A program made the position numbers and the translations under genes. The notes beneath the pieces were generated by a model. The model made no database searches. It had not been told where the DNA came from and worked only from the letters and a program-made list of their open reading frames with translations. From positions 558,001 to 622,000 of the forward strand of contig JAQTXZ010000001.1 of assembly GCA_028688515.1 (NCBI GenBank): DNA of 64,000 bases, in the 5' to 3' direction. Each line of letters starts with the position of its first letter. The stretch's first letter is position 1. Source of the stretch: Patescibacteria group bacterium (GTDB lineage Bacteria > Patescibacteriota > Patescibacteriia > 2-12-FULL-60-25). Of this stretch, positions 1 through 64,000 are shown in pieces.

Positions 1-1
1 T

Positions 2-490
2 CTCGCGCCGATTCTACCCAATGCGCAAATTACTTTATTGCTCGCCAATCAAGAAGCGGAGGACGCGGCGATCATCCGCGCCGTGGGAACAACCCGGGAA
101 GAATTTCAAGACAAACTGTACATGTCGCTAACAGCAATACGTACTAGAATCGGCCGATTGGGCTGGGAAGCGAAATTCATGACTGACGTCATTCCGGATC
201 TTGTCACAAAAGAAAAATCTTTCGCGCAAGAAATCTCAAACGACAATTCCAAGCGCGTAAGATTGCAGACTGAGCTGGGTTCCCGGATGGACATGTATCG
301 GCGCATAGATAACCATATGTTATACGAAGAAATGATGCGGCGTACAGTTCGTACCGCGGCACAATATCTTACCTTGGGCGAATTCGCCTTTCGCGAAAAC
401 GCCCTTGTATGCAACCATACCACCACAAACCTTTCGTGGTATGGAGAAACGAACGCGGCCATTTTGCACAACCCCGTCTCCGTATACTGA
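2..490 (+). CDS. Hypothetical protein, probably truncated by the window edge
   Basis: The frame is open from base 2 with no stop, so the true start may lie outside the window; a TTG at 38 is the first plausible internal start. The visible protein (about 150 residues) is helical and charged, with a stretch around residues 5-45 that could form a helix-turn-helix-like fold, but no family is recognised. It overlaps the next gene by up to 80 bp in another frame, so the two may be coupled or that gene may start later. Function unknown. Confidence 0.45.
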   Translation, partial: LAPILPNAQITLLLANQEAEDAAIIRAVGTTREEFQDKLYMSLTAIRTRIGRLGWEAKFMTDVIPDLVTKEKSFAQEISNDNSKRVRLQTELGSRMDMYRRIDNHMLYEEMMRRTVRTAAQYLTLGEFAFRENALVCNHTTTNLSWYGETNAAILHNPVSVY

Positions 491-1128
491 TCCTTGTCCG
501 GAAACACGACTCGTTTCCGGATAAACTCGGTATGATTAAATTCATTAAAACATTAGCCTATCCTTTAACTCCGCCGTCCGGGGAAATATTTAGCTACCTT
601 TGCAAACTCACGTCTCAGCGTATGGATCCGCCAAGTTTATACCCAAACACGCTTGAAACAGACAGTCTCACCATATTCCATTCTCCGCTTCAGCGCGTAG
701 TCTCATCGCTTAATAAACGCGAGGGACAAAGATTTGTCGTTCGGAATGAATTGCGCGAAATACCTTTTAAGCTTGACGATTTGTGTTCACGAGAGGAATG
801 GATGCTTTACCGCAGCGCTATTGTTAGACGACGATTTGTCCAATTTTTTGTTGAGGACAGGCTTACACTCCGTCGCGATATGATTGAAAATGAAATTCAA
901 AATCTTTTAACGCAAATAACATCAGTCAATAACGAGGTGACTGTTGTATCGCACTCTTTCAGACTAAAAATAATCGAGGCATACATTAAAACTTCCGGCG
1001 GAATCTTTCTACGTCCTCAAACCCTCGCTGATTGGATTATGCCCGGTCAAAAAACCTATGGGTGGGGCGAGGGTTTTGAGATTAATCGAGATGACATTAT
1101 TTCCATTCCAAAATCTTCCCCGCTTTGA
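409..1128 (+). CDS. Divergent histidine-phosphatase-like protein
   Basis: The layout matches the histidine phosphatase (phosphoglycerate mutase-like) superfamily. A beta strand ending in LILVRKHDS sits where the family has the RHG motif, followed by YPLTPPSG (family: LTxxG), then FHSPLQRV (family: SPxxRxxxT), and near the C-terminus VVSHSFRL (family: HG). The RHG tripeptide is altered to R-K-H, so catalysis is uncertain. The start is unclear: ATG 409 lies inside the previous gene, GTG 436 also works, and ATG 532 would remove the first motif. The 3' end overlaps the convergent gene by 32 bp. Activity as a phosphatase is inferred from motifs only. Confidence 0.55.
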   Translation: MQPYHHKPFVVWRNERGHFAQPRLRILILVRKHDSFPDKLGMIKFIKTLAYPLTPPSGEIFSYLCKLTSQRMDPPSLYPNTLETDSLTIFHSPLQRVVSSLNKREGQRFVVRNELREIPFKLDDLCSREEWMLYRSAIVRRRFVQFFVEDRLTLRRDMIENEIQNLLTQITSVNNEVTVVSHSFRLKIIEAYIKTSGGIFLRPQTLADWIMPGQKTYGWGEGFEINRDDIISIPKSSPL

Positions 1129-1705
1129 TTTCCATCGGATGCGCTTTGCGGAGCGTCGCGATCTGGGAACGCGTGAGCAGCTGAATGTGACTGACATCGG
1201 CCAGATATTCAGCAACAAACCAGTTATCATCCTCATTCGTCATCCAGCCGAGCTTGTCGAAACGCGAAAGATCGACGGGACGTGAATAGCTGCGCAAAGT
1301 TTTATTGCCATCGTCGTTAAAGTATTCGTGAAAATAAGAAAGCACTAACTCGCGAAGAGTTTGGTAAACAGGCTCGCGATAACGCAACACTGAATGATTT
1401 GTTTTGGAGACGGCGCCCCAACAATCGTGACGCTTGTACAGTGCGACGACATGATCAAAATCGTGCGAGTTGCTCGTCAAATCCAACACAATCGGCTGTT
1501 GGCCGTGGAGACGAAAAGCAAGCGCCGCCAGCATCGCGCCTTCGATGCAATGAGCCCGCTTCTCTCGAATCACGCGGCGCGGTGAAATACATGTATCGCC
1601 CTCAGGTTCGTTATTAATGGGAATCGAATCCAAATAGTCCTGAACCTTACTGGGCGAGTTCAATCGGCGGAGAAGATGCAATTCGGATTTTGTGAGGTCG
1701 AACAT
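1097..1705 (-). CDS. Transglutaminase-like domain protein
   Basis: A 202-residue protein of a conserved but poorly characterised bacterial family. The centre has RAHCIEGAMLAALAFRLHG, with a likely nucleophile Cys, followed by FDHVVALYK with a conserved His, then WGAVSKTNHSVLRYREPVY. This Cys...His spacing is that of papain/transglutaminase-like folds. No signal peptide is visible, so it is probably cytoplasmic. Overlaps the end of the upstream convergent gene. The biochemical role is not known for the family. Confidence 0.6.
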   Translation of the reverse strand: MFDLTKSELHLLRRLNSPSKVQDYLDSIPINNEPEGDTCISPRRVIREKRAHCIEGAMLAALAFRLHGQQPIVLDLTSNSHDFDHVVALYKRHDCWGAVSKTNHSVLRYREPVYQTLRELVLSYFHEYFNDDGNKTLRSYSRPVDLSRFDKLGWMTNEDDNWFVAEYLADVSHIQLLTRSQIATLRKAHPMEIKAGKILEWK

Positions 1706-1788
1706 GGCGATACTTAAAACTATTGAATATTCTCAAAATGCATAGTATCATAACAACGAATATTCTAATAATTTAAGCAAAAAAATTT

Positions 1789-1974
1789 ATGGGCAAAATG
1801 TGTTCTACCAAAACGCCATGCGGCGGCGCGGGTTACTTTATAGGTTTTATCGGCGCAGCGGTTTATTACTTAGGCAGCGCCACAAACTTTTGGGTCGGCG
1901 TCCTCGGCTTCCTCAAAGCCCTCGTCTGGCCGGCGTTTATGGTTTATGGAGTTTTGAAGTATTTGGGACAGTAA
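1789..1974 (+). CDS. Small conserved membrane protein
   Basis: A 61-residue protein with a short Cys-containing head (MCSTKTPCGG) and two hydrophobic helices ending in LVWPAFMVYGVLKYLG. Very similar small proteins are common in Patescibacteria as unannotated inner-membrane proteins. The gene ends 1 bp before the convergent Bro-N gene. Function unknown; membrane location is inferred from hydrophobicity. Confidence 0.65.
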   Translation: MGKMCSTKTPCGGAGYFIGFIGAAVYYLGSATNFWVGVLGFLKALVWPAFMVYGVLKYLGQ

Positions 1975-1975
1975 A

Positions 1976-2806
1976 CTATCTATCTAATCGCTTTTTATCT
2001 TGCGGTTTCTTCAAATAATTTATTTTGGATACCACGGACCTCCCGATTTGTTTTTCCAGTTCCTTTCTTGCAACAGCCGCCACATTGCCGCCCGTTCTAG
2101 CATCGTCGGCAAGTTCGGATAAACCCTTTGAATTCTTGGTCGTATGCAGCTCGGTCGTGGAACGTTCCCCGAGCATTGTGAAGATCAGCTCAAAATCATC
2201 CATGTGATCGCGGAGATTCTGACGTTTGAGTCCTTTAAGCTTCTTGTGTTCGCTTGGAGTGACGCCGAAAGTTGCTTTGGAGATTTCAGCTGTGAGGATT
2301 TCGTAATCTCTGTCTTGCTGGGCTCCTCGTTTCTGCCATTCGTCCGTCAGCTCCTCACGAATCGCAATGCCACGCACGCGCTTCTCGATCCAATCTTCGC
2401 TATAACCCTTCAGCTTATAGAGCATTCGCGTCCGCTTAGTCGCCAATTCCGGATTCTCAATCTCTTGGACGCGCTCATAACCTACCTTAGCAAGCCAGCG
2501 TTTGAACGGCTCGGCTTTTGGCGATGGGATGGATTGGATGATGCGGAAAATACCCTCGGTATCGGCGCAGTCTGTTTCGTATTTTTTGCCGTCAGACGAC
2601 TCCAATTTCAGTTGCCGACAAATTGTCGACAACTCAATGCCATCCTCGTTTTTTACGCGCACTTTCATCACATACCAATAATCACGCGGTTTAGTGCTAT
2701 CCGTAAGCGCTTCAATTACATCCACAACCGAAAACCACCATTCATTGTTATGAAGCGTCTTCCTTATTTGTTTGCCCTTGAACAAGGCGATTTGGCTAGT
2801 CTCCAT
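1976..2806 (-). CDS. Bro-N domain protein (phage antirepressor-like)
   Basis: The N-terminal 100 residues match the Bro-N fold: FKGKQIRKTLHNNEWWFSVVD, then a D-x-x-D/YW pattern and LSTICRQLKLESSDGKKY. A charged helical C-terminal part of about 170 residues follows. Bro-N proteins are DNA-binding antirepressor-like proteins first known from phages and viruses and now widespread in bacterial chromosomes. A TATAAT at about 2822-2827 (read on the minus strand) lies close upstream. There are no phage structural genes nearby, so this is probably a domesticated stand-alone gene. Confidence 0.75.
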   Translation of the reverse strand: METSQIALFKGKQIRKTLHNNEWWFSVVDVIEALTDSTKPRDYWYVMKVRVKNEDGIELSTICRQLKLESSDGKKYETDCADTEGIFRIIQSIPSPKAEPFKRWLAKVGYERVQEIENPELATKRTRMLYKLKGYSEDWIEKRVRGIAIREELTDEWQKRGAQQDRDYEILTAEISKATFGVTPSEHKKLKGLKRQNLRDHMDDFELIFTMLGERSTTELHTTKNSKGLSELADDARTGGNVAAVARKELEKQIGRSVVSKINYLKKPQDKKRLDR

Positions 2807-2924
2807 AATGTTTATTCAATATTATACACAGCGTATATTTATAGCCTAGCACATGTTCTAGTTTTGTTCTAGTCGGTTTTGTGAACAAAACCATCCCCTC
2901 GTCCCAATACTGCATTGGATGCGA

Positions 2925-3560
2925 TTAAGACCCAAAAAGATAATCCGCCGCCTGTCTTAATTTACTTTCAAATTTTTCATCCATAGCAAAAACTTTATAC
3001 CCAAACTTATTTGCCTCTTTTTCGAGCAACTGACTATACAGCGCCACCATCTCGCCGATTTTTAAAAAAGTACCTTGCTTTTTAGTGCCCAAAAGCATCC
3101 AGTCGTTTGGAGTGGTGCTTTTATTCACGTCCTCTGCAAACTTATACTTATCATGTTTGACCAAGAAAATCGCTTTAAAATATTCACGACCATACTTTTT
3201 TGCCAGTTTTTGTATTAGACTGGGCACGATATGATAACCCTCGATAATATAATCATTACCGTCTTTTATTTCACAAATCGACATCATATCAATAGCCGTT
3301 GCAGTAGGTCTTGCTTGCTTGTATAAAACATCCACAATTGTTTTTGGGGAATAAGCCTCGTAAAAAGCATCATTGCCCCGATGCTTTCTTCGTAACTTTG
3401 AATACGGATGCGTTTTATCCCATTTTTGCTTGCCCATGTACGCTCCTGCGATCACTTCTAACGTGTCGCACGAAATCCATGGAATGCCTAATTTCTTCGA
3501 AGCAAATTTTGCTAATGTAGTTTTACCGCTGCGTGGCGGACCGCCTATCAGATAAATCAT
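2925..3560 (-). CDS. P-loop kinase-like ATPase
   Basis: A 211-residue protein opening with MIYLIGGPPRSGKTTLAK, a Walker A motif directly at the N-terminus as in small-molecule kinases (2-phosphoglycerate kinase or AAA_33-like). DYIIEGYHIVPSLIQ is in the position of a nucleoside/phosphoryl acceptor site. Substrate unknown. The start is supported by a TATACT box 6 nt before ATG 3560, which implies a leaderless mRNA. Confidence 0.7.
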   Translation of the reverse strand: MIYLIGGPPRSGKTTLAKFASKKLGIPWISCDTLEVIAGAYMGKQKWDKTHPYSKLRRKHRGNDAFYEAYSPKTIVDVLYKQARPTATAIDMMSICEIKDGNDYIIEGYHIVPSLIQKLAKKYGREYFKAIFLVKHDKYKFAEDVNKSTTPNDWMLLGTKKQGTFLKIGEMVALYSQLLEKEANKFGYKVFAMDEKFESKLRQAADYLFGS

Positions 3561-3566
3561 AAATAT

Positions 3567-3572
3567 AGTATA
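3567..3572 (-). promoter_or_regulatory. -10 box for leaderless P-loop kinase mRNA
   Basis: TATACT read on the minus strand, separated from ATG 3560 by exactly 6 nt, so transcription should begin at or next to the start codon. No good -35 hexamer is visible. Confidence 0.5.
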
Positions 3573-3596
3573 GCTTAAAGAATCGATCGACGCACA

Positions 3597-4565
3597 TCAT
3601 CCCAACACCGCGTTAAACAGATAACCTGTAAAGATAATCCCCGCACCGACGACGGAGGCGAAAATTAAAATCAATTTTGGTTTCATGACTTTTTTAAGGA
3701 TCATGAATTCCGGCAACGATAAGCCGGTGACCGCCATCATAAAAGCAAGCGTCGTGCCGATGGCAACGCCTTTTTCGGTCAGGACTTTGACGAGCGGAAT
3801 GACGCCGGCCGCATTGGAGTATAAAGGGATGCCAAGCAGGGTCGCAAATGGCACGGCATACCATCTGTCCGCGCCCGCATAAGACGCTAAAAAGTCTGTG
3901 GGGACATAGCCGTGGATCCAAGCACCGACGCCTACGCCGACAACAATGTAAGGCCAGACTTTTTTTAATATATCCAATGTGTACTCAATAGCCCTCTCGT
4001 ATCTAGCCCTCATCGTCATCTTTTGTATAACGATATTATTCTTTGTTCTATTCTTCAAAACAAAATCTTCGAGCAGATGTTCGATATTCATCTTGCCGAT
4101 TGCGATGCCGGCAAGCGTAGCAATCACGATCCCGCTGAATGCATACAAAAGCGCGATCTTCCAGCCGAACAATCCAAATAGCAAAACGAGCGCCACTTCG
4201 TTTACCATTGGCGACGAAACCAAAAACGAAAATGTCGCTCCAAGCGGAACGCCTGCTTCTACAAAACCCAAAAACAAAGGGATGGCGCTGCAAGTGCAAA
4301 AAGGAGTCGCAATGCCAAAGATCGCGGCAAGCAAACTTGCCAGATAAGAATTTTTGCCCGCAAGAAAAAGCCTGACTTTCTCCGGCGGCAGATAAGTCCG
4401 CAAATACGAAACAATAAAGATTATGACAGACAAAAGTAGGAATATCTTTATAGTGTCAAATATAAAAAAATCCACCGCATCGGCCAGCAATGTTTTTTCG
4501 GTGATATGGAATACGCCGTAAGTTAGCCAGTCCGCAAACCACTGAATAGGGGCAAATAGCGACAT
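3597..4565 (-). CDS. Permease of the DUF318 (YraQ/ArsP-like) family
   Basis: A 322-residue polytopic membrane protein with about 8 helices. It carries the family signature around residues 85-100 (TPFCTCSAIPLFLGF) and LVSSPMVNEVAL, plus a second half with GIPLYSNAAGVIPL. DUF318 proteins include the organoarsenical exporter ArsP, but most members have no known substrate. It starts 2 nt after the stop of the thioredoxin-like gene, so the two are co-transcribed; this pairing of a DUF318 permease with a small redox protein is common. Substrate not predictable here. Confidence 0.8.
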   Translation of the reverse strand: MSLFAPIQWFADWLTYGVFHITEKTLLADAVDFFIFDTIKIFLLLSVIIFIVSYLRTYLPPEKVRLFLAGKNSYLASLLAAIFGIATPFCTCSAIPLFLGFVEAGVPLGATFSFLVSSPMVNEVALVLLFGLFGWKIALLYAFSGIVIATLAGIAIGKMNIEHLLEDFVLKNRTKNNIVIQKMTMRARYERAIEYTLDILKKVWPYIVVGVGVGAWIHGYVPTDFLASYAGADRWYAVPFATLLGIPLYSNAAGVIPLVKVLTEKGVAIGTTLAFMMAVTGLSLPEFMILKKVMKPKLILIFASVVGAGIIFTGYLFNAVLG

Positions 4566-4567
4566 AA

Positions 4568-4816
4568 CTAAGTGCCTATCGTCTCTTTGATAACTTTAAC
4601 GATCTCCTCCTCGTTCGGGACATAACCGACAATCGCAGGTTCATCGTTTATTGTCATAACCGGGCTTTGCATCACTCCCAAGTCTATAAGACGCTGAATG
4701 TCCGTGACATATTCGACTTCCCCTTCGATGCCAAGCGTTTTTGCCGCCAAAACCGCACGTTCATGCAAGCGTTTGCAGGAGGCGCATCCGGAACCGTAGA
4801 CTTTGATGTTGGTCAT
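4568..4816 (-). CDS. Small thioredoxin-like redox protein
   Basis: An 82-residue thioredoxin-fold protein of the small redox-active disulfide protein 2 type, with MTNIKVYGSGCASCKRL (a CxxC redox centre at residues 11-14) and the cis-Pro segment QSPVMTINDEPAIVG. The ATG at 4816 is preferred because it starts right before the first beta strand; the upstream in-frame extension looks non-coding. Translated just ahead of the permease, so it probably serves the same thiol or metalloid-handling function. Confidence 0.8.
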   Translation of the reverse strand: MTNIKVYGSGCASCKRLHERAVLAAKTLGIEGEVEYVTDIQRLIDLGVMQSPVMTINDEPAIVGYVPNEEEIVKVIKETIGT

Positions 4817-4904
4817 AAATATATATGCAAGATGATAACCGAAAAACAAGCTTATGAACACTTTCGACGACTCTTGTCTAGCAGGGCATTGTGGCGTTCC
4901 AAGT

Positions 4905-6098
4905 TTAAATATTAACGGAAATTTTTTCCAGGTATTCTAGCTCTATTATTCCCTTGCAATTTTTGTTATTACTCTTGCGCGTATTTTTTACTTTGCATTT
5001 CATCGGTGGCAGAAGAATTTCGCAGTCTTCATTTCGGACGAAGTTATCAAATTGGTCAAGCTCTAAAACAAATCCGTTTTTTGGAACAGTAATTTCATAT
5101 CTATAAAAGTTATAATTTGGGTCGGACGGAACGGCAGATGTTGATGAAATGATTTTAAACTCTACTGTGTCATTAAGATTGCAATTGGGCAGGACATCAT
5201 CAACTCTTACATTTCTGTAGAGAACCATTTTATTATTTGTTAGCTTCATCGCGCTAAGAATATTTGAAACATCATTCCTGGCGATTTTAAGAATTTTCTT
5301 TTTTGCTTCATCGTTCAATTTTTGATATATCCGGTTTTGAAATCTCTCAATACTTTTCGTATCAAGCACTCGCTCGCCAGCTTCATACTCTTTAAGAACG
5401 CCCTTTGAATCATTATTCACAATTTCGGCAACTCGCCAAAGACGATCCATATTGCCGCAAAGTAAATTATTGACTATTAAATAATCGTTTCTTGTATAGA
5501 AAAAAATTGTTTCTTCAAGATCCACATTCTTCACAGATCGTCCAATGACTTCGTAATGTCCATTTTGTAGCGCCTGCCTCTGTGAGGTTTTTCGATGAAT
5601 GATATGCAGGTCCATCGGAGAAGCGATGCGTCGGAACCCCACGACCTGTTCATGTAAGGGTTTTTCGTAATGAATCTTTTTGTCCCGCTTGAAAAATCTC
5701 GTCTGGCGATCCGGGTAGGCCGAGGTTTGTTTGCCATCAATGTAGTTCTTTCTTGGGAACGCGAAAGCATCTATCCCGATATTATTCTCTGCCAGCGGCT
5801 GAAGCTCTTCCAATAATTTTTTTTCGTACACTTCGTCGGCATCAATTACCAAAATCCAATTCATTTTCGCCTGTCTCAAGCCGATATTCCTCTGTGCGGC
5901 AAAATCATCTTTCCAAGGGGCTTGAATTATACGAGCCTTAAAACGCTCCGCTATCTTCAGCGTCTTATCCGTTGAACCTCCATCGACAATGATAATTTCG
6001 TCGACATAAGGGGCGACATTGGCCAGTGAACGTTTCAAAAACTTTTCTTCGTTCAAGACGATCATGCACAAGGATATAGATACGCGCTTTTTCATCAT
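4905..6098 (-). CDS. Family 2 glycosyltransferase
   Basis: The N-terminal 230 residues are a GT-A fold glycosyltransferase of the WaaE/KdtX-like type: ISLCMIVLNEEKFL, IIIVDGGSTDKT, and VIDADEVY with the metal-binding DxD. The C-terminal 160 residues are unique and beta-rich, with no recognised family. It probably transfers a sugar to a cell-surface polymer. Start choice: ATG 6098 lies 4 nt and ATG 6095 lies 7 nt after an extended -10 box, so the second ATG is slightly favoured for a leaderless message. Confidence 0.75.
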   Translation of the reverse strand: MMKKRVSISLCMIVLNEEKFLKRSLANVAPYVDEIIIVDGGSTDKTLKIAERFKARIIQAPWKDDFAAQRNIGLRQAKMNWILVIDADEVYEKKLLEELQPLAENNIGIDAFAFPRKNYIDGKQTSAYPDRQTRFFKRDKKIHYEKPLHEQVVGFRRIASPMDLHIIHRKTSQRQALQNGHYEVIGRSVKNVDLEETIFFYTRNDYLIVNNLLCGNMDRLWRVAEIVNNDSKGVLKEYEAGERVLDTKSIERFQNRIYQKLNDEAKKKILKIARNDVSNILSAMKLTNNKMVLYRNVRVDDVLPNCNLNDTVEFKIISSTSAVPSDPNYNFYRYEITVPKNGFVLELDQFDNFVRNEDCEILLPPMKCKVKNTRKSNNKNCKGIIELEYLEKISVNI

Positions 6099-6102
6099 AA
6101 TT

Positions 6103-6111
6103 AGTATAACA
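6103..6111 (-). promoter_or_regulatory. Extended -10 promoter of glycosyltransferase
   Basis: TGTTATACT read on the minus strand (TGn plus TATACT), 4 nt before ATG 6098 and 7 nt before ATG 6095. Fits the leaderless pattern of other genes here. Confidence 0.5.
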
Positions 6112-6157
6112 AACCCTCAACTTTAGACCAAGAGTTCTACTTCTCTTGCGCCTAAAA

Positions 6158-6189
6158 GAAAAAGCCTCGACTCATGCCGAAGCTTTTTC
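6158..6189 (-). terminator. Intrinsic terminator after tRNA-Trp
   Basis: GAAAAAGC and GCTTTTTC arms with an inner TCG/CGA continuation and a short loop; on the minus strand the hairpin is followed by T-rich sequence. It lies 3 bp beyond the 3' end of tRNA-Trp. Confidence 0.6.
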
Positions 6190-6191
6190 AA

Positions 6192-6265
6192 TGGCAGGGG
6201 CGGCAGGAATCGAACCCGCGCTAGAGGTTTTGGAGACCCCCGTACTACCATTATACGACGCCCCT
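6192..6265 (-). tRNA. tRNA-Trp (anticodon CCA)
   Basis: A complete cloverleaf with acceptor pair AGGGGCG/CGCCCCT, anticodon loop CTCCAAA, T-arm GTTCGAT, and an encoded CCA end. The 5' end of this gene is duplicated nearby (see direct repeats 6253-6326). Confidence 0.95.
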
Positions 6266-6326
6266 AAATATTGAATGTTCGTAATCCACCGAAGCTTTAG
6301 CGTAGGCGGATACGACGCCCCTAAAT
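6253..6326. repeat. 17-bp direct repeat of tRNA-Trp 5' end flanking a palindrome
   Basis: The sequence atacgacgcccctaaat occurs at 6253-6269 (inside and just upstream of the tRNA gene) and again at 6310-6326. The 40 bp between the copies holds an imperfect palindrome (TCCACCGAAGC...TAGGCGGA). The arrangement looks like insertion of a palindromic repeat with duplication of its target. Confidence 0.8.
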
Positions 6327-6387
6327 GGCGCGAATACAATAACAAAATAATACAAGCGAGGCAAGTCTAGGCGTGCAGCTCAAATTA

Positions 6388-6422
6388 TTGGAAAAATGAA
6401 CGATCTGTTCTATAATGCAAAC
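6388..6422 (+). promoter_or_regulatory. Promoter of leaderless membrane-protein gene
   Basis: TTGGAA at 6388-6393, a 17-nt spacer, TATAAT at 6411-6416, then 6 nt to ATG 6423. Predicted +1 coincides with the A of the start codon. Confidence 0.7.
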
Positions 6423-6788
6423 ATGAGCAAAACTAAACTCTTCCTTAACACCATTTTTTGGGGATTCGTGCTTTGGCTTTTCGGTTACATTCTGGGAATA
6501 GTCTTTTTTGCTTTCGTACCTAAAGAGGTTATCGGCTGGTACATCATGCCGTTGGCGATCATTTTTACGTTGTGGGTTTTATTCAAAAAGATAAAAAGAG
6601 AATCCTTTAAGTGTTATGTCGGCCTTGGCGTTATATGGACGATTATGGCCGTGGTTTTGGACTACATTTTTCTGGTCAAACTTTTACAAGCAACCGACTA
6701 TTACAAGCCGGATATTTATTTGTATTATATTTTAACTTTCTCGCTTCCCATAGCCGTCGGCTGGTACAAAAAGAGTTTTCATCGCTGA
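6423..6788 (+). CDS. Small four-helix membrane protein
   Basis: A 121-residue protein starting MSKTKLFLNTIFWGF with four hydrophobic helices and short loops, ending KKSFHR. Members of this kind are conserved hypotheticals in Patescibacteria. ATG 6423 is chosen over ATG 6396 because the promoter -10 box lies between them, which would make the upstream ATG untranscribed. Function unknown. Confidence 0.7.
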   Translation: MSKTKLFLNTIFWGFVLWLFGYILGIVFFAFVPKEVIGWYIMPLAIIFTLWVLFKKIKRESFKCYVGLGVIWTIMAVVLDYIFLVKLLQATDYYKPDIYLYYILTFSLPIAVGWYKKSFHR

Positions 6789-6846
6789 TTTGACTTTTAC
6801 TTCCGACGGTCGCATCATCATCCTGTCGATCGAGGGGAGGTAAAGG

Positions 6847-7182
6847 ATGAGAGTACTGCATCGCATCGCCGTTCTTTGCAAACTTCGCTACGTGCTCGTC
6901 TGCATCAAACTGCGTCACTTGCATGTTTGGCACTCCTGGAGCGGTTGGGGCGTAACCACTAACTGGCCCAAGGAAAGCTATGTGAACGAAGTTCTGTGGC
7001 TGACCTCGCTCATCGATATCCATCTGGGCGGAGACTACGTCATACACGGACCGACGACTTCTGCCGGCGGAAAGACCATTGTCTACTTCTGGCCGAATAA
7101 CGATCCGCAAGCCATTAAGCACATGCTCGAAAACGGCCCTGACAAGGCACCTGCAAACGACACCCAGGCCAACGCGGCCTGA
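6847..7182 (+). CDS. Hypothetical protein with strong Shine-Dalgarno
   Basis: A 111-residue protein, GC-richer than its neighbours, preceded by the strong ribosome-binding site GGGGAGG. A possible TTGACT-17-CATCAT promoter lies just after the previous gene. It contains the Trp-rich segment HVWHSWSGWGVTTNWP and a polar tail. No signal peptide or known domain. Its initiation signal and composition resemble the two GC-rich islands at 22.6-25.7 and 47.7-52.6 kb. Followed by its own terminator. Function unknown. Confidence 0.6.
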   Translation: MRVLHRIAVLCKLRYVLVCIKLRHLHVWHSWSGWGVTTNWPKESYVNEVLWLTSLIDIHLGGDYVIHGPTTSAGGKTIVYFWPNNDPQAIKHMLENGPDKAPANDTQANAA

Positions 7183-7188
7183 TTCTCA

Positions 7189-7212
7189 CCGACAACTCTG
7201 TCGGATTTTTTA
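7189..7212 (+). terminator. Intrinsic terminator
   Basis: CCGACA-ACTC-TGTCGG hairpin followed by ATTTTTTATT, 7 bp after the stop of the gene at 6847-7182. Confidence 0.75.
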
Positions 7213-7782
7213 TTGTTTCTTTAAAACCCTATCAATCGCCTCCAAAATCTCTCCCCTGCCTTTGCCCGTAATGCTTGAGTGAGCGATTATCGTCGCAAAC
7301 GGATATGCGGACTTGAGATCGCGTACAATTTCGACTGCCTTTGAATTTGAGAGTTTGTCGATTTTATTGACTATCATGGCAGCGGGAACATGTAGCTCTT
7401 CCAAAAATCCCAGCATCTCGCGATCCAAATCCGTCGGACCGATGCGCGAGTCAATAATGATGAATACCAGTTTTAGACTTTTGTTGTCTTCCAAATACCC
7501 GCCTATCATGTCAGACATCACATCCTGCTTTTCTTTTGAACTTTTGGCAAAACCATAACCCGGCAAGTCAACCAAAATGAACCTTCCGTCCACGTCGAAC
7601 AGATTTATCAGCTGAGTCCTGCCGGGCGTTGCGCTGACTCTGGCGAGATTTTTTTGATTGGACAAATGGTTAATTAAAGTGGACTTGCCAACATTCGACC
7701 TGCCAACCATCGCAATCTGCGGTTTGTCTCCAATCGGCAATTCCTCTTGATTTGTCGCGCTTTTGATAAATGTGACTTTCAT
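7210..7782 (-). CDS. engB: Ribosome-assembly GTPase EngB (YsxC/YihA)
   Basis: A 190-residue TRAFAC-class GTPase. It shows G1 GRSNVGKS (residues about 27-34), G2 region SATPGRT, G3 DLPGYG and G4 NKID, at the usual length for EngB. Family members assist late assembly of the large ribosomal subunit. The start is fixed by an extended -10 box 6 nt upstream. Confidence 0.93.
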   Translation of the reverse strand: MKVTFIKSATNQEELPIGDKPQIAMVGRSNVGKSTLINHLSNQKNLARVSATPGRTQLINLFDVDGRFILVDLPGYGFAKSSKEKQDVMSDMIGGYLEDNKSLKLVFIIIDSRIGPTDLDREMLGFLEELHVPAAMIVNKIDKLSNSKAVEIVRDLKSAYPFATIIAHSSITGKGRGEILEAIDRVLKKQ

Positions 7783-7788
7783 CGGGCA

Positions 7789-7817
7789 AATATAACATCT
7801 ACCGCGTTATTAAACAA
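7789..7817 (-). promoter_or_regulatory. Promoter of leaderless engB
   Basis: On the minus strand: TTGTTT (7812-7817), 17-nt spacer ending in TGT, TATATT (7789-7794), then 6 nt to ATG 7782. Confidence 0.65.
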
Positions 7818-7838
7818 CAAGGTATGATGTTTTTAGAT

Positions 7839-8858
7839 ATGCGTACTAAATTATTTTTGATTTTTGTATTTGTCTTAACAAGCATCATGCTTTCGACAAA
7901 TGTAGTATCTGCAGAGACCGCGAGTCCCGTTGTTTTGCCGTTGCCTAATTACGCGAATGACAGATTCTATTTAACTTACGGACAGTACGTGAAAGACAGA
8001 TTTATCGGCTATCACCTTGGCGATGATATCGAGGCGCGTGACGCAACTGCAACGGTCCCGGTCGTATCCATCGCTGACGGGACAGTACGGCACAAAGCTT
8101 GGCACAACGGTTACGGCGGTCTGATTATTATTCAACATTATATCGACGGACGACCATATCAATCTCTCTATGGCCACGTCAGTCTTGCATCATCCCCTCT
8201 TAAAGTCGGCAGCAAAGTCAGCAAGGGACAATTAATTGCAAATCTTGGCGCGGATAAATCGCAAGAAACGGACGGTGAACACAAACATTTGCACTTTGAA
8301 GTTTATCCCGGCACATCAATCCGCATCCAAGGTTACACGCAGGCGGCTTCGCTAATAAAAAACTGGACAAATCCGCAGGATTTTTTCTCTACCTTCGGAT
8401 TAAACGTCCGCATGCGCGAAAGGCAATACACCCCAAACATGGATAGAGAACGCGACCGATTCGGTTTAAACTTTTGGATCCCCGGCAACATGGGGATTGA
8501 GTATATTCCGCAGATTGATGCACTAAATATTTTTGATCTTTCCGGCCAAGGACCGGCGCGTGAAAGAGCACAATTTTTGATCTTTAATTTACAGCAGGCA
8601 GATCCAACGAAAGTCGCGGGCTATAACGTCGAAACTTTTGCGACCTCGACCCTTGAAAGCGGCGCACAAACGACTGCTACGCGCCTGACGAAAACCCCCG
8701 TTGCGCCCATCGCAAACCAACCGACCTGGCGCGCCGCGACGACTTGGGCGCTTGCAGTAACAAGTCCCGATGGAAGTCGACATTACCTTGTCATTGCGAA
8801 TCCAAAACAATCTCTGGGAGAGCTTGAGAATCTGGTTGCAAGCTTTAAGTTCAAATAA
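7839..8858 (+). CDS. Secreted M23-like metallopeptidase
   Basis: A signal peptide (MRTKLFLIFVFVLTSIM...VSA) is followed by an M23/LytM-type beta domain. YHLGDDIEARD corresponds to the first Zn ligand region (HxxxD), and HKHLHFEVYPG gives the HxH motif. It probably cleaves or binds peptidoglycan cross-bridges outside the membrane. ATG 7839 is preferred over ATG 7824 or 7827 because it starts directly at the signal peptide and follows a possible TATGAT box at 7823-7828. The C-terminal half is unassigned. Confidence 0.8.
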   Translation: MRTKLFLIFVFVLTSIMLSTNVVSAETASPVVLPLPNYANDRFYLTYGQYVKDRFIGYHLGDDIEARDATATVPVVSIADGTVRHKAWHNGYGGLIIIQHYIDGRPYQSLYGHVSLASSPLKVGSKVSKGQLIANLGADKSQETDGEHKHLHFEVYPGTSIRIQGYTQAASLIKNWTNPQDFFSTFGLNVRMRERQYTPNMDRERDRFGLNFWIPGNMGIEYIPQIDALNIFDLSGQGPARERAQFLIFNLQQADPTKVAGYNVETFATSTLESGAQTTATRLTKTPVAPIANQPTWRAATTWALAVTSPDGSRHYLVIANPKQSLGELENLVASFKFK

Positions 8859-8882
8859 CGCTATTTGTCATTATCGACTTTT

Positions 8883-9052
8883 CTGTCATTGCGAGCGAAG
8901 TCCGACGGAGCGCGGCAATCTACCCCTCCTCTGTCATCTCGAGCGAAGTCCGACGGAGTCGAGAGACCTAGTTCGTGCCAATAACTGAAGCAACTATGTT
9001 AGAAGCGGTAGGATTTCTCCACTTCGCTTTTACGCTACGGTCGAAATGACAG
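8883..9052. repeat. Dispersed repeat cluster (gtcat...gaaatgacag type)
   Basis: Two similar units (8883-8922 and 8931-8969) beginning CTGTCATnnCGAGCGAAG, and a distal inverted arm GGTCGAAATGACAG at 9039-9052. The same repeat type recurs at 45345 and 47548. No gene is seen in this 260-bp gap. Confidence 0.75.
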
Positions 9053-9118
9053 AGGCTGTTTGGTTATTGTTTTTTGGTTATTGGTTATTGACTTGAGATG
9101 TGGTAAAATACCTCTCGT

Positions 9119-10468
9119 ATGGAGGGAAAAAAATCAAACGGCGTTTCAAAATGCGCCTATGTAGTTTCGGTTAACATGGGATACGGCCATGAACGTGCTG
9201 CGTACGGTCTAAAAGAGCTGGCCCACGGCGGCATAATAACCGCCAACAACTATCCGGGCATTCCGGAAAAGGACAAAATGCTTTGGGTGGAGAGCCGCAA
9301 AGGTTACGAAGCCATTTCACGGTTAAAACCTATTCCGGTTTTAGGCGATGTGGCTTTTGCGATAATGGATAAGATACAAGAAATTCCTTCTTTTTATCCT
9401 CGCAGAGATCTTTCGGAAGCGACCTATCAGGTCAAACAAACTTATTACATGATCGAGCACTTGGATTTGTGCAAACATTTGATTGAAAAACTTTCCAAAA
9501 AACCATTGCCGCTCATCTGCACTTTCTTTATCCCCGCTTTTGCAGCGGAAGTCTACGATTATCCGGGAGACATTTACCTCGTCATTTGCGATGCCGATAT
9601 TTCCCGCGCCTGGGTTGCGAAAGACCCTAAAAAGAGCCGCATCAAGTATTTTGCACCCAACGGCAGAGTCGTCGAAAGACTTAAACTCTACGGAGTTCCC
9701 GAAGAAAATATTTATTTGACCGGCTTCCCACTTCCTAAGGAAGCTATCGGCGATTTAGCCGGCAACATCACGCGTCAGGATCTTATGGCTCGCGTTTGCA
9801 ATCTGGACCCGAACGGCGTCTTTCTTAAGAAATACGCACGCGTCATCGAAAGCGAACTGGGTAGCAACACTTGTGTCATAAAAAAGAATCATGACTTAAC
9901 CGTCATGTTTACAGTCGGCGGTGCAGGCGCACAAAAGCAGCTGGGCATTGATATATTAACAAGCTTGAAACGCATACTCGTCCGCGACGGATTAAAACTA
10001 CACCTTGTGGCTGGAACAAAGAAAGAAATAGCGGACGATTTTCATGCGGCCGTAAAAAAACTTAATTTAAAAAATTTATTGGGCAAAAAAATCTTCATTG
10101 ATTATCACGAGGACCGGCCGACATATTTTAGAGAATTCACCAAACTGCTTCGCAAAACCGATATTCTTTGGACAAAGCCCAGTGAAATGTCTTTTTACTG
10201 CGGCATGGGTTTGCCGATTTTAATGGCGCCGCCCATCGGCTCGCAAGAAGACTTTAATCGAACCTGGCTAATGTATATCGGCGCAGGTATCGATCAGGGC
10301 GATCCGGAATCAACCAGCGAGTGGCTTTTTGACTGGATTAACAGCGGAGGCATAGCCCGCGCCGCCTGGAACGGCTACATGGAAGCCCCGCAGCACGGTG
10401 CTTATCGCATCGAAGGAATCATCACCGGAAAACGAATGGATGTTGAGAATTTGCCAATGATCGTATAA
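9119..10468 (+). CDS. Glycosyltransferase, GT28/MGDG synthase-like
   Basis: A 449-residue protein. The N-terminus VVSVNMGYGHERAAYGL resembles the glycine-rich acceptor-binding loop of MurG and monogalactosyldiacylglycerol synthases (GHxxAA). The C-terminal half has TVMFTVGGAGAQKQLG and TKPSEMSFYCGMGLPILMAPP, like the donor-binding region. It probably makes a glycolipid or a lipid-linked sugar at the membrane. A TTGGTT-17-TAAAAT promoter ends 9 nt before the ATG. Substrate unknown. Confidence 0.7.
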   Translation: MEGKKSNGVSKCAYVVSVNMGYGHERAAYGLKELAHGGIITANNYPGIPEKDKMLWVESRKGYEAISRLKPIPVLGDVAFAIMDKIQEIPSFYPRRDLSEATYQVKQTYYMIEHLDLCKHLIEKLSKKPLPLICTFFIPAFAAEVYDYPGDIYLVICDADISRAWVAKDPKKSRIKYFAPNGRVVERLKLYGVPEENIYLTGFPLPKEAIGDLAGNITRQDLMARVCNLDPNGVFLKKYARVIESELGSNTCVIKKNHDLTVMFTVGGAGAQKQLGIDILTSLKRILVRDGLKLHLVAGTKKEIADDFHAAVKKLNLKNLLGKKIFIDYHEDRPTYFREFTKLLRKTDILWTKPSEMSFYCGMGLPILMAPPIGSQEDFNRTWLMYIGAGIDQGDPESTSEWLFDWINSGGIARAAWNGYMEAPQHGAYRIEGIITGKRMDVENLPMIV

Positions 10469-10484
10469 ATTCAATCATCAAAGC

Positions 10485-10515
10485 AAAAAAAGATGCCCAA
10501 TTGGGCATCTTTTTT
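10485..10515. terminator. Bidirectional intrinsic terminator
   Basis: A perfect hairpin with arms AAAAAAGATGCCCAA / TTGGGCATCTTTTTT between two convergent genes, giving a T-run in both directions. Confidence 0.9.
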
Positions 10516-10528
10516 ATCGTAGTGCTCG

Positions 10529-12877
10529 TCACATCCCGGAACTTACTCGCGCAAAGAAGATAAAACCAAACAAGAACACTGCAGTCATAACTATCGGGGC
10601 AATATCAGAGAGCCAATTGCGTTTGTCGGGATGAAAACCTTTTAGCAGCAACGAGTTCATCACAACTGATACGGATGACATTGCCATGGCAAGACCGGCA
10701 AGTTCCGGACGCAAAATGAGTCCGACGCCTGCAAAAACGCGCGCAGCGATCGGTATGCCGACGGCGTTGTAAAACAAAGCAAAAAACATGTTCTGTTTTA
10801 TCTTGCCCATTGTTGAACGAGAAAGTTTAATTGCAGTCGCAACATCGCGCAAGTCATTTTTCATAATAACGATTCCTCCGGCTTCCATAGTGACATCAGT
10901 CCCCGACCCCATCGCGATTCCAAGATCAGCTTGCGCCAATGCCGGCGCGTCGTTGATGCCGTCGCCGACCATGGCAACTATTTTGCCTTGCGACTGGAGT
11001 TTTTTGACTTCCGCGGCTTTTCCCTCAGGCAAAACATCTGACAATATTTTCCGTATGCCGACTTGAGTTGCAATTGCCAACGCGGTATTTTTATTGTCGC
11101 CGGTTATCATGTAGACTTCGATTCCCATATCTTTGAGGCGCTTGATGGCTTCTTGCGAAGAAGCTTTGACCGTGTCAGCGACGGCTATCGCACCCAAAAC
11201 CTCATCCCCGGCTCCAAGCAGCATTACGGTCTTGCCTTGATACTCCAAGCTTTGCACCGTTTTGCCAATTTCATCGGTCAACTGCGCGGATCCGTTCAAA
11301 AGTTTACGATTTCCGATAAAATATTCCCGCCCATTAATTTGACCATGAACGCCTTTTCCGGCTACGGCGCTAAAACCGCTGACATCTGAAAGCTCCAATT
11401 TTTCCGCAAGCGCATGTTTATATATTGCTTCTGCCAGCGGATGCTCCGACTGCCTTTCCAAACTCGCAGCCAATGCTAAGATTTCTTTTTGACTTTTCTT
11501 GCCGAAAGACAAAACATCCGTCACATCCGGTTTGCCCTGCGTGATTGTCCCCGTCTTGTCAAAAACAATGACGTTAATTGATCTCGCAATTTCCAAAGGT
11601 TCTCCGCCTTTGATCAAGATGCCGTTTTCCGCGCCTTTACCGGTACCGACCATCAGCGCAGTTGGCGTCGCGAGTCCAAGCGCGCAAGGACAAGCTATGA
11701 CTATAACCGCAGTAAAAGCCATCAATGCGAAAGTCAAAGTTGAACCCAAAAAGAAAAACCAAACAGCAAATGTCAGCACGGCGATTACAATCACTGTCGG
11801 CACAAATCGCGCCGAAATTTTATCTGCAAAGTTTTGAATCGGCGCCTTGGAACCTTGCGCGTCTTCAATAAGACGGACAATCTGCGACAAGGTCGTCTCT
11901 GCACCGATACGCGTCGCCTTGAACTCGAAACTGCCGGATTTATTGATCGTCCCACCCGTAACACCATCTCCGACTTTTTTATCAACCGGCAGACTCTCTC
12001 CAGTTACCATAGACTCGTCAATCGCTGATGCACCGCTGACGATTACGCCGTCTACAGGAATTTTCTCCCCCGGTCTGACAACGACGATGTCAGCATGCAC
12101 AACTTCATCAATCGGAATGTCCAACGTTTTTCCATCGCGGACAACGCGCGCCACCTTGGCTTGCATGCCCATCAATTTACGAATCGCATCAGACGTTTTG
12201 CCCTTGGTCTCTGCCTCCAGCCATTTACCGAGCAGCACAAAGGTAATCAGAAAAGCTGCGGTTTCAAAGTACAAATCCGGGATCATGCCATTTTGTCCGA
12301 TCAGACTAAGATGTGTCGCTGCGTAGTAAATGTAATTAACAAGACTGTAAACATAGGCAGTCGTCGTTCCGATGGCAATCAAACTGTCCATGCTAAACGT
12401 CATCATGCGCGAAGACGAGTACAAGCCTTTGTAGAATCCAGCGCCTAAAATAAATTGCACAGGAGTGACCAGAATGAGCGAAAGCAAACCAACCCAAGGT
12501 AAAAGGACATTTGAGCCGGGCAGCCAAGGCAAAAAACCCATCAGCATAAAGTAAGCCAAAGGGATGCTCAATATAATCGCCCGAATAAATTCTTTCTTTG
12601 ATCTTTTAATCTCATCGTCTCTTTTTTTGATTTCGGCCTGGGAATCTTTGGCATTGACGAGCACCGCCTTGTAACCTGCGTTGCCGACAGCTTTAATGAG
12701 AGTTTGCGGCGAAACCTTGCCGTCAACGAGCACCGAAGCTTTTTCTGCAGCAAAGTTAACATTCGCCTGCACAACGCCGGGCGTTTTTTTAAGAGCTTTT
12801 TCGATCAGCATCGCGCAAGACGCGCAATGCATGCCATAAAGCGAGAGATTTACTCTCTCTTGAGAATTTTGTGCCAT
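10529..12877 (-). CDS. copA: Copper-exporting P1B-type ATPase
   Basis: A 782-residue CPx-ATPase. An N-terminal HMA domain (GMHCASC) is followed by transmembrane helices with the ion-binding CPC in [16 protein letters not shown]. The phosphorylation motif [15 protein letters not shown] and hinge [16 protein letters not shown] are also present. Pumps Cu(I) out of the cytoplasm. Last gene of the minus-strand operon that begins at 14468, and terminated by a hairpin at 10485-10515. Confidence 0.95.
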
Positions 12878-12882
12878 AATTT

Positions 12883-13086
12883 TTAAGCGATTTTATAATC
12901 CGTGCCCTCGAGCGACTTCGTCACTTCGTCGGCGCTGATTTGATGATCAGCGGCGATCTTGACCATGCCGTCCATGCCGCTGATTTGCACATCCGTGACT
13001 CCGTTTATTTCGCCGAGCAGCATCGGCACGAGTTTAAGGCAGGAATCGCAGTGTAAACCGCTGATTGTAAATTCTGAAGTTGTCAT
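12883..13086 (-). CDS. Heavy-metal-associated (HMA) metallochaperone
   Basis: A 67-residue single HMA fold. The motif [11 protein letters not shown] carries the metal-binding CxxC, and the C-terminus follows the usual beta-alpha-beta-beta-alpha-beta layout. Probably passes Cu(I) to CopA, whose gene starts 5 bp downstream. Confidence 0.88.
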
Positions 13087-13106
13087 ATGATTTTAATTAA
13101 GGGCTA

Positions 13107-14468
13107 TTAATCGCTGACCGTAAACTGTCCGGTATACATCCCCATCGAACAAGAGAATCTTATTATGCCCGTTTGTTTTGGAACAAAATTAAATTCATTC
13201 ACGCCGGGTTTTAATACTGCATTAATCCCAACGGATGAAGCTACAAGAGTACCCGCACAGCCGCGGGCTTGATTATCAACTTCCCATCTGACTGGAATGC
13301 CTACTTTGATTGATATTTTGCTCGGCTTGTATCCCGCATCAGTCGCTACCATTTTTACGATTTGTTGTTTGCTCATCTGGCCGACATTGGATTTGACGGA
13401 CGGAACACCGCTATTCGAACCCGATGACGGAAGAGAGATGCCTGCAAGCGCAACTCCATTACGCAAGTTCAGCAATCCCAAGACTACCACTAAAGCTCCC
13501 GCAACTTTAAGAGCAAATCGTCCGCCTTTTCCCTTAAAAGCGGTTGTCGCCAACCCGAACAGCATAAGACCCGGGATCGTTCCAACGGCGAATGCGCCGA
13601 GAATTGCCGCGCTCGTTGCAAAACTCCCGGTTGTTAAAGCATACGCCTGGAGGGCTTGAGTAAAACCGCAAGGCAGAAAAAATGTTGCCGCTCCCATGAC
13701 GACCGGAAGCCAAATGCCTGATCTCTGTGCCTTGTTCAAAATCCCATGAGACAAAGCTTTTGGCGTACCCGGCAAATATTTACGCACAGATACAGGCAAC
13801 AGATGAAGCATGTCGAGGCCAATCAAAATCATGTATAAAGCCGCGACAGCGAGGATCAAAGCTGTTGTCGTTGGTGAAAAAGCAAACTTCGCACCAATCC
13901 ATCCCAATATTCCGCCAAGCACTGAATAGCTTGCGACTCTTCCGGCCAAGAACATTACAACCGGCATCACGCGGACAGATATTTTATTGGAGCCTGCAGC
14001 AGCGTGCGCCGTACTCGATATAAGCAATCCGCTGACAACAGCAACGCACGATGACAGAGAAGCCAGAAGTCCCAAAACAATCGCCGCTCCTGGACTTATA
14101 TTTTGATTAATCTGTCCGCTCGAAACAAGTCCGCTTAGATGAGTAATCACCCAGGCCAAACCGATTGCCAGCGCAAACAAACCGATCAGTTCCGACCAAC
14201 TCGGTTTTTTTCGATATGTCTCGTACGCAACTTCTCCGTCGTGAATTTTATATTTTTGGTCCAAGAGAGACTTTTGCAATTCCGCTTTGTCCAACTCGCG
14301 GTCGCTGATAATCTTAACCGTACCGTGATGCGAATCGGCTTTTACCTCTTTTACTCCCGGCAAATTCCTCCAAGATCTTTCAACCATCATCTCGCAGCTG
14401 TGGCAGGTCATGCCTTCGACTGCAAACTTACATTCAACATTCTTTTTTAAATCATCTTTATTGTCCAT
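13107..14468 (-). CDS. HMA - TauE/SafE-like membrane domain - cupredoxin-like fusion protein
   Basis: Three parts are visible. Residues about 10-75 are an HMA domain with GMTCHSC. Residues about 90-345 are a 6-7 helix membrane domain of the DsbD/UreH-like type, with SSCVAVVSG and FFLPCGFTQA. Residues about 375-453 form a cupredoxin-like domain with VGIPVRWEVDNQARGCAG and RFSCSMGMYTGQF, rich in Cys and Met ligands. This architecture is known from copper and heavy-metal loci. First gene of the copper operon. Probably moves copper across, or inserts it at, the membrane. Confidence 0.85.
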   Translation of the reverse strand: MDNKDDLKKNVECKFAVEGMTCHSCEMMVERSWRNLPGVKEVKADSHHGTVKIISDRELDKAELQKSLLDQKYKIHDGEVAYETYRKKPSWSELIGLFALAIGLAWVITHLSGLVSSGQINQNISPGAAIVLGLLASLSSCVAVVSGLLISSTAHAAAGSNKISVRVMPVVMFLAGRVASYSVLGGILGWIGAKFAFSPTTTALILAVAALYMILIGLDMLHLLPVSVRKYLPGTPKALSHGILNKAQRSGIWLPVVMGAATFFLPCGFTQALQAYALTTGSFATSAAILGAFAVGTIPGLMLFGLATTAFKGKGGRFALKVAGALVVVLGLLNLRNGVALAGISLPSSGSNSGVPSVKSNVGQMSKQQIVKMVATDAGYKPSKISIKVGIPVRWEVDNQARGCAGTLVASSVGINAVLKPGVNEFNFVPKQTGIIRFSCSMGMYTGQFTVSD

Positions 14469-14511
14469 AAATCCTAACGATAATTATTAAGACCGCCTGA
14501 ATCTTAACCAT

Positions 14512-14528
14512 ACGGATAGTCTATCCGT
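14512..14528. promoter_or_regulatory. Palindromic operator candidate upstream of copper operon
   Basis: ACGGATAG-T-CTATCCGT is a perfect 17-bp palindrome 44 bp upstream of the first copper gene and 5 bp after the preceding gene. Its position suggests a repressor or activator site, though a clear promoter is not seen and the DNA could also form a hairpin. Confidence 0.45.
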
Positions 14529-14533
14529 CGACG

Positions 14534-14956
14534 TTAGGCTGACAAAGGTTTTTTTGGATTTAAAATGCCTTTGCTGTAAGCCTCTTTTAAAGGCGGAGAT
14601 GTTATGGAAACGGACAGGCTAGGCGCACTTCTCCCCTGTTCGGATGGAGTTTGCCGTGTCATCTCTTCCGAACCAGAAAAATTCGTGAACCTTATCACGG
14701 CCAAATGCTGCTCAGCCGAAGGCGTGATACTGCGCCAGAAGACAGTCGGGTCAACCGAGGAATATTTATTCAAAGTTTTATAGTCAAATATATCTGCCAA
14801 AGGACATTGTCCGTTGCTAAATGAATAATCCGACATTAAATCGCCACTCATCCCATCAAGATGCATTGGCGTATGTTGAATTGCACAAATACCAAAAAAT
14901 CCGGTTCCAATAACCGCCGCGAGTGCCAGTATAGCGAAAATTCTTTTTATATTCAT
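14534..14956 (-). CDS. Membrane-anchored hypothetical protein next to the copper operon
   Basis: A 140-residue protein with an uncleaved signal-anchor (MNIKRIFAILALAAVIGTGFF) and an extracytoplasmic domain that begins with potential metal ligands (HTPMHLDGMSGDLM). The rest is polar without a known fold. It sits directly upstream of the copper genes, same strand, 65 bp away, so a copper role is possible but unproven. ATG 14956 is chosen because TATTAT lies exactly 6 nt upstream. Confidence 0.6.
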   Translation of the reverse strand: MNIKRIFAILALAAVIGTGFFGICAIQHTPMHLDGMSGDLMSDYSFSNGQCPLADIFDYKTLNKYSSVDPTVFWRSITPSAEQHLAVIRFTNFSGSEEMTRQTPSEQGRSAPSLSVSITSPPLKEAYSKGILNPKKPLSA

Positions 14957-14962
14957 GCTGGA

Positions 14963-14968
14963 ATAATA
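14963..14968 (-). promoter_or_regulatory. -10 box for leaderless mRNA
   Basis: TATTAT on the minus strand, 6 nt before ATG 14956. An alternative TTGGAC-16-TATATC promoter lies slightly upstream. Confidence 0.45.
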
Positions 14969-15060
14969 GGATATATCACGGTCTTTTCGCTGTCCAACCG
15001 TTAAACACACTCTCATAAGTGTTCCAGCCACTTGATGAGTGTAAGTTAGCCAAAAAATAC

Positions 15061-15086
15061 AAAAAACCTCTCATTGGAGGTTTTTT
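15061..15086 (-). terminator. Intrinsic terminator after tRNA-Glu
   Basis: AAAAAACCTC / GAGGTTTTTT stem with a 6-nt loop, starting 4 bp beyond the tRNA 3' end; symmetric, so it could work in both directions. Confidence 0.85.
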
Positions 15087-15090
15087 GGTT

Positions 15091-15165
15091 TGGTAGCGCG
15101 TACGGGAATCGAACCCGTATTACCAGGATGAGAACCTGACGTCCTAACCATTAGACGAACGCGCC
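15091..15165 (-). tRNA. tRNA-Glu (anticodon TTC)
   Basis: A full cloverleaf with acceptor GGCGCGT/ACGCGCT, anticodon loop TTCTCAT, T-loop TTCGATT, and encoded CCA. Confidence 0.95.
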
Positions 15166-15213
15166 ATGTATTCAATTACAAATGCCAAATTACGAATTAC
15201 GAATTAAGGATTA

Positions 15214-16521
15214 TTATTTTCGCAACCATTCCGGAGATTGTCTGACGAGAAGTTGCGGAGCGAGAAGAGGGTCTGACATGAGTTCTTTTGTGATTTTTTC
15301 CATGCGCGATCCTTGCGAGCCCTTGATCAGAACGACGTCGTTCTCTTGTAAGATGTTCTGTTGAATATGCAATCCAGCTTCCGGACTTTTATCAAAATAC
15401 ACAATCCTGTCTTGAGGCATGCCGGCTTTGGCGGCCGACTGTCCTATGACGGCGCCCAGTTTACCACAGCAAACCAAAAAGTCAATGTTTGACTGAGCAA
15501 CCAAGTTGCCGATCTTTTCATGTTCGGACTGGCTTAAAGCACCGAGCTCCAACATATCTCCCAAGGCAGCAATGCGGCGTCCGCCTGACGGCAACGGAAA
15601 GTTTGCAAGTTCATGGATAGCCATCTCCATGGCTTGAGGCTGAGCGTTGTAACTGTCATCCAAGAGCATCGTCTGTTTTATGCCCGGGATTAGCCTGGTG
15701 CGTCCGGCCATTCCGGAATAATGATCTTTTATGTATTCAATTGCAGGCGATGACATGTGATCCATCGAAATGCAAAAAGCGACAGCGGCGGCAATGGCAT
15801 AAGCGTGAGCTTCCCCGAACACGCCTTTCAATTTGAAATAATAAGATCTGTTTTTAAGTATTCGCAACTCCATCTCAAGTCCGGCCTCTTCCGGATAAAG
15901 CGGATCGTAAACAAGCCGGGTATTTTGTATATTGACGACGCTGGATGGATTTTTGCCATAACTGACTTTTTCCGCTTTAACAAGATCGCGCGACTCCCAA
16001 ACCAAAGAGTCGTCAGCATTCAAAATCGCTTCTCCGTCGGGCGGAATCGCTTTTAACATCTTGCGTTCTTCTTCGACAGCTGACTCGACTGAACCGAAAA
16101 ACTCCGTATGTTCCGCTCCCATGGCGGTCATGATAACGACTTGAGGCGGAGCGACGGAAAGCAAGTAGTCCAAATCTCCGGGATGGTCCGCAGCCATTTC
16201 CAAAATCAAATAACGGGCTTTTAATTTATAGACGCCCATCGAATACAGATAACCTTTGGCGAGCAATAAAACCCACTTAAACAGACTTTTACCGGGCGCA
16301 TCGCTTGCAAATACGGAAAGGGGTATGCCGAGTTCATTATTAAAATTCTTTTTTGAAGCACGCACCTCGTCTGCAGAGAGCCACCCGCTTAAGGCCAGCG
16401 ACAGAGCGTTGCGGGCGGAAGTTTTGCCCACAGAGCCGGCAATAGCTACAACCGTCGGCTTATCTCGCAGGATGGTTTTTCTGACGCATCCGCCCAAAAA
16501 TTTTTCAAATGCCTTTTTCAT
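15214..16521 (-). CDS. murF: UDP-MurNAc-tripeptide:D-Ala-D-Ala ligase
   Basis: A 435-residue Mur ligase. The ATP loop VAIAGSVGKTSARNAL is at residues 26-41. The central domain has GAEHTEFFGSVE and NADDSL, and the C-terminal domain has LLDDSYNAQPQAM and GDMLELG. These motifs, especially DDSYNA(N/Q)P, are diagnostic of MurF among Mur ligases. It adds D-Ala-D-Ala to the peptidoglycan precursor in the cytoplasm. Lies downstream of the PBP gene on the same strand. Confidence 0.9.
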   Translation of the reverse strand: MKKAFEKFLGGCVRKTILRDKPTVVAIAGSVGKTSARNALSLALSGWLSADEVRASKKNFNNELGIPLSVFASDAPGKSLFKWVLLLAKGYLYSMGVYKLKARYLILEMAADHPGDLDYLLSVAPPQVVIMTAMGAEHTEFFGSVESAVEEERKMLKAIPPDGEAILNADDSLVWESRDLVKAEKVSYGKNPSSVVNIQNTRLVYDPLYPEEAGLEMELRILKNRSYYFKLKGVFGEAHAYAIAAAVAFCISMDHMSSPAIEYIKDHYSGMAGRTRLIPGIKQTMLLDDSYNAQPQAMEMAIHELANFPLPSGGRRIAALGDMLELGALSQSEHEKIGNLVAQSNIDFLVCCGKLGAVIGQSAAKAGMPQDRIVYFDKSPEAGLHIQQNILQENDVVLIKGSQGSRMEKITKELMSDPLLAPQLLVRQSPEWLRK

Positions 16522-16577
16522 ACGAGATTCAAATTATCGCGCAATATAAATTTTGTCGAGGGTTGTCAAGACTCCGA

Positions 16578-18326
16578 CTAACGGACCGGTTTGATTTCGT
16601 AATAATGCAGCATAAACGAGGCCATTTCACCGAATACCGGCGCGGCGCACGTTTCGGCCCAATCGGATTTACGCGGATTGTCGAATTTGACCAACATGAC
16701 GAACCTTGGATCGTCTGCCGGAGCAAAACCCGCCATCGTGGCTTTTATCTCCGTCGCCTCATAACCGCCTCCTCCTTTTTTTGCCACTTGCGCCGTGCCC
16801 GTTTTGGCGGCAACCCAGTACCCGGGAACAGCCGCCTGCTTGCCATGTCCGTTTTCAATCGTACTCACCAGCATCCCGGACATCAATCGCGCCGTTCTAG
16901 AACTGACAGGCTGACCCGCGACTTCAGGTTTAATAACTTCGTGGTGGCCGTCGGGATAGATAATTTCAGAAACAATATACGGCTTCATCATTTTGCCTTG
17001 ATTGGCGAGTGCCGCGTAAGCGTTCAACATTTGAATTGGAGTGACGGTTATACCTTGTCCAAAAGATGCGGTGGCCGCAAAAATGTCGCCTTTTTTATCC
17101 AGTGAACTTATATCACCTGCCGCTTCTGGCTTTAGACCGAGATTTGTTTTCTGCCCGAAACCAAATTTTTTAACATAATCAAGAAAAGCGGTTCTACCCA
17201 ATTGACGTTCGACAAAAATAGTTCCTGTATTCAATGATTTTTCCATCACTTGCTGCATTGTCTGTACGCCGTTTGCCTTACCGTCAGAATTTTTTATCTT
17301 AAAATCATCAATCTCTTCTACGCCGTTATCCGTGTATGTAGTATTCGGTGAAATTTTACCCGCTTCGATACCGCTCGCCATTGTAACGGCTTTAAAAACA
17401 GAGCCCGGTTCGTAGGCCTCAAAAACCAAGGAATTATTAAACACAGAAACATCTGTCACATTCTTAAAGTCTCCGGGATCAAAATCCGGATAAGAGCACA
17501 TGGCAATAATCGCGCCAGTCTGCGGATCCATGATCAGGATGCTCCCATTATCGGCCTCATAATCCAAAACTCCCCGTCTAACCAACTCACATGCCTTGTA
17601 CTGCACCGAACGATCAAGCGTTAGCACGACATCCGCTCCATCCACCGCATCGTGAAAAGTTTGATCTGCAAATGTAAGCCGACGTCCGGTCGCGTCTTTT
17701 TCCGACACCAGCGCACCCGGTTTACCGGCTAAAACATCCTGAAAGCTGGATTCTATTCCATAACGGCCGATGAGATTGCCCTGATCATCCGGCGTAACCA
17801 AACCAATCACCTGGCCTCCCATATTTTTTTCGGGATACATCCGCGCGTCCTGCGTTGAATAACCCAAGCCATCCAAATCCAAATCCTTAATCGCCTTAAT
17901 ATTTTCATAAGGTACATCCTTGGCAAGGCCCTCGTATGGATCATCCGGTTTGTTGAGCTTCGCGATAAGGTCGACATCCGGAATGCCCAAAATCGGAGAA
18001 AGCAGTTGTGCATTTTTTATCGGGTCCTTCATGTTTTTAGGCACGGCGTACAATGTCCAGGCTTCGCGATTGGCAGCCAACGGATAAAGCTGACTTTCGT
18101 TGCTTTCTTTAATAAAAATCCGCCCGCGATTGGGCAGCAATTTTGTTTCCAAGTCATGTTGGTCCGAGGCGAGCACTCCGTAGATCTTATGATCAACAAC
18201 CTGTAATTTACCCAAACGCAAAATGCAAATTGCGCCGGCCAAAATCAAACCTACACTAAAAACCGCAAATCGAATATCGGTTTTGCCGCCTGATACCCGC
18301 ATGGACTTAGCAAAAGTTTGGCTCAC
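16578..18326 (-). CDS. Penicillin-binding protein 2 / FtsI-type transpeptidase
   Basis: A 582-residue class B PBP. One N-terminal helix (residues about 20-40) is followed by the dimerisation region with RGRIFI. The transpeptidase domain has the active-site SVFK in EPGSVFKAVTM, SLN in EKSLNTGT, and KTG in AAKTGTAQVA, so it should be active. It cross-links septal or elongation peptidoglycan outside the membrane. The start codon is GTG at 18326, 8 nt after a TATACT box. With MurF it forms a small cell-wall cluster. Confidence 0.9.
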   Translation of the reverse strand: MSQTFAKSMRVSGGKTDIRFAVFSVGLILAGAICILRLGKLQVVDHKIYGVLASDQHDLETKLLPNRGRIFIKESNESQLYPLAANREAWTLYAVPKNMKDPIKNAQLLSPILGIPDVDLIAKLNKPDDPYEGLAKDVPYENIKAIKDLDLDGLGYSTQDARMYPEKNMGGQVIGLVTPDDQGNLIGRYGIESSFQDVLAGKPGALVSEKDATGRRLTFADQTFHDAVDGADVVLTLDRSVQYKACELVRRGVLDYEADNGSILIMDPQTGAIIAMCSYPDFDPGDFKNVTDVSVFNNSLVFEAYEPGSVFKAVTMASGIEAGKISPNTTYTDNGVEEIDDFKIKNSDGKANGVQTMQQVMEKSLNTGTIFVERQLGRTAFLDYVKKFGFGQKTNLGLKPEAAGDISSLDKKGDIFAATASFGQGITVTPIQMLNAYAALANQGKMMKPYIVSEIIYPDGHHEVIKPEVAGQPVSSRTARLMSGMLVSTIENGHGKQAAVPGYWVAAKTGTAQVAKKGGGGYEATEIKATMAGFAPADDPRFVMLVKFDNPRKSDWAETCAAPVFGEMASFMLHYYEIKPVR

Positions 18327-18334
18327 AATAGAGA

Positions 18335-18364
18335 AGTATACATCGTACTACGTACCACGTACAA
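18335..18364 (-). promoter_or_regulatory. Promoter of the PBP gene
   Basis: TTGTAC (18359-18364), 18-nt spacer, TATACT (18335-18340) on the minus strand, 8 nt before the GTG start. The -35 lies inside a stuttered repeat tract (acgtac words). Confidence 0.55.
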
Positions 18365-18368
18365 CGTC

Positions 18369-19628
18369 CTACAGGTATTTTCTGTCTTTGAGTTCCAGTG
18401 GTAAATAGTCCTGTTCGACCGGTCCTTTGAAGTTAGGGTTATATTTGTAGTCCTTACCATACCCCAGCTCTTTCATGAGCTTGGTCGGCGCGTTGCGCAG
18501 ATGGATGGGAACCGGCTGATCGGACGTTTCGCGCGCGTCTTGAGCAGCCTGCCCGTAAGCGACGTAAAGCGCGTTGGATTTTGGAGCTCTGGCCATGTAT
18601 ACGACAGCTTGAGCCAGATGTACGGTGCATTCCGGCATGCCGATAAGATGAACGGCTTGCATGGCCGTCACAGCTTGAACCATGGCCTGCGGATCTGCGA
18701 TGCCTATGTCCTCCGATGCGAATCTGACCAAGCGGCGCGCAACATACATCGGATCTTCACCGGACTCTAACATGCGCGCCAGCCAATACAGCGCCGCATC
18801 AGCGTCCGACCCGCGCAAAGACTTGTGAAGCGCGCTGATAACATTATAGTGTTCCTCGCCTTTTTTATCGTATTTGAGGTAAGTACGTTGCAAAACAGCT
18901 TTAACCGTTGTGGGTTCGACGAATTTAGCACCCGTCTTATCAGCTCCAACTGCCTGGACACTCATCTCCAGCAAGTTTAATCCCGCTCTTGCGTCACCGT
19001 TTGCAATCTGTGACATAAGACTCAAAGCCTCGCCGCTAACTTTGATATCTTCTTTACCCAAACCCCGTTCCTTGTCCTCGATGGCTCTCGTTAGAATCAG
19101 TTTGACATCGCTCTCGTTCAAACTCGATAAAACGAAAACTTTTGCCCTTGAGAGCAAAGCCTGATTAACCTCGAAGCTCGGGTTTTCAGTCGTCGCGCCG
19201 ATGAACACCAACGTGCCTCGTTCAACATGTGGCAATAGCGCATCTTGTTGTCCTTTGTTAAATCGATGTATTTCATCAATGAACAAAAGCGTGCGTCTTC
19301 CATTTGCAGACATTTGTTCCTTGGCCGTTTGCACAATTTTGCGAATGTCAGCAACTCCAGCCATCACTGCAGAGAGCCTGACAAACGTCGACTGGCTGAC
19401 GTTGGCAATAACTTCCGCCAAAGTTGTCTTGCCCGTACCGGGCGGTCCCCAAAAAATACAACTTGGAATTTTATCCTGCTCAATCAAATGTCTAAACGCA
19501 GAATCTTTACCGGTCAATTCATCTTGACCGACTATTTCATCAAAAGTCTGCGGACGCATTCTATCCGCCAAAGGCGCAAAACCGCCACTCGCTTTCGCAG
19601 GCTCGCCAAACAATTGATTCTGTGGCAT
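18369..19628 (-). CDS. rarA: Replication-associated recombination ATPase RarA (MgsA)
   Basis: An AAA+ ATPase of the clamp-loader clade. Key motifs are Walker A GPPGTGKT, Walker B LLFIDEIHRFNK, and sensor region GATTENPSFEVN. The C-terminal MgsA tetramerisation domain has RGSDADAALYWLARMLESGEDP. RarA acts at stalled replication forks. ATG 19628 is chosen over the in-frame TTG at 19637 because a TTGACG-17-TACATT promoter ends 8 nt upstream of it. Confidence 0.92.
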   Translation of the reverse strand: MPQNQLFGEPAKASGGFAPLADRMRPQTFDEIVGQDELTGKDSAFRHLIEQDKIPSCIFWGPPGTGKTTLAEVIANVSQSTFVRLSAVMAGVADIRKIVQTAKEQMSANGRRTLLFIDEIHRFNKGQQDALLPHVERGTLVFIGATTENPSFEVNQALLSRAKVFVLSSLNESDVKLILTRAIEDKERGLGKEDIKVSGEALSLMSQIANGDARAGLNLLEMSVQAVGADKTGAKFVEPTTVKAVLQRTYLKYDKKGEEHYNVISALHKSLRGSDADAALYWLARMLESGEDPMYVARRLVRFASEDIGIADPQAMVQAVTAMQAVHLIGMPECTVHLAQAVVYMARAPKSNALYVAYGQAAQDARETSDQPVPIHLRNAPTKLMKELGYGKDYKYNPNFKGPVEQDYLPLELKDRKYL

Positions 19629-19636
19629 ATAGAACA

Positions 19637-19665
19637 AATGTAGAACACCAACGTTCGAACGTCAA
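19637..19665 (-). promoter_or_regulatory. Promoter of rarA
   Basis: On the minus strand TTGACG (19660-19665), 17-nt spacer, TACATT (19637-19642), 8 nt before ATG 19628; implies a 1-2 nt leader. Confidence 0.6.
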
Positions 19666-19721
19666 CAACTTCCCGTCATCCCTGGTGAAAATAGGCGTTT
19701 TATAATAAACTTTGAACGATT

Positions 19722-20504
19722 ATGAGTATTTTTCGCCGTATCACTTCGACTATCCTTGGCACGACGTGCTTGTCAGCAATCGGACTTTTGTCACTGACAA
19801 TCCTAGTTGGATGTGGTAAGTACTACAACCCAGCTTCAGTTAATCATTCGAACTCTACTAATTGCGACAAACTCAAAGGTTACTACTATGATCCGAAAAT
19901 TGCATCGTGTGTCCAACCGACCAGTGATCATCAGGCACTCGTTCTTAACGCGTATCGAAGAGTGCAAACACTAGCTGACACGACGTCGACCGAACTGGAG
20001 TATGCCATCTATCCAACAGACTACCTCACAGCAGCGGATGCTGAATCGCTGTGGACCTATCTTCGAGAGCATGGGGCCAAGGCGAACCTCGTAGCTGCAG
20101 TACTTCCCGATGATACCATCTATGATCCCCTGCCGGCACCAGACGGGACAATGCCACATCAGGGAGCGCCGACCACCAAGTCGTGGAGCGGAGGTGTGAA
20201 CTTCTCGACTAACCTTCTATGGCATAGCTGGAACGACACGCCATCGTCGACTGTGGTCGGTATGATGCTCAGCGTTCTGGCCAGAGAGGAGGTTTCGCGA
20301 TCACGTCCTCAACTTCGTGCAGCCGTTGCGGACAATTTCGATTTCCGTATTAGTCAGATCGGAGTCAGTGCACCACCGCGGCTTATGTTGGAGTTCTGGA
20401 ATCGTCATTTAGACAAAGTCGAGGCGGTTCAACCGATGGTGGACGCGATTGACAAACTCACTCCGCGACTGGGGCCAGTGCGGTCGTTGTCGGAAGGACG
20501 GTGA
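19722..20504 (+). CDS. Hypothetical lipoprotein
   Basis: A 260-residue protein with an N-terminal basic/hydrophobic signal and lipobox LTILVGC (Cys about residue 31), so it is probably lipidated and surface-exposed. The mature part contains CDKLKGYYYDPKIASC and a helical C-terminal domain; no known fold is recognised. TATAAT at 19701-19706 precedes the ATG by 15 nt. Composition is somewhat GC-richer than core genes. Function unknown. Confidence 0.65.
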   Translation: MSIFRRITSTILGTTCLSAIGLLSLTILVGCGKYYNPASVNHSNSTNCDKLKGYYYDPKIASCVQPTSDHQALVLNAYRRVQTLADTTSTELEYAIYPTDYLTAADAESLWTYLREHGAKANLVAAVLPDDTIYDPLPAPDGTMPHQGAPTTKSWSGGVNFSTNLLWHSWNDTPSSTVVGMMLSVLAREEVSRSRPQLRAAVADNFDFRISQIGVSAPPRLMLEFWNRHLDKVEAVQPMVDAIDKLTPRLGPVRSLSEGR

Positions 20505-20520
20505 CACCTTGAAAGCGAAG

Positions 20521-21990
20521 TTAATCGTGCATTTCGTAAAGCCGCTTCGTCCATTCTAATACTAACTTTTTCTGCGGCTTGTGATTCTTATCATCAAACC
20601 TCCCCTTCAATTGTTCGTCAAAAGCTTTTTGCAATAATTCCCCCATCTTTTTGCCCGGCTGGACTCCCAAACACAGCAAATCTTTTCCCGTAAGCAGGTT
20701 AACCGGCGGCGTATCGAGAACGTGTAGTTTTTTGGCGATGGACGTCACTTTCTGCGTTCTAGCACGACCGACAATTTGTTCAACAAGCGACGCAATATCT
20801 TTTAATGTCAAAGCTTCATCAACCTGCGCAATTTGAAACGCAAGACGCCTTACAAATTCATCTGACAGTTTCTTAGACTTCATATCAACCATGACTTTCA
20901 GCATAGCCACGACTTGATTCGTCACCTTGTTTGAACAGTTTATTTGCCGCAAAAAAGCAGTTACGTCTGTTTTTCGCATGCGATGACATAATGCGACGAG
21001 CAAAAATACTTTTATTGGATCCCCGGGTCTCGTCGAACTCGCCCCCTTCGATAAACTCAGGGCATGAGCTTGTCGAATGCGAGGATAACAAAGGACGGCA
21101 ACGTGGTCGACAACGATCTTCGTCACCTTCCAATCAGACTGACTCATTTTGGCGAGTGAAGGGTGAAGTCGTGCAAAAATTCCAAGTTGACGGCCGGCCT
21201 CCAAACCCACGCTCGGCTTTGGTGCTTTGAGCAACAATTTTGTCCATTCCTCCCCCACTCTCTCTTTGGCCAAATGTTTGAGACTGATTTTGCGACAAAG
21301 CTCGATCGTTTTCGGGTCAACTTTAAACCCAAAACGACCCGCGAATTGCATAACGCGCAAGACCCGAAGCGGATCGTCGCCAAAGCTCTTTTCGTCAACC
21401 GCACGCAATAAACCGGACTTCAAGTCTTTTTGACCGCCGTGGGCGTCCATCAGTTCTCCCGTTAAAGGATCGTAACCCATCGCGTTAATCGTCAAATCTC
21501 GGCGCTTGGATGCCTGTTCAAACGTCAAATCAGGCTGACTTATAACTTTCGGCTTTCTTCCCATTCCGGGCCGCGTTCTCGAGTCTGTGCGCGGAATCGC
21601 TATCTCAACTCCGCCAAGGTTAAATACGCCGAATTGTTGGCCGACTTCTTTCAGAAATATCCCGTCCTTAAAACGTACAGAGGCGTCCTTCGAACGTCCT
21701 GAAACGTCCTGAAACGTCCTGAAACGCGATAAATCAAGTAGAATGCGTTTGAGAACAGACTTATTCAAGCCAAAAACTTCCATGTCAAAATCTTTCACAT
21801 CTGACTCCTTAAGGACGTTCGAAGGACACTTTGAGGACACTTTGAGGACACTCGCCATCAACGAATCCCTCACCGCTCCGCCGACGATCAAGGCTCGACC
21901 TTCGAATGTTTTGACGCGGCGTGCAATCTCAATAACCAAAGGCCACTGCGGGTTTTTGCTTAAAATGACTTTGATTGCTTTAGAATTCAT
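20521..21990 (-). CDS. cca: CCA-adding tRNA nucleotidyltransferase with in-frame repeat insertions
   Basis: A class II nucleotidyltransferase: ALIVGGAVRDSLM, the catalytic DFDMEVFG, IPRTDSR, and RRDLTINAMGYD followed by helical RNA-binding domains. Length (489) exceeds typical bacterial enzymes. Three segments look inserted: a tract between GGAVRDS and DFDMEVFG, one after LLDLSRF, and a third reading HALSLSKGASSTR. The first two come from a stuttered inverted repeat (21673-21727 and 21805-21851). The third comes from a dispersed repeat (21034-21084). The frame stays open, so the enzyme is probably functional. Repairs or adds tRNA 3' CCA; all tRNAs here already encode CCA. Confidence 0.88.
   Translation of the reverse strand: MNSKAIKVILSKNPQWPLVIEIARRVKTFEGRALIVGGAVRDSLMASVLKVSSKCPSNVLKESDVKDFDMEVFGLNKSVLKRILLDLSRFRTFQDVSGRSKDASVRFKDGIFLKEVGQQFGVFNLGGVEIAIPRTDSRTRPGMGRKPKVISQPDLTFEQASKRRDLTINAMGYDPLTGELMDAHGGQKDLKSGLLRAVDEKSFGDDPLRVLRVMQFAGRFGFKVDPKTIELCRKISLKHLAKERVGEEWTKLLLKAPKPSVGLEAGRQLGIFARLHPSLAKMSQSDWKVTKIVVDHVAVLCYPRIRQAHALSLSKGASSTRPGDPIKVFLLVALCHRMRKTDVTAFLRQINCSNKVTNQVVAMLKVMVDMKSKKLSDEFVRRLAFQIAQVDEALTLKDIASLVEQIVGRARTQKVTSIAKKLHVLDTPPVNLLTGKDLLCLGVQPGKKMGELLQKAFDEQLKGRFDDKNHKPQKKLVLEWTKRLYEMHD
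21034..21084. repeat. Dispersed repeat encoding LSLSKG inside cca
   Basis: The tract reads, on the coding strand, as a palindromic unit producing ALSLSKGA. The same LSLSKG-encoding repeat is well known in unrelated environmental bacterial genomes. Confidence 0.7.
21673..21851. repeat. Stuttered inverted repeat inside cca
   Basis: A tract of acgtcctga-like words at 21673-21727 and of gaggacact-like words at 21805-21851. CCTTCGAACGTCC (21688-21700) is exactly complementary to GGACGTTCGAAGG (21813-21825). The arms flank the codons for the catalytic DxD motif. Confidence 0.75.
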
Positions 21991-22537
21991 AGATAAAAAG
22001 TTTTTGTCCTAAAAGTTTCGGATCTCGTTTAAGGCCAATGACCTCTTTCGGTTCTTTCTTGGTGAAAGTGAAATCGCAAGAAACGACTTTTGCGCCGGGC
22101 TTGAGTTCTTTTTGCAACTTTGGCAACAAGTCATTCATCAGCGCAGGAAAAAGGTAGACAAAAATTTTATCCGCCTTCGACAAATCTACTTTAAAAAAAC
22201 TTTTTCGAATCAACTCGATATTACTCGCTGACTTTCGCGACTTGTACTTGGCAATAAAATACGGCAGCCATGAACGTTCGACGCCGATAAACTTTGCATT
22301 TGACGCTTGCACCTGACATGCGAGCAATACCTTACCATCGCCGCAGCCTAGGTCGTAAACCATTTCACCGGATTGGACGTCCATCGCTTTGACGATGTTT
22401 GGCAACACGTCCGTCGGCATTGGGATGAATGGCGCGCGCGTCAAAATCAAACTCGACTCCCAAAAAAAGACAACAACTACGACAGCCATCAAAAAAGCAA
22501 AAAGCAGGAAATATGGAATGAGGATTAACCAGGGCAT
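21980..22537 (-). CDS. Membrane-anchored class I methyltransferase
   Basis: One N-terminal helix (MPWLILIPYFLLFAFLMAV...) anchors a Rossmann methyltransferase with motif I VYDLGCGDGKVLLA and a following acidic residue in FIGVERS. Such TM-methyltransferase fusions are frequent in Patescibacteria. ATG 22537 is preferred since it begins at the helix. The 3' end overlaps the cca start by 11 bp, suggesting co-expression. Substrate unknown. Confidence 0.75.
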   Translation of the reverse strand: MPWLILIPYFLLFAFLMAVVVVVFFWESSLILTRAPFIPMPTDVLPNIVKAMDVQSGEMVYDLGCGDGKVLLACQVQASNAKFIGVERSWLPYFIAKYKSRKSASNIELIRKSFFKVDLSKADKIFVYLFPALMNDLLPKLQKELKPGAKVVSCDFTFTKKEPKEVIGLKRDPKLLGQKLFIYEF

Positions 22538-22638
22538 GCCCAGTATGATATTGCATTCAGAGGTTATTGGCAAAACAAAGAGCGCACCCGACGGCGTGGA
22601 GCAAGATGTGCTCTTTGCCGCGCGGATGCGCGAGTAGA

Positions 22639-22929
22639 TCAGCCTGGCGACTTCGGGAATACGACGTTCGCTAGCTTGACTCGCAAGCTATCGTACTGCA
22701 CATCTTCTCCCTCGAAGTTCGGCATATGCCTGTTCGTGCCTCCCTCGACCTCCGCGACTGTTTCCGGGCCGAATTCCGCAAGAACCTTCGCGGAAAATTT
22801 CGTGGGCTCACGCGTGCCGCGCTTTGGCTCTTTGGAGATGAGGACGATCGTCCCCTCCTCCCAATCCTCTTCCAACACCCGAAGGGTTGGAAGGACTCGA
22901 GTCACCAAATTCTCCCAGTAAAACTTCAT
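22639..22929 (-). CDS. Island gene: hypothetical 96-residue protein
   Basis: Starts MKFYWENLVTRVLPTLRVL after the Shine-Dalgarno AGGAG (6-nt spacing), which decides ATG 22929 over the upstream in-frame ATGs. Acidic, GC-rich codon use, no signal peptide or known domain. It is the last gene of the 25.7-22.6 kb island and follows element copy A. Function unknown. Confidence 0.6.
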   Translation of the reverse strand: MKFYWENLVTRVLPTLRVLEEDWEEGTIVLISKEPKRGTREPTKFSAKVLAEFGPETVAEVEGGTNRHMPNFEGEDVQYDSLRVKLANVVFPKSPG

Positions 22930-22944
22930 GGCCATCTCCTTATA

Positions 22945-23092
22945 AAGACACGGCTCGCCTAGCCGCAAGGTGGATCTGTTTGATCCGATCGGAAAGCATG
23001 AGGCTCATGTAACATACATGCTCCTGTTCTCTGATCGGATGCCGGAGCGTGTGACGCGTCACGGCAAGCGAGGTTGAGGTGGAAGGAACGGC
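22945..23092 (-). ncRNA. Intercistronic structured element, copy A
   Basis: Read on the minus strand. A GCCG/CGGC stem encloses GTGACGCGTCAC (23041-23065). A long arm closed by ATCCGATC/GATCGGAT (23033-23040 with 22983-22990) follows. Next is hairpin GGATC-AAACA-GATCC (22972-22986), which shares bases with the long arm, and finally CGGCT-AGGCG-AGCCG (22951-22965). It ends about 16 nt before the Shine-Dalgarno sequence of the downstream gene. See copies B and C. Confidence 0.65.
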
Positions 23093-23127
23093 CGCGCGGG
23101 GATGAGCGTCGAATAGGAGAACCTAGG

Positions 23128-24057
23128 TCAACCTATCTTAATGTCGCCGGAGCCCAAACATTGCTTGATGACCTTGGCCTTGACTCTGAAGACGTTGATG
23201 TCGCCCGAGCCCAGCACGGACAACATTGCAGTGTCAGCCACGCCGCCAAAACGGAAGTCGCCCGTGCCCATGACCTGCACATTGAGTGTAGTCACTGTGC
23301 CGGACATCACCCTGATGTCACCAGAGCCCATGATCTGCGCCTTTAGCGGGCCGTTGATCTCGGAGATGTGCACGTCGGTGTCGCCGAAAATCTCGATCGT
23401 CGCTCCTCGCATGCGCCCGCAGTTGATCTTACCGCCGCACTTGGTGCTCACGTTGAGACTTCCGTCCACGTCCCCGATCGTCGCGCTGCCGTACGTGTCA
23501 TCAAGGGTGAGCCCGGTACCACGTGGCACCTTCACCATGATGGTGGCGAGGTTATCGGCCGAGACGCTCCCGCTGACCACGGTTACGTTGCCGCTTGCGA
23601 TAGTCAAACTGCCGACGACACTACCGCTCACGGACACACTAGAACTACCGCGGCTGCCACGGATGCTGACGCTCGAGACACTTGCACTACCTCCCTCGAT
23701 GAAGAGCGTGGAGCCGTCGGCCTTGGCAATAATGGCCTCGAGTGCGCCCTTCGGGCCGGACATGGTGACATCCATACCGGACTGACAGACCTCGACAACG
23801 ATGTTGGCGGCGAGATTCGAGAACCGGAGGTCGGTGGTCGAGAACCGCATCGGCCCCTTCGTCACCCTCTCCTCCCCGGCCTCGCTACCGTCGCCCTCAC
23901 CGACCCGGATGCTGCCACGGCCTCGGTTGTCGACTGCCTTGGTGCGCACATCGCACGAGCTGCCATCGGCGAAGGTGATGCGGGAACCGTTGATACTGAT
24001 CGATCCAGGCTTGTCGGAGTAGACGTTGGTGCCGTTGACGTTTGCAACCTTCTTCAT
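23128..24057 (-). CDS. Island gene: beta-helix (DUF2807/DUF4097-like) protein
   Basis: A 309-residue Gly/Ser/Val-rich protein with parallel-beta-helix repeats such as MSGPKG, GSGDIRVMSG, MGTGDFRFGG, and LGSGDINV, as in the head-GIN/DUF4097 adhesin-like families. No signal peptide or membrane helix is seen, so export by a Sec route is not supported. A weak AAAGGG ribosome site precedes ATG 24057. It lies 12 bp after the zinc-ribbon-like gene, in the same operon. Function unknown. Confidence 0.65.
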   Translation of the reverse strand: MKKVANVNGTNVYSDKPGSISINGSRITFADGSSCDVRTKAVDNRGRGSIRVGEGDGSEAGEERVTKGPMRFSTTDLRFSNLAANIVVEVCQSGMDVTMSGPKGALEAIIAKADGSTLFIEGGSASVSSVSIRGSRGSSSVSVSGSVVGSLTIASGNVTVVSGSVSADNLATIMVKVPRGTGLTLDDTYGSATIGDVDGSLNVSTKCGGKINCGRMRGATIEIFGDTDVHISEINGPLKAQIMGSGDIRVMSGTVTTLNVQVMGTGDFRFGGVADTAMLSVLGSGDINVFRVKAKVIKQCLGSGDIKIG

Positions 24058-24069
24058 GTTTTTGCCCTT

Positions 24070-24342
24070 TCATCCGAAATAGCGCGATTCCGCGTGCTCA
24101 TCAATGACAGCGTCGAGCTCCTCGTTGCCGACCCGACAACCAAAAACGAAGGCTGGCGTGTAAAAACGATACTGCCACGTTTGGATGCGGTTGTCATCGA
24201 GGCCGTAGTCACGCCCCCGCTTCCACTCAGCCATCGCTGCCTCGTCGATCACCGGGCAGCCTTCGTTGTGCAGCCCTTTATGACCTTCGACGTGCCGCGG
24301 CGGGTGCCAGCAATACTCGCACCGTTTTTCTTGATCAGACAT
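24070..24342 (-). CDS. Island gene: small Cys/His-rich protein
   Basis: A 90-residue protein starting MSDQEKRCEYCWHPPRHV, with CxxC followed by HxxxH and GCP, spaced as for a zinc-binding fold. Start ATG 24342 is fixed by the Shine-Dalgarno GAGGAGG. Element copy B lies immediately upstream. It might be a nucleic-acid or protein-binding zinc protein; no family is recognised. Confidence 0.6.
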   Translation of the reverse strand: MSDQEKRCEYCWHPPRHVEGHKGLHNEGCPVIDEAAMAEWKRGRDYGLDDNRIQTWQYRFYTPAFVFGCRVGNEELDAVIDEHAESRYFG

Positions 24343-24359
24343 CGCGTCCTCCTCAAAAG

Positions 24360-24482
24360 AACCAACGGCACTCCCTGCCGCAAGGTGGATCTGTTTGATC
24401 CGACCTGAAAACACAAACTGCTTTATGATTTCAGGTCGGTGCCGGAGCGTAGTCGCTCACGGCGAATGAGGTTGAAAGGGAC
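24360..24482 (-). ncRNA. Intercistronic structured element, copy B
   Basis: Same order of stems as copies A and C on the minus strand: GCCG-GAGCG / CGCTC-CGGC (24441-24463), CCGACCTGAAA/TTTCAGGTCGG (24400-24410 with 24429-24439), GGATC hairpin (24387-24401), and CGGCA-GGGAG-TGCCG (24366-24380). Two stems carry compensatory changes relative to copies A and C (T-A to A-T in the last hairpin; T-A to C-G in the long arm). Confidence 0.7.
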
Positions 24483-24489
24483 GATTAAG

Positions 24490-25209
24490 CTAAAGAAGAT
24501 TCGCATCGCGGAATGCGGGTGTCGCGTCACGACGCATCACGCCAGTGACAAGCTCCGAAAATTCCTTGATGGTCAGCGGCGCACCCTTGATCTTCACATT
24601 TTCATCGGTATTCCTCAAAATCTCACGGACATTGTCAGGAGTGAGACCGAGCGAGCACAGGCCCTGGACGAGCTTGGTAGATTCGCTCTCGGAGTGAATG
24701 CACGGACTGGTATCGATATCGTGTCCTTGGCTATTGATGAACTCCAGGATCTTCGTGACATCGACACTGACAAACTTGCAGAACCCTTCCTCGAGGTTGT
24801 AGTTAAACTCGACCCTGCCTTTGAACCACTCGTGTAAACCCTCGTGCACCATCATGACTTGCGAGGGCAACTCTGTTACCGGCGCGCAATCGGAGCAGGG
24901 CAATGCATGCTTCTCATAGCTGTACAGGCAGATATAGCCGTAGTCCGCGTAAGGAGATGCTCCACTAGAACAAGCGCCATCTTGTGAGACATGAATTGTG
25001 ACCGGTGAATAGTCAGGCATCAGGTCTGAACCAGTATAGTCAACGAGTGCCCTTGCGGCCTTTCGGATGCCCTCCGATTCTTCCGTGAGCTGATCCGGGG
25101 TGCATTTCTCACAGACTATGTCGCTATCAGCCAGGCCTTTGTACTGGCCATACGCCTGACTACCGCACCCTAGCAAAACGAACATCAGAACCAAAAATAG
25201 ATTCTTCAT
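24490..25209 (-). CDS. Island gene: lipoprotein with HExxH motif (putative metallopeptidase)
   Basis: A 239-residue protein with a lipoprotein signal MKNLFLVLMFVLLGC (Cys 15 lipidated). The mature domain holds HEGLHEWF, an HExxH zincin motif, followed about 18 residues later by NLEEGFC, which could supply a third (Glu) ligand as in gluzincins. Several Cys pairs suggest disulfides. Start ATG 25209 is set by AAGGAG. Probably anchored on the outer face of the membrane. Peptidase activity is inferred only from the motif. Confidence 0.65.
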   Translation of the reverse strand: MKNLFLVLMFVLLGCGSQAYGQYKGLADSDIVCEKCTPDQLTEESEGIRKAARALVDYTGSDLMPDYSPVTIHVSQDGACSSGASPYADYGYICLYSYEKHALPCSDCAPVTELPSQVMMVHEGLHEWFKGRVEFNYNLEEGFCKFVSVDVTKILEFINSQGHDIDTSPCIHSESESTKLVQGLCSLGLTPDNVREILRNTDENVKIKGAPLTIKEFSELVTGVMRRDATPAFRDANLL

Positions 25210-25227
25210 GATCTTCTCCTTGAAATG

Positions 25228-25443
25228 AACCAACGGCTCACCCAGCCGCAAGGTGGATCTGTTTGATCCGATCGGAAAGCACGAGGGGGATGAATCATGG
25301 AACATAGAACATGAAGCACATAACATCCGACAGCTCGATGTTATGTGTTATGTGTTATGTGTTACATGCCCTTTGTCTCCCGCTCTCTGATCGGATGCCG
25401 GAGCGTGTGACGCGTCACGGCAAGCGAGGTTAGGGTGGAAGGA
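25228..25443 (-). ncRNA. Intercistronic structured element, copy C
   Basis: Identical core to copy A: GTGACGCGTCAC in the first stem, ATCCGATC/GATCGGAT (25266-25273 with 25389-25396), GGATC hairpin (25255-25269), and CGGCT-GGGTG-AGCCG (25234-25248). The long arm is expanded by a stuttered palindrome (about 25293-25370) of ttatgtg words. It begins 7 bp after the stop of the 25450-25686 gene. Confidence 0.7.
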
Positions 25444-25449
25444 GCGGTC

Positions 25450-25686
25450 TCACCGACAACGGCTATCGAGCTCGGCGATGAGCACGTAACCGCCAACGAT
25501 GACGATGTGCGCGGCGAGACTCGCGAGGACGCACATGCCGTACGTCGCGCTGCCGCCGACGGCGTTGATAACGAGCATGCCGATCAAGCTCGTCACGGAG
25601 ACGCTTATTGCCGCGATCAGGATGACCATAAGCACCGTCGTTACGACAAATGCTATGGCAAAGGCTCTCACTAAACCTTCCAACAT
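25450..25686 (-). CDS. Island gene: two-helix membrane protein
   Basis: A 78-residue protein with two hydrophobic helices rich in Val/Ile/Ala (MLEGLVRAFAIAFVVTTVLM... and GGSATYGMCVLASLAAHIVIVGGYVLI). A strong Shine-Dalgarno GGAGGAGG lies 7 nt upstream of ATG 25686. First gene of the island operon, under the promoter at 25766-25794. Function unknown. Confidence 0.6.
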   Translation of the reverse strand: MLEGLVRAFAIAFVVTTVLMVILIAAISVSVTSLIGMLVINAVGGSATYGMCVLASLAAHIVIVGGYVLIAELDSRCR

Positions 25687-25755
25687 TATATGCCTCCTCC
25701 AAATACAGTTATTGCACCGATTTCACTCAGCGCAGTCATTGCCTGATACAGCCTT

Positions 25756-25794
25756 TTGACGTGTCAATATAGCATAAAAATGTGGTTTTGTCAA
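25756..25794 (-). promoter_or_regulatory. Near-consensus promoter and operator candidate of the first island
   Basis: On the minus strand TTGACA (25789-25794), a 17-nt spacer ending TGC, and TATATT (25766-25771). TTGAC-GT-GTCAA (25756-25767) overlaps the -10 and start region and could be a repressor site. It drives the 25686 to 22639 operon with a leader of about 70 nt. Confidence 0.75.
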
Positions 25795-25851
25795 TCCCTT
25801 GACCTTAAGAAATAGCTTATTTAAGCCGATTTTGTGTTTAATATTCAAACA

Positions 25852-25875
25852 AAAAAGACCGGTTAGAGTCTTTCT
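25852..25875 (-). terminator. Intrinsic terminator after tRNA-Pro
   Basis: AAAGAC/GTCTTT stem with an 8-nt loop, followed on the minus strand by T-rich sequence; 3 bp beyond the tRNA 3' end. Confidence 0.55.
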
Positions 25876-25877
25876 TA

Positions 25878-25953
<76 letters not shown>

Positions 25954-25964
25954 TCGTACCAGAC

Positions 25965-26049
25965 CAATGACTAAAGACTGATGATCAATGATCGCAATAC
26001 CATCCCCCAGTCCTTAGTCCTTAGTCTTTTGTCCTTAGTCTTTTGTCTT
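25965..26049. repeat. Stuttered palindromic tract
   Basis: Repeated words of the agtcctta/gtcttttg type with complementary words (gactaaagactga) upstream. No gene is seen here; part of a family of such tracts in this window. Confidence 0.6.
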
Positions 26050-26121
26050 CCCAATGCGGTGAGATATTACCAGACCTCCTGTCCTCTGGCAAGATTTGCG
26101 ACCAACGTATAGCATTATGTC

Positions 26122-27465
26122 ATGCAACGAGACGCTTTGAAAAAACTGCATTCAACGGCCCGCATCTTAGCCGTCTTTGCCATCATCACCCTCTTTCCGA
26201 CAAACGTATCTTTTGCACAAGAAGCGACTGACACGGTTGATTACAATATACCCGGTATAACAGTCGACTCGGGCACAGCGAGTTCATTGCAAGGCTTAAT
26301 CACTCAAGACGCACAACGCTCGCAGTACGGAACTTATGAACATGCCATTGTAAAACAAGCCATCGAACAGACAGTGCAAACCGACAAAGGAGCATCTTAT
26401 CGGTTCGCGTATGCGCTGGAAATCACTTCAGGCAAAATGTCCGGACAGATTCACAGGATAGCAGTCGATCCCAAAGATATGCCTGCGGGTTTTAAACCCA
26501 AAACCGGCGACGCAGTGATTATTTATGTGCAAATAACCTCGGACACTGCGGGACCGACAATATTTTTTGAAAGTTTTGACAGACAAAATATTTTTATTTG
26601 GGTTGTCATTTTGCTGATAGTCGGGTCTATTTTGCTTGCCGGGTGGAGAGGGCTGAAACTTGTTTTCATTTCCGTCATTTCTCTGCTGATTTATAAAATG
26701 ATCGCCCTGCCGATGTTTGTCCATAGCGCAAACAGTTTATTGACCGTTCTGCTCTCAATCGCTATTTTGACTTTTTTTGTCGCCTGGCTGACAGTCGGCT
26801 GGAATAGACGTCTGTCGGTTGTTATCGCGGGCACGCTTTTGGGCAGTTTATGCTCTTACACAGTACTGGACATATTCGCCTCATGGGCGCATTTCGGCAG
26901 TCTGTTCGGGCAAACAGAGCTGTTTCGCGAAGCTCCACTATTAGATCCTAAAAGCCTGTTACTAATTGGCACCATGTTGATTCTAGGCAGCGCAATTACC
27001 AATTTGGCAATTGCAATCGCAAACGGTGTAAGTGAAATGCACGAACTTTCAAGCGCCATGAATTTTAAAGATCTGTTCAGTTCCGGGATGATAATCGGGC
27101 GCGAAAAATTATATTCGCTTGCTCCGATAATCATTTTTGCTTTTTTGGCTGCCGCCATGCTTTATTTGGCAGACGGCACTTGGGCAAACTTGCCATTGAT
27201 AAAAACCGCCAATAACGACGCCATTGCACAAGCGGTTATATTGCCGCTTGTCGGATTGTTGAGTTTGGTTATTTCTATCCCGGTTATTTCTTTTTCCGCA
27301 TCCCTTGCTTGGACGCGGCTATTTAACAAATCAGATCCAATGCGCAGAGCCGTCAGTTGGAGACAGGAGAAGATTACGATCGAGATGGATTCTCGCCTAC
27401 GCAAGAATGACATGATAGGCGAGGATGACAAAGGTTACGAGAATTACGAATCTGGTCAGTTGTAA
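26122..27465 (+). CDS. YibE/F-like membrane protein
   Basis: A 447-residue protein with a signal peptide, a periplasmic-side beta domain (residues about 30-150), and 7-8 membrane helices of the YibE/F family (LLIVGSILLAGWRGLKLVF; LGSAITNLAIAIANGVSEM). The last 25 residues (MDSRLRKNDMIGED...) are not part of the family. They are translated from a dispersed repeat of the ggattctcgcc...gaatgaca type, and the stop lies 10 bp inside the convergent gene. Transport role is suspected for the family, with no established substrate. Confidence 0.75.
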   Translation: MQRDALKKLHSTARILAVFAIITLFPTNVSFAQEATDTVDYNIPGITVDSGTASSLQGLITQDAQRSQYGTYEHAIVKQAIEQTVQTDKGASYRFAYALEITSGKMSGQIHRIAVDPKDMPAGFKPKTGDAVIIYVQITSDTAGPTIFFESFDRQNIFIWVVILLIVGSILLAGWRGLKLVFISVISLLIYKMIALPMFVHSANSLLTVLLSIAILTFFVAWLTVGWNRRLSVVIAGTLLGSLCSYTVLDIFASWAHFGSLFGQTELFREAPLLDPKSLLLIGTMLILGSAITNLAIAIANGVSEMHELSSAMNFKDLFSSGMIIGREKLYSLAPIIIFAFLAAAMLYLADGTWANLPLIKTANNDAIAQAVILPLVGLLSLVISIPVISFSASLAWTRLFNKSDPMRRAVSWRQEKITIEMDSRLRKNDMIGEDDKGYENYESGQL

Positions 27466-28946
27466 CGATGTTTAAATCCGCATGACCAAGGATAAGGCTC
27501 ATCGTAAGAGGTAAGCTCTTTTGCGTATTCACGACACCAATCAAGGACGTACGCCGTCGCACGTACGTCGTCCTCGTTGTACAAGATAATGTCGTCCAAC
27601 AATTTTTGTTTACCCGTTGATAAATACTCTTCAAAAACATCCACGGACTGTCCGCCGCCGGTCACTTCGCCGCGCCACTTGTGGCCTAAAAACTTCGCAA
27701 CGTATTTAAGACCGTAAAAATACCGCGGAATAACAAGCGACGAAGTTACAATTGTTTTTAAATCAATCATGCGTTCGCGGAATAAATCCAGTGCTGGACT
27801 TCCGCCATATCGATTTTCCAAAACAGCCAGCCTGATTTTTTCGTAAGGCGCATAATGGACTACCGTATACTCCAAAGGCAAAGTCCCAATCCAATCCAAA
27901 AATTGTCGCCACATCATTCCCTCGTCCTCCAAACGCTTGGCGACAAAAGGCTTGTAGTATTCTTTATCCTTATCGCGGACCAAAAACCCATATAAATAGT
28001 CCACGTCGTTTGGCGGATCGCTTTCGATGTCAAAATGAATCTCCAAATCAGACAGCGGAGTATTTACGGCGTTACGTATGATTACCCGTTTATTCTTTAA
28101 AGACTGCGCCTGAAGTTTTGCGACTTCCAAGCCATGCAGCCTTAGACCGGGCGCCTTTCCATCCAGATCAACGATGTCCATCTCCGCAGCATCATCAACA
28201 GTGCGTATTCCTAGATCACGCAAAGCGTTGAGTTTTTTTACGTCAACGTTAAAAAGCTGCGCAATGTCGTCGGTGGATTTTGCCAACCGCTCGCACGCGG
28301 CGCCCCACGGGCTTGTATCAAAACAGTTTTTGCGCAAAACTGGATCGGGACGCTCACCTGCCCTGATTTTATCGAGTTCCTGCGTAATTTCTTCGAACTC
28401 GCTGATATGATCGCCAAGCTCAACGGCAAACTCTGTTCTGTCTTTTGCAAGAATGTAACCGTGCGCCGGAAAGCGGCCTTGCAATCTTTCGAGTAAGATC
28501 GCATAAAACATCAACTGCAGACGATGATATTTTTCCAAATTATGCGAGCTCTTAACATCAACCGGTTCGTAATACCAATCCCCCAATTCGCTCTCGCCCT
28601 CCACACGGCGCAAAAGATCCGGCCTGCCCGTCCAATCTTTGTCGGTCAAAGTTCCTTGGTAGATCAAAGGCGCTCCCTGACGCATCAACTGCAATGTTGA
28701 CGCGCAATCCGCTTCCGCATCTTTTGTGGTTGCAACTTCGACGACTTTTTTACCGGCGAAAAGTTCTTCCACGACTTGTTTTTCATGGTCCAACCCATCT
28801 TCCAAGCGGTTTATCTCGCTTTGCGTCAATTCGCGCTTCAACCCCTTCTCTTCCTCGGTTGCATGACGATTGTAATAAGGCCAATGCGGGCATTGGAGAA
28901 AGCGATAGTAATCTGAAGCCGTTAAATAGTCTTTGTATTCTGACAT
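27456..28946 (-). CDS. TM0106-type RecB-like nuclease with RNase H-fold exonuclease domain
   Basis: A 496-residue protein. The N-terminal half resembles RecB/Cas4-type nucleases (GRPDLLRR, EPVDVKSSH, and KYHRLQLMFYAILLE). The C-terminal half is a DEDD exonuclease-like domain (IHFDIESDPPN, NEDDVRATAYVL). This two-domain layout matches the TM0106 family. It probably processes DNA or RNA; the exact role is unknown. Starts immediately at the stop of the HD gene, so the two form an operon. Confidence 0.8.
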   Translation of the reverse strand: MSEYKDYLTASDYYRFLQCPHWPYYNRHATEEEKGLKRELTQSEINRLEDGLDHEKQVVEELFAGKKVVEVATTKDAEADCASTLQLMRQGAPLIYQGTLTDKDWTGRPDLLRRVEGESELGDWYYEPVDVKSSHNLEKYHRLQLMFYAILLERLQGRFPAHGYILAKDRTEFAVELGDHISEFEEITQELDKIRAGERPDPVLRKNCFDTSPWGAACERLAKSTDDIAQLFNVDVKKLNALRDLGIRTVDDAAEMDIVDLDGKAPGLRLHGLEVAKLQAQSLKNKRVIIRNAVNTPLSDLEIHFDIESDPPNDVDYLYGFLVRDKDKEYYKPFVAKRLEDEGMMWRQFLDWIGTLPLEYTVVHYAPYEKIRLAVLENRYGGSPALDLFRERMIDLKTIVTSSLVIPRYFYGLKYVAKFLGHKWRGEVTGGGQSVDVFEEYLSTGKQKLLDDIILYNEDDVRATAYVLDWCREYAKELTSYDEPYPWSCGFKHRYN

Positions 28947-28947
28947 A

Positions 28948-29520
28948 TTATTTGCCGGCCAGCAGTTTTGCAGTCTTTTTTAATGTGATGCTGAACTCCT
29001 TGCAAAGCGGACTCTTGAGGCGTTTGACGAATATTTTTTCGCAAGCCTTTTCGTGTTCTATGCGCAAATCCATACCCGACTTAAACATCTTTAAAACAGA
29101 ATGGTTGTCGTTATATGCGACTATCAAACTCTCCAAGTTATGGATGTGATCTGCCGCTGCAATCGCCAAAGCCTCCACAGGTGCAGACTTTAATTTGTCA
29201 CGATATGCGCGTTTGCGTTCTTCCCAAGGAATATCTTTGCGCATTTCGCTGACCCAACCAACCAAACGCGCCACGCGCGGCGTAAACATTTTTGCGAGCT
29301 CTTCAACCGTAACGCCGCAATCTTCCACTACGTCGTGCAATATCCCTGCAGCGATTATTTCGTCGCGATAACCGGCTCGTGCCAGAGCGACTCCAACGCA
29401 AGCGGGGTGTACGATAAAAGGAATTTTCTTATTGGCATGTTTGCGCTTTTGCCCGTTATGCTTAATGGCGGCAAACTGCATAGCTTGCTGTACTAACGGC
29501 GACAAAAGCTCTTGTGACAT
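28948..29520 (-). CDS. HD-domain (p)ppGpp hydrolase-like protein
   Basis: A 190-residue HD protein with the RelA/SpoT hydrolase pattern: HNGQKRKHANKKIPFIVHP, ILHDVVEDCGVT, and AAADHIHNLESL. No synthetase domain is present, so it would be a stand-alone hydrolase (small alarmone hydrolase or related nucleotidase). ATG 29520 follows the promoter at 29531-29559; the upstream ATG overlaps its -10 box. Confidence 0.75.
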   Translation of the reverse strand: MSQELLSPLVQQAMQFAAIKHNGQKRKHANKKIPFIVHPACVGVALARAGYRDEIIAAGILHDVVEDCGVTVEELAKMFTPRVARLVGWVSEMRKDIPWEERKRAYRDKLKSAPVEALAIAAADHIHNLESLIVAYNDNHSVLKMFKSGMDLRIEHEKACEKIFVKRLKSPLCKEFSITLKKTAKLLAGK

Positions 29521-29530
29521 ATCAACCGTC

Positions 29531-29559
29531 ATTATGCGACATTGTGCGACGATTGACAA
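29531..29559 (-). promoter_or_regulatory. Promoter of HD hydrolase operon
   Basis: On the minus strand TTGTCA (29554-29559), 17-nt spacer, CATAAT (29531-29536), 10 nt before ATG 29520. Confidence 0.6.
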
Positions 29560-29564
29560 ATAAG

Positions 29565-29626
29565 TGGCAGATAGCAGATAACAAATAGCATGAGTGCTCT
29601 TGTTATTTGTTATCTGCTATCTGCCA
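29565..29626. repeat. Perfect 23-bp inverted repeat
   Basis: Arms 29565-29587 and 29604-29626 are fully complementary (gcagatagcagataacaaat type) with a 16-bp centre. It lies between the HD-hydrolase promoter and L33 and would form a strong hairpin. It has no T-run. Confidence 0.85.
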
Positions 29627-29657
29627 TTGTTATCGCAACGCGAGGATGTAAACAAAA

Positions 29658-29674
29658 AACGCCGCGAGGACGTC
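29658..29674 (-). terminator. Possible terminator after rpmG
   Basis: On the minus strand GACGTC-CTCGC-GGCGTT followed by TTTTG; the stem has two G-T pairs, so support is moderate. Confidence 0.4.
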
Positions 29675-29698
29675 TTTGCAACAAAATAGACGACGGGT

Positions 29699-29854
29699 CT
29701 ATTTTGTCTCTTTATGCATTTGATGCGATTTGCATTTGTTGCAAAATTTTTTCAACTCAAGACGTTGTTTAATCGTCTTTTTGTTTTTTTGCGAATGATG
29801 CGTAATTGTTTTGCAATTAGTACATTCAAACTTGCAGATATTATCTTGAGACAT
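29699..29854 (-). CDS. rpmG: Ribosomal protein L33
   Basis: A 51-residue protein that reads MSQDNICKFECTNCKT, then KNKKTIKQRLELKKFC and ends HKETK, matching bacterial L33 in length and sequence. Four Cys in two CxxC pairs (residues 11/14 and 38/41) make it the zinc-binding form. Part of the large ribosomal subunit. Upstream DNA is a stuttered AT-rich repeat tract. Confidence 0.9.
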   Translation of the reverse strand: MSQDNICKFECTNCKTITHHSQKNKKTIKQRLELKKFCNKCKSHQMHKETK

Positions 29855-29954
29855 AACTATTGAATTATGAATTTTGAATTAAAAATTATGAATTTCGGAT
29901 GCAATTCGAACATTTCATTCTTAATTCTTAATTCTTAATTTTTAATTGTTATAG

Positions 29955-30029
29955 TGGAGCCCACGGTCGGGCTTGAACCGACGACCTACGGTTTACAAAA
30001 CCGTTGCTCTACCGCTGAGCTACGTGGGC
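29955..30029 (-). tRNA. tRNA-Thr (anticodon TGT)
   Basis: Acceptor GCCCACG/CGTGGGC, anticodon loop TTTGTAA, T-arm GTTCAAGCC, and encoded CCA. Confidence 0.95.
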
Positions 30030-30071
30030 GTTGTACCTAGTCACCCAACGGCACCTCCATTTGCGGGGCTT

Positions 30072-30100
30072 AGTATAGCCAAAGCCGGCAATTTAGTCAA
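30072..30100 (-). promoter_or_regulatory. Promoter of tRNA-Thr(TGT)
   Basis: On the minus strand TTGACT (30095-30100), 17-nt spacer, TATACT (30072-30077), about 42 bp before the tRNA 5' end. Confidence 0.7.
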
Positions 30101-30121
30101 ATCCACAACCCATTCCACTCT

Positions 30122-30667
30122 CTAGCTCCTATTCTCATCCTCCACCATCAGCCTCAAGGCCTTGGCGACGATACGATCCATGTTGCGATAGCTTAAAGTT
30201 GCAAATGCTCGATACGCCCTTACCCAGGCGTAATCGACTATTCCTTCGGTGCCGGGAAGTTTGACCAACGCATCTTTGGGAGCTTCGAAAAGAAAAAAAT
30301 GGACTGTTTTGGCGACCGGTTTTGCCGGACCCTGATATCTTTCCATGTAGCGAAAATCAGTGGAGCCGAGCGGTCCGACATAGCGAAGACCCTTGATTCC
30401 CGTTTCTTCGCCGATTTCACGGATTGCGGCAACGACAAAAGACTCGCCCAAATGCTGTTTGCCCTTGGGAAACGTCCATCGCCCGTCTTCTCGTTTTAAA
30501 AACAAAATTTCTTTCACATCTCCTTTTTGGCGAAAAATGATTCCGCCTGCAGAAACTTGCCGCGTCGGCCTGGTCTTAAAAGCTCGATGTTGGAAAGAGT
30601 TATTTTGTTGTGGATTTGTCGAACCATTCGAGCGCCTTGTCGAGCTGGGGATCTCTATTTTGGTCAT
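30122..30667 (-). CDS. Nudix hydrolase
   Basis: A 181-residue protein with a complete Nudix box, GKQHLGESFVVAAIREIGEE followed by TG, and the preceding WTFPKGK typical of Ap4A/diadenosine-type hydrolases. Cleaves a nucleoside diphosphate linked to another group; substrate unknown. The start at 30667 overlaps the ctpA 3' end by 68 bp because no later ATG exists before the domain. Confidence 0.85.
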   Translation of the reverse strand: MTKIEIPSSTRRSNGSTNPQQNNSFQHRAFKTRPTRQVSAGGIIFRQKGDVKEILFLKREDGRWTFPKGKQHLGESFVVAAIREIGEETGIKGLRYVGPLGSTDFRYMERYQGPAKPVAKTVHFFLFEAPKDALVKLPGTEGIVDYAWVRAYRAFATLSYRNMDRIVAKALRLMVEDENRS

Positions 30668-31907
30668 AATCGTCTGCAGTCCTATCTACTTCGATATCCG
30701 GCTGGATGCCGATTTTATTAATTGATCGTCCTTTTGGAGTCAACCATTCTGCAATGGTGATTTTAATTGCGCTGCCGTCGGAGAAATCTGAATAATCCTG
30801 TACAGAGCCTTTACCGAAAGTCTTCATGCCAATCAGCTCGCCCAAACCATAATCCTGCAATGCGCCGGCTACTATTTCAGCTGCCGATGCCGTACCTTGG
30901 TTGACCAAAACGACGGTTGGTATGTCCTTAAATACAGGGTCTCCCGATCCTTGATAAGCATCCACGATTTTGCCCTTGCGTCTTTCGCTTACGACCGTCT
31001 GATCTCCAACCCATGCGCCGGCAACGACCGTTGATCTGTCCAGATAACCGCCGGGATCATTGCGCAAATCCAAAATAATGCCTTTTGGATTTTTCGCAAG
31101 CGCTTCTGCGACTACAGACTTAAACGTCGTATCGGTGTCTTCATTAAAATTTGTGACTTCGATCATCGCGATATTGTCTTTGGGCCAGGTTAAATTTACG
31201 CTTTTGACGATTATCGTGTCGCGAGTAATTTTATAGTCTTTAACATTAGGTTCCGCCGCAGCCGCCGTTGTGGTTGATTTTTTAGTCGTCGAACTTTTAA
31301 CTGCTACTGGCAATCTGCCGATTTTTAAAGTCACATCGGTTCCTTTTGGACCGCGAATAAGAGAAACCGCTTCGTCCGTTGACATTCCCTCCGTACTCGT
31401 TCCATTTATGTCCAAAATATAATCCCCCGCCATCAACCCCGCTTTTTCCGCAGGCGTATCCGGAAGCGGCGCTATGATTTGCAGTTGACTGTTATGAACG
31501 CCGATCTCAGCGCCAATGCCCTCAAACTCACCCTTAAGAGAATCGCTGAATTCTTTTGCGATGACAGGTTCAAAAAACGTTGTATATGGATCTCCCAACG
31601 AATCCGCCATTCCCTGCATTGCGCCGTAGAACATTTTTTCTTCGGACGCGTCTTGATAATACTTTAATTTCAATAATTTCCACAATTCCCAAAACTGGCT
31701 AAATTGCAAGCTCGTATCGCTCAACGTGCCACCCAGCGGTTTTGACCCTACGCCCGCAAGGGACTTTTGGACTTCCGTTCCGGTTAATGCACCAGTTGCG
31801 CCGGCACGCGCAAAATAACCGCCAAGCAAAAAACTGCCGATAGCCACAGCAAGTATCGCGCTTATCAATTGCAAGGTGCGAAACCTTGGGTTCTGTCGAT
31901 TTAACAT
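30600..31907 (-). CDS. ctpA: Carboxyl-terminal processing peptidase (S41)
   Basis: A 435-residue protein with a signal-anchor helix (residues 12-32). A PDZ domain (EFEGIGAEIG...GDYILDING) is followed by a tail-specific protease domain with catalytic Ser in NQGTASAAEIVAG and Lys in GKGSVQDYSDF. Acts on exported proteins outside the membrane. A short CTCTCCAT/ATGGAGAG hairpin lies upstream. Confidence 0.9.
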   Translation of the reverse strand: MLNRQNPRFRTLQLISAILAVAIGSFLLGGYFARAGATGALTGTEVQKSLAGVGSKPLGGTLSDTSLQFSQFWELWKLLKLKYYQDASEEKMFYGAMQGMADSLGDPYTTFFEPVIAKEFSDSLKGEFEGIGAEIGVHNSQLQIIAPLPDTPAEKAGLMAGDYILDINGTSTEGMSTDEAVSLIRGPKGTDVTLKIGRLPVAVKSSTTKKSTTTAAAAEPNVKDYKITRDTIIVKSVNLTWPKDNIAMIEVTNFNEDTDTTFKSVVAEALAKNPKGIILDLRNDPGGYLDRSTVVAGAWVGDQTVVSERRKGKIVDAYQGSGDPVFKDIPTVVLVNQGTASAAEIVAGALQDYGLGELIGMKTFGKGSVQDYSDFSDGSAIKITIAEWLTPKGRSINKIGIQPDIEVDRTADDYDQNRDPQLDKALEWFDKSTTK

Positions 31908-31982
31908 AATTCGACTTCGCTCTCCATAATGGAGAGAGTTTACCGAATGCTCAAACTATTGTAAATTGTCAATAACCTTTAT

Positions 31983-33323
31983 ATGGTCAAAACCCCATTT
32001 CATCGTAAAATTCTGCCCTGGATGTTCATAATCATCTTTTTGATGATGGCACCAGCCGTTATTTTTTATACGTCCGGTTATCGCTGGAATGCCAAAAAAC
32101 ATGCCATAGAACGCAACGGAACCCTTATTATCGACACTTTTCCACAGGGTGCCTCCATAAAATTAAACGGACAGCAGATGCCCGAAACGACCTCAGTTAC
32201 TTTGCAGAACATGTCTCCGGGCAGTTACGATATAAAGCTGGATTTACAAGATTATCATCCTTGGTCAAAAACCTTATGGATAGATCCCGAACGCGTAACT
32301 TTTGCTTCCGGAATCGTCCTTTGGCCGCAGTTGGAGCCTGAGTATGTCGGCGAGTCATCTCTTTCGACGGTTTGGAGCGACGCGGATTCGGGCGGTGCCA
32401 TAGTCACCGGACACGATACGGCGTCAACGACTTTTTTTGGTATTATTAACCCAAAAAATTTGCAAATCGAAAAACGCATACAAACAAATACATTTATCAA
32501 TGTTAACCGGATCGATTGGAATCCGCGCAACGAATCAGAAGTTTTAGTTTACGATAACTCGCAACCCAATATCTCGCCGTGGCTTTTGCAATTCAACTCA
32601 GGCACAATAATCGAGCTGCCTGCAGGCACTTATCATTGGCAGCAAGACGGTCTAATTGGTCAAAATACGAACACGCAAATAACAGTCAGTTCCGATCAAA
32701 CCGTAAGCAAAGAAACAAAAGCACCTTCGTTAATCGACAGTTTGGACAACTGGCGCTTAAGTCTATTGAACCAAAACCAAGGCGAGATATTATCTGACGG
32801 CGACGATGCAAAAGAAGGTTACATTTTGCCGCAAGGACAGTGGCAATTTTGGTATGGCAAAAACAATATTTTGATTTTGCAATCCGCAAATCATTGGCTG
32901 TGGATTGACACAAACAAAAATCCGTCGGTAAATACGCAGGCTACCGGAGATTTACCGCTGCCCATCACAATCAAACGGCTTGTTCAGTTGGCATATAAAA
33001 ATAACAACGAGGCTTGGGTTTGGCTGCAGGGGCAAGAACCGGAATTGATTTACAGACAAAGCGATCCGTTGGTAAGCATTTCTTGGCATGCACAAGGCAG
33101 GGATTTGATGGTCGCGACAAAAAACGAAATTTTAATTTTCAGTTTGGATGACAGAAACGGCCGCAACAAAACATCTCTCGCAACTTTTGACGATATCAAG
33201 TCAGCAGCAATAGATGGCGACAATGTTTTCATAGTCGGCACAAAAAACGGTCAAACGGGACTTTGGAAGCTGCCCTTGGCAATAAAATCCAACAGCTTGC
33301 TGCAGCTGGGAATAAACTTGTAA
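31983..33323 (+). CDS. PEGA-domain membrane protein with beta-propeller-like region
   Basis: A 446-residue protein. One helix (residues about 10-30) is followed by a PEGA domain with LIIDTFPQGASIKLNGQQ and MSPGSYDIKLDLQDYHPWSKT, then repeated beta strands (residues 120-440) that look like a propeller. PEGA proteins are surface-exposed and often bind polysaccharide. Single gene, divergent from ctpA. Role unknown. Confidence 0.7.
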   Translation: MVKTPFHRKILPWMFIIIFLMMAPAVIFYTSGYRWNAKKHAIERNGTLIIDTFPQGASIKLNGQQMPETTSVTLQNMSPGSYDIKLDLQDYHPWSKTLWIDPERVTFASGIVLWPQLEPEYVGESSLSTVWSDADSGGAIVTGHDTASTTFFGIINPKNLQIEKRIQTNTFINVNRIDWNPRNESEVLVYDNSQPNISPWLLQFNSGTIIELPAGTYHWQQDGLIGQNTNTQITVSSDQTVSKETKAPSLIDSLDNWRLSLLNQNQGEILSDGDDAKEGYILPQGQWQFWYGKNNILILQSANHWLWIDTNKNPSVNTQATGDLPLPITIKRLVQLAYKNNNEAWVWLQGQEPELIYRQSDPLVSISWHAQGRDLMVATKNEILIFSLDDRNGRNKTSLATFDDIKSAAIDGDNVFIVGTKNGQTGLWKLPLAIKSNSLLQLGINL

Positions 33324-33334
33324 AACAAAAAAAA

Positions 33335-33685
33335 TCAGACCTTCGCTGGCGATTTCGGATCTGGGCCGTATTGATTCTCACCTTTAGTTCCTCCCGTTAA
33401 AGTCAAAACAAGGCTATAGATAGGTATTATAAGAAACCAACCGCTTTTGTTTACGTCGTGCATCCTGCGTATGCCAAGCGCAATACTCGGGATAAGAACA
33501 GCTAGTTGATAAATCGAGCTCAAGATTCCTCTTCCGTCTTGCGTTGTTAGTCCAGTCATTATGTCAATAACTATGAGAATAATTAGGGCTATCAGATTAA
33601 ATAAAAAAAACATCCAATATTCTTTCCTGCTCGAGCGGCCTTTAAATTCTGCGTACTTTTTTAACGCTGAAATATAATCGTTCAT
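33335..33685 (-). CDS. DUF805 membrane protein
   Basis: A 116-residue four-helix protein with the DUF805 start YAEFKGRSSRKEYWMF, plus ALGIRRMHDVNKSGWF and the KGENQYGPDPK tail. Inner membrane; function unknown for the family. Confidence 0.88.
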   Translation of the reverse strand: MNDYISALKKYAEFKGRSSRKEYWMFFLFNLIALIILIVIDIMTGLTTQDGRGILSSIYQLAVLIPSIALGIRRMHDVNKSGWFLIIPIYSLVLTLTGGTKGENQYGPDPKSPAKV

Positions 33686-33737
33686 ATTTTGATTATTGTC
33701 CGCATTAGTTTAAGCGGACTTGATTAATATTCTAACA

Positions 33738-34535
33738 TCAACTTCGTAAAGCTACCAATCTTTTAAACTCGCAATTGAACTCTATAACAGCCGCCTCGAT
33801 ATCAGGATGAAAATGACTCTTAAAGTCATTTTGTTTTACGTAATTCGAAGCTTCAAGCAAAGCATCCGGCGTGCCTGCATCGAAATAACCGCCTTTGATA
33901 ACGCGCACATCAAGCTCGCCTTTTTCCAAATATGCACGATGCATATCTACTATTTCGATCTCTCCACGACTTGAAGGCTTGAGATTTTTGGCTATCTCTG
34001 CAGCCTTTCCGTCGTAGATATAGATTCCGGGAATAGCGAAATTGCTTTTTGGTTTGATTGGTTTTTCTTCGATGGATATGACCTTGCCGTTCGATGCGTC
34101 AAACTCGACTACGCCATAACGCTCCGGATCTGGCACTTCGCGCGCAAAAACTCTGCCGCCGTTTTTGAAACTGTTTATAGCATCGCTAAAATCATCTTCA
34201 AAAATATTGTCACCCAAAATCATAACACCCGGTTCGCCTGCCAAAAAATCTTCTCCGAGTATAAATGCATCGGGCAATCCGCGCGGTTCTTTTTGAACCA
34301 TAAAAGTAAGATTGACGCCGAAACCGCGCAACATCGAACCCAGTAAATTCAAATAACTTCCGGAATATTGCGGCGCAACGATTATCAAAATATCCTTAAT
34401 CCCAGCTTTGACCAAAGTATTAAGCGGATAAAAAACCATCGGCCTGTCATAGACAGGCAACAACTGTTTTGTCAGCACCGCAGTCAACGGCAGCAGACGC
34501 GTTCCGGTACCGCCGGCGAGGATTATTCCTTTCAT
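33738..34535 (-). CDS. rmlA: Glucose-1-phosphate thymidylyltransferase-like enzyme
   Basis: A 265-residue nucleotidyltransferase starting MKGIILAGGTGTRLLPLT, the sugar-nucleotide transferase signature, with KQLLPVYDRPMVFYPL and GDNIFEDDF. Shorter than E. coli RmlA but typical for the group lacking the C-terminal extension. Makes dTDP-glucose from glucose-1-phosphate. Its start overlaps the rmlB stop by 4 bp. Confidence 0.88.
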   Translation of the reverse strand: MKGIILAGGTGTRLLPLTAVLTKQLLPVYDRPMVFYPLNTLVKAGIKDILIIVAPQYSGSYLNLLGSMLRGFGVNLTFMVQKEPRGLPDAFILGEDFLAGEPGVMILGDNIFEDDFSDAINSFKNGGRVFAREVPDPERYGVVEFDASNGKVISIEEKPIKPKSNFAIPGIYIYDGKAAEIAKNLKPSSRGEIEIVDMHRAYLEKGELDVRVIKGGYFDAGTPDALLEASNYVKQNDFKSHFHPDIEAAVIEFNCEFKRLVALRS

Positions 34536-35551
34536 ACTCTTAAAGCTTTCTCATCCCACTCTTGTTTGCGGCGCCAAAGACTCTCAACCCAATCTTTATT
34601 TGCCAGATACCACTTAATAGTTTCTTTCATGGCATCTTCAAACTTTTCGTGCGGATAGAACGGTTTCCAGCCCAGGGACTCGATCTTGGACGCATCGATC
34701 GCATAACGTCGGTCATGACCTTTTCTGTCTTCCACATACTCGATCATTTCATCGCCTTTACCGAAGTAAGACAAAATCATCCGCGTGACTTCCAAATTGT
34801 TTCTCTCGTTGTCAGAACCAATGTTGTAGACTTCGCCGACTTCGCCTTTTTGCAGTAATAAATCCAAAGCCCGCGCATGGTCGATTGTGTGAATCCAATC
34901 GCGAACGTTCAAGCCGTCGCCGTAGACAGGGAGTTTTTCGCCTTTCGACGCACGAAAAATAAATGACGGAATAAGCTTTTCCGGAAATTGAAAAGGGCCG
35001 TAATTATTGGAGCAATGCGTGACTATGACCGGAGTTTTATGCGTAACCCAATATGCATGACACATCAAATCCCCGCCCGCTTTTGCTGCGGCATAAGGCA
35101 TGTTTGGTTTTATCGGAGTCGACTCGGTAAACTTCTGAGGATCATCAAGGCTTAATGCGCCGTAAACTTCGTCTGTCGAAACTTGCACGAATTTTTCGAT
35201 GTTATTTGCGCGGACAGCATCCAAAATCATCTGCACGCCGAGACTGTTAGTCAAAACAAAATCCTTGCAGCCTCCGTGAATCGAACGGTCAACATGAGTC
35301 TCTGCCGCAAAATTGATGACATGCGTGATTTGATGTTCTTGAATCACCTTATTCAATGCATTAAGATCCGTGATGTCGCCCTGTACAAAAACATAACGCG
35401 AATCATTTTCAACTTCTTTTAAATTCCCAAGATTGCCGGCATAAGTCAGCTTATCGAAATTTACGATTTTCACCTCCGGATCGGATTGAAGTTTATATCT
35501 TACAAAGTTAGAGCCGATAAATCCGGCTCCGCCGCAAACGAGTAGTTTCAT
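34532..35551 (-). CDS. rmlB: dTDP-glucose 4,6-dehydratase
   Basis: A short-chain dehydrogenase fold: MKLLVCGGAGFIGSNFVRY binds NAD, catalytic STDEVYG and YAAAKAGGD (YxxxK). Makes dTDP-4-keto-6-deoxyglucose from dTDP-glucose. ATG 35551 is chosen because the upstream in-frame region translates a stuttered repeat. rmlC and rmlD are not in this window. Confidence 0.92.
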   Translation of the reverse strand: MKLLVCGGAGFIGSNFVRYKLQSDPEVKIVNFDKLTYAGNLGNLKEVENDSRYVFVQGDITDLNALNKVIQEHQITHVINFAAETHVDRSIHGGCKDFVLTNSLGVQMILDAVRANNIEKFVQVSTDEVYGALSLDDPQKFTESTPIKPNMPYAAAKAGGDLMCHAYWVTHKTPVIVTHCSNNYGPFQFPEKLIPSFIFRASKGEKLPVYGDGLNVRDWIHTIDHARALDLLLQKGEVGEVYNIGSDNERNNLEVTRMILSYFGKGDEMIEYVEDRKGHDRRYAIDASKIESLGWKPFYPHEKFEDAMKETIKWYLANKDWVESLWRRKQEWDEKALRV

Positions 35552-35565
35552 ATTGCTGACTGGAA

Positions 35566-35640
35566 ACTGACAACTGGAAACTGGAAAGAGTGCTTCAGTC
35601 AACTTGCAACTCTTTCTAGTTTCTAGTTTCTAGTTGTTAG
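35566..35640. repeat. Stuttered palindromic tract
   Basis: Words of the ctggaaactga type followed by complementary ttctagtttctag words between rmlB and the HIT gene. Confidence 0.6.
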
Positions 35641-36049
35641 TATTTATTCCCGCCCTTATCTTACCCGCAATTTCCGCGATTTGTCCATCTTCATAATCCT
35701 TGCCGTGCCATTGCTCATAACCGTCGCCTGCTTTGCGCGGGATGACATGAAAATGCGCATGAGGAATAACCTGACCCGCGGCAGCACCGTTATTAAGTAT
35801 TAAATTTGTCGCTTCATAGCCCAAATCGCGTTTGATAATCAACGTCATCTTCTTGATCGCGGACATTAATTTAACGTCGAACCCATCGGGCAAATCCTCA
35901 AGATTTTCGCAGTGAGTTTTTGGCACCACCAGCACATGGCCAGGATTCACAGGATGAATATCCAAAAAGCAAAAAACTAAGTCGTCTTCGTAGACGATTT
36001 CTGAAGGAATTTCTTTGGCGATAATTTTGCAGAAAAGGCATTCTTGCAT
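35630..36049 (-). CDS. HIT-family nucleotide-binding hydrolase
   Basis: A 139-residue HIT protein with MQECLFCKIIAKEIPSEIVYEDD and the catalytic His triad HAHFHVIPR. Hydrolyses adenosine-5'-phosphoramidate-like substrates in the family. ATG 36049 is chosen as the family's usual N-terminus; the extension to 36109 looks non-coding. Confidence 0.85.
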   Translation of the reverse strand: MQECLFCKIIAKEIPSEIVYEDDLVFCFLDIHPVNPGHVLVVPKTHCENLEDLPDGFDVKLMSAIKKMTLIIKRDLGYEATNLILNNGAAAGQVIPHAHFHVIPRKAGDGYEQWHGKDYEDGQIAEIAGKIRAGINTNN

Positions 36050-36108
36050 AATTGCATTTAAGTTAAACAGCTGATCCCCTGCTTCCACACTTCGCATGGA
36101 CAAAGTCA

Positions 36109-36471
36109 CTAGTCATCATTCGTCGTCATCGTCCAAACCGACGCGATGGCAATAAGTGCAATGATTGGAATGACTGTTCTTAACGTAATAACGTTTAATC
36201 TTGCTGCCAATATGCCAACTAAAACCACAGCCGTCAATACGACGGACAGCGTTTGCATCCATTGAAAAAATCCATTTTTGGATTTTCCGAAAGACGCGAC
36301 GATCAAAAGCACGACTGAAACCGGCGCCAAAAAATCCACCACATCAACAAAAGGCAGGACGGATCCCGGCATCAACCATTCCAGCGCCATCAACAAAACC
36401 AAAGTCGCGCCTGCCGCAAGTACGATGTTTGTAACAATCATCCAAGATGTTTCTTTTAGAGACAAATTCAT
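36109..36471 (-). CDS. Small multi-helix membrane protein
   Basis: A 120-residue protein with four helices starting MNLSLKETSWMIVTN. ATG 36471 is chosen because the longer frame would overlap the preceding gene. Function unknown. Confidence 0.6.
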   Translation of the reverse strand: MNLSLKETSWMIVTNIVLAAGATLVLLMALEWLMPGSVLPFVDVVDFLAPVSVVLLIVASFGKSKNGFFQWMQTLSVVLTAVVLVGILAARLNVITLRTVIPIIALIAIASVWTMTTNDD

Positions 36472-36491
36472 ATTCAACGACTTTAAGGACT

Positions 36492-37967
36492 CTAGAGCCT
36501 GTGCCAAGCGCGTCTCGCCTCTGCAAGCAAAGTTGTCCACCAGGTTTGAAAAGTTACCGGCGGACGATGAAACGTGACTGCGACGCGGCGGACGTCGACT
36601 GCGCCCGCGCGGGATGCGATTCCCGGCGCTGAAACGACAAACCTTAAAGTATCCGCATCGTACGAAATCGGAAAAGATAAATGCGCGTGTTTCCATCCGT
36701 CGCCCAAATCATCGACTCGCACGTATGGAGTCAGAACAGCCTTAATCCCCTCTTTGATCGCTTCCGTCTCCGGAGTCAGCCTGCGCGGTTGAGGTTCGAA
36801 GAACGCCTCAGGAATAAAAGCGAAATAGCCATCCGCCACCAAACGCACGTCGCCGAGCGGTGCGCTGACAGCTATTGGCGCGGCGACGGAATCCGTCCTG
36901 TCGATTCTTACCGGAGTATGAGTTCTTTCAAGATTTCCAAAAGTACTGCCAAGAGAAACTTTTTGCAATCCCTCTTTATGAAACGTATCGGCGACGATAT
37001 GACGCGCCGTCGTCCAAGCAGTCAACGCGTTGGTTGAAGTCGTTGCAAAACCTACAATATCGCCGACAACCAAACGAGGCCCTACAACCCAGCGCGGATT
37101 CGTTGTGCTGATTTTTCGAATAAAAATATCATCGTCCGCAATAATTTTGATTCGATAAACTCCAGGATTTAAATCTTTCAGTTTGACGTTGACCGGAATA
37201 ATCGCGCCATAACCGGAGTCGCGACTCCCGCCTGTACCGACAGTATCCTGCCAAACCAACTGACCGTCGCGCAAAACCTGCAAAGCCAGCAACCCGCCGC
37301 TGCGATTGCGATTCACATCCTGCACTTGCATCTGAAAGTTGATTTGACCGTCAGCTGGAACAACCCAAAAATCATGTGCGCCGCGCAAAGAAAGCAAAAT
37401 CGTTTTCGGTTCGTGCGACGCGGCATCTGCCATTATCGGACTCGTGGTAGTCGCATCCCAAACCGCCAAACCGCGCGTATCGCCGTCATCAAGTCGTGCA
37501 GACGTAACTCCCGCCAAAACGTAACCTCGAGTCCCTTTTTTTGTAGTGACTTTATTCCAAGCCGGATCTTCCAAAACTTCGGAATACCACGGATAAAGAT
37601 CCAACTGTTTGCCTTCCGCATCCAAGACCATCCCAAACTCAACCAGCGGCTGGTGGATTGGCCTAAAATCCATTTCAACGTCAACGCTTTGATATGGCCC
37701 AGGCGTTCTGACGTTCATGTAAACCGGATCGTCAGTAATCCTCTGTCCGCTCCATCCATCCGCCTGCTTACCGGGCGAAGTAGTTCTCTCGCCGGGCAAA
37801 AAAGGGAAAATAAATGCGCTCTGTCCGGTCATGCCGCTCTCAACGTGAAAGACGCCGGAAAACGGAAAACGCAGCATCAAAATCCAAAATAAGACAAAAA
37901 CCCCCAGAATCCATGGGATTGTACAAAGGATGATTACTAACGGCTTGGGAATTCTTATTTCTGACAT
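36492..37967 (-). CDS. Single-pass membrane protein with large beta-rich extracytoplasmic part
   Basis: A 491-residue protein with one helix at residues 10-32 (LVIILCTIPWILGVFVLFWI), then a long beta-rich domain (GPYQSVDVEMDFRPIHQP; VNVKLKDLNPGVYRIKI) resembling carbohydrate- or surface-binding domains without a firm family. 20 bp upstream of the small membrane protein, probably one unit. Function unknown. Confidence 0.6.
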   Translation of the reverse strand: MSEIRIPKPLVIILCTIPWILGVFVLFWILMLRFPFSGVFHVESGMTGQSAFIFPFLPGERTTSPGKQADGWSGQRITDDPVYMNVRTPGPYQSVDVEMDFRPIHQPLVEFGMVLDAEGKQLDLYPWYSEVLEDPAWNKVTTKKGTRGYVLAGVTSARLDDGDTRGLAVWDATTTSPIMADAASHEPKTILLSLRGAHDFWVVPADGQINFQMQVQDVNRNRSGGLLALQVLRDGQLVWQDTVGTGGSRDSGYGAIIPVNVKLKDLNPGVYRIKIIADDDIFIRKISTTNPRWVVGPRLVVGDIVGFATTSTNALTAWTTARHIVADTFHKEGLQKVSLGSTFGNLERTHTPVRIDRTDSVAAPIAVSAPLGDVRLVADGYFAFIPEAFFEPQPRRLTPETEAIKEGIKAVLTPYVRVDDLGDGWKHAHLSFPISYDADTLRFVVSAPGIASRAGAVDVRRVAVTFHRPPVTFQTWWTTLLAEARRAWHRL

Positions 37968-38043
37968 AACTTTAAAGCAGCTTCACTGACGCCAAAAAGT
38001 GCGGTTATTATAGCATAACCGCACTTAAAACGGGCAACTTCAA

Positions 38044-39260
38044 TTAAAGATTTCCCCTGACTTTTTCGGCATCCAAGATGCGCCTAATGGCCAACAAATA
38101 GGCGCAAGTACGTAAATCCAATTTCTTGTCATACTCCTCAAAGACCGCAAACATGCGCTTCCATGTATCGTCCATCATGATTTTGAGTTTTTTCTCAAGA
38201 TAATCCTCGTCCAAAATATTGCCCGTGCGATTTTGTGCCCACTCAAAATAACTGACGGTTACGCCGCCGGAGTTTGCCGCCACATCCGGCACAACCATAA
38301 TGTTTCTCGCGAATAGACTTTTATCGGCATCTGCGGAAATCGGTCCGTTTGCAAGCTCGACGATAACCTTGGCTTTTACATCGTTGACGTTTGACGAGTT
38401 GATCTGATCTTCGAGCGCAGCTAAAATTAAGATATCAACGTCTAACGTCAAAATCGTTTTGTTATCGATGACTTTACCCATGCCGACATCCACAAGGGGC
38501 GTTCCCCCGTTCTTTTTTAAGATTAACGTCGGTACGTCCAAACCGTTTTCATCCAACACTCCGCCTTTGGAGTCAGCGGCTGCAATGACCTTATGGCCTG
38601 CTTCATGCAGCATTTTCGCAACAAAAGAACCCGCGTTACCAAAACCTTGAACAGCAATCTTCAAACCGGTTGGCTGCAAGCCAAACTGTTGAATCATATA
38701 CAAACCGCCCTTTGCCGTTGCGTCGGTTCTTTGAGCAATGCCGCCGAGAGCTGTCGGTTTGCCGGTTATCATGCCGGGTTCGTGATGGCCGACGACTTTT
38801 TCATATTCATCCAGCATCCAACCCATAATCTGCGGATTCGTGTAGACATCCGGGGCCGGTATGTCCTTATCCTGGCCGATGACATTCGCAAAAGCCGACG
38901 CATACGCGCGGCTAACTTTTTCCAAATGCTTGACATCCATTCCTTTTGAATCAATGACTACGCCGCCTTTGCCGCCGCCGTAAGGCAAACCCGCCAATGA
39001 GTTTTTTAACTCATGACAAGTGCCAGCGACTTTACCTCGTCGATGTTGACATCCGGATGGAACCTGATACCGCCCTTGCCGGGACCAAGCGCCTCGCTAT
39101 GCAAGACGCGGTAGGATTGATATTTTTGACCATCAACATCCAACTCCGCTTGACTGATGCGCTTAAAATTAAGAAGAACTTCCATTTCTTTATCAGAAAA
39201 ACCGGCCACAGTCTTAATCGCTTCAAGACGCTGCATTAAAGAATCGTAAAAAGCATTCAT
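38044..39260 (-). pseudogene. gdhA: Glutamate dehydrogenase interrupted by a single-base frameshift
   Basis: Two adjacent frames together encode one enzyme of about 400 residues. The first (39260-39006) has GPGKGGIRFHPDVNIDEVKSLA, and the second (38997-38044) has AGLPYGGGKGGVVID and PAPDVYTNPQIMGWM with catalytic Lys and Asp, plus the NAD-binding GFGNAGS. The break is at about 39000, where ATG AGT TAA AAA AAC would read on as M-S-F-K-N-S if one T were added. It may be a true lesion or a sequencing/assembly error at the T2A6 tract. Converts glutamate to 2-oxoglutarate and ammonia. Confidence 0.85.
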
Positions 39261-39279
39261 ATAAAGTGTGCTTTAAATT

Positions 39280-39609
39280 TTATATAAGAGATTCAAGTTC
39301 GCCCTGCAACATTTCTTTGGAACGAAAACCGATAAACTCACGTGCAACGTTTCCGCCTTTAAAAAGCTTCATGTTAGGGATGCTCTGGATATTGTATTGC
39401 ATTGCCAAGCCCTGGTTATCCGTCTCTTCGACATTCACTTTCATGATCTTGAGTTTATCGGACAAGCTGACGGAAAGTTCGTCGAGTACCGGGGCCATCA
39501 TGCGGCAAGGACCGCACCAAGGCGCCCAAAAATCCACCAGAACCGGCAGATCTGATTTAAGCACGCTGGACTCAAACTCCGGCGCGTTGATTTCTTTTAC
39601 ATTAGACAT
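39280..39609 (-). CDS. trxA: Thioredoxin
   Basis: A 109-residue classical thioredoxin: VDFWAPWCGPCRMMAPVL active site and IQSIPNMKLF cis-Pro. Cytoplasmic disulfide reductase. Second gene of an operon with the CsoR/CstR-type regulator (20 bp upstream) and glutamate dehydrogenase (19 bp downstream). Confidence 0.95.
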   Translation of the reverse strand: MSNVKEINAPEFESSVLKSDLPVLVDFWAPWCGPCRMMAPVLDELSVSLSDKLKIMKVNVEETDNQGLAMQYNIQSIPNMKLFKGGNVAREFIGFRSKEMLQGELESLI

Positions 39610-39629
39610 ATTTTTATATCAATTATGAA

Positions 39630-39884
39630 TTAAGAATTTTGGATGATTTCATTAAAGAACTTTTTGCAAACATCCTCTTGTTCACCTTTGCGCTTACACG
39701 ACAATAAACAGGATTCGAAATTTTCCTGCATATATCGATTCATCAACGTGTTCATTGCGGACCTTGCGGCTTTCATCTGCGTCAAAGTCTGAAAGCAATC
39801 TTTTTGATCGTTAATCATGCGGTCAATTCCATTTAATTGACCGATCACGTTATTGATTAGCTGCGAGTAAGATTTGGTTGGCAT
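39630..39884 (-). CDS. CsoR/CstR-family repressor
   Basis: An 84-residue four-helix DUF156 protein. Cys30 and Cys59 are spaced 29 apart, as for the family Cys pair, but the position for the copper-binding His (residue 55) is Asn. This Cys-only pattern is like the persulfide sensor CstR rather than copper-sensing CsoR. Further Cys (63, 73) are present. A 17-bp GC-rich palindrome sits inside its own promoter, so it probably represses this operon. Confidence 0.8.
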   Translation of the reverse strand: MPTKSYSQLINNVIGQLNGIDRMINDQKDCFQTLTQMKAARSAMNTLMNRYMQENFESCLLSCKRKGEQEDVCKKFFNEIIQNS

Positions 39885-39895
39885 AAGTTTTATAC

Positions 39896-39925
39896 ATAAT
39901 ACAATACACCCCCAGGGGGTGTCAA
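39896..39925 (-). promoter_or_regulatory. Promoter with CsoR/CstR-type operator
   Basis: On the minus strand TTGACA (39920-39925), 18-nt spacer, TATTAT (39896-39901). The spacer is filled by the palindrome ACACCCCC-A-GGGGGTGT (39906-39922). This matches the poly-C/poly-G form of CsoR-family operators, so the bound repressor would block the promoter directly. Confidence 0.8.
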
Positions 39926-39945
39926 GTGCGGTTTCACTGAGAACA

Positions 39946-39975
39946 AAAAAGCCTCAACAAATGTTGAGGCTTTTT
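39946..39975 (-). terminator. Intrinsic terminator after tRNA-Tyr
   Basis: AAAAAGCCTCAACA / TGTTGAGGCTTTTT stem with a 2-nt centre, immediately beyond the tRNA 3' end. Confidence 0.9.
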
Positions 39976-39976
39976 A

Positions 39977-40062
39977 TGGTGGGCAGGCAAGGATTCGAAC
40001 CTTGGAAGGCGATAGCCAGCAGATTTACAGTCTGCCCCGTTTGACCGCTTCGGTACCTGCCC
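39977..40062 (-). tRNA. tRNA-Tyr (anticodon GTA)
   Basis: A class II tRNA of 86 nt with acceptor GGGCAGG/CCTGCCC, anticodon loop CTGTAAA, a long variable arm, and encoded CCA. Confidence 0.95.
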
Positions 40063-40064
40063 GC

Positions 40065-40157
40065 GACAGTCGAAAGTCCTCAAAGTCTATCAAGTCTATA
40101 AAGTCATCATGATTTTGGACTTTAAGGACTTTACGGACTTTAGAGACTTTCGACTCA
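40065..40157. repeat. Stuttered palindromic tract between two tRNA genes
   Basis: The left half uses agtcctcaaagtctatc words, the right half ggactttaagg words, forming a large imperfect palindrome with AGTCGAAAGTC / GACTTTCGACT at its ends. Confidence 0.75.
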
Positions 40158-40162
40158 TTCGA

Positions 40163-40238
40163 TGGAGCCGTTGACCGGGATTGAACCGGTGACCTTCTCC
40201 TTACCATGGAGATGCTCTACCAGCTGAGCTACAACGGC
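40163..40238 (-). tRNA. tRNA-Thr (anticodon GGT)
   Basis: Acceptor GCCGTTG/CAACGGC, anticodon loop ATGGTAA, T-arm GTTCAATCC, and encoded CCA. Second tRNA-Thr of the window. Confidence 0.95.
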
Positions 40239-40274
40239 ATGAATTTACAAATGACGCACCAAAGTGCCAATAGA

Positions 40275-41168
40275 TTACACTAAAACTTTAATCTTATCAA
40301 TACGTTCACGAAACTGTTGCAACTTTTGATAATCATCCGACAAAAGCCGTAATTTATCATAACGGCGCTTAGCCTCTTGCCGGTCGCCTAAAACAATTGC
40401 GCACTCCATGGCCAGCTCGCTGTATTTAGCCGATTTGGGCTCCAAATCACTGGCTCTTTTGGCAGATGGCCATGCTTTGGCGTAATCACACAAATCAACA
40501 TAATACCTGGCCAGTTCTGCGTGACGGCAAGCCAAACGCGGTCTCATCTCGACCGCCTTGACGCGCATCTCCTCGGCCTTGCCAACCTCGCCTTCCGCGG
40601 AGGCGATTTCCGCCAAGGCTGCAAACGAAGCATCGTCAGCCTCTTTTGTTTTGACCAAGTACTCAAAAGTTTCTTTTGCCTGTGGATACATTTTTTGCTT
40701 TAGATACAAAGCGCCTATCCCCTTGTACGCATCCGCATTACGGTTGTTTAACAACAAAACTTCCAAGTACCGCTTTTCCGCGTCCGCCCACTTTAAATCC
40801 CGCGCCATGCTGCGCGCCTCATCCAACAACACCTTGATTCTCTCTTGCTCGCTGGGCGCGACTTTTGCAAACGGGCGCTTTGCCTGTTGATATACGCGAT
40901 CCAATCTTATCAATCTCAAATAAGCTTCGTGAAAAGATTTTTTTGTCTGAAAAATTCCTTTTTTATAAAGATATTTGAAAGGCGCGATCTTGTCTGTTTG
41001 CAGGCGGCTGAATCTTTGTGCGACTATCGCTTCGCGTTTTATTCTTTCGTTTTCTTCTTTAATGGAAAGCGGGTTAAGCATTCTTATCTCTGACCAGTGC
41101 TGAAATACAATAAGCCCCGCGGCTGCGGCGCTTAATATTGCCAGTATAAATAGTATCCAAATTAACAT
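40275..41168 (-). CDS. Membrane-anchored TPR protein
   Basis: A 297-residue protein. One N-terminal helix (residues 2-24) is followed by a charged linker, then four to five tetratricopeptide repeats (ADAYKGIGALYLKQKMYPQA, and AKAWPSAKRASDLEPKSAKY). TPR domains bind other proteins. Last gene of the glyS-M16-tpiA-TPR unit. Confidence 0.75.
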   Translation of the reverse strand: MLIWILFILAILSAAAAGLIVFQHWSEIRMLNPLSIKEENERIKREAIVAQRFSRLQTDKIAPFKYLYKKGIFQTKKSFHEAYLRLIRLDRVYQQAKRPFAKVAPSEQERIKVLLDEARSMARDLKWADAEKRYLEVLLLNNRNADAYKGIGALYLKQKMYPQAKETFEYLVKTKEADDASFAALAEIASAEGEVGKAEEMRVKAVEMRPRLACRHAELARYYVDLCDYAKAWPSAKRASDLEPKSAKYSELAMECAIVLGDRQEAKRRYDKLRLLSDDYQKLQQFRERIDKIKVLV

Positions 41169-41198
41169 CTTCTTATCGTTACTCCGGCATGCGCAACG

Positions 41199-41954
41199 TT
41201 ATGCCGGATTTGCGGTGCGGCACAACAAGCCAAACACGCGAGGATCGAGTGACGCCCCTCCAACCAATGCGCCATTTACTCCGGTAGTGGAAACATATTC
41301 CGCGATGTTATTGGCATCAACCGAGCCTCCGTAAATGATTCTCGCATTTTCTGCTACGCCGGAATTGAATTTCTTTTGAATTGCAGTGCGAATTATCTCG
41401 TGCGCCTCTTTGGCTTTTTGCGGCGGGCAAGGCTTGCCGCTGCCTATTGACCAAACCGGTTCGTAAGCAAACACAAATGGAGTTTTGCCGTCTTTAAGAC
41501 TTGCCAACGCGGCGGACACTTGCGCGCGCAAAACTTTTGCCACTTCGCCTTTTTTTACATTCGCTTCCGTTTCGCCGACGCAAATGACAGGGATGATGCC
41601 GGCAACCTGCAGCGCAGCCGCTTTTCTTGCAACCATCTCATCCGTTTCTCCGAGTAACAGGCGACGTTCGCTGTGTCCGACAAGGCAATACTGAACACCA
41701 AACTCCAAAAGCATCGAAGGCGATATCTCACCCGTAAAAGCGCCCTCCGAAGACCAGAATGCGTCTTGCGCGGCCAAGGCAGGTATCGAAGCGCGGCCAA
41801 GAGACGCGCGTGCAGCAGCCAAAGAAACGTGCGGAACGGCTACGGCGATATCCAAATCCTTAGGCAGCCTTTCGCGGCGAAACGCCCTAACCCAACCCCC
41901 GGCTTTCATGGGGCCGTAATGCATCTTCCAGTTTGCAATGAGTAGTGTACGCAT
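41199..41954 (-). CDS. tpiA: Triosephosphate isomerase
   Basis: A 251-residue TIM barrel with catalytic ANWKMH (Lys10), CLVGHSERR (His), and FAYEPVWSIG (Glu). Interconverts dihydroxyacetone phosphate and glyceraldehyde-3-phosphate in glycolysis. Confidence 0.95.
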   Translation of the reverse strand: MRTLLIANWKMHYGPMKAGGWVRAFRRERLPKDLDIAVAVPHVSLAAARASLGRASIPALAAQDAFWSSEGAFTGEISPSMLLEFGVQYCLVGHSERRLLLGETDEMVARKAAALQVAGIIPVICVGETEANVKKGEVAKVLRAQVSAALASLKDGKTPFVFAYEPVWSIGSGKPCPPQKAKEAHEIIRTAIQKKFNSGVAENARIIYGGSVDANNIAEYVSTTGVNGALVGGASLDPRVFGLLCRTANPA

Positions 41955-41957
41955 AAC

Positions 41958-43238
41958 TTATTTCCAAACTATTGATTGACTGAAATTCTTGGGGATTGCA
42001 TCCGGGCCGATAGCCGCCAAAATCATCTTGCGCGGCGTTAGCAGCAATCCCGCCACCCTTCTTATATCCCCAACCGTGATTTTTTGCAACTGCGCAATGC
42101 GTTTTTCGGGCGTTTCGAGCTTGCGTTCATACAGCCACTGGCGGCCAAACCACTCCGCTCTAACAGCAGAATCCTCAAAGGCCAGCGCCAAACGGCCACG
42201 CGAGTTGTCTTTGGCGCGGCTAAGCTCGTCGTGGCTTACGGGCTCTTGGATTATCTTGTTAAGTTGGCCGTAAATCGCCTTTAACGCCTCCTTAACCCTG
42301 CCATGATCAAGCCCTGCGGCGACAGTGAACGCGCCTGTATCTTCGAGCGATTCGTGCATGGCGCCTATCGAATAGCACAAGCCAAGCTTTTCTCTTATCT
42401 CGACGAATAACCGCGACGACATGCCGCCGCCCAAAATCTTTGCAAGCATGCCTGCAATGTGTTTGTCGTGGTGTCCGTAAGGCAAACCGTAAAAACTTAA
42501 AGCCAGCTGCGTTTGTTCCGTAGCTTTTTTTTGCAAAGCAAACGGTTTTTTAGCCTTCATTGGTTCGTCGAAACACGCAAACGGCAAATCCTTATCGGAT
42601 TTGACGCGCGGGAGTTTGCCAAAAGTATTTTTAATCAAACCGATCGCACCCGGAGTGATTTTACCCGCGATGATGACAGTCATGCGCGACGGAATATAAT
42701 ACGCGTCTTTATATGCGACTAATTCACGCCTGGTGATTTTAGCGACGCTCTGGCGCGTACCTGCGATGTTTCTGCCTAACGGCGAACCGTAAAACATGTG
42801 CGACTCCAACAAATCCGAGAGATGTTCACGCGGATTATCCTCGTACATTTTTATTTCTTCGATAATCACCGTTCGCTCGCGATTCATTTCTGCCGGATCA
42901 AACTTGGAATTCTTGAGCATGTCGTGCAAAAGATCAACCGCTTCGTCAGTATGCGACGCATCCATTTTGATATAATAGCCGGTCAAATCTTTGCCCGTGT
43001 ACGCGTTAAACTCCGCTCCGTACCTGTCCAGCTCTTTAGAAATGTCGAGCGACGTAGGACGTTTATCTGTGCCTTTAAACATCAAGTGCTCGATAAAATG
43101 CGAGGCGCCTGTCAGCTTAACGGGTTCATAACGCGATCCGACTTTTACCAAAATCAAAAGTGTCATTGATTGCGCTTTTTGCGGCGCCTCGATCAACGTC
43201 AAACCGTTGGGTAATGTAATGCGTTTTACTTGTTCCAT
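41958..43238 (-). CDS. M16 (pitrilysin) zinc peptidase
   Basis: A 426-residue protein with the inverted zinc motif HFIEH in GASHFIEHLMFKG and the third ligand Glu in VIIEEIKMYEDNP. Length matches bacterial processing-peptidase-like M16 members. Starts 3 bp after the glycyl-tRNA synthetase stop. Confidence 0.9.
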   Translation of the reverse strand: MEQVKRITLPNGLTLIEAPQKAQSMTLLILVKVGSRYEPVKLTGASHFIEHLMFKGTDKRPTSLDISKELDRYGAEFNAYTGKDLTGYYIKMDASHTDEAVDLLHDMLKNSKFDPAEMNRERTVIIEEIKMYEDNPREHLSDLLESHMFYGSPLGRNIAGTRQSVAKITRRELVAYKDAYYIPSRMTVIIAGKITPGAIGLIKNTFGKLPRVKSDKDLPFACFDEPMKAKKPFALQKKATEQTQLALSFYGLPYGHHDKHIAGMLAKILGGGMSSRLFVEIREKLGLCYSIGAMHESLEDTGAFTVAAGLDHGRVKEALKAIYGQLNKIIQEPVSHDELSRAKDNSRGRLALAFEDSAVRAEWFGRQWLYERKLETPEKRIAQLQKITVGDIRRVAGLLLTPRKMILAAIGPDAIPKNFSQSIVWK

Positions 43239-43240
43239 AG

Positions 43241-44644
43241 TTAATCGAGATGACTGACAAACCAGTTTGCGAGCTCTGCTACCTTGATGCGCTCCTGCTT
43301 CATACTGTCGCGATCGCGAATCGTGACCGTGTCGGTTAGTGCCGCGTCTTCTCCCATGCCGACGGTGTCAAAATCGATTGTGACGCAGTACGGCGTTCCT
43401 ATTTCGTCTTGACGGCGATAACGCTTGCCCACGTTGCCGTTATCATCAAATTCGCAGGCAAATTGTTTTCTAAGTTCGTCGTAGATGCCCCGAGCCTTTT
43501 CGACAAGTTGAGGTTTGTTTTTTAAAAGAGGAAAGACCGCAACTTTGACCGGAGCGAGTTTTTTGGGAAACTTCATTACGATTCGAGTATCACCTTCTAT
43601 ATCCTCTTCGGTATAAGCCGCCAGCAGGGAGACAAGCATACTGCGATCCAACCCGAATGTCGGTTCTATAACGTGCGGCACATAGACTTCTCCGCTTTCA
43701 GTATCGCGGTACTCAAGTTTTTGTCCGGAATGTTTTGTATGATTAGAAAGATCGTAATCAGTGCGGTTGGCAAGTCCAAAAAGCTCTTTAAAGCCGCCGA
43801 ACGGAAATTCATATTCGATGTCTACGGTTTTTTTGGAGTAAAAAGACAATTTTTCTTTCGGATGCTCATAGCGGCGCAATTTGCTTTTTTGCGCGCCGAG
43901 CTCCAACGCAAATTCTTCTTGCGCCTGCAGCCATGTTTCGAACACGCTTTCCCAATCAACTCCGGGACTGATGAAATACTCTATTTCCATCTGCTCAAAC
44001 TCGCGCAAACGAAAAATAAAATTACCCGCCACAATTTCGTTTCTGAAAGCCTTGCCGATTTGCGCAATGCCGAACGGAACTTTGACGCGCATCGAGTCTA
44101 CGATGTTCTTAAACTCGATAAAAATGGCACCCGCCGTCTCCGGACGAAGATACGCGACTTCTTCCGTAACGCCGTCCGTGGAGTTCAATTTTGTCTTGAA
44201 CATCATGTTAAAATTGCGCACATCGGTCCAATCTCTTTTGCCGCAAGCCGGACATTTTACTTTTTCATCCAAAATCTTTTTCATCTCATCCAGATTGCCC
44301 TCCAAATCAACGCCGGCGACATCTTCCACAAGATGATCCGCGCGAAAACGTTTTTTGCAATTTTTACAGTCCACCAAAGCGTCGTTAAAATTAGTCGCAT
44401 GGCCCGAAGCCTCCCAAACTTTCGGATGCAAAATGATCGGGCCGTCCATGCCTACGACATTCTCCCTGTCTTGGACAAACTTTTTCCACCAAAGACTTTT
44501 AATGTTATTCTTGAGCCCGACTCCGTACGGGCCGTAAGTGTAAGAATTTGCAAAACCTCCGTAAATTTCGCTGCCCGGAAAAATAAATCCGCGGCGTTTG
44601 CAAAGCGAAACAATTTTTTCCATCAGATCGTTTTCATTGGACAT
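43241..44644 (-). CDS. glyS: Glycyl-tRNA synthetase (homodimeric, class II)
   Basis: A 467-residue class II synthetase of the alpha2 type: RRGFIFPGSEIYGGFANSY at the N-terminus, a Cys4 zinc-binding insertion (CKNCKKRF...CPACGKRDW), motif 2 FRNEI, motif 3 GLDRSMLVSLL, and an HGTP anticodon domain. Charges tRNA-Gly. First gene of a four-gene unit. Confidence 0.93.
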   Translation of the reverse strand: MSNENDLMEKIVSLCKRRGFIFPGSEIYGGFANSYTYGPYGVGLKNNIKSLWWKKFVQDRENVVGMDGPIILHPKVWEASGHATNFNDALVDCKNCKKRFRADHLVEDVAGVDLEGNLDEMKKILDEKVKCPACGKRDWTDVRNFNMMFKTKLNSTDGVTEEVAYLRPETAGAIFIEFKNIVDSMRVKVPFGIAQIGKAFRNEIVAGNFIFRLREFEQMEIEYFISPGVDWESVFETWLQAQEEFALELGAQKSKLRRYEHPKEKLSFYSKKTVDIEYEFPFGGFKELFGLANRTDYDLSNHTKHSGQKLEYRDTESGEVYVPHVIEPTFGLDRSMLVSLLAAYTEEDIEGDTRIVMKFPKKLAPVKVAVFPLLKNKPQLVEKARGIYDELRKQFACEFDDNGNVGKRYRRQDEIGTPYCVTIDFDTVGMGEDAALTDTVTIRDRDSMKQERIKVAELANWFVSHLD

Positions 44645-44649
44645 AAAAT

Positions 44650-44718
44650 TTAGTACTTGGTCCGAGGTACATGGTCCTGGTTATTAAGTACCTAGGACCT
44701 TTTTGTACCTAGGACATT
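44650..44718. repeat. Stuttered palindromic tract
   Basis: Words of the gtacttggtcc / gtacctaggacc type upstream of glyS. Confidence 0.6.
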
Positions 44719-45271
44719 ATATTGTTGTGACTTCCTTTTCCTTCTCATCCGCTTCGGATTGAATTTTTTCGTTGGCTTTTGCCACGGACTTATCGAGTTG
44801 TTCGAGCAGCGAAAAGCGCTCATCTTCCGTAATCACTTTAGCTTTTTCGTCTTGCATTATTTTGCCGCGGGTTTCTTCCCTGATATTGCGCACCGCGATG
44901 CGCGCCAACTCTGATTTTTGGTTGATGACTTTTACCAGCTCTTTGCGGTTTTCTTCCGTCATCGGCGGAAGATTGAGATGAATGACCGTGCCCGCTATTT
45001 TGGGGTTGATGCCCAAGCCCGATGCGGTAATCGCTTTTTCGATTTCTTTAACCAAATTTTTATCCCACGGCTCTATTTGGATCGTTCGCGCATCCGGCGT
45101 TGTGATTGATGCGACGCTTTTTAGATCCATATTTGAATCGTAAGCTTGAACGCGCAGATCTTCCACCAAACCGGCACTGGCGCGGTTCGTTCTAAGGTTC
45201 TTCAAATCTTTGACAAAATGTTCCAGAGCTTGTTCAAAATCCTGCTCCGCGGATTGTATGTGTTGAGACAT
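44717..45271 (-). CDS. frr: Ribosome recycling factor
   Basis: A 184-residue protein with the usual RRF layout: LKNLRTNRASAGLVEDLRV, IEPWDKNLVKEIEKAI, and IRNIREETRGKI. Releases ribosomes after termination together with EF-G. ATG 45271 matches the family start and follows a TTGACT-17-CATACT promoter. Confidence 0.93.
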   Translation of the reverse strand: MSQHIQSAEQDFEQALEHFVKDLKNLRTNRASAGLVEDLRVQAYDSNMDLKSVASITTPDARTIQIEPWDKNLVKEIEKAITASGLGINPKIAGTVIHLNLPPMTEENRKELVKVINQKSELARIAVRNIREETRGKIMQDEKAKVITEDERFSLLEQLDKSVAKANEKIQSEADEKEKEVTTI

Positions 45272-45283
45272 AAATATATGCTT

Positions 45284-45312
45284 AGTATGCAATAAATCAG
45301 CGATAAAGTCAA
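45284..45312 (-). promoter_or_regulatory. Promoter of frr
   Basis: TTGACT (45307-45312), 17-nt spacer, CATACT (45284-45289) on the minus strand, 12 nt before ATG 45271. Confidence 0.65.
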
Positions 45313-45344
45313 TTACAAAAAATCCGCACCTTGTCGCAGTCCCT

Positions 45345-45465
45345 CCTGTCATCTCGAGCGGAGTTGGACGAAGTCGAGAGATCTGGCTCGCGCCTCAAAC
45401 AATAGCAACTTTCATTATTAGCTAAGGGATTTCTCCACTCCACTCCGTTGCGGTCGAAATGACAG
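45345..45465. repeat. Dispersed repeat (gtcatctcgagcg...gaaatgacag)
   Basis: Left unit begins CCTGTCATCTCGAGCGGAG, right arm ends GGTCGAAATGACAG; the ends are inverted. Same family as 8883-9052 and 47548-47666. Confidence 0.75.
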
Positions 45466-45509
45466 AAGAGAAACGTTCGCAATGAACATACAAGACAAAT
45501 GTTGTGATG

Positions 45510-46586
45510 CTATTTTTTCTTCACCGGCGTGGTTCCGAGGTAGATCACGTTACCATCTTTCGAATCAACGTTGACGGCTGTCCCGGCGCCGGTGCTCGGC
45601 AAACGCTTAGTCTCCCAGCTTTGTCCGCCGTCTACGCTAAACACGACTGCGGTCGGGCCCGTGTAAACTATATTTTTGCCGTTATTCGGATCAACGGACA
45701 TTCGAGTAATCTTACCTTCGCCAACATCCGTCAAAAGCGTCATAGCTGTCCAAGTCGAACCTTGATCGTCGCTCTTCGCAATACCTGATTTATGAACGAC
45801 ATAAATGCGATTGTTGTTTGTCGGATCGATTACAACTTGAATGGTGCGTCTTGCCTCTGCGATATCTCCGAATTCTTTTTTGACCTGCAGCCAGGTGATT
45901 CCGCCATCCAACGTCTTCCATAACCCGTCTCCGTCCGTACCGGCGATAACCATACGCGAATCAACGGTGCTTACAACAAGTGAATTGATCGGCGCATTAG
46001 CTCGTTTAACGACTTGCCATTTAACACCCGCATCCGTTGACTTGAATATATCGCCGTCACTCGTACCGGAATAAAGCACCGTAGGATTAAACCAATCGAT
46101 GGCAATCTGCGTAAAAAATTTATCTGTGCGCGGATCGAAAAACACAACCTGCCAATCGCGTCCGCAAGTTGTCGTTTTATAAATCTTGTTTTGACTGGTT
46201 GCGTAAACAGTACATTTATTTTTATTGTCGACCGCAACGGTTTTTATATTCGTCGCATCTAGCGACTTAAATCTCTGCCAAGAGTCTCCCCCGTCTAGCG
46301 AATAAACCAAGCCGTAATTGCTCGTGCCCATGTAAACCGCCATGCGATCTTGAGGATCAATCGCCATGCTTTGCACCGCAAACTCCGCAGCCGCCGCTGT
46401 TAAACGCGGACCGTCGACGTAAGCTTTTTTATTCACCCACGTTTGCCCGTGATCGGAAGATTTCCACAGCCCGGTGTCAGGACCTGTCGGTCCGGTGGCC
46501 GCAGGAGCTCCGAACAAACATCCGGCGCCGAAAAGTGAAAGCCCCAATGTAACGGCTGAAAGACGCAATATTGATTTGAAGTGCAT
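45510..46586 (-). CDS. Lipoprotein with Asp-box (BNR/sortilin-like) beta-propeller
   Basis: A 358-residue protein with lipobox LSLFGAGC. The mature domain has six or more Asp-box repeats (SSDHGQTW, SLDGGDSW, STDAGVKW, TLDGGITW, SDDQGSTW, SVDGGQSW), typical of sialidase/VPS10-like propellers. Surface-exposed, probably ligand-binding. Starts 4 bp after the holB stop. No catalytic residues are identified. Confidence 0.8.
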   Translation of the reverse strand: MHFKSILRLSAVTLGLSLFGAGCLFGAPAATGPTGPDTGLWKSSDHGQTWVNKKAYVDGPRLTAAAAEFAVQSMAIDPQDRMAVYMGTSNYGLVYSLDGGDSWQRFKSLDATNIKTVAVDNKNKCTVYATSQNKIYKTTTCGRDWQVVFFDPRTDKFFTQIAIDWFNPTVLYSGTSDGDIFKSTDAGVKWQVVKRANAPINSLVVSTVDSRMVIAGTDGDGLWKTLDGGITWLQVKKEFGDIAEARRTIQVVIDPTNNNRIYVVHKSGIAKSDDQGSTWTAMTLLTDVGEGKITRMSVDPNNGKNIVYTGPTAVVFSVDGGQSWETKRLPSTGAGTAVNVDSKDGNVIYLGTTPVKKK

Positions 46587-46590
46587 ATTT

Positions 46591-47523
46591 TTAAGTTAGA
46601 CTCAAAGGAAAATATTTTGGATAAAGATTTGGCATCGGTAAATAATTACGAGACGCTTGAATCGCCGAGGCATCCAACATCAAACGCGGCGAAAGCGGGC
46701 CGCCGATGGCAGACTGCGCATCTGCGACGCCTTGCGCCAAAATCAAAGCCTGTTTGGCATCGCGATTAAAATCAGATCTGATGGCCAACATGCAAGATTC
46801 CATTGCCGAGCTCCATGCCGCTGCAACGTCTTCAGTCGACTCGCACTGTTTTTTCATTTCTTCAACCGCAGACATGCGATGGCCGATTGTCGGACCTGTA
46901 ACAAAACGCTCGGCAACATCAAAAAAAGTCCCGCCCTCGTCTTCGTCTTGCAATGCGATGCCGGGCCGACCGCGGCAAATAGAAGATTTTTGCTGCGCAT
47001 TTTGTTTGGAGAATCCTCGATCTTCGAGCGCTTGACGAATCGTTTCTTTCGGCACGAGTCCAAAGGGCACGCTCACTGTTCTGCTCAAGATCGTTGACGG
47101 AATGCGCGAAATATTTTCAGCCACTGCGACAAAAACCGCACCTGCAGGCGGCTCTTCCATTACTTTGAGAAGAGCATTGAATCCAGTTTCATTCAGACGA
47201 TCCAGCTTGGGCAAAAATGCCACAACTCGTTTTGAAATTTGCGGACGCTGATAAAGCCGCATCCGGTTATCTCTTACTGATTCGACTGAAACGTCCTTTT
47301 TCCCCTCTTCCGGCAAAAACATCACAACGTCCGGATGCAGATTCAAATCTTGATGCGCGTCAACGCCAACCAACGCTCTGACAAACTTATCGGCGACAAA
47401 AGTTTTACCAAGATGCGACGGTCCGTAAAACAAATACGAAAAAGCCGGGCACTCCACCCAAAGATCCAAAAGTTTAATTATTTGTTGATGACCGATGACT
47501 TCATCCCAACGATTTTGGGGCAT
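46591..47523 (-). CDS. holB: DNA polymerase III delta-prime-like subunit
   Basis: A 310-residue AAA+ protein of the clamp-loader type: MPQNRWDEVIGHQQIIKLLD, Walker A-like GPSHLGKT, KLDRLNETGFNALLKVMEEP, and the SRC-like LSRTVSVPF (Cys replaced by Thr). It loads the sliding clamp in the polymerase III complex. ATG 47523 follows an extended -10 box by 6 nt; the longer frame translates a dispersed repeat. Confidence 0.85.
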   Translation of the reverse strand: MPQNRWDEVIGHQQIIKLLDLWVECPAFSYLFYGPSHLGKTFVADKFVRALVGVDAHQDLNLHPDVVMFLPEEGKKDVSVESVRDNRMRLYQRPQISKRVVAFLPKLDRLNETGFNALLKVMEEPPAGAVFVAVAENISRIPSTILSRTVSVPFGLVPKETIRQALEDRGFSKQNAQQKSSICRGRPGIALQDEDEGGTFFDVAERFVTGPTIGHRMSAVEEMKKQCESTEDVAAAWSSAMESCMLAIRSDFNRDAKQALILAQGVADAQSAIGGPLSPRLMLDASAIQASRNYLPMPNLYPKYFPLSLT

Positions 47524-47529
47524 GGGGGC

Positions 47530-47538
47530 ATTATAGCA
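47530..47538 (-). promoter_or_regulatory. Extended -10 promoter of leaderless holB
   Basis: TGCTATAAT on the minus strand, 6 nt before ATG 47523. Confidence 0.65.
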
Positions 47539-47547
47539 TGATTTATT

Positions 47548-47666
47548 TGTCATTCCGAGCGAAGTGCCCAAACTAATGGCACGGAGTCGAGGAATCCCTT
47601 GTCTAACAGTACTAAAAGGGATTTCTCCACTGCGTTCACATCCGTTCACTCCGGTCGAAATGACAA
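47548..47666. repeat. Dispersed repeat (gtcattccgagcg...gaaatgaca)
   Basis: Begins TTTGTCATTCCGAGCGAAG and ends CCGGTCGAAATGACA. Same family as at 8883 and 45345. Confidence 0.75.
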
Positions 47667-47667
47667 T

Positions 47668-47700
47668 AAAAAAAGCGGCTCACAGATTCGTGAAGCCGCC
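47668..47700 (-). terminator. Intrinsic terminator of the second island
   Basis: On the minus strand GCGGCTTCAC / GTGAGCCGC hairpin (one bulge) followed by seven T. 37 bp after the stop of the 47738-49171 gene. Confidence 0.8.
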
Positions 47701-47737
47701 GTGTGACGAGAGGAGGAGGAAGGAACGCGACGAGCTG

Positions 47738-49171
47738 CTACGGACTAGTGACCGTGACCGTAGCGTTGTCGTCGACCTCGTTCTTAACCTCAGGGTTGCC
47801 GTAGACCGGCAGCGCGACAGTGTTCTGCCGCGGCTTTGCAGGCTCGCGACCAAACTCGTAGCCGAGCAGCAGCCACGCATTCTCGTCGAAATGCGCAGCG
47901 CGCTGATTGCCCATCTCCTCCGGGCGGGGAGGCGCGGCGTTAGTCACGCCGAGCCCGAGCCTGGCGCCGATGAACCACGGGTTGGCCGGGTTGAAGGTGT
48001 ATCGGATCTCGGGAAGCAGTCCGTACCAGTTGGACGTTCCGTTCTCGAACGTCGTGGTGCGGAACGACTTGCCCGCTGCCATGAGCAGCAAATCAGTCTG
48101 CGGGCCAAGCGCGGCGTTCAAGCCGAACGCCGTGTGAACCTCGACCATGTGATGGTCGTAGAACCGGTTGGCGTAGCCGCCGCCGACACCGGCGACAAAG
48201 CCGAGATCGCGCGAGCCGAACAGTCTGCAACCGAGTTCAAGTCCCTCCGACCCCTGAAAGTAGTCGAAGTTCTTGTTCAAGTGCAGCTCGCCGTAACCCG
48301 CGAGCCAGCAAGGCAGACCCCGGCCGCGTACCTCGTACTCTCCGGGCAGAGCCTCTGGGCGGAGCCCCGTACCACGTACATCGTTCTGACTGCCGGACGG
48401 GATCTGAGCGAGGCGACCTTTGATGCCGGCGATGTCGCGCGTGTTGGTCTGCTGACCTCGCTCGAGGTCGTTGACGCGCTCGACCAGGGCGTTGTACTGC
48501 GAGATGATCTTGTCCGCACGAGTGCGGACCTCATCCATCTTGCCGTTCGCCGTGTTGACGCCGTCGCGAATCTGCGTGAGTTGTTTGATCAACTCCGTCA
48601 GATCGACATTGGTCGTCGGTGACTTGCCTTGCTCGAGCGCCGTGACTCGCCTCTCGAGATCCTCGATGCGCTTAAGCGCATCGCGGTACATCAAGCACTC
48701 CTCGATAGTGGTTCGTGCTCCGTGAGCGTCGACCGTTACCGTCTTGGAGTACAAGCCGCCTTTCAGCTCGCAGCGACGCTTGTAGCTCATCGCGGGCGGC
48801 TGGTTGTGCCGCACTTGCGGCGGAGTCGTTGTCGGCGTCGTGCCGGTCGGCGGAGACGGCGGCGTGACCTGCGTGGGAACGCAGGACTGCGGACACTGCA
48901 ATGACGGGTTGTCGATGCAGGCCGAGAACCACGCCTGGTACTCGTCGAACTGTCCGTCTGTGACGCCCTGACATTCAGGCAATGCGCTACATTTGCCCTT
49001 GAAGTCGGGCTCGCGGCTGAGGCACATGTTGTACTGTGCCCCACACGCTCTCGCGCATGCCGCCGGGTTGGCGACGACAGGTTGTGGTGTGGACGCCGTG
49101 GGCTGTGCGTTGGCTGACCCTGCGAAAAGCAGGGCCAAGCCCATGATGATGGTGAAAAGTGCTCGTTTCAT
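47738..49171 (-). CDS. Secreted protein with coiled coil and probable beta-barrel tail
   Basis: A 477-residue protein with signal peptide MKRALFTIIMGLALLFAGSANA. The N-terminal region is Cys-rich (CARACGAQYNMCLS), followed by a Pro/Thr linker, a coiled coil (residues about 160-260, RIEDLERRVTALEQGK), and an alternating-hydrophobic C-terminal half (YGELHLNKNFDYFQGSEGLE; GLLPEIRYTFNPAN) like an outer-membrane barrel. Strong Shine-Dalgarno GAGGAGG. GC-rich. Barrel fold is inferred from pattern only. Confidence 0.65.
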   Translation of the reverse strand: MKRALFTIIMGLALLFAGSANAQPTASTPQPVVANPAACARACGAQYNMCLSREPDFKGKCSALPECQGVTDGQFDEYQAWFSACIDNPSLQCPQSCVPTQVTPPSPPTGTTPTTTPPQVRHNQPPAMSYKRRCELKGGLYSKTVTVDAHGARTTIEECLMYRDALKRIEDLERRVTALEQGKSPTTNVDLTELIKQLTQIRDGVNTANGKMDEVRTRADKIISQYNALVERVNDLERGQQTNTRDIAGIKGRLAQIPSGSQNDVRGTGLRPEALPGEYEVRGRGLPCWLAGYGELHLNKNFDYFQGSEGLELGCRLFGSRDLGFVAGVGGGYANRFYDHHMVEVHTAFGLNAALGPQTDLLLMAAGKSFRTTTFENGTSNWYGLLPEIRYTFNPANPWFIGARLGLGVTNAAPPRPEEMGNQRAAHFDENAWLLLGYEFGREPAKPRQNTVALPVYGNPEVKNEVDDNATVTVTSP

Positions 49172-49227
49172 CCCATTCCTCCTCGTAGTGGAGCTTTAAG
49201 CTCCGTTTTTCCGATGGGTATGACTTG

Positions 49228-49257
49228 TATTTACGCAAAATTAAGCGAATTTGTCAA
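49228..49257 (-). promoter_or_regulatory. Promoter of secreted coiled-coil protein
   Basis: On the minus strand TTGACA (49252-49257), 18-nt spacer, TAAATA (49228-49233). Confidence 0.6.
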
Positions 49258-49439
49258 GACCCCCTCATCCCAAACCGGAGCCCTCTATCCCCCATCCCCT
49301 TTCTCCCACAGATGCAGGAGAAAGGGGCGAAATTAAGAACCCCTCTCCTGCAAGCGTGGGAGAGGGGCAGGGCGTAAAGCCCCGTGGGGGCCACGCCCCT
49401 CTACGGGGGTGAGGGCGTAGCGGTGGTTGGGACAAATTT

Positions 49440-49478
49440 AAAAGCACCAGCAGATTGAGCGTCCTGTCTGGTGCTTTT
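49440..49478. terminator. Bidirectional terminator
   Basis: AAAAGCACCAG / CTGGTGCTTTT stem with a 17-nt loop, in the transcript downstream of the 49574-51019 gene. Confidence 0.7.
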
Positions 49479-49573
49479 CGGTTGGGTGTAGCCCTTCCGA
49501 TAGTTGAGAGTTTTTTCGTCAGTCTCTGCTCACGTGTGTGAGACTGACGGGTGAAAAGAGCGAGGGATTCGAA

Positions 49574-51019
49574 TCAGAGCGAGCCGACCACCTGCCCGTT
49601 CTTGTACGGGTACAGGCACTGCCCGACGCAGTTGGGGTCCGGGTTGCACCCCGAGCAGTTCAGATCCGGCGCGCCGTTCGAGATGAGCACATACTGCTGC
49701 TCGTTCGACGCATTCTCCGAACCCTCGTAGATGTACATCGTTCCCAGCGTGTGCCCGCATCCGCTTCCGGTGGCACAACTCGTGTCGCCCCAGTACTTCC
49801 CGTTCGGGAGAGCATTCTGGAACTCGAAGAGCGTGCTGCCGTGGCGGACCTGGAACGTGCACGAATACTTGCCGGACGCGACCTGGGTCATGTCGCAAAT
49901 CTTTGCCCAGCTGCGCGGAGGCTCACACGGAGGCTGCCACCAGCCGTCGAGCCGGTGGTTGCCCGTCGCCGGTGAATTCACGATAACCGCGACGATGGTG
50001 TCGTACTCGGTGGGGCCGTTGCATTCGCTTCCACCCGAGCCACCCGTTCCACCGCTGCCACCCGCGCCGCACGTGTTCCAGACCGCGCCGTTGTTGTCGT
50101 CGCAGTCGTCGTTGCTTGCGACGTAACCCGCGGGGGGCGTGGTCGACGTGGACTGGAGCGGCTGGCTCGCATTGCCGTGTCCGTCCCCGTCCGCATCGCG
50201 GTAGTAGGTGTAGGTCACCGTGCCGCAACCCTGATCGATCTGCCCATCGCAGTCGTCATCGATGCCGTTGCCGCAGGTCTCGGACTTTCCGGGGTTGATG
50301 TTCGGGTTACTGTCGTTGCAGTCGCCCGAGTTGTTGACGTAACCCGCGGGAGGCGAGGGGTACTGCGCGCACTGCGCGGGATCACCATACGTGTCACCGT
50401 CCGCATCGCGACAGTACGTGCCAGACACGGTCTTGCACTGGCACTCACCGAAGCCGGCGCCAGTATCCCAGCACCACTTGGTGCCGTCGTGGCTCGGACA
50501 CTCCTCGTTGCACGAGTATGACTGGAGCGGCGTGCACACCTGGCCGCTTCCGCCCGTGCCGCCGGTTCCGCAGCCCTCGTCGATCTGCCCGTTGCAGTTG
50601 TCGTCGAGGCCGTTGCTGCAGATCTCGGTCATGCCCGGGTTCACGTCGTGGCGGTTGTCGTCACAGTCGTTACCATTACCGACGAACCCGGACGGCTGCG
50701 TTGTCTGGTTGTACAGGCAATCCGCAGCGTTGCCGTAGCCGTCGGCGTCGGCGTCTCGACAGAAGGTGCCGGTCGGAAGCGGGCACTGGCACGTGCCATA
50801 CCCACTGCCGTCCTCGTAGCACCACTGCGAACCAGTGAGGCCGCCCGGACAAGCACAGTCGTGAACCGCATGCGGCTCACAGGCCGTTCCGCCCGTCCCG
50901 CCGCTGCCGCCTTCGCCTGCCGTGCCGCCAGTGCCCTCGGGATTCCACCTTGCGGTGTCCATCGAGCATCCGCCGACCACTGCCGCGAGAATCGAAACCA
51001 ACCAAACGAGCTTCTTCAT
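49574..51019 (-). CDS. MopE-like metal-binding-repeat lipoprotein
   Basis: A 481-residue protein. Lipoprotein signal MKKLVWLVSILAAVVGGC is followed by Gly/Thr-rich linkers (GTGGTAGEGGSGGTGGT) and repeated putative metal-binding motifs: CRDADADGYG...DCDDNRHDVNPG...CSNGLDDNCNGQIDEGC, seen about three times. The C-terminal 130 residues are a Trp/Cys-rich beta domain resembling starch-binding-type folds (STLFEFQNALPNGKYWGD). ATG 51019 is set by GGAGGA. The style is common in Myxococcota, suggesting transfer. Confidence 0.8.
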   Translation of the reverse strand: MKKLVWLVSILAAVVGGCSMDTARWNPEGTGGTAGEGGSGGTGGTACEPHAVHDCACPGGLTGSQWCYEDGSGYGTCQCPLPTGTFCRDADADGYGNAADCLYNQTTQPSGFVGNGNDCDDNRHDVNPGMTEICSNGLDDNCNGQIDEGCGTGGTGGSGQVCTPLQSYSCNEECPSHDGTKWCWDTGAGFGECQCKTVSGTYCRDADGDTYGDPAQCAQYPSPPAGYVNNSGDCNDSNPNINPGKSETCGNGIDDDCDGQIDQGCGTVTYTYYRDADGDGHGNASQPLQSTSTTPPAGYVASNDDCDDNNGAVWNTCGAGGSGGTGGSGGSECNGPTEYDTIVAVIVNSPATGNHRLDGWWQPPCEPPRSWAKICDMTQVASGKYSCTFQVRHGSTLFEFQNALPNGKYWGDTSCATGSGCGHTLGTMYIYEGSENASNEQQYVLISNGAPDLNCSGCNPDPNCVGQCLYPYKNGQVVGSL

Positions 51020-51352
51020 GATCGTCCTCCGAAGTCTTCGCGGCGCTGTGAGCGACCGCGGTTCATTGCGAGCGTTTGACTCAACGACAACATGTCGTTT
51101 TGTCTTCCCCTCCTTGTCCAAGATGCCGTGAACTCTAAAGGTCCGGATCTCAAACAATAATAGTAGTGCATCCTCTTTATCCATCACTGCATCCAAGATA
51201 AGGAGGGGAAATTTTTTATTGCAAATTGTCAATCAACATCTGCACAAACTAGTTATGCAGCGACATGAATCATCAAGTTATCAATGACTCGTGTCGGGAG
51301 AGGCAGAAAAGGAGTGGTTACCTTTTGCTGCCTCAAGCCGAGGGAGACTGGT
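51020..51352. other. 333-bp intergenic leader region
   Basis: No gene is supported. It contains a possible TTGCAA-18-TATCTT promoter (51195-51224, minus) and a leader of about 170 nt with hairpins CGACA-ACA-TGTCG (51085-51097) and GAG-CGTTTGA-CTC (51070-51082). Confidence 0.45.
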
Positions 51353-52579
51353 TCAGAGAATGTCTGCCGCCCAGTCGATGGTGATGCCGCCTCCGAAGAG
51401 TGCGGACTGTTGGTTGGTGTGCGCAAGGCCGTCATCGCTAAAGTAGATGACCTTGTGGGTTCCGGTGACCATGCCCTTCACACCGATGCCCAGGTACGTC
51501 CCCGGGATCGAGTAGTGTAGGCCGAGCGTTCCACCGAACATGGTCCCCAAGAAATTGGGGTCGCTCGCGCGGAACACCTGGTCGATCTTGAACCCCAAGG
51601 CTCCGGTCAGCGCCTTGTCGTCGCTGAGAGCAAGCATGAAGCCGCCCTCTGCGCCGCCGTGGTACGCCGATCCCTGCCCGCCGGTCGACGGATCAATTCC
51701 GTCGCGGTACATCAGACCAACGAAGCCTTCGGCGTAGTACCCAGCCTTGGACGCCGGGAAGAACGAGTGGAAACCGACCTTGAGGCCGGGAGCCACCGCG
51801 ACTCCCGCGTCGCCCATGCCGAGCACCCACAGCTCCGCGCCCAGAACGAACTGAGGCTTGCTGTCGCGCAGGTCGGCGACGTCCTGCCTGAGATCGCTGT
51901 AGAGCTTGTCGAGTGAACGGATGATCACTGTTACGTTCTCGAGCTTGGCGTCAGCATTCGCCGCCATCTGCTTAGCCTTGTTAAGCTCGCTCCAGATGAT
52001 CGCAATCTGCCCGGTCTGCCAAGCGTCCAGGTTGCTCTGTTGCTCGAGATACGCCCTGAACTCCAACTCGAACTCGTCGAGCCGAGTATGCGCCTTCTCA
52101 AGACTATCGAGCGTCACCTCGACGAAGTGCTCGTTTGCTGAGCACTCGGACACCACGATCTGATGCATGATGCCTCTGACGGTGACGTACTTCGGTTGCC
52201 GCTTGAGCACAGGCGTAGTGTTGACCTTGTCATGACAACAATCCTGCGGATCGTCGACGTCGCGGCCATCCACACACTGATATTGCGGCGGGCTCCATTC
52301 GGGTTTCTTGGCCGGCGGAGGTGCGACGGTCGGCTGAGCGAGAGCGCAAGGCGCTCCGCCGCAGTTGACCGTCACGTTCACGTTGCAAGCAGCGCGACAC
52401 GCAAGCGGGACATCCCCGACTCTGCATGCCTCCTGCGTCGCAGCCGACGCGCCGTAGAACACGGCGCACTGTCCCGAAGCTGCCGGCGGCGGGTTTTGAG
52501 CCCACGCCGGGTTGAGGTTGATGACCAAAGCGCACGCAAACGCGAGCGCTGCCCACAAGACGACACTCATCTTCTTCAT
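51353..52579 (-). CDS. Secreted protein with coiled coil and probable beta-barrel tail
   Basis: A 408-residue protein with signal peptide MKKMSVVLWAALAFACALV...AWA. A Cys-rich N-domain (CRVGDVPLACRAACNVNVTV) is followed by a coiled coil (residues about 155-245, SLEKAHTRLDEFELEFRAYL) and a C-terminal half with alternating strands (VLGAELWVLGMGDAGVAVAP). Same three-part plan as the 47738-49171 protein but little sequence identity. ATG 52579 follows GGGAGGAG; the longer frame to 52945 is not coding. Confidence 0.65.
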   Translation of the reverse strand: MKKMSVVLWAALAFACALVINLNPAWAQNPPPAASGQCAVFYGASAATQEACRVGDVPLACRAACNVNVTVNCGGAPCALAQPTVAPPPAKKPEWSPPQYQCVDGRDVDDPQDCCHDKVNTTPVLKRQPKYVTVRGIMHQIVVSECSANEHFVEVTLDSLEKAHTRLDEFELEFRAYLEQQSNLDAWQTGQIAIIWSELNKAKQMAANADAKLENVTVIIRSLDKLYSDLRQDVADLRDSKPQFVLGAELWVLGMGDAGVAVAPGLKVGFHSFFPASKAGYYAEGFVGLMYRDGIDPSTGGQGSAYHGGAEGGFMLALSDDKALTGALGFKIDQVFRASDPNFLGTMFGGTLGLHYSIPGTYLGIGVKGMVTGTHKVIYFSDDGLAHTNQQSALFGGGITIDWAADIL

Positions 52580-52592
52580 CTCGAGCTCCTCC

Positions 52593-52642
52593 CTGCCCTC
52601 GCGGGGCAGACTGTTGATCTGCCCGCTCCTGACAAGAGCAGG
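52593..52642 (-). promoter_or_regulatory. Leader with mutually exclusive hairpins
   Basis: In the minus-strand RNA, GGGCAGA (52618-52624) can pair with TCTGCCC (52604-52610). That strand can instead pair with GGGCAG (52593-52598), 6-7 nt before the Shine-Dalgarno sequence. A third stem, CCTGCTC/GAGCGGG (52622-52642), shares bases with the first. Competing pairings near a ribosome-binding site suggest attenuation or translational control. Confidence 0.5.
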
Positions 52643-52886
52643 TTTTTTCCCTCGGTAAATAGTCAAAGTACTGGACATGCACCATGCACGCCGTACGAAT
52701 TGCATGTAACGAGTAACGTGTAACGACAGACCGTCCGGCGTTTCGCGATTCGAATTTCGCAATTGTGATACGGGGCACGATGCGGCCCTAGAGTCGTCCT
52801 GCACTGCATGAGAAGAGGAGGAATACTTCCCAAACAAGTACAGAACGACTTCAGAGTCGCACCTTCTGCCATTTAAAGGACATGTG

Positions 52887-52915
52887 AATATAGCACAAAA
52901 CAGCTTATTTGTCAA
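52887..52915 (-). promoter_or_regulatory. Near-consensus promoter of the second island
   Basis: On the minus strand TTGACA (52910-52915), a 17-nt spacer ending TGC, and TATATT (52887-52892), the same form as the first island's promoter. Gives a leader of about 300 nt before ATG 52579. Confidence 0.75.
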
Positions 52916-53093
52916 GAGCTGCATAGTCCTTAAAGTCCATGACAATGTATCTAATCTAGGACTTTATAGACTTTACGGACTCGCGGGTTCTTGTCTGGAA
53001 GTACCTTAACAAAGCGGTGAAAATAGTAAATAAGAAATCCCCCAATTCGACGCTGCGCGTCGAATACCCCCCTTTGACAAGGGGGTCGCCAAA

Positions 53094-53117
53094 ATAAAAA
53101 AAGGCTCTGTTGAGCCT
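53094..53117 (-). terminator. Intrinsic terminator after Wzz-like gene
   Basis: On the minus strand GGCTC-AACA-GAGCC followed by TTTTTTTATTTT. Confidence 0.8.
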
Positions 53118-53180
53118 AGCCTCACCCTTCGCGCGCTCCTCCAACCGAAGCCCTCTATCCGTTCCTCATGCCGAAAGAGT

Positions 53181-53789
53181 TTATCTTATCTCCTTCATTT
53201 TAGCCAAAACCCACAAAGAACCGATTAAAAATCCAAAGACCGCTCCCAAAGCGCCATTTTGGACAAAGTCAGGTTGAGCGAAAAAGCGGGACGGTAAAGG
53301 ATCGTCGATTATTTGCAGACGGACAGAATAGCCGAAATAGTTTGGAGCTTGGGTGGCAAGTTCTTTTGCTACGGCGACTGCGAGCAAAGTCGCTTGATTG
53401 CGATCTTTGTGGTAGACGACAACATCCATTACGCCGGTGCCGGGCACAACGTTTATCGCTACGGTCTCTTGCCATTCTTTACGCTTATCGATCTCATCTG
53501 TTGAAAAATAAGAAATGTCTATCCCCTCTTGTTTTGTGACTGCGTTAAAGAAACTGCTGGTGTAAGTAATCTCTGAAAGATTTTGTCCGATGCGTTCCGT
53601 GGATTTGATGGCCGTGTAAGGATCCACGCCGGTTGCATTTGTTTGCGTTATCAACAACCTTACAGTGGATGAAAATTTGAGCGGCTGCAAAACTGAAACC
53701 AAAACAGCAATCACCAATCCGCCAAGCGTAACTAAAAGCAGCAAGCGCCAAGCTCGAACGTAAAGGTGCAAAATATTTATTGAAGGCAT
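53181..53789 (-). CDS. Wzz/YveK-like chain-length determinant
   Basis: A 202-residue protein with two membrane helices (residues about 15-36 and 178-195) enclosing an extracytoplasmic domain: LQPLKFSSTVRLLITQTN, and the Pro-containing segment DDPLPSRFFAQPD before the second helix. This is the layout of polysaccharide co-polymerases. Probably controls surface polysaccharide length. Confidence 0.75.
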   Translation of the reverse strand: MPSINILHLYVRAWRLLLLVTLGGLVIAVLVSVLQPLKFSSTVRLLITQTNATGVDPYTAIKSTERIGQNLSEITYTSSFFNAVTKQEGIDISYFSTDEIDKRKEWQETVAINVVPGTGVMDVVVYHKDRNQATLLAVAVAKELATQAPNYFGYSVRLQIIDDPLPSRFFAQPDFVQNGALGAVFGFLIGSLWVLAKMKEIR

Positions 53790-53836
53790 GTCGGAGATCC
53801 CCCCTTAATCCCCCTTGGTAAGGGGAGTTAAAAAGT

Positions 53837-55036
53837 TTAAAGAATTACTTCGCTTGTTACTTGAGTGCCGAGCTTGAGCGGGACATCTATTTCTTTATCA
53901 ACTCGCCACACGCGCAATGTCACATCAGAACCAGGACGATATTGCAGAATGATGTCGCTCAAATCAGAGCTCCCGTCCATTATATCACGATCCACTCGAA
54001 GAATCACATCGCCGCTTTTAAGACCGGCTTTTTCTGCAGCGCTGTCTTTTACAATTGCACGCCCGGTGCGTTTATCTTCTTTAATCCAAGCGCCGCGGCT
54101 TGGCGTTGTATCGTCCGCAGCCGTTGACCTGATTAACATGCGATCCAAAGCAAACACGCCAAGCGATGCGTGATCGATTTCAGTGCCGGAAATCAAGCTT
54201 TGCAATGATGCGGCAAGATTACTGGCCGGCGTTAAAAATAAACGTCCGTCGGCAAAAGTATCAACAATGCCGATCAACGATCCTTTGGAATCCCAAACCG
54301 GAGAACCAATATCGCTTTCATCAACAGATCCCAACGCAACCAAACGGCGCACGGCTTTGTCGCTGCTTGCCGGATCGACAGGAGTCGAAGCTCGCAAGGC
54401 GACAATGGCGGAAGGCGCATATTCATTCGGAGATGATTCGAGCCAAGCGGCAAGTCCTGTTTTGGCAGCATAAACATCCGCAAAAGGCGTGGAAGGTAAA
54501 TTTTTGGCTGAAGTTTTTATAAATACCAATTGCGTTGCGCGATCAAGCAAAGCTTTTTCTGCGCGATAGGCGTGTCCGTTTTGCCAAAGTAATAAATCCG
54601 CCGTCTTCCATCCCTCCACGACGCTTGGCGCGGTTACAAACCAACCATCAGACGTAACGGCAACGGCTTTGCCGATTTGATCGCCATCCCCAAGTAAAAC
54701 ATCCGCGCCGGATTTTTTATGTCCGTAAATTACAGCCACCGGACTCTGCCTTTGAAAAATCGGCTCCGGCACCACTCGCGTAGCTGCCGTATCCACTTCT
54801 ATCGGCACAAGCCTAATGGCAGTACTCGTCGCTTGAGGCGTACCAGATTGAACGACGCTTGTAGTTGTAGAATCCGTGGGAATATAAAAACCCTGCTGAG
54901 TGAAAGAATCAGGCGTTATGCGCATTGCCACGATCCCACCGGTAACTCCGCCGGCGATCGAACTTAAAACAACCACGCCGGCAATTACGAGGATCGTCAA
55001 CGTCGTTGGATGCTTGATTATGTGCTTGAGATTCAT
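53837..55036 (-). CDS. HtrA-like pseudoprotease with PDZ domain
   Basis: A 399-residue protein with a signal-anchor helix (residues 12-40), a trypsin-fold domain (about 100-280), and a C-terminal PDZ domain (TGRAIVKDSAAEKAGLKSGD). All three catalytic positions look lost: the His motif reads TAPSVV (family: TNxHVV), the Asp motif reads ATQLVFIK (family: TDLAVLK), and the Ser motif reads ESDIGSPVW (family: GNSGGPL). It is therefore probably a binding or scaffold protein rather than a protease. ATG 55036 lies 6 nt after TATAAT. Confidence 0.78.
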   Translation of the reverse strand: MNLKHIIKHPTTLTILVIAGVVVLSSIAGGVTGGIVAMRITPDSFTQQGFYIPTDSTTTSVVQSGTPQATSTAIRLVPIEVDTAATRVVPEPIFQRQSPVAVIYGHKKSGADVLLGDGDQIGKAVAVTSDGWFVTAPSVVEGWKTADLLLWQNGHAYRAEKALLDRATQLVFIKTSAKNLPSTPFADVYAAKTGLAAWLESSPNEYAPSAIVALRASTPVDPASSDKAVRRLVALGSVDESDIGSPVWDSKGSLIGIVDTFADGRLFLTPASNLAASLQSLISGTEIDHASLGVFALDRMLIRSTAADDTTPSRGAWIKEDKRTGRAIVKDSAAEKAGLKSGDVILRVDRDIMDGSSDLSDIILQYRPGSDVTLRVWRVDKEIDVPLKLGTQVTSEVIL

Positions 55037-55042
55037 AGTTTG

Positions 55043-55048
55043 ATTATA
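55043..55048 (-). promoter_or_regulatory. -10 box for leaderless HtrA-like mRNA
   Basis: TATAAT on the minus strand, exactly 6 nt before ATG 55036. Confidence 0.6.
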
Positions 55049-55805
55049 TCCATTTTGCGGTTGATATGGCCACAATTATAATCGCCATAGCTATTGCGCC
55101 TTCAAACCAAGCCTGTTTACGCACCGGCATGGGGTGATACATGTAACGCCGCAGCCGTAAGATAGCACAAAAGACAATCATACCAAGCGTAGCTTGCGCC
55201 GACATCGAAAGCGGCAGCATGATACCCAGCAAGCCAATGTGCAAACCGGCCAATCCGCCGACGAACATCCATAGCCTGTTTTGTTCGCGCGTTGCGCTTG
55301 GGTGCCCGGTGGTTCTGAATAAGATAACCGACAATACCGTTAAAATGAGAACGTGTATCCAAACCGGGCTATGCAAAAAAGCCATCAATCCTACGGAATT
55401 GGCAATCACATACCAAACGATAAACGGCACATATGCGATATTTACATGCGAAAGTCCGTTAACCGGATAACGCGAAGGCATGAAAGAAAGTAAAAACAGC
55501 AGCTCCAGAGATAAAAAAGTTACAACCGCACCAAAAAAAATTATCGCCCAAACCGCAATCTGCCCTTCCGCCAACAGCATGCCGAATACAAGTGCCAGCA
55601 AAAACAAAGCGGTCGGCAGCATCTTTTCGATTAAATCTAAAATCCTCACTCTTTTGCGTGACATTATGAAAGCCGCAATGACAGTCAATAAAACCCCGAA
55701 CAAACCGACCCACGGATATGCAGCCGGCTCTTTTATTTGCCAATAAAAACTTACCCCGACTGTAAAAGCCAGCAATGCAGGGAATAAGCGATAAAAGAAA
55801 ATCAT
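55044..55805 (-). CDS. Polytopic membrane protein
   Basis: A 253-residue protein with 7-8 helices starting MIFFYRLFPALLAFTV. ATG 55805 overlaps the upstream stop by 4 bp, indicating coupling; the longer frame would overlap that gene further. Its 3' end overlaps the promoter of the HtrA-like gene. Function unknown. Confidence 0.65.
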   Translation of the reverse strand: MIFFYRLFPALLAFTVGVSFYWQIKEPAAYPWVGLFGVLLTVIAAFIMSRKRVRILDLIEKMLPTALFLLALVFGMLLAEGQIAVWAIIFFGAVVTFLSLELLFLLSFMPSRYPVNGLSHVNIAYVPFIVWYVIANSVGLMAFLHSPVWIHVLILTVLSVILFRTTGHPSATREQNRLWMFVGGLAGLHIGLLGIMLPLSMSAQATLGMIVFCAILRLRRYMYHPMPVRKQAWFEGAIAMAIIIVAISTAKWI

Positions 55806-56479
55806 TGTTTGTTTATTATGATGTTCAAACCGCGATCTAACAAGGATACGGATTTGATAGCATTGGCTCCGCCGATTTTTAATTGCCATTCTCCCAAATC
55901 TCTTCCGAATACATTACCGACAAGCGGATAAATTAAAGACGTCGGCATGGCAAAATCTCCAAGACGCGCCTCCAAGACATCAAAGCCGATTGCGCCGTTC
56001 TCATCAACTTTTGGTTTAAGCTTGAAGAGCAAATCAAAATTTAAGATATTTTGCCATTTTAATTTTAAAAAAACTTCCAAATAATCCGGCGTAACTGCAA
56101 TTTGATCCAAATTAACCTCCCAGGAAGGATCACGCAAAGCTTCAGCCGTCACGCCTCGTAATAAACCCGTCAGTTCCTGCTCCGTGACATGTATCGTGTA
56201 AAAGCCTCCTGCAACGGAACGCTGTGCATATATGCGTCTGGCCAAAAGAACCTGAAAATCATCCCAAGTAACAGGCTTTGCCTGCAAAAGTCGAACCGGC
56301 TCGGGCGCAACATAATAAGAAGAAAAAATCGGCACATGCAGCAAACCTGATTTGGCAACAACAAAAGCCGCCAAAAGAGCCGCTGCAAGCAAACCCAGCA
56401 TGATCAAAAAAAGACAACTCAAAACATTTAAACCAATCTTAGGTTTTACCGGTTTTGGAGGCGCGGTAGTATCCATCAA
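55802..56479 (-). CDS. Membrane-anchored lipid-binding-like protein
   Basis: A 225-residue protein with one helix (residues 17-44) and an extracytoplasmic beta domain (TIHVTEQELTGLLRG; VTPDYLEVFLKLKWQN; FDVLEARLGDFAMPTSLIYP), reminiscent of the tubular lipid-binding or DUF2140-type fold. Overlaps both neighbours by 4 bp, forming a coupled unit. Function unknown. Confidence 0.6.
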   Translation of the reverse strand: MMDTTAPPKPVKPKIGLNVLSCLFLIMLGLLAAALLAAFVVAKSGLLHVPIFSSYYVAPEPVRLLQAKPVTWDDFQVLLARRIYAQRSVAGGFYTIHVTEQELTGLLRGVTAEALRDPSWEVNLDQIAVTPDYLEVFLKLKWQNILNFDLLFKLKPKVDENGAIGFDVLEARLGDFAMPTSLIYPLVGNVFGRDLGEWQLKIGGANAIKSVSLLDRGLNIIINKQ

Positions 56480-57507
56480 TCAATTTTGTTAGGCCAGTAA
56501 TTTCTGACCTCTTTTATTATTACGGACAAAGCAGTTGCAACAGGAATTGCCAGAAGCGCACCCATAATCCCAAAAAGTTTTGCGCCTACCAACATGGAAA
56601 TAATGCTGACAAGAGGATTCAGTCCCACCGCTTTTTGCATTACCTTGGGAACAATAAGATGGTTTTCGGCCTGTTGAATTATCACGAGAAGGATCAAAGC
56701 AAACACTCCCGTAGTCGGGGATTGGACAAAAGCAACGAACACAATCGGCACGCCTCCCAAAATCGGACCGAGATACGGAACAAACTCCGTCAACCCGCCA
56801 AAAATTGCCAGAACCAACGGGCTGTCAACTCCGATTATCAACAGACCGATATAATAAAGTATGCCAATTATTAAACTCAGCAACAGTTGACCGCGCAACC
56901 ATTGTCCGATTTTCTCTTGCACGTCGTTTATCAAGTTCATGGCAAACTTCTGATGCTTTAACGGAACAAAATCCCGTACCACGGTCAAAGCCTTACGCTC
57001 CTGTGCAACCAGATAAAAAGACATGACGAGTACAATTATAAAGGCCGCTATGCCTCCAAAGACAGAGGCTAAGACACCGAATAGTCCGTTAAACGCGCCG
57101 CCAAGCTGATTTTGCACCGTAGAAAAATCGGGCGCGATCGTTGATGACAATGAATACGTTTTCGCAAACTCACTGATGGAAGTTATCACATTCTGCAAAG
57201 CTCCCCATTTAAGACCCAAGATATTTACCAACCTGGTCATCTGATCAACCAGCGTCGGGACCATCAATGCTATGACAAGAGCCGTCAATCCGAACAAAAC
57301 GAAATAAACAACCAGCACCATAACCCCTCTGGGTATTTTGTATTTGACTCCCCAATCCGCCGCCGGCTGAATCAAAGCCGCCAAAAAAAGCGCAACAAAA
57401 ATCATCGCCAAAATGTCGCTCACCAGCCACAACAAAACGAGGCCGAGCGCGATCAAAATCACTTTTATGATGGTCGATGTCGAAATGCTGATCATTCTTT
57501 CATTCAT
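56476..57507 (-). CDS. AI-2E family (PerM-like) transporter
   Basis: A 343-residue protein with 7-8 helices. It shows the family pattern: early helices (LVLLWLVSDILAMIFVALFLAALIQPAADW), FLVAQERKAL, and GGLTEFVPYLGPILGGVP with a following helix pair. Members export small molecules or ions. ATG 57507 is chosen over the 57633 frame, whose MWTRRTRRTKRT start is a translated repeat. Confidence 0.85.
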   Translation of the reverse strand: MNERMISISTSTIIKVILIALGLVLLWLVSDILAMIFVALFLAALIQPAADWGVKYKIPRGVMVLVVYFVLFGLTALVIALMVPTLVDQMTRLVNILGLKWGALQNVITSISEFAKTYSLSSTIAPDFSTVQNQLGGAFNGLFGVLASVFGGIAAFIIVLVMSFYLVAQERKALTVVRDFVPLKHQKFAMNLINDVQEKIGQWLRGQLLLSLIIGILYYIGLLIIGVDSPLVLAIFGGLTEFVPYLGPILGGVPIVFVAFVQSPTTGVFALILLVIIQQAENHLIVPKVMQKAVGLNPLVSIISMLVGAKLFGIMGALLAIPVATALSVIIKEVRNYWPNKID

Positions 57508-57534
57508 ACAGTAAGAAGTATACCACACAAAAGG

Positions 57535-57645
57535 ACCAAACGGACCACGCGGACAAGGCGGAAAAAAATTATTACGCTTGGTCCGCCTAGTCCACATGGT
57601 CCGCTTGGTCCGCCTAGTCCGCCTAGTCCACATGGTCCGCTTGGT
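57535..57645. repeat. Stuttered palindromic tract before smpB
   Basis: Left half has ggaccaaacggaccacgcgg words, right half ggtccgcctagtcc and catggtccgcttgg words in tandem. It lies between divergent genes and reaches up to the smpB -10 region. Confidence 0.75.
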
Positions 57646-57659
57646 ATAAGATATTCCGC

Positions 57660-58109
57660 ATGCCTACGCTGGCTACCAACCGTAAAGCCGGATTTGATTA
57701 CGAACGCCTGGAAGAATTCGAGGCCGGTTTGGTGTTGACCGGGCAAGAGGTTAAGTCCATCCGAGACGGCGGAGCAAAGATAGGAGCCGCCCACATCGTG
57801 CTACAGGGAGGCAGATTAAGGCTCATTGGAGCGATAATATCCAGGTACAAAAAAGCCTCGGCGCAATCCCCTCACGACTCAGAGAGGACCCGCGACCTGT
57901 TAATGAACGCAAAAGAAATACAATATTTAGCTGGTAAATTAGGGCAAAAAGGCTTGACACTCATACCCATTTCACTATATACTCGTGGCCAACGGATCAA
58001 GGTTGGCTTTTGGCTTGCCAGAGGCAAAAAAACGTTTGAGAAGCGCCAAAAAATCAAAAGTCGCGATCTCGATCGCGAAATAAGTCGTTTTCAAAAAGAT
58101 GACCTTTGA
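57660..58109 (+). CDS. smpB: tmRNA-binding protein SmpB
   Basis: A 149-residue protein: ATNRKAGFDYERLEEFEAGL, LTGQEVKSIRDGGAKIGAAH, and a basic C-terminal tail GKKTFEKRQKIKSRDLDREI. Binds tmRNA and rescues stalled ribosomes. The tmRNA gene follows 79 bp downstream, so partner genes are adjacent. A TATAAG or TAAGAT box lies 7-9 nt upstream of the ATG. Confidence 0.93.
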   Translation: MPTLATNRKAGFDYERLEEFEAGLVLTGQEVKSIRDGGAKIGAAHIVLQGGRLRLIGAIISRYKKASAQSPHDSERTRDLLMNAKEIQYLAGKLGQKGLTLIPISLYTRGQRIKVGFWLARGKKTFEKRQKIKSRDLDREISRFQKDDL

Positions 58110-58188
58110 GCCGTGTGACGCGCATCGTGTAACGCGAAACGCCGGATTTCCGACGTTACAAGTTACGCGTTTCGCGATTCGAAATCCA

Positions 58189-58582
58189 GGGGATGCCGAG
58201 CTTCGACGGCACGCTTCCTCATGTTCTGCAGGTCGAGCCGACGCGACTCGTTAAACCGCATCACAAAGACAACTGCCAACGTCTTATCAAAAGCCAAGGC
58301 TGCTATCGCTAACGCGTTCAGCATGCCCTCGCTTTCACCGGTTCTCGCCTAAGGGCGACTAACCGCGATCACCCTTGCAGCGGCCCGACCGCTTGGACTG
58401 ATCGACATATCTCGGGCTTGGAATTGATTGTGGCATAACAATCAAGACGACAAGGCATATGCCGCTCGGAATCGCTTCTTGCTTGCTCTCATCGATTCCC
58501 CGTAAACGAGTAAGCCAAACCTGTGAAAGAAGGATCTGGGGCACGTTGTCGGACGGGGGTGCAACTCCCCCCATCTCCACCA
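58189..58582 (+). ncRNA. ssrA: Transfer-messenger RNA (tmRNA)
   Basis: The 5' end GGGGATG pairs with the 3' CATCTCC, followed by discriminator A and encoded CCA. The T-arm GGGGG-TGCAACT-CCCCC is present. A proteolysis-tag frame runs from the resume codon GCC at 58275 to TAA at 58350-58352. It encodes 25 residues beginning ANVLSKAKAA and ending SLSPVLA, longer than the common 8-15 residue tags but with the usual hydrophobic Ala-rich end. Adjacent to smpB. 394 nt, standard one-piece form. Confidence 0.92.
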
Positions 58583-58589
58583 GCACTAA

Positions 58590-58665
58590 ATTACGTACAA
58601 CGTACATAGTACAACGTACATCGTTTAAAACGCGGTACGAGGCACATGGTACGAGGTACGATTCA
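58590..58665. repeat. Stuttered repeat tract
   Basis: Words of the acgtacaacgtacatag / ggtacgaggcacatgg type between tmRNA and infC. Confidence 0.6.
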
Positions 58666-58667
58666 CA

Positions 58668-59225
58668 ATGAGAATTCATTACCGCCGAAAGCGCTTTGTA
58701 CCTCGAGACGAGGGCATGCTCTACAGGCACAATCTACAAATAAGAGTTCCCGAAGTTCGAGTAATCGACGAGGAAGGAACGTTTCTGGGAGTGATGCCCA
58801 CAGCTAAAGCCGTTGCAATAGCAACAGAACGCGGCTTTGATCTGGTGGAAGTCTCTCCTAAGGAACAACCTCCCGTTTGCAAGCTATTGGACTTTGGAGC
58901 ATTTAAGTACCAAAAGGACAAAGAATTTAAACAACAAAAAGCTCATGCTAAAAAAGTGGAAGTAAAAGGCATCCGGCTCTCGGTAAAAATCGGACAGCAT
59001 GATTTGGACAATCGATTAAACCAGGCCATCAAATTTTTGGAAGATGGACAGAAAGTAAAAATTGAAATCATGTTGCGCGGAAGAGAAAAAGCCCACGCCA
59101 ACATCGCACTCGGAAAAATATACGATTTCATAAAACTGATCGGAGCGACCTACGAACTTTACACCGAGCAGCCGCCAAAGCATCAAGGCAATAATGTCTC
59201 GGCCATAGTCGGAAGAAAATCTTAA
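58668..59225 (+). CDS. infC: Translation initiation factor IF-3
   Basis: A 185-residue protein with both IF-3 domains: VPEVRVIDEEGTFLGVMPTA at the N-terminus and IRLSVKIGQHDLDNRLNQAI, then MLRGREKAH in the C-domain. Leads the infC-rpmI-rplT cluster. Confidence 0.95.
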   Translation: MRIHYRRKRFVPRDEGMLYRHNLQIRVPEVRVIDEEGTFLGVMPTAKAVAIATERGFDLVEVSPKEQPPVCKLLDFGAFKYQKDKEFKQQKAHAKKVEVKGIRLSVKIGQHDLDNRLNQAIKFLEDGQKVKIEIMLRGREKAHANIALGKIYDFIKLIGATYELYTEQPPKHQGNNVSAIVGRKS

Positions 59226-59298
59226 AAAATTAATCGAATATCGAATATCCGCTACGCTGAATATCGAATATCGAATGAACTCACTCTAAACTCTAATT

Positions 59299-59487
59299 AT
59301 GAAGACCCACAAAGCAGTTGCCAAACGAGTACGCGTGACCAAGACGGGAAAAGTCATGAAACGCCACGGCGGACAAGATCACTTTAACGCCCGCGACTCC
59401 GGCAACGCTACCCGCAAAAAGCGCCGCGACCAAACCGTTGCCAAACAGTACGAAAGAAACATTAAAAACCTGTTACCGTTCGCCTAA
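59299..59487 (+). CDS. rpmI: Ribosomal protein L35
   Basis: A 62-residue basic protein, MKTHKAVAKRVRVTKTGKV with RHGGQDHFNARDSGNATRKK, as in L35. Second gene of the infC-rpmI-rplT unit; a repeat tract (gaatatcgaata words) separates it from infC. Confidence 0.95.
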   Translation: MKTHKAVAKRVRVTKTGKVMKRHGGQDHFNARDSGNATRKKRRDQTVAKQYERNIKNLLPFA

Positions 59488-59556
59488 TTAAAAAATTAAG
59501 AATTATGAATTTCGGTAATTATTAATTCATAATTCAAAATTCATAATTGATCAGCT

Positions 59557-59895
59557 ATGCCTAGAGTAAAACGTGGAGTACACCACATCAAGCGCCGAAA
59601 GAACATCCTGGCCAGGACAAAAGGCATGATGTGGGGACGCAAAAAGAATCTTCGTGTCGCCAAAGTCGCCGCCACCAAAGCCGGCGTACAGGCTTATGTC
59701 AGCCGCAAATTAAAAAAACGCGTTAACCGCGGTTTGATGCAAGTGCGCATCAACGCCTCGGCTCACGAACTTGGAACTTCATTCAGCAAGTTGATGGGCG
59801 ACCTCAAAAAACGCAAGATCTTGCTCGACAAAAAAGTTTTGTCGCAAATCGCAGCCAAGCATCCGGAAATTTTCAAACAACTAGTTAAAGCGTAA
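59557..59895 (+). CDS. rplT: Ribosomal protein L20
   Basis: A 112-residue protein: MPRVKRGVHHIKRRKNILAR, the loop KGMMWGRKKNLRVAK, and the C-terminal INASAHELGTSFSKLM. L20 binds 23S rRNA early in assembly. Followed by an intrinsic terminator. Confidence 0.95.
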   Translation: MPRVKRGVHHIKRRKNILARTKGMMWGRKKNLRVAKVAATKAGVQAYVSRKLKKRVNRGLMQVRINASAHELGTSFSKLMGDLKKRKILLDKKVLSQIAAKHPEIFKQLVKA

Positions 59896-59948
59896 CCCTC
59901 ACCTAGCCTCTCCCTTCAAAAGGGCGAGGAAACAATCCACAGGCAGAG

Positions 59949-59980
59949 AAACGTCCGGCATTACGTCCGGGCGTTTTTTG
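59949..59980 (+). terminator. Intrinsic terminator after rplT
   Basis: AAACGTCCGG / CCGGGCGTTT stem (one G-T pair) with an 8-nt loop followed by TTTTG; 53 bp after the rplT stop. Confidence 0.8.
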
Positions 59981-60006
59981 TTGTATAATTAAGCCAACTT
60001 TTTTAT

Positions 60007-62805
60007 ATGCCTGAAATGACTCCTCTTTCAACATCGGTTGAACGCACGCCTTCAAAACGAAGACCGAAAAATCCAACGGCCGAAGCCCAGCAAATAAAGT
60101 CTTTTGGCATGTTGGAGGCCAAACCAAAACCTCGCGAAGTCTTGGAGTCGACTCCGGAAGAATCACCGGCCGCAAACGAAGCGGAAAAAACAGTCGAGTC
60201 GATTCGTGCAAAACTGAAAGGCAAAGAGACAATCCTCCAACATCCAGAAGCTTTAGGAGATGCCCAAACGGCTTTGCGGGAATTTTTCGACACGCGCAAT
60301 CGTCCGACGGAAGAACTTTTGAAGAACACGATTCAATCTCTGCAAAAAGCCCTATACGAATATCAGGCACGTTTGGAAAAGGTGCCTTCTTTGCGCGTCG
60401 GACAAGAACTAAAAGAAGCAAGATCGCGGGAATTCGAGAGTCAGCGCGAACAGTTGGAATCCATCCTCGGTATAATGATGCGCACCAACAATGCGCCGCA
60501 AGCACGCAAAGACGCAAAAGAGGCTTACGGCAAATACGGCGAATGGCGCAACGCGGAACAAACGGAAAGCCTACGCAAACGTCTGAAAAAATTGGAAGAC
60601 GAAAGCGAAAAGTTGCTTGAAAAAGAATATTCATTGCAATCAGAGATCGGCCACGTATCCGGCAAAGCACATCTTGGCAACAGCGCCGAAGAAATCCGCT
60701 CAAACCTTAAGTTGGGTTTTTGGCAAAAAACCAAACAATATTTCGGTTCCATGGTTGGCGGCACAAATGTCGACGATCTGATTACTGCATTGGATCAAGT
60801 GCAAAAAGAACGTTTGGCATTGCAAGTGCAAATCGACCAAACTGAACACCAAATCAGTTCAACCGGGGAAACAAGCCGCAGCGCAAATGCAAAGCGAGCC
60901 CGCGCCGAGCAAAGTCCGGTTACAAAAACCGTCGGTACGGAAGAAGAAAACAAAGTCCGGGGAGGGATGAAAGAGGAAGAAACCGTCAAACCGGCAGACG
61001 TGACTGTTGCCAAACCCGCAAAGACTCCTGAAACCGAAACTCTCAAGTCACCAGAGGCCATTACAAAACCGCACGTTCCTCTTGCAATGGATTTTAGCGA
61101 TTTGGAGAAACCTGCAGAATACGTCAAACCGGAAAGAAGAAAGAAATTGGAAATCAACAAGCTCAACGCGCAGCTCAAACTCCTCCGCCAGTCGCGCCAG
61201 GAAATGATGAGCGAAGTTGGCGCGGGTGCAGAAGCAAGACAAGACACAGAGGCCGACAACAGGACATTGAAAGCAATCCAAGGATACGATGAAGAAATCA
61301 GAAAGTTGAAGTCCACTTTGGAACAACTGACCGGCAAACCGGTCGCAGAACAAGAACCGCAGGCCGCAATATTATCCGGAATGACAGGCGAGGAACTTGA
61401 AGGATTCGAAGACCTGACAAAATCAACGGAAGAGATGGCCTCACGCAAACCAAAAGTCATTGAGACAAAACCTGCAAAAACACGACGCGAGCTTACCGCA
61501 AAACAGCGTGAAGTTATTTTTGGAGTCGATGACGCAGGAGAGGAGACGCTGAAAGTCTTAACCAAGAATCTAAACTTGAACAAGTACCCGCAAATTTACC
61601 AACATCGTAACGACGCGGATATTTTGAAGCAACTGACGGAAATTGCGGAAGACGATAAAAAGCAGAAAGGATATATTTCAGAGTTGAAAGCCGAGTTGGA
61701 TCAGCTTGAAAAGTCAGAATCCAAATCATCAAACGAAGCGCGCATAAAAGAAATCAAGAACGATCTCATCGATAGAGCTTGGGCGTGGGAAGAAGAGCTG
61801 AAAGATAGACTGACAGAGCTGGAAAAATCCATGTCGCCTCAAGCGGAAACAGCTAACAAGAAAAAGCCCCGAAAAGCTCTTACAGCCAAACAACGCGAGG
61901 CGATCTTTGGAGCCCCGAAAGAAATAGAGACGCAACCGGCGGAAGCGGTGGCGATGCCGAGAAAATCAGAATATGTGCCAAACGAGGACAGCACCCCGCA
62001 CAGAAAACCCGCACCGCAGAATCCTTCCGAGCTTGCACAAAGCGGAGTTTATGACTTACCAAAACTCAAGCGGGGCAAAGTAGACATGGGACCGTCAGTT
62101 ATAATAGAATCGGAACCTTTGAGCGTGGAATGGGCAAATAAAAGCCTCGGTAAAAATTCTGATGGTGAAATTTTAGCCGCAAAAGAATGGGACCGAATCG
62201 TGCCGCTAATTGCGGAAGGTAGATTGAGAAGAAAGATTTTTGTAGCTGTCGAAAAATTCTTAAAAGAATTAAATGAAATTAAAGGATTATCGGAGGAATA
62301 CGCATCGCTTACACAACTGATAACCAAAGTTCGAGAGGACGACAAATTCAACGACTCACCCGAGGCGGCAATGTACATCTTCTTGAAAGCACTCAAGCCA
62401 AAAAACAAAGCTGACGAGGAAGCTCAAAAAATCGTTTACAAAACAATTTGGGAAATAGACAACATACTGGAACCCGCTCCTGCGGTTGAATCGAAGCCCA
62501 AAAAAGCCGGCAAGAAAGTCGAGATGGAACCAAACTATGAGGCTTTGCGCCATGAGGTCTTAGAGCTTGTTCCTGATGGCAAAAAAGCTCCGCACATCAA
62601 CAAACGCCAAAACTATTCCAGAGTTCTCGAGGTCTATCTTGAAGCAATAAAAGAGGGGAAAGAAGAGCTAGCCAAAACCATGGCGGAAGAATTAGATGAA
62701 CTAAACAAGGAGCTTTTCATCGAAGACGAAGACGCCATCAAAAAATTGATGGCGCTATCGGGAAATGAAGAAATTGAAGCTGAGGAAGAAAGAATGGCCG
62801 GATAG
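60007..62805 (+). CDS. Large coiled-coil protein of unknown function
   Basis: A 932-residue Glu/Lys-rich protein with long coiled-coil segments (residues about 100-290, 375-440, 535-615) separated by acidic, Pro-rich linkers. Two similar segments, RRELTAKQREVIFGVDDA (about 495) and KALTAKQREAIFGAPKE (about 622), form an internal repeat. No signal peptide or membrane helix, so probably cytoplasmic. TATAAT at 59984-59989 is the likely promoter. A structural or scaffolding role is possible, but no family is recognised. Its stop abuts thrS tail-to-tail. Confidence 0.6.
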   Translation: MPEMTPLSTSVERTPSKRRPKNPTAEAQQIKSFGMLEAKPKPREVLESTPEESPAANEAEKTVESIRAKLKGKETILQHPEALGDAQTALREFFDTRNRPTEELLKNTIQSLQKALYEYQARLEKVPSLRVGQELKEARSREFESQREQLESILGIMMRTNNAPQARKDAKEAYGKYGEWRNAEQTESLRKRLKKLEDESEKLLEKEYSLQSEIGHVSGKAHLGNSAEEIRSNLKLGFWQKTKQYFGSMVGGTNVDDLITALDQVQKERLALQVQIDQTEHQISSTGETSRSANAKRARAEQSPVTKTVGTEEENKVRGGMKEEETVKPADVTVAKPAKTPETETLKSPEAITKPHVPLAMDFSDLEKPAEYVKPERRKKLEINKLNAQLKLLRQSRQEMMSEVGAGAEARQDTEADNRTLKAIQGYDEEIRKLKSTLEQLTGKPVAEQEPQAAILSGMTGEELEGFEDLTKSTEEMASRKPKVIETKPAKTRRELTAKQREVIFGVDDAGEETLKVLTKNLNLNKYPQIYQHRNDADILKQLTEIAEDDKKQKGYISELKAELDQLEKSESKSSNEARIKEIKNDLIDRAWAWEEELKDRLTELEKSMSPQAETANKKKPRKALTAKQREAIFGAPKEIETQPAEAVAMPRKSEYVPNEDSTPHRKPAPQNPSELAQSGVYDLPKLKRGKVDMGPSVIIESEPLSVEWANKSLGKNSDGEILAAKEWDRIVPLIAEGRLRRKIFVAVEKFLKELNEIKGLSEEYASLTQLITKVREDDKFNDSPEAAMYIFLKALKPKNKADEEAQKIVYKTIWEIDNILEPAPAVESKPKKAGKKVEMEPNYEALRHEVLELVPDGKKAPHINKRQNYSRVLEVYLEAIKEGKEELAKTMAEELDELNKELFIEDEDAIKKLMALSGNEEIEAEEERMAG

Positions 62806-64000
62806 TTAGGATCTCTCGCTGATTAACTTAAGAACTTTTTCCACAAACTCTGCTTTTGGCAGGGTTTCTTGGTTATCCACACCCCTCCATCTGACGGTCA
62901 ATTCGCCGTCCATTTCTTTATCTCCATACACAATCATGCACGGCATCTTCTTTTTTTCCGCATTGCGAATCTTTTTGCCGACAGATTCGGTCGAATCGTC
63001 AACTTCCACCCTCATCCCCTGCTCTTTCAACTCGTTTGCAAACTTTATTGCCGCATCGACGTGCCTGTCTGCAACCGGAAGCACAGAGACCTGAACCGGC
63101 GCAAGCCAAAGCGGGAAAGCGCCGGCGTAATGTTCGATCAGGACTGACAGAAAGCGCTCAATCGAACCCATAATGGCGCAGTGGATCATAACAATCCCCT
63201 CTTTTTCACCTTTTTCGTTGACGCAATTCAAATCAAAATTAACCGGCATGTTAAAGTCCAACTGAATTGTCGCAACTTGATGCAAGCGGCCCAAGGCGTC
63301 TTTGCCCATAAAATCGAGTTTCGGGCCGTACATCGCTGCTTCACCCTTACCCTCCACGAAAGAGACTCCCCGCTTCTCGATCAAACTCTTAAGCTGACTT
63401 TCCGCTTCTTGCCAGACTTCCGGTGTTCCCAAATACTTATCAAAGTTATCCGGGTCATGCGTGGAAAGTCTTAAGTTAAGCTCAAAGCCAAAAGTTTTGT
63501 AAAAAACGTCGATGATATCCCAGATGGCAAAACATTCCTGTTCAATCTGATTTTTGCGGCAAAACACATGCGCATCATCCTGCGTGATGCAACGCACGCG
63601 CGAAAGGCCAGAAAGCTCGCCCGTCTGTTCATCGCGATACACCATGGTCGTCTCGGCATAACGTTGCGGCATATCGCGATAGCTGCGCATCTCGGAGTCG
63701 AAAATCTGCGTGTGATGCGGACAATTCATGGGCTTTAACGCAAACTCGTGATTTTCGCGTGTGACAATCTTGAACAGCTCGTCTTTGAATTTTGCCCAGT
63801 GCCCGCTTTTAACGTAAAGATCTTTTTTGGTGATGTGCGGAATCGCGACTTTGGTAAAACCCTTGGCTTTGCGCAACTCCCAAACATATTCATCCAAAAC
63901 AGTACGCAAGATAGTCCCCTTTGGCGACCAAAGAGGCAAACCGCTGCCAACAAGATCGGAAAAAGAAAACAAACCAAGCTCTTTGCCTAATTTTTTATGG
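62806..64000 (-). CDS. thrS: Threonyl-tRNA synthetase (partial, runs past the window)
   Basis: The frame stays open to the right edge, reading KKLGKELGLFSFSDLVGSG..., so the N-terminal editing domain lies outside. Visible parts are the class II catalytic core, KPMNCPHHTQIFDSEMRSYR with zinc-binding Cys/His, motif 2 LSRVRCITQDDAHVFC, motif 3 GSIERFLSVLIEH, and the anticodon domain (VQVSVLPVADRHVDAAIKFA). Charges tRNA-Thr; two tRNA-Thr genes are in this window. Confidence 0.95.
   Translation of the reverse strand, partial: HKKLGKELGLFSFSDLVGSGLPLWSPKGTILRTVLDEYVWELRKAKGFTKVAIPHITKKDLYVKSGHWAKFKDELFKIVTRENHEFALKPMNCPHHTQIFDSEMRSYRDMPQRYAETTMVYRDEQTGELSGLSRVRCITQDDAHVFCRKNQIEQECFAIWDIIDVFYKTFGFELNLRLSTHDPDNFDKYLGTPEVWQEAESQLKSLIEKRGVSFVEGKGEAAMYGPKLDFMGKDALGRLHQVATIQLDFNMPVNFDLNCVNEKGEKEGIVMIHCAIMGSIERFLSVLIEHYAGAFPLWLAPVQVSVLPVADRHVDAAIKFANELKEQGMRVEVDDSTESVGKKIRNAEKKKMPCMIVYGDKEMDGELTVRWRGVDNQETLPKAEFVEKVLKLISERS

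Follow-up and report, generated by a model that had tools for sequence, protein, structure and literature searches.

A GC-rich array of unrelated genes joined by repeated, structured intercistronic seams in a Patescibacteria group bacterium

The window analysed here, a stretch of 64,000 nucleotides from a Patescibacteria group bacterium (assembly GCA_028688515.1, contig JAQTXZ010000001.1, positions 558,001 to 622,000), carries five consecutive open reading frames at 22639-25686, each with a start codon, a stop codon and a Shine-Dalgarno sequence; these and all features described below lie on the minus strand. The GC content of this island is 0.561, against 0.463 in the remaining window. The window also contains a second GC-rich stretch, which was excluded from the latter value. 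Gene 1 (25450..25686) encodes a protein of 78 aa in which two hydrophobic helices can be seen by eye. Gene 2 (24490..25209, 239 aa) encodes an HExxH lipoprotein-like product, with a HEGLH motif and an LLGC lipobox-like N-terminus recognized by eye; its structure model was too poor (pLDDT 57), and a fold search with it returned no match at E <= 0.001. Gene 3 (24070..24342, 90 aa; model pLDDT 70) encodes a CxxC...H..C protein whose Cys and His residues are kept in its homologues, bearing out the description of a small Cys/His-rich protein in the original prediction. Gene 4 (23128..24057, 309 aa) encodes the anticipated beta-helix DUF protein, but the proposed DUF4097 label fell under the cut-off and DUF2807 fits better (Pfam, E 2.5e-7, above cut-off). 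Gene 5 (22639..22929, 96 aa) is an orphan, with no match among the other 379 genomes. None of the five genes belongs to an integrase family, and the proteins, compared with each other, show no significant similarity (best E 0.09): the island genes are mutually unrelated and mostly of unknown function.

Transcription of the island would begin at a near-consensus extended -10 promoter (TTGACA-17-TATATT with TG; 25766..25794), and the array ends in an intrinsic-terminator-like hairpin (22569..22619), a similar hairpin being found at the same place in genome G034. The predicted arrangement of five same-direction, GC-rich genes behind a single promoter was thus re-found, now with one terminator, and this layout suggests that the five genes form one transcript. 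The promoter is one of eight in the genome, and 88 copies were counted across nine genomes of the genus, compared with 1 in a reversed control. Some of the copies in the genus appear, by eye, to be promoters of ordinary RNA genes or of other ORFs, and the idea of a special regulon of GC-rich genes was rejected. A 12-nt palindrome (TTGAC-2-GTCAA; 25756..25767) overlaps the end of the -10 box; its designation as an operator proved unsupported, the other promoter copies in the genome being without it.

The spacers were said to be either very short or a structured element, and this held: genes 3 and 4 are separated by 12 nt, while a single element, E, recurs in homologous copies, here called seams, in the remaining three gaps. 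In seam E1 (25213..25444) the loop of hairpin II is extended by a long insert; seams E2 (24348..24480) and E3 (22936..23088) are the other two copies. Each begins close to the stop codon of the preceding gene and extends across the intercistronic gap to include the Shine-Dalgarno sequence of the following one. The three copies, where zero would be expected, are confined to the array and were not found elsewhere in the genome. Searches further afield were likewise negative: blastn against plasmids and phages gave no match, Rfam 15 recognized only the tRNA above gathering score in 21900-26400 and no family among the seams, and a single contig match to the E core pattern, from Rhizobium, was attributed to chance, as no similarity was seen outside the pattern.

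The seams are predicted to fold more stably than dinucleotide shuffles of themselves (z -4.4 for E1, -6.0 for E2 and -2.8 for E3, with 0/200 shuffles reaching each value), whereas the 3' half of E1 by itself does no better than its shuffles (z -0.86). Pairing in hairpins II and IV, as read from the alignment and folds, is kept despite changes on both sides. The predicted folds mostly comprise several hairpins, and as DNA E2 and E3 form several local hairpins on both strands; a long-range fold is close in energy for E1 and equal to local folding for E3. From this structure and from their position, the seams may well act as RNA in expression, through 3' protection, as a leader and possibly in processing.

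The island occupies a variable slot, bordered on one side by tRNA-Pro(cgg) (25878..25953) and on the other by a DOT1-like methyltransferase gene (21980..22537); in sister species, other genes lie in the same slot, between tRNA-Pro/yibE and the methyltransferase gene. A tRNA-borne integrative island was considered and rejected, there being no tRNA-end repeat of at least 14 nt in 22300-26200 and no integrase family inside. Homologues of gene 2 were found in 2 other genomes (G199 and G037) and of gene 3 in 3 (G101, G262 and G030), with 380 genomes searched for each, and of gene 4 in 2 (G020 and G035) of 41 searched; viral contigs held no relatives of genes 2, 4 or 5. The homologues are spread over seven different genomes, none of which carries two of them, indicating that unrelated genes did come together in the island. 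Co-occurrence of genes 2-5 was sought and no second genome with two of them was found. This is the outcome that the original prediction had named as its refutation, and it refutes a conserved five-gene system, though not the array as such. Similarly, of the suggestion that the set is a transferred or envelope-related system, the accessory, variable character survives, given the different genes in the sisters' slot, but a single functional or envelope system does not.

The genus contains a class of such seam-carrying arrays. A seam repeat of their own was present in 13/84 further promoter-driven loci and in 0/63 control stretches (Fisher p 6e-4), a comparison in which the controls were not GC-matched, some promoter loci overlap and the criterion for a seam was fixed once the first arrays were known. 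Three of the 13 (L152, L182 and L218) entered by the rule alone; L172, whose repeat is of another kind (by eye a diversity-generating retroelement), was not counted as a seam, and L208 and L209, which contain runs of N, were omitted. No sequence is common to the seams of different arrays, each array having its own seam of about 60-230 nt; the element of G031, for instance, likewise has 3 copies, all within its own array. In a seam that is orthologous in G033, G031 and G034, pairs are kept in 95.2% of cells, and double changes occur in 3/21 pairs, a number reached by 35/500 shuffles.

A GGGAG close to the start codon (columns 168-172) is sequestered in a helix in this orthologous seam, in E2 the post-stop tract is predicted to pair with the Shine-Dalgarno sequence, and the stable structure of the seams ends at that sequence. 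These features would suit seams that are primarily cis-regulatory RNAs, riboswitch-like or acting by translational coupling, through which one signal or an upstream ribosome controls the array and recombination is a side effect. We regard this as rather improbable: the seams have no Rfam match, and pairing between the post-stop tract and the Shine-Dalgarno sequence is no stronger than that of mid-seam segments (22/41 seams, p 0.55), so that translational coupling is not supported. A post-stop motif, CTTCC[CA]AC, gave a weak signal, occurring in 21/148 GC-rich ORF tails (9.9 in shuffles) and in 4/48 ordinary tails.

As no other genome was seen to contain the seam of the island, this array provided no observed case of gain or loss. 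Such events were found in three orthologous pairs of arrays from sister species (L179 of G031 and L205 of G034; L214 of G034 and L170 of G031; L226 of G035 and L159 of G029). In each pair, the array that is smaller in gene number has a single mosaic seam, its left half matching the first seam of the relative and its right half the relative's last; the 1, 2 or 3 genes that separate those two seams in the relative are missing. The fit of the mosaic breakpoint was reached by 0, 10 and 1 of 10000 permutations, although one test (A10) was weaker, at 482/10000, once gapped columns were omitted. Because mosaic seams with whole genes missing between them recur in three orthologous pairs, we infer that whole genes are gained or lost by crossing over at the seams. 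The crossovers are located in shared-sequence cores, as expected from plain homology. The recombination would be of the homologous, RecA type and not site-specific. Deletion between direct repeats is an ordinary event, a point against the explanation favored below, and all three events can be read as deletions. Ordinary tandem duplication of a gene together with its gap, the genes then diverging beyond recognition while gene conversion or selection kept the gaps alike and direct-repeat deletions caused the losses, would agree with this, as it would with the paralogous units inside two arrays (two genes in L199, 35% identity, and two in L061, 39%). We nevertheless think it unlikely, in view of the mutual dissimilarity of the five island proteins and the separate genomes in which homologues of genes 2, 3 and 4 live; full divergence of the genes, with gaps still roughly 70-97% alike, is hard to expect without a further cause.

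The explanation we favor, and hold to be somewhat probable, is that the island represents a seam-linked array of genes in which structured intercistronic RNA modules double as recombination homology. A single strong promoter of vegetative type and a single terminator would delimit one transcript of unrelated accessory genes. Each long gap is a copy of the module, which would give the gene before it a hairpin at its end and the gene after it a structured leader that carries the Shine-Dalgarno sequence. With both supplied by the module, any two genes joined by a seam would keep a functional 3' end and ribosome-binding site. All seams of one array are near-identical, which would make recombination between them possible; such an event would remove or add whole genes and leave one intact mosaic seam, and the island itself may have been assembled in this way. 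A further-reaching version, a cassette system without integrons, in which the array-private folded seam is both the intercistronic RNA and the gene-swap site of a dedicated recombinase, entering genes are fitted with the seam and the identity of the array is written in it, strikes us as a long shot. Small-genome bacteria of this kind are rich in orphan genes, and little is understood of how these arrive and turn over. If the favored explanation is true, whole-gene swaps would be explained without broken expression and without an integrase, and orphan-gene turnover would become directly testable; if the seams work as argued, a promoter plus a repeated intercistronic module would offer a simple rule for finding variable gene arrays.

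A search of the open-licence literature by title and start of abstract found no description of such arrays. REP, MITE and BIME copies are dispersed in the genome, whereas the three E copies and the three copies of the G031 element are each confined to one array, and membership in these classes was rejected. The RNase III sites between T7 early genes are structured elements inside one transcript that could separate or protect messages; the seams resemble them as structured elements between genes, and the possible role of the seams in processing is modelled on them. Integron cassettes are unrelated genes behind one promoter; their attC sites have the core boxes RYYYAAC and GTTRRRY and fold into one long imperfect hairpin, and a CALIN needs no integron integrase in the genome. 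Integron cassette arrays and CALINs are gene-site-gene arrays (PMC9668308). The island's gene-seam-gene layout, single promoter, short 5' ends and array-private seams are reminiscent of these. A stem enclosing an AAC/GTT core can be drawn from the ends of E1 and likewise of E2, neither local nor long-range folding prevails in E3, and one recombinase, L111, reaches 206.7 bits, the best score of the ORFs scanned, with TIGR02249, the integron-integrase model. That the seams are attC-like single-stranded sites used by an Xer- or integron-type recombinase of the genome is nonetheless very improbable: both boxes are absent from E1, E2 and E3 on both strands, mostly several hairpins are predicted instead of one, the seams include the downstream Shine-Dalgarno sequence, the L111 score lies below the cut-off of 265 bits, and the crossovers fall where plain homology would place them. 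Matches to PF00589 occur at 8 places in the genome, none inside the window (5 ORFs were scored, and two more places had no clean ORF), and no integrase exceeded the model cut-off. Integron membership was rejected on the boxes, the single-hairpin fold and this cut-off.

A likeness of kind, with no claim of descent, is to the start-associated and extended start-associated sequences (SAS/ESAS) of cluster K mycobacteriophages. These repeats lie where translation of some of the genes starts, and about half of them have inverted repeats immediately upstream (PMC3203893). The seams are likewise repeats at translation starts with upstream hairpins and a Shine-Dalgarno sequence. Where one 13-bp repeat serves a whole phage genome, however, each array here has its own module, which is chromosomal, fills the gap and is tied to gene gain and loss. 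Phage boundary sequences, short shared sequences at gene borders, have been proposed as homologous crossover places in phage mosaicism. For one phage pair, deletion and exchange by general recombination are described as both fitting (PMC3029335). Crossovers inside a shared boundary are also what the three sister-array mosaic seams suggest (one weakly without gaps), and there too deletion and exchange both fit. Unlike these boundary sequences, the seam is folded and recurs as a module several times over in a single bacterial array.

The five minus-strand open reading frames (ORFs) of the original prediction were confirmed, at window positions 25450-25686 (gene 1), 24490-25209 (gene 2, HExxH lipoprotein-like), 24070-24342 (gene 3, encoding a Cys/His protein), 23128-24057 (gene 4, DUF2807-like) and 22639-22929 (gene 5, an orphan). 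This island, in a genome of 1.29 Mb on four contigs (99% complete; the window is C4:558001-622000), is flanked by tRNA-Pro(cgg) (25878-25953, minus strand) and a DOT1-like methyltransferase gene (21980-22537, minus strand), and has a GC content of 56.1%, as against 46.3% for the remaining window with a second GC-rich stretch excluded. The promoter, TTGACA-17-TATATT with TG, lies at 25766-25794 and a terminator-like hairpin with a T run at 22569-22619, both on the minus strand. Genes 3 and 4 are separated by 12 nt; the remaining three gaps (E1, 25213-25444; E2, 24348-24480; E3, 22936-23088) are copies of a single element, here called a seam.

Seam copies begin 5, 9 and 39 nt past the upstream stop codon and end at the Shine-Dalgarno sequence of the next gene. 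They comprise 66-nt and 71-nt repeat families (identity 70-93%) and contain a 24-nt core present three times without mismatch, where chance predicts none. Folded in full, E1, E2 and E3 gave z-scores of -4.4, -6.0 and -2.8, each beating 200 of 200 dinucleotide shuffles; the 3' half of E1 alone did not fold above such shuffles (z -0.86, 35/200). Four local hairpins can be drawn, two of which, II and IV, show two-sided changes that keep the pairing: hairpin II pairs ATCCGATC with GATCGGAT in E1 and E3 and CCGACCTGAAA with TTTCAGGTCGG in E2, and hairpin IV varies between GGCT/AGCC and GGCA/TGCC among the copies. Long-range pairing of the two ends is near-equal in energy in E1, equal in E3 and clearly worse in E2. 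The hairpin II loop of E1 holds a long insert (25270-25380) of tandem TAACACA-like units with an imperfect inverted repeat, which E2 and E3 lack. No Rfam family matched E1-E3. Structure and position suggest that the seams act as RNA.

The seam core was absent from 40 other genomes of the family (up to three mismatches allowed) and from viral contigs, and its single match in genome_contigs lay in an unrelated context. Homologues of gene 2 were found in two and of gene 3 in three other genomes among 380, and of gene 4 in two others among 41; gene 5 had none in the 380 genomes searched, its own genome aside. The original prediction suggested looking for conserved synteny of the five genes in other genomes; searches with genes 2-5 found no other genome with two of them together. 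Because the homologues of genes 2-4 are scattered over seven different genomes and never paired, and gene 3 homologues in two comparison genomes (G101 and G030) are solitary, each with its own TTGACAAA promoter and hairpin leader, the island array appears to have been put together from genes that elsewhere live apart. Duplication followed by divergence may account for some arrays, as paralogues occur within those at loci L199 and L061, but would hardly explain the island array, whose five proteins show no significant similarity to one another (best E 0.09).

A search for TTGACA-N13-16-TGNTATAWT gave eight matches in the island's own genome and 88 in nine genomes of the genus; the reversed pattern gave one. 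Seven of the eight own-genome copies drive an ORF of 58-62% GC. We surveyed 80 further genus sites and six more own-genome sites, some with overlapping stretches, for direct repeats spanning 45 nt or more at E ≤ 1e-8, with mostly non-coding copies and an ORF between them. With two of the 86 loci excluded for N runs, such repeats were found at 13 of 84 promoter loci and in no control stretch out of 63 (Fisher p = 6e-4), under a rule fixed only after the first arrays were known and with controls not matched for GC. The L199 array has three seams and one two-gene unit, as in the island, and L233 is a second own-genome array with a different seam; further arrays examined in detail were L225, L179, L214, L159, L187, L173, L226 and L185. 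The second GC-rich stretch (47738-52945), with the same promoter type (52887-52915) and three large ORFs, has no seam repeats by this rule; two of these ORFs have relatives downstream of the same promoter in G031 (L171) and G034 (L216). By eye, L172 (G031:C14; about 706-1406 and 1905-2864, counted from the end of the promoter) looks like a diversity-generating retroelement: it has two copies of a 136-nt sequence whose differences fall mostly at adenines in one of them, with a reverse-transcriptase-like ORF following. Behind a 629-aa GC-rich ORF at L152 (G028:C5) lies a tandem duplication of 667 nt with 98% identity (2481-3843, counted in the same way).

The place between tRNA-Pro/yibE and the methyltransferase gene varies among sister genomes. 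It holds the promoter, a single small ORF and a terminator like that of the island in G034, one AT-rich gene in G033, and other genes in G032 and G030; in G028 the tRNA has no adjoining methyltransferase gene. G031 has at least three genes there, each followed by a copy of a different structured element, found by a long pattern in three copies in G031 and in no other genome among 41; a 58-nt part recurs at 96.6% in the G034 leader. In G032 (C35, L054 2053-3690) this place is occupied by a 545-aa ORF, large-serine-recombinase-like by eye, that runs into tRNA-Pro. This tRNA has the orientation of yibE in G033 (L010), G034 (L009) and G030 (L015), and the opposite one in the island's genome (L008), G028, G032 and G035.

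Three pairs of orthologous arrays differ by whole genes at seams. (i) Genes of 109 and 125 aa in G031 L179 are missing from G034 L205, whose sole seam agrees on its left with the first L179 seam (32/39 informative columns) and on its right with the final one (52/59), with the break within 14 columns (permutations 0/10000, likewise gap-free). (ii) A 97-aa gene in G034 L214 is missing from G031 L170 (left 15/22, right 24/27; permutations 10/10000, or 482/10000 without gapped columns). (iii) Three genes (90, 113 and 486 aa) in G035 L226 are missing from G029 L159 (left 34/39, right 13/18; permutations 1/10000). Each mosaic seam is what would be expected to remain if two seams of the larger array had recombined; gene gain, in the opposite direction, may have occurred instead. 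In a fourth array, an orthologous seam is present in G033 (three copies), G031 (two) and G034 (one) with differing intervening genes. Its pairing holds in 95.2% of cells, as against 42.9-50.0% for slid versions; it has three double-change pairs, a number reached by 35 of 500 shuffles, and a covariation score reached by 2 of 500.

The mosaics are thus most likely products of recombination at the seams, for which plain homology suffices. Since the seams within one array are alike, they would be natural places for crossover; and since each would end one gene and start the next, expression should persist whichever two seams of an array join the genes. Translational coupling, by pairing of the post-stop tract with the next Shine-Dalgarno sequence, was not supported as a general feature (22 of 41 seams, p = 0.55); the pairing is present in all of E1-E3.

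A 271-aa tyrosine recombinase in the island's genome (C2, L111 655-1470) reached 206.7 bits against the integron-integrase model, whose cut-off is 265, and 215.9 against XerA, whose cut-off is 220. Seam arrays resemble cassette arrays in their working, but integron identity is unsupported: attC boxes are absent from E1-E3, and none of the five ORFs scanned exceeded the cut-off of the integron-integrase model. Judging by titles and the openings of abstracts, we found no account of bacterial arrays of this kind. The seams are akin to the start-associated sequences found in cluster K mycobacteriophages (PMC3203893) and to the boundary sequences of mosaic phages (PMC3029335).

Follow-up and report, generated by a model that had tools for sequence, protein, structure and literature searches.

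The DNA that we analysed is a stretch of 64,000 nucleotides from a Patescibacteria group bacterium, referred to as the window. It contains a small probable operon of five same-strand ORFs, read leftwards and bracketed by a predicted promoter and a predicted terminator (Table 1). The GC content of the operon stretch (0.52–0.57) is higher than that of the surrounding DNA (about 0.46), and the same type of promoter stands at another GC-rich gene of this genome (contig C4, ~686.9 kb). In three gaps of the operon we find a cluster of four hairpins, H1 to H4, that spans roughly 115–210 bases.

Table 1. Position of the operon features in the window (SD: Shine–Dalgarno sequence)
Feature	Position	Strand	Description
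Promoter, sigma-70-type	25766-25794	minus	TTGACA-17-TATATT; 11/12 match, TG before second hexamer
ORF5	25450-25686	minus	78 aa, resembles a small membrane protein, no family
Copy c3	25228-25443	minus	H1 25397-25422, H2 25268-25394, H3 25255-25269, H4 25233-25249, SD 25215-25219
Insertion in c3 H2 loop	25296-25378		dispersed palindromic repeat family AACATGGAACACATAACAT..., several other genome sites
ORF4	24490-25209	minus	239 aa, signal peptide and HEGLHE motif, putative zinc peptidase
Copy c2 (divergent)	24360-24482	minus	H1 24441-24464, H2 24400-24439, H3 24387-24401, H4 24365-24381, SD 24348-24352
ORF3	24070-24342	minus	90 aa, small Cys/His protein
ORF2	23128-24057	minus	309 aa, DUF2807 (head GIN domain)
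Copy c1	22945-23092	minus	H1 23041-23066, H2 22985-23038, H3 22972-22986, H4 22950-22966, SD 22935-22939
ORF1	22639-22929	minus	96 aa, no family
Terminator hairpin	22572-22617	minus	CAAAGAGC...GCTCTTTG-TTTT; G004 has a homologue with compensating changes

The same locus of a congener (G004) carries methyltransferase, tRNA-Pro and YibE flanks in equivalent places. It has a homologous terminator and the same type of promoter, together with a single, different ORF of 95 aa and no copy of the hairpin element. Since the frame is shared and the gene is different, the locus looks like a shared expression site of which the contents have been exchanged. Relatives of ORF4 (in G018) and of ORF3 (in G101 and G003) are stand-alone genes without the element, and therefore the element did not travel with these genes.

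A second GC-rich island (0.60–0.63) lies at 47738-52600 of the window. It contains genes for secreted or lipoprotein-like proteins with promoters of the type found at the operon, and one of these genes is GGTGG-rich and has repeated, metal-binding-like modules.

Anatomy of the Element

A preliminary description of this DNA had treated the three spacers as minus-strand copies of one element with a shared order of stems. Our analysis confirms this, and the copies lie where they had been placed. All three contain the same exact 25-mer, GGATCAAACAGATCCACCTTGCGGC, on the minus strand (at 22962, 24377 and 25245), for which shuffled sequences give an expectation of 0. They also share the same hairpin types: H1 is closed by GCCG...CGGC, H2 is long with a variable loop, H3 reads GGATC-AAACA-GATCC and H4 has the form GCGGCN-5-NGCCGU. 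Copies c1 and c3 are near-identical, with 48/48 identical stem positions and 66/86 identical unpaired positions, while c2 is divergent and represents an independent lineage, which leaves two sequence lineages in total. Copy c3 is longer by 90 nt because a genome-wide palindromic repeat is lodged in its H2 loop; the tip of H2 thus tolerates insertions.

The location just 5′ of a strong Shine–Dalgarno sequence, also part of the preliminary description, is borne out as a fixed position inside a likely transcription unit. The distance from the end of H4 to the GGAG of the Shine–Dalgarno sequence measures 11, 13 and 14 nt in the three copies. This downstream spacing is near-constant, whereas the distance from the preceding stop codon to H1 varies from 26 to 62 nt. 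A hairpin close to the Shine–Dalgarno sequence was also considered, and rejected, as a general trait of GC-rich genes: stems of ≥5 pairs occur in this position in 38% of such genes versus 23% after shuffling, a mild enrichment, and in 25% versus 19% for ordinary genes.

Maintenance of Pairing

In the stem columns that can be aligned, every cell is paired (72 of 72). One pair in H2 and one in H4 have changed on both sides. These are the compensatory changes to which the preliminary description had drawn attention, CCGATC/GATCGG versus CCGACC/GGTCGG in H2 and CGGCT/AGCCG versus CGGCA/TGCCG in H4, and both are correct. Deeper in H2, c2 differs from c3 by 13 substitutions and still retains 17 of 18 pairs, where 9.3 would be expected. 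The probability of this compensation is 3e-5 against random substitution, and 0.015 under a null that leaves the substituted positions in place and randomises their bases only. Column shuffles of the three-row alignment equal the observed covariation in 75 of 500 cases, which is not significant alone; covariation is thin because there are only two sequence lineages. The paired cells and the compensation in H2 nevertheless indicate that pairing has been maintained, either through selection or through palindrome-correcting mutation. Mutational template switching can keep long palindromes perfect without selection.

RNA folding gives z-scores of −1.75 for c1, −6.3 for c2 and −4.7 for c3. The fold of c1 alone is unremarkable, being no better than those of 10 out of 200 shuffles. 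Folded as DNA, either strand does similarly well.

Distribution of the Element

The element had been proposed as a candidate class of regulatory RNA, with the prediction that a covariance model would find many matches before unrelated genes. When this prediction was examined, the copies c1 to c3 came back and nothing else. No further copy with up to 3 mismatches occurs in the 1.29 Mb genome of this organism, and a covariance search with lenient settings across the window and ~0.72 Mb of the genome did not add any. The element is also absent from 193 relatives (blast and covariance model), from 380 genomes across the phylum (covariance model) and from the plasmids and phages that we searched. 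Scans of GTDB species genomes and viral contigs for exact matches to the 25-mer and for a degenerate pattern of H3-H4 did not yield a real copy, although copies that have diverged in distant taxa would escape such exact patterns. The suspicion that the motif corresponds to no described family holds: Rfam covariance models gave no match that reached the gathering score, and the only one with E ≤ 5 was a chance match to a miRNA model. We found nothing relevant in the literature on integrons or structured RNA in Patescibacteria.

Several apparent relatives could be dismissed. A blast match in G166 falls inside a 16S rRNA gene. For the 14 GTDB and 2 viral matches to the degenerate pattern, similarity ends with the pattern itself, and one pattern match from Doudnabacteria (L056) is located within an intron-like ORF that interrupts a 16S rRNA gene. 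Weak covariance-model matches of 12–16 bits elsewhere in the genome under study are devoid of the conserved core. As a separate observation, the 16S rRNA region on this Doudnabacteria contig (MFEY01000001.1) contains several inserted ORFs that resemble intron homing endonucleases.

In summary of these searches, the element is real and its pairing is maintained, yet it is confined to one operon, and the interpretation as a class of regulatory RNA is not supported. The element looks like local operon punctuation rather than a new class of riboswitch.

Possible Functions

The interpretation that we favour, and to which we assign about an even chance, is that c1 to c3 are a locally duplicated intercistronic spacer that serves as cis-acting mRNA punctuation in a patchwork operon of acquired GC-rich genes. 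We infer that transcription runs through the elements, that they affect decay or translation, and that they were duplicated in place. According to this model, transcription would proceed leftwards from the single promoter to the single terminator, and each spacer would appear in the mRNA as four consecutive hairpins between a stop codon and the Shine–Dalgarno sequence of the next gene. The hairpins could block the run-through of exonucleases, such that segments of the mRNA are protected or separated. They may also keep the sequence ahead of the ribosome-binding site in a fixed fold, with H4 always 11–14 nt from GGAG, and as a consequence each of the unrelated genes would experience similar, insulated initiation. 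In favour of this proposal we count the promoter and terminator on either side of the ORFs, the maintained pairing, the near-constant spacing to the Shine–Dalgarno sequence, the identity of the stems of c1 and c3 next to their more variable unpaired positions, the restriction of the element to the operon, the stand-alone relatives of ORF3 and ORF4, and the shared frame in G004. Neighbouring genes elsewhere in the genome that share a repeated spacer, promoter-leader or terminator (see below) also speak for it. The thin covariation, the unremarkable fold of c1, the ability of template switching to preserve palindromes and the similar folds of either strand as DNA speak against it.

Stable stem-loops between the genes of one operon have precedents. 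In E. coli, intercistronic hairpins of malE-malF and papBA protect operon segments, and these stem-loops as well as that of puf determine how fast the flanking segments decay and how abundant they are (PMC5927463). In contrast to these cases, the element described here consists of four tandem hairpins, occupies three gaps of the same operon and keeps a fixed distance to the Shine–Dalgarno sequence; it is not dispersed in the genome. If the punctuation model is true, this organism, with its very small genome, wires newly acquired foreign genes into an operon by reusing one structured spacer.

Another explanation for maintained pairing is that the element is a neutral palindromic repeat, REP- or MITE-like, which spread within the operon and in which pairing is kept by mutation instead of selection. 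Dispersed intergenic palindromes are indeed abundant in this genome, one of them has inserted into c3, and only a single locus is involved. However, this element differs from the dispersed families in having no copies beyond the operon. Its position relative to the Shine–Dalgarno sequence is constant in three copies, and H4 has kept its stem through a double change although its 5-nt loop varies freely. We consider neutral spread unlikely in view of these features. A leader that switches between two structures, as in an attenuator or riboswitch, is an alternative that we judge very unlikely. Here, H4 would act as a weak terminator or as a stem close to the Shine–Dalgarno sequence, and an alternative long stem would prevent its formation. 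The resemblance is to a multi-hairpin leader just 5′ of a Shine–Dalgarno sequence with a terminator-like last hairpin, and H4 with its U-rich tail does score as a weak terminator in c1 to c3. A long stem can also be drawn: CAAC-CTCGC-GCCGTGA pairs with TTGCGGC-GCGAG-GTTG, joins both ends of the element and takes one arm each of H1 and H4. Energetically, this long stem almost equals the local hairpins in c1 and comes to within about 3 kcal/mol of them in c3, but in the ensemble of c2 it has zero weight. When the hairpin arms are retained and the remainder is shuffled, the long stem does not exceed what chance would produce alongside these hairpins (P = 0.03, 0.24 and 0.11). The arms pair no better with their own partner than with a swapped one, and the left arm of c2 even prefers the right arm of c3 over its own. 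We therefore set the long stem aside, as a riboswitch or antiterminator structure, as a probable product of chance. Behind H4 the T-run is poor, and a GG interrupts it in two copies. The preliminary description had also suggested that competition between H2 and H3 forms an RNA switch; the two hairpins do overlap, but by 2 bases only (GG), and the minimum-energy fold of c2 accommodates both. Unlike attenuators and riboswitches, the element has no supported alternative pairing, Rfam match or relatives that could show a conserved ligand core, and it sits between the genes of an operon rather than at its head. Since no class was found, the element does not carry the importance of a riboswitch class.

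The element could also function as DNA, namely as a cassette junction at which an attC-like or other folded single-strand recombination site adds unrelated genes to an array. We regard this possibility as decidedly unlikely, even though the operon shares with integron cassettes the arrangement of unrelated genes with structured repeats of variable middle part between them. The unrelated genes are separated by structured repeats that are near-identical except for a variable terminal part, two of these genes have relatives that stand alone elsewhere, the same locus is variable in G004, and elsewhere in this genome a second array uses a 60-nt junction repeat of its own (C4 785329-785387 and 786082-786141). 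On the other hand, the attC boxes RYYYAAC...GTTRRRY are absent. The 5′ boxes on the minus strand (CCTCAAC, TTTCAAC and CCCTAAC) have C or T where a purine (R) is needed in all copies, the 3′ boxes (GTGTCTT in c1, GTTGGTT in c2 and c3) do not match GTTRRRY, and a full pair of boxes is absent from the plus strand as well. An outer stem between the two ends of the element pairs no better than chance once the local hairpins are taken into account. The genome, which is 99% complete, has no match over cut-off to the integron integrase model (TIGR02249); arrays without integrase are known, and so the absence of this enzyme alone is not decisive. A random junction would not be expected to keep a fixed distance to the start of the gene downstream. 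With boxes, end-pairing and integrase all lacking, we could reject the identification as an integron attC site, from which the element differs in each of these respects. In integrons, attC hairpins in the mRNA hinder the movement of ribosomes to the next cassette (PMC8876359). A broader version of the same idea, which we consider very doubtful, is that this genome builds small arrays of unrelated accessory genes with structured junction repeats particular to each array, in an integron-like manner without attC or integron integrase, and that the junction also provides the following gene with its ribosome-binding module. The arrays covered by this proposal are c1 to c3, the one at C4 785.3–786.1 kb and the repeated terminator-promoter-leader at C4 267.8/269.8 kb. 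Should the cassette interpretation be true, it would imply a mechanism of gene stacking unlike that of integrons.

Other Repeated Modules in the Genome

We surveyed 784 kb of the same genome for repeated intergenic pieces at neighbouring genes. The 60-nt structured junction repeat on contig C4 belongs to a second small GC-rich array; its second copy is followed by a sequence similar to a Shine–Dalgarno sequence and then, instead of a gene, by an AT-rich palindrome. At C4 267754-267882 and 269762-269890, a 130-bp module of terminator, promoter, leader and first codons is repeated with 85% identity in front of genes that otherwise differ. Near-identical terminators follow adjacent genes at C4 782305/783109 and 811554/812279, and such terminators also form one intergenic pair at 484487/484813. 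A repeat at C4 852.6/853.8 kb was rejected as the ends of paralogous genes. This genome thus seems to copy intergenic modules locally as a matter of habit, which makes the element in c1 to c3 less singular and leaves a low probability for a cassette-like stacking process.

Two further kinds of repeats were observed. A dispersed family of intergenic repeats of 120–175 bp, represented in the window at 8882-9053 and 45346-45485, occurs in ten or so places in 464 kb. An island of 18.6 kb with a GC content of 0.60 (G000:C4:792201-810800; L084, L085) is composed of units bounded by repeats of 440–670 bp that are up to 99% identical. It contains several matches to tyrosine recombinases and looks like a set of tandem or nested integrative elements.
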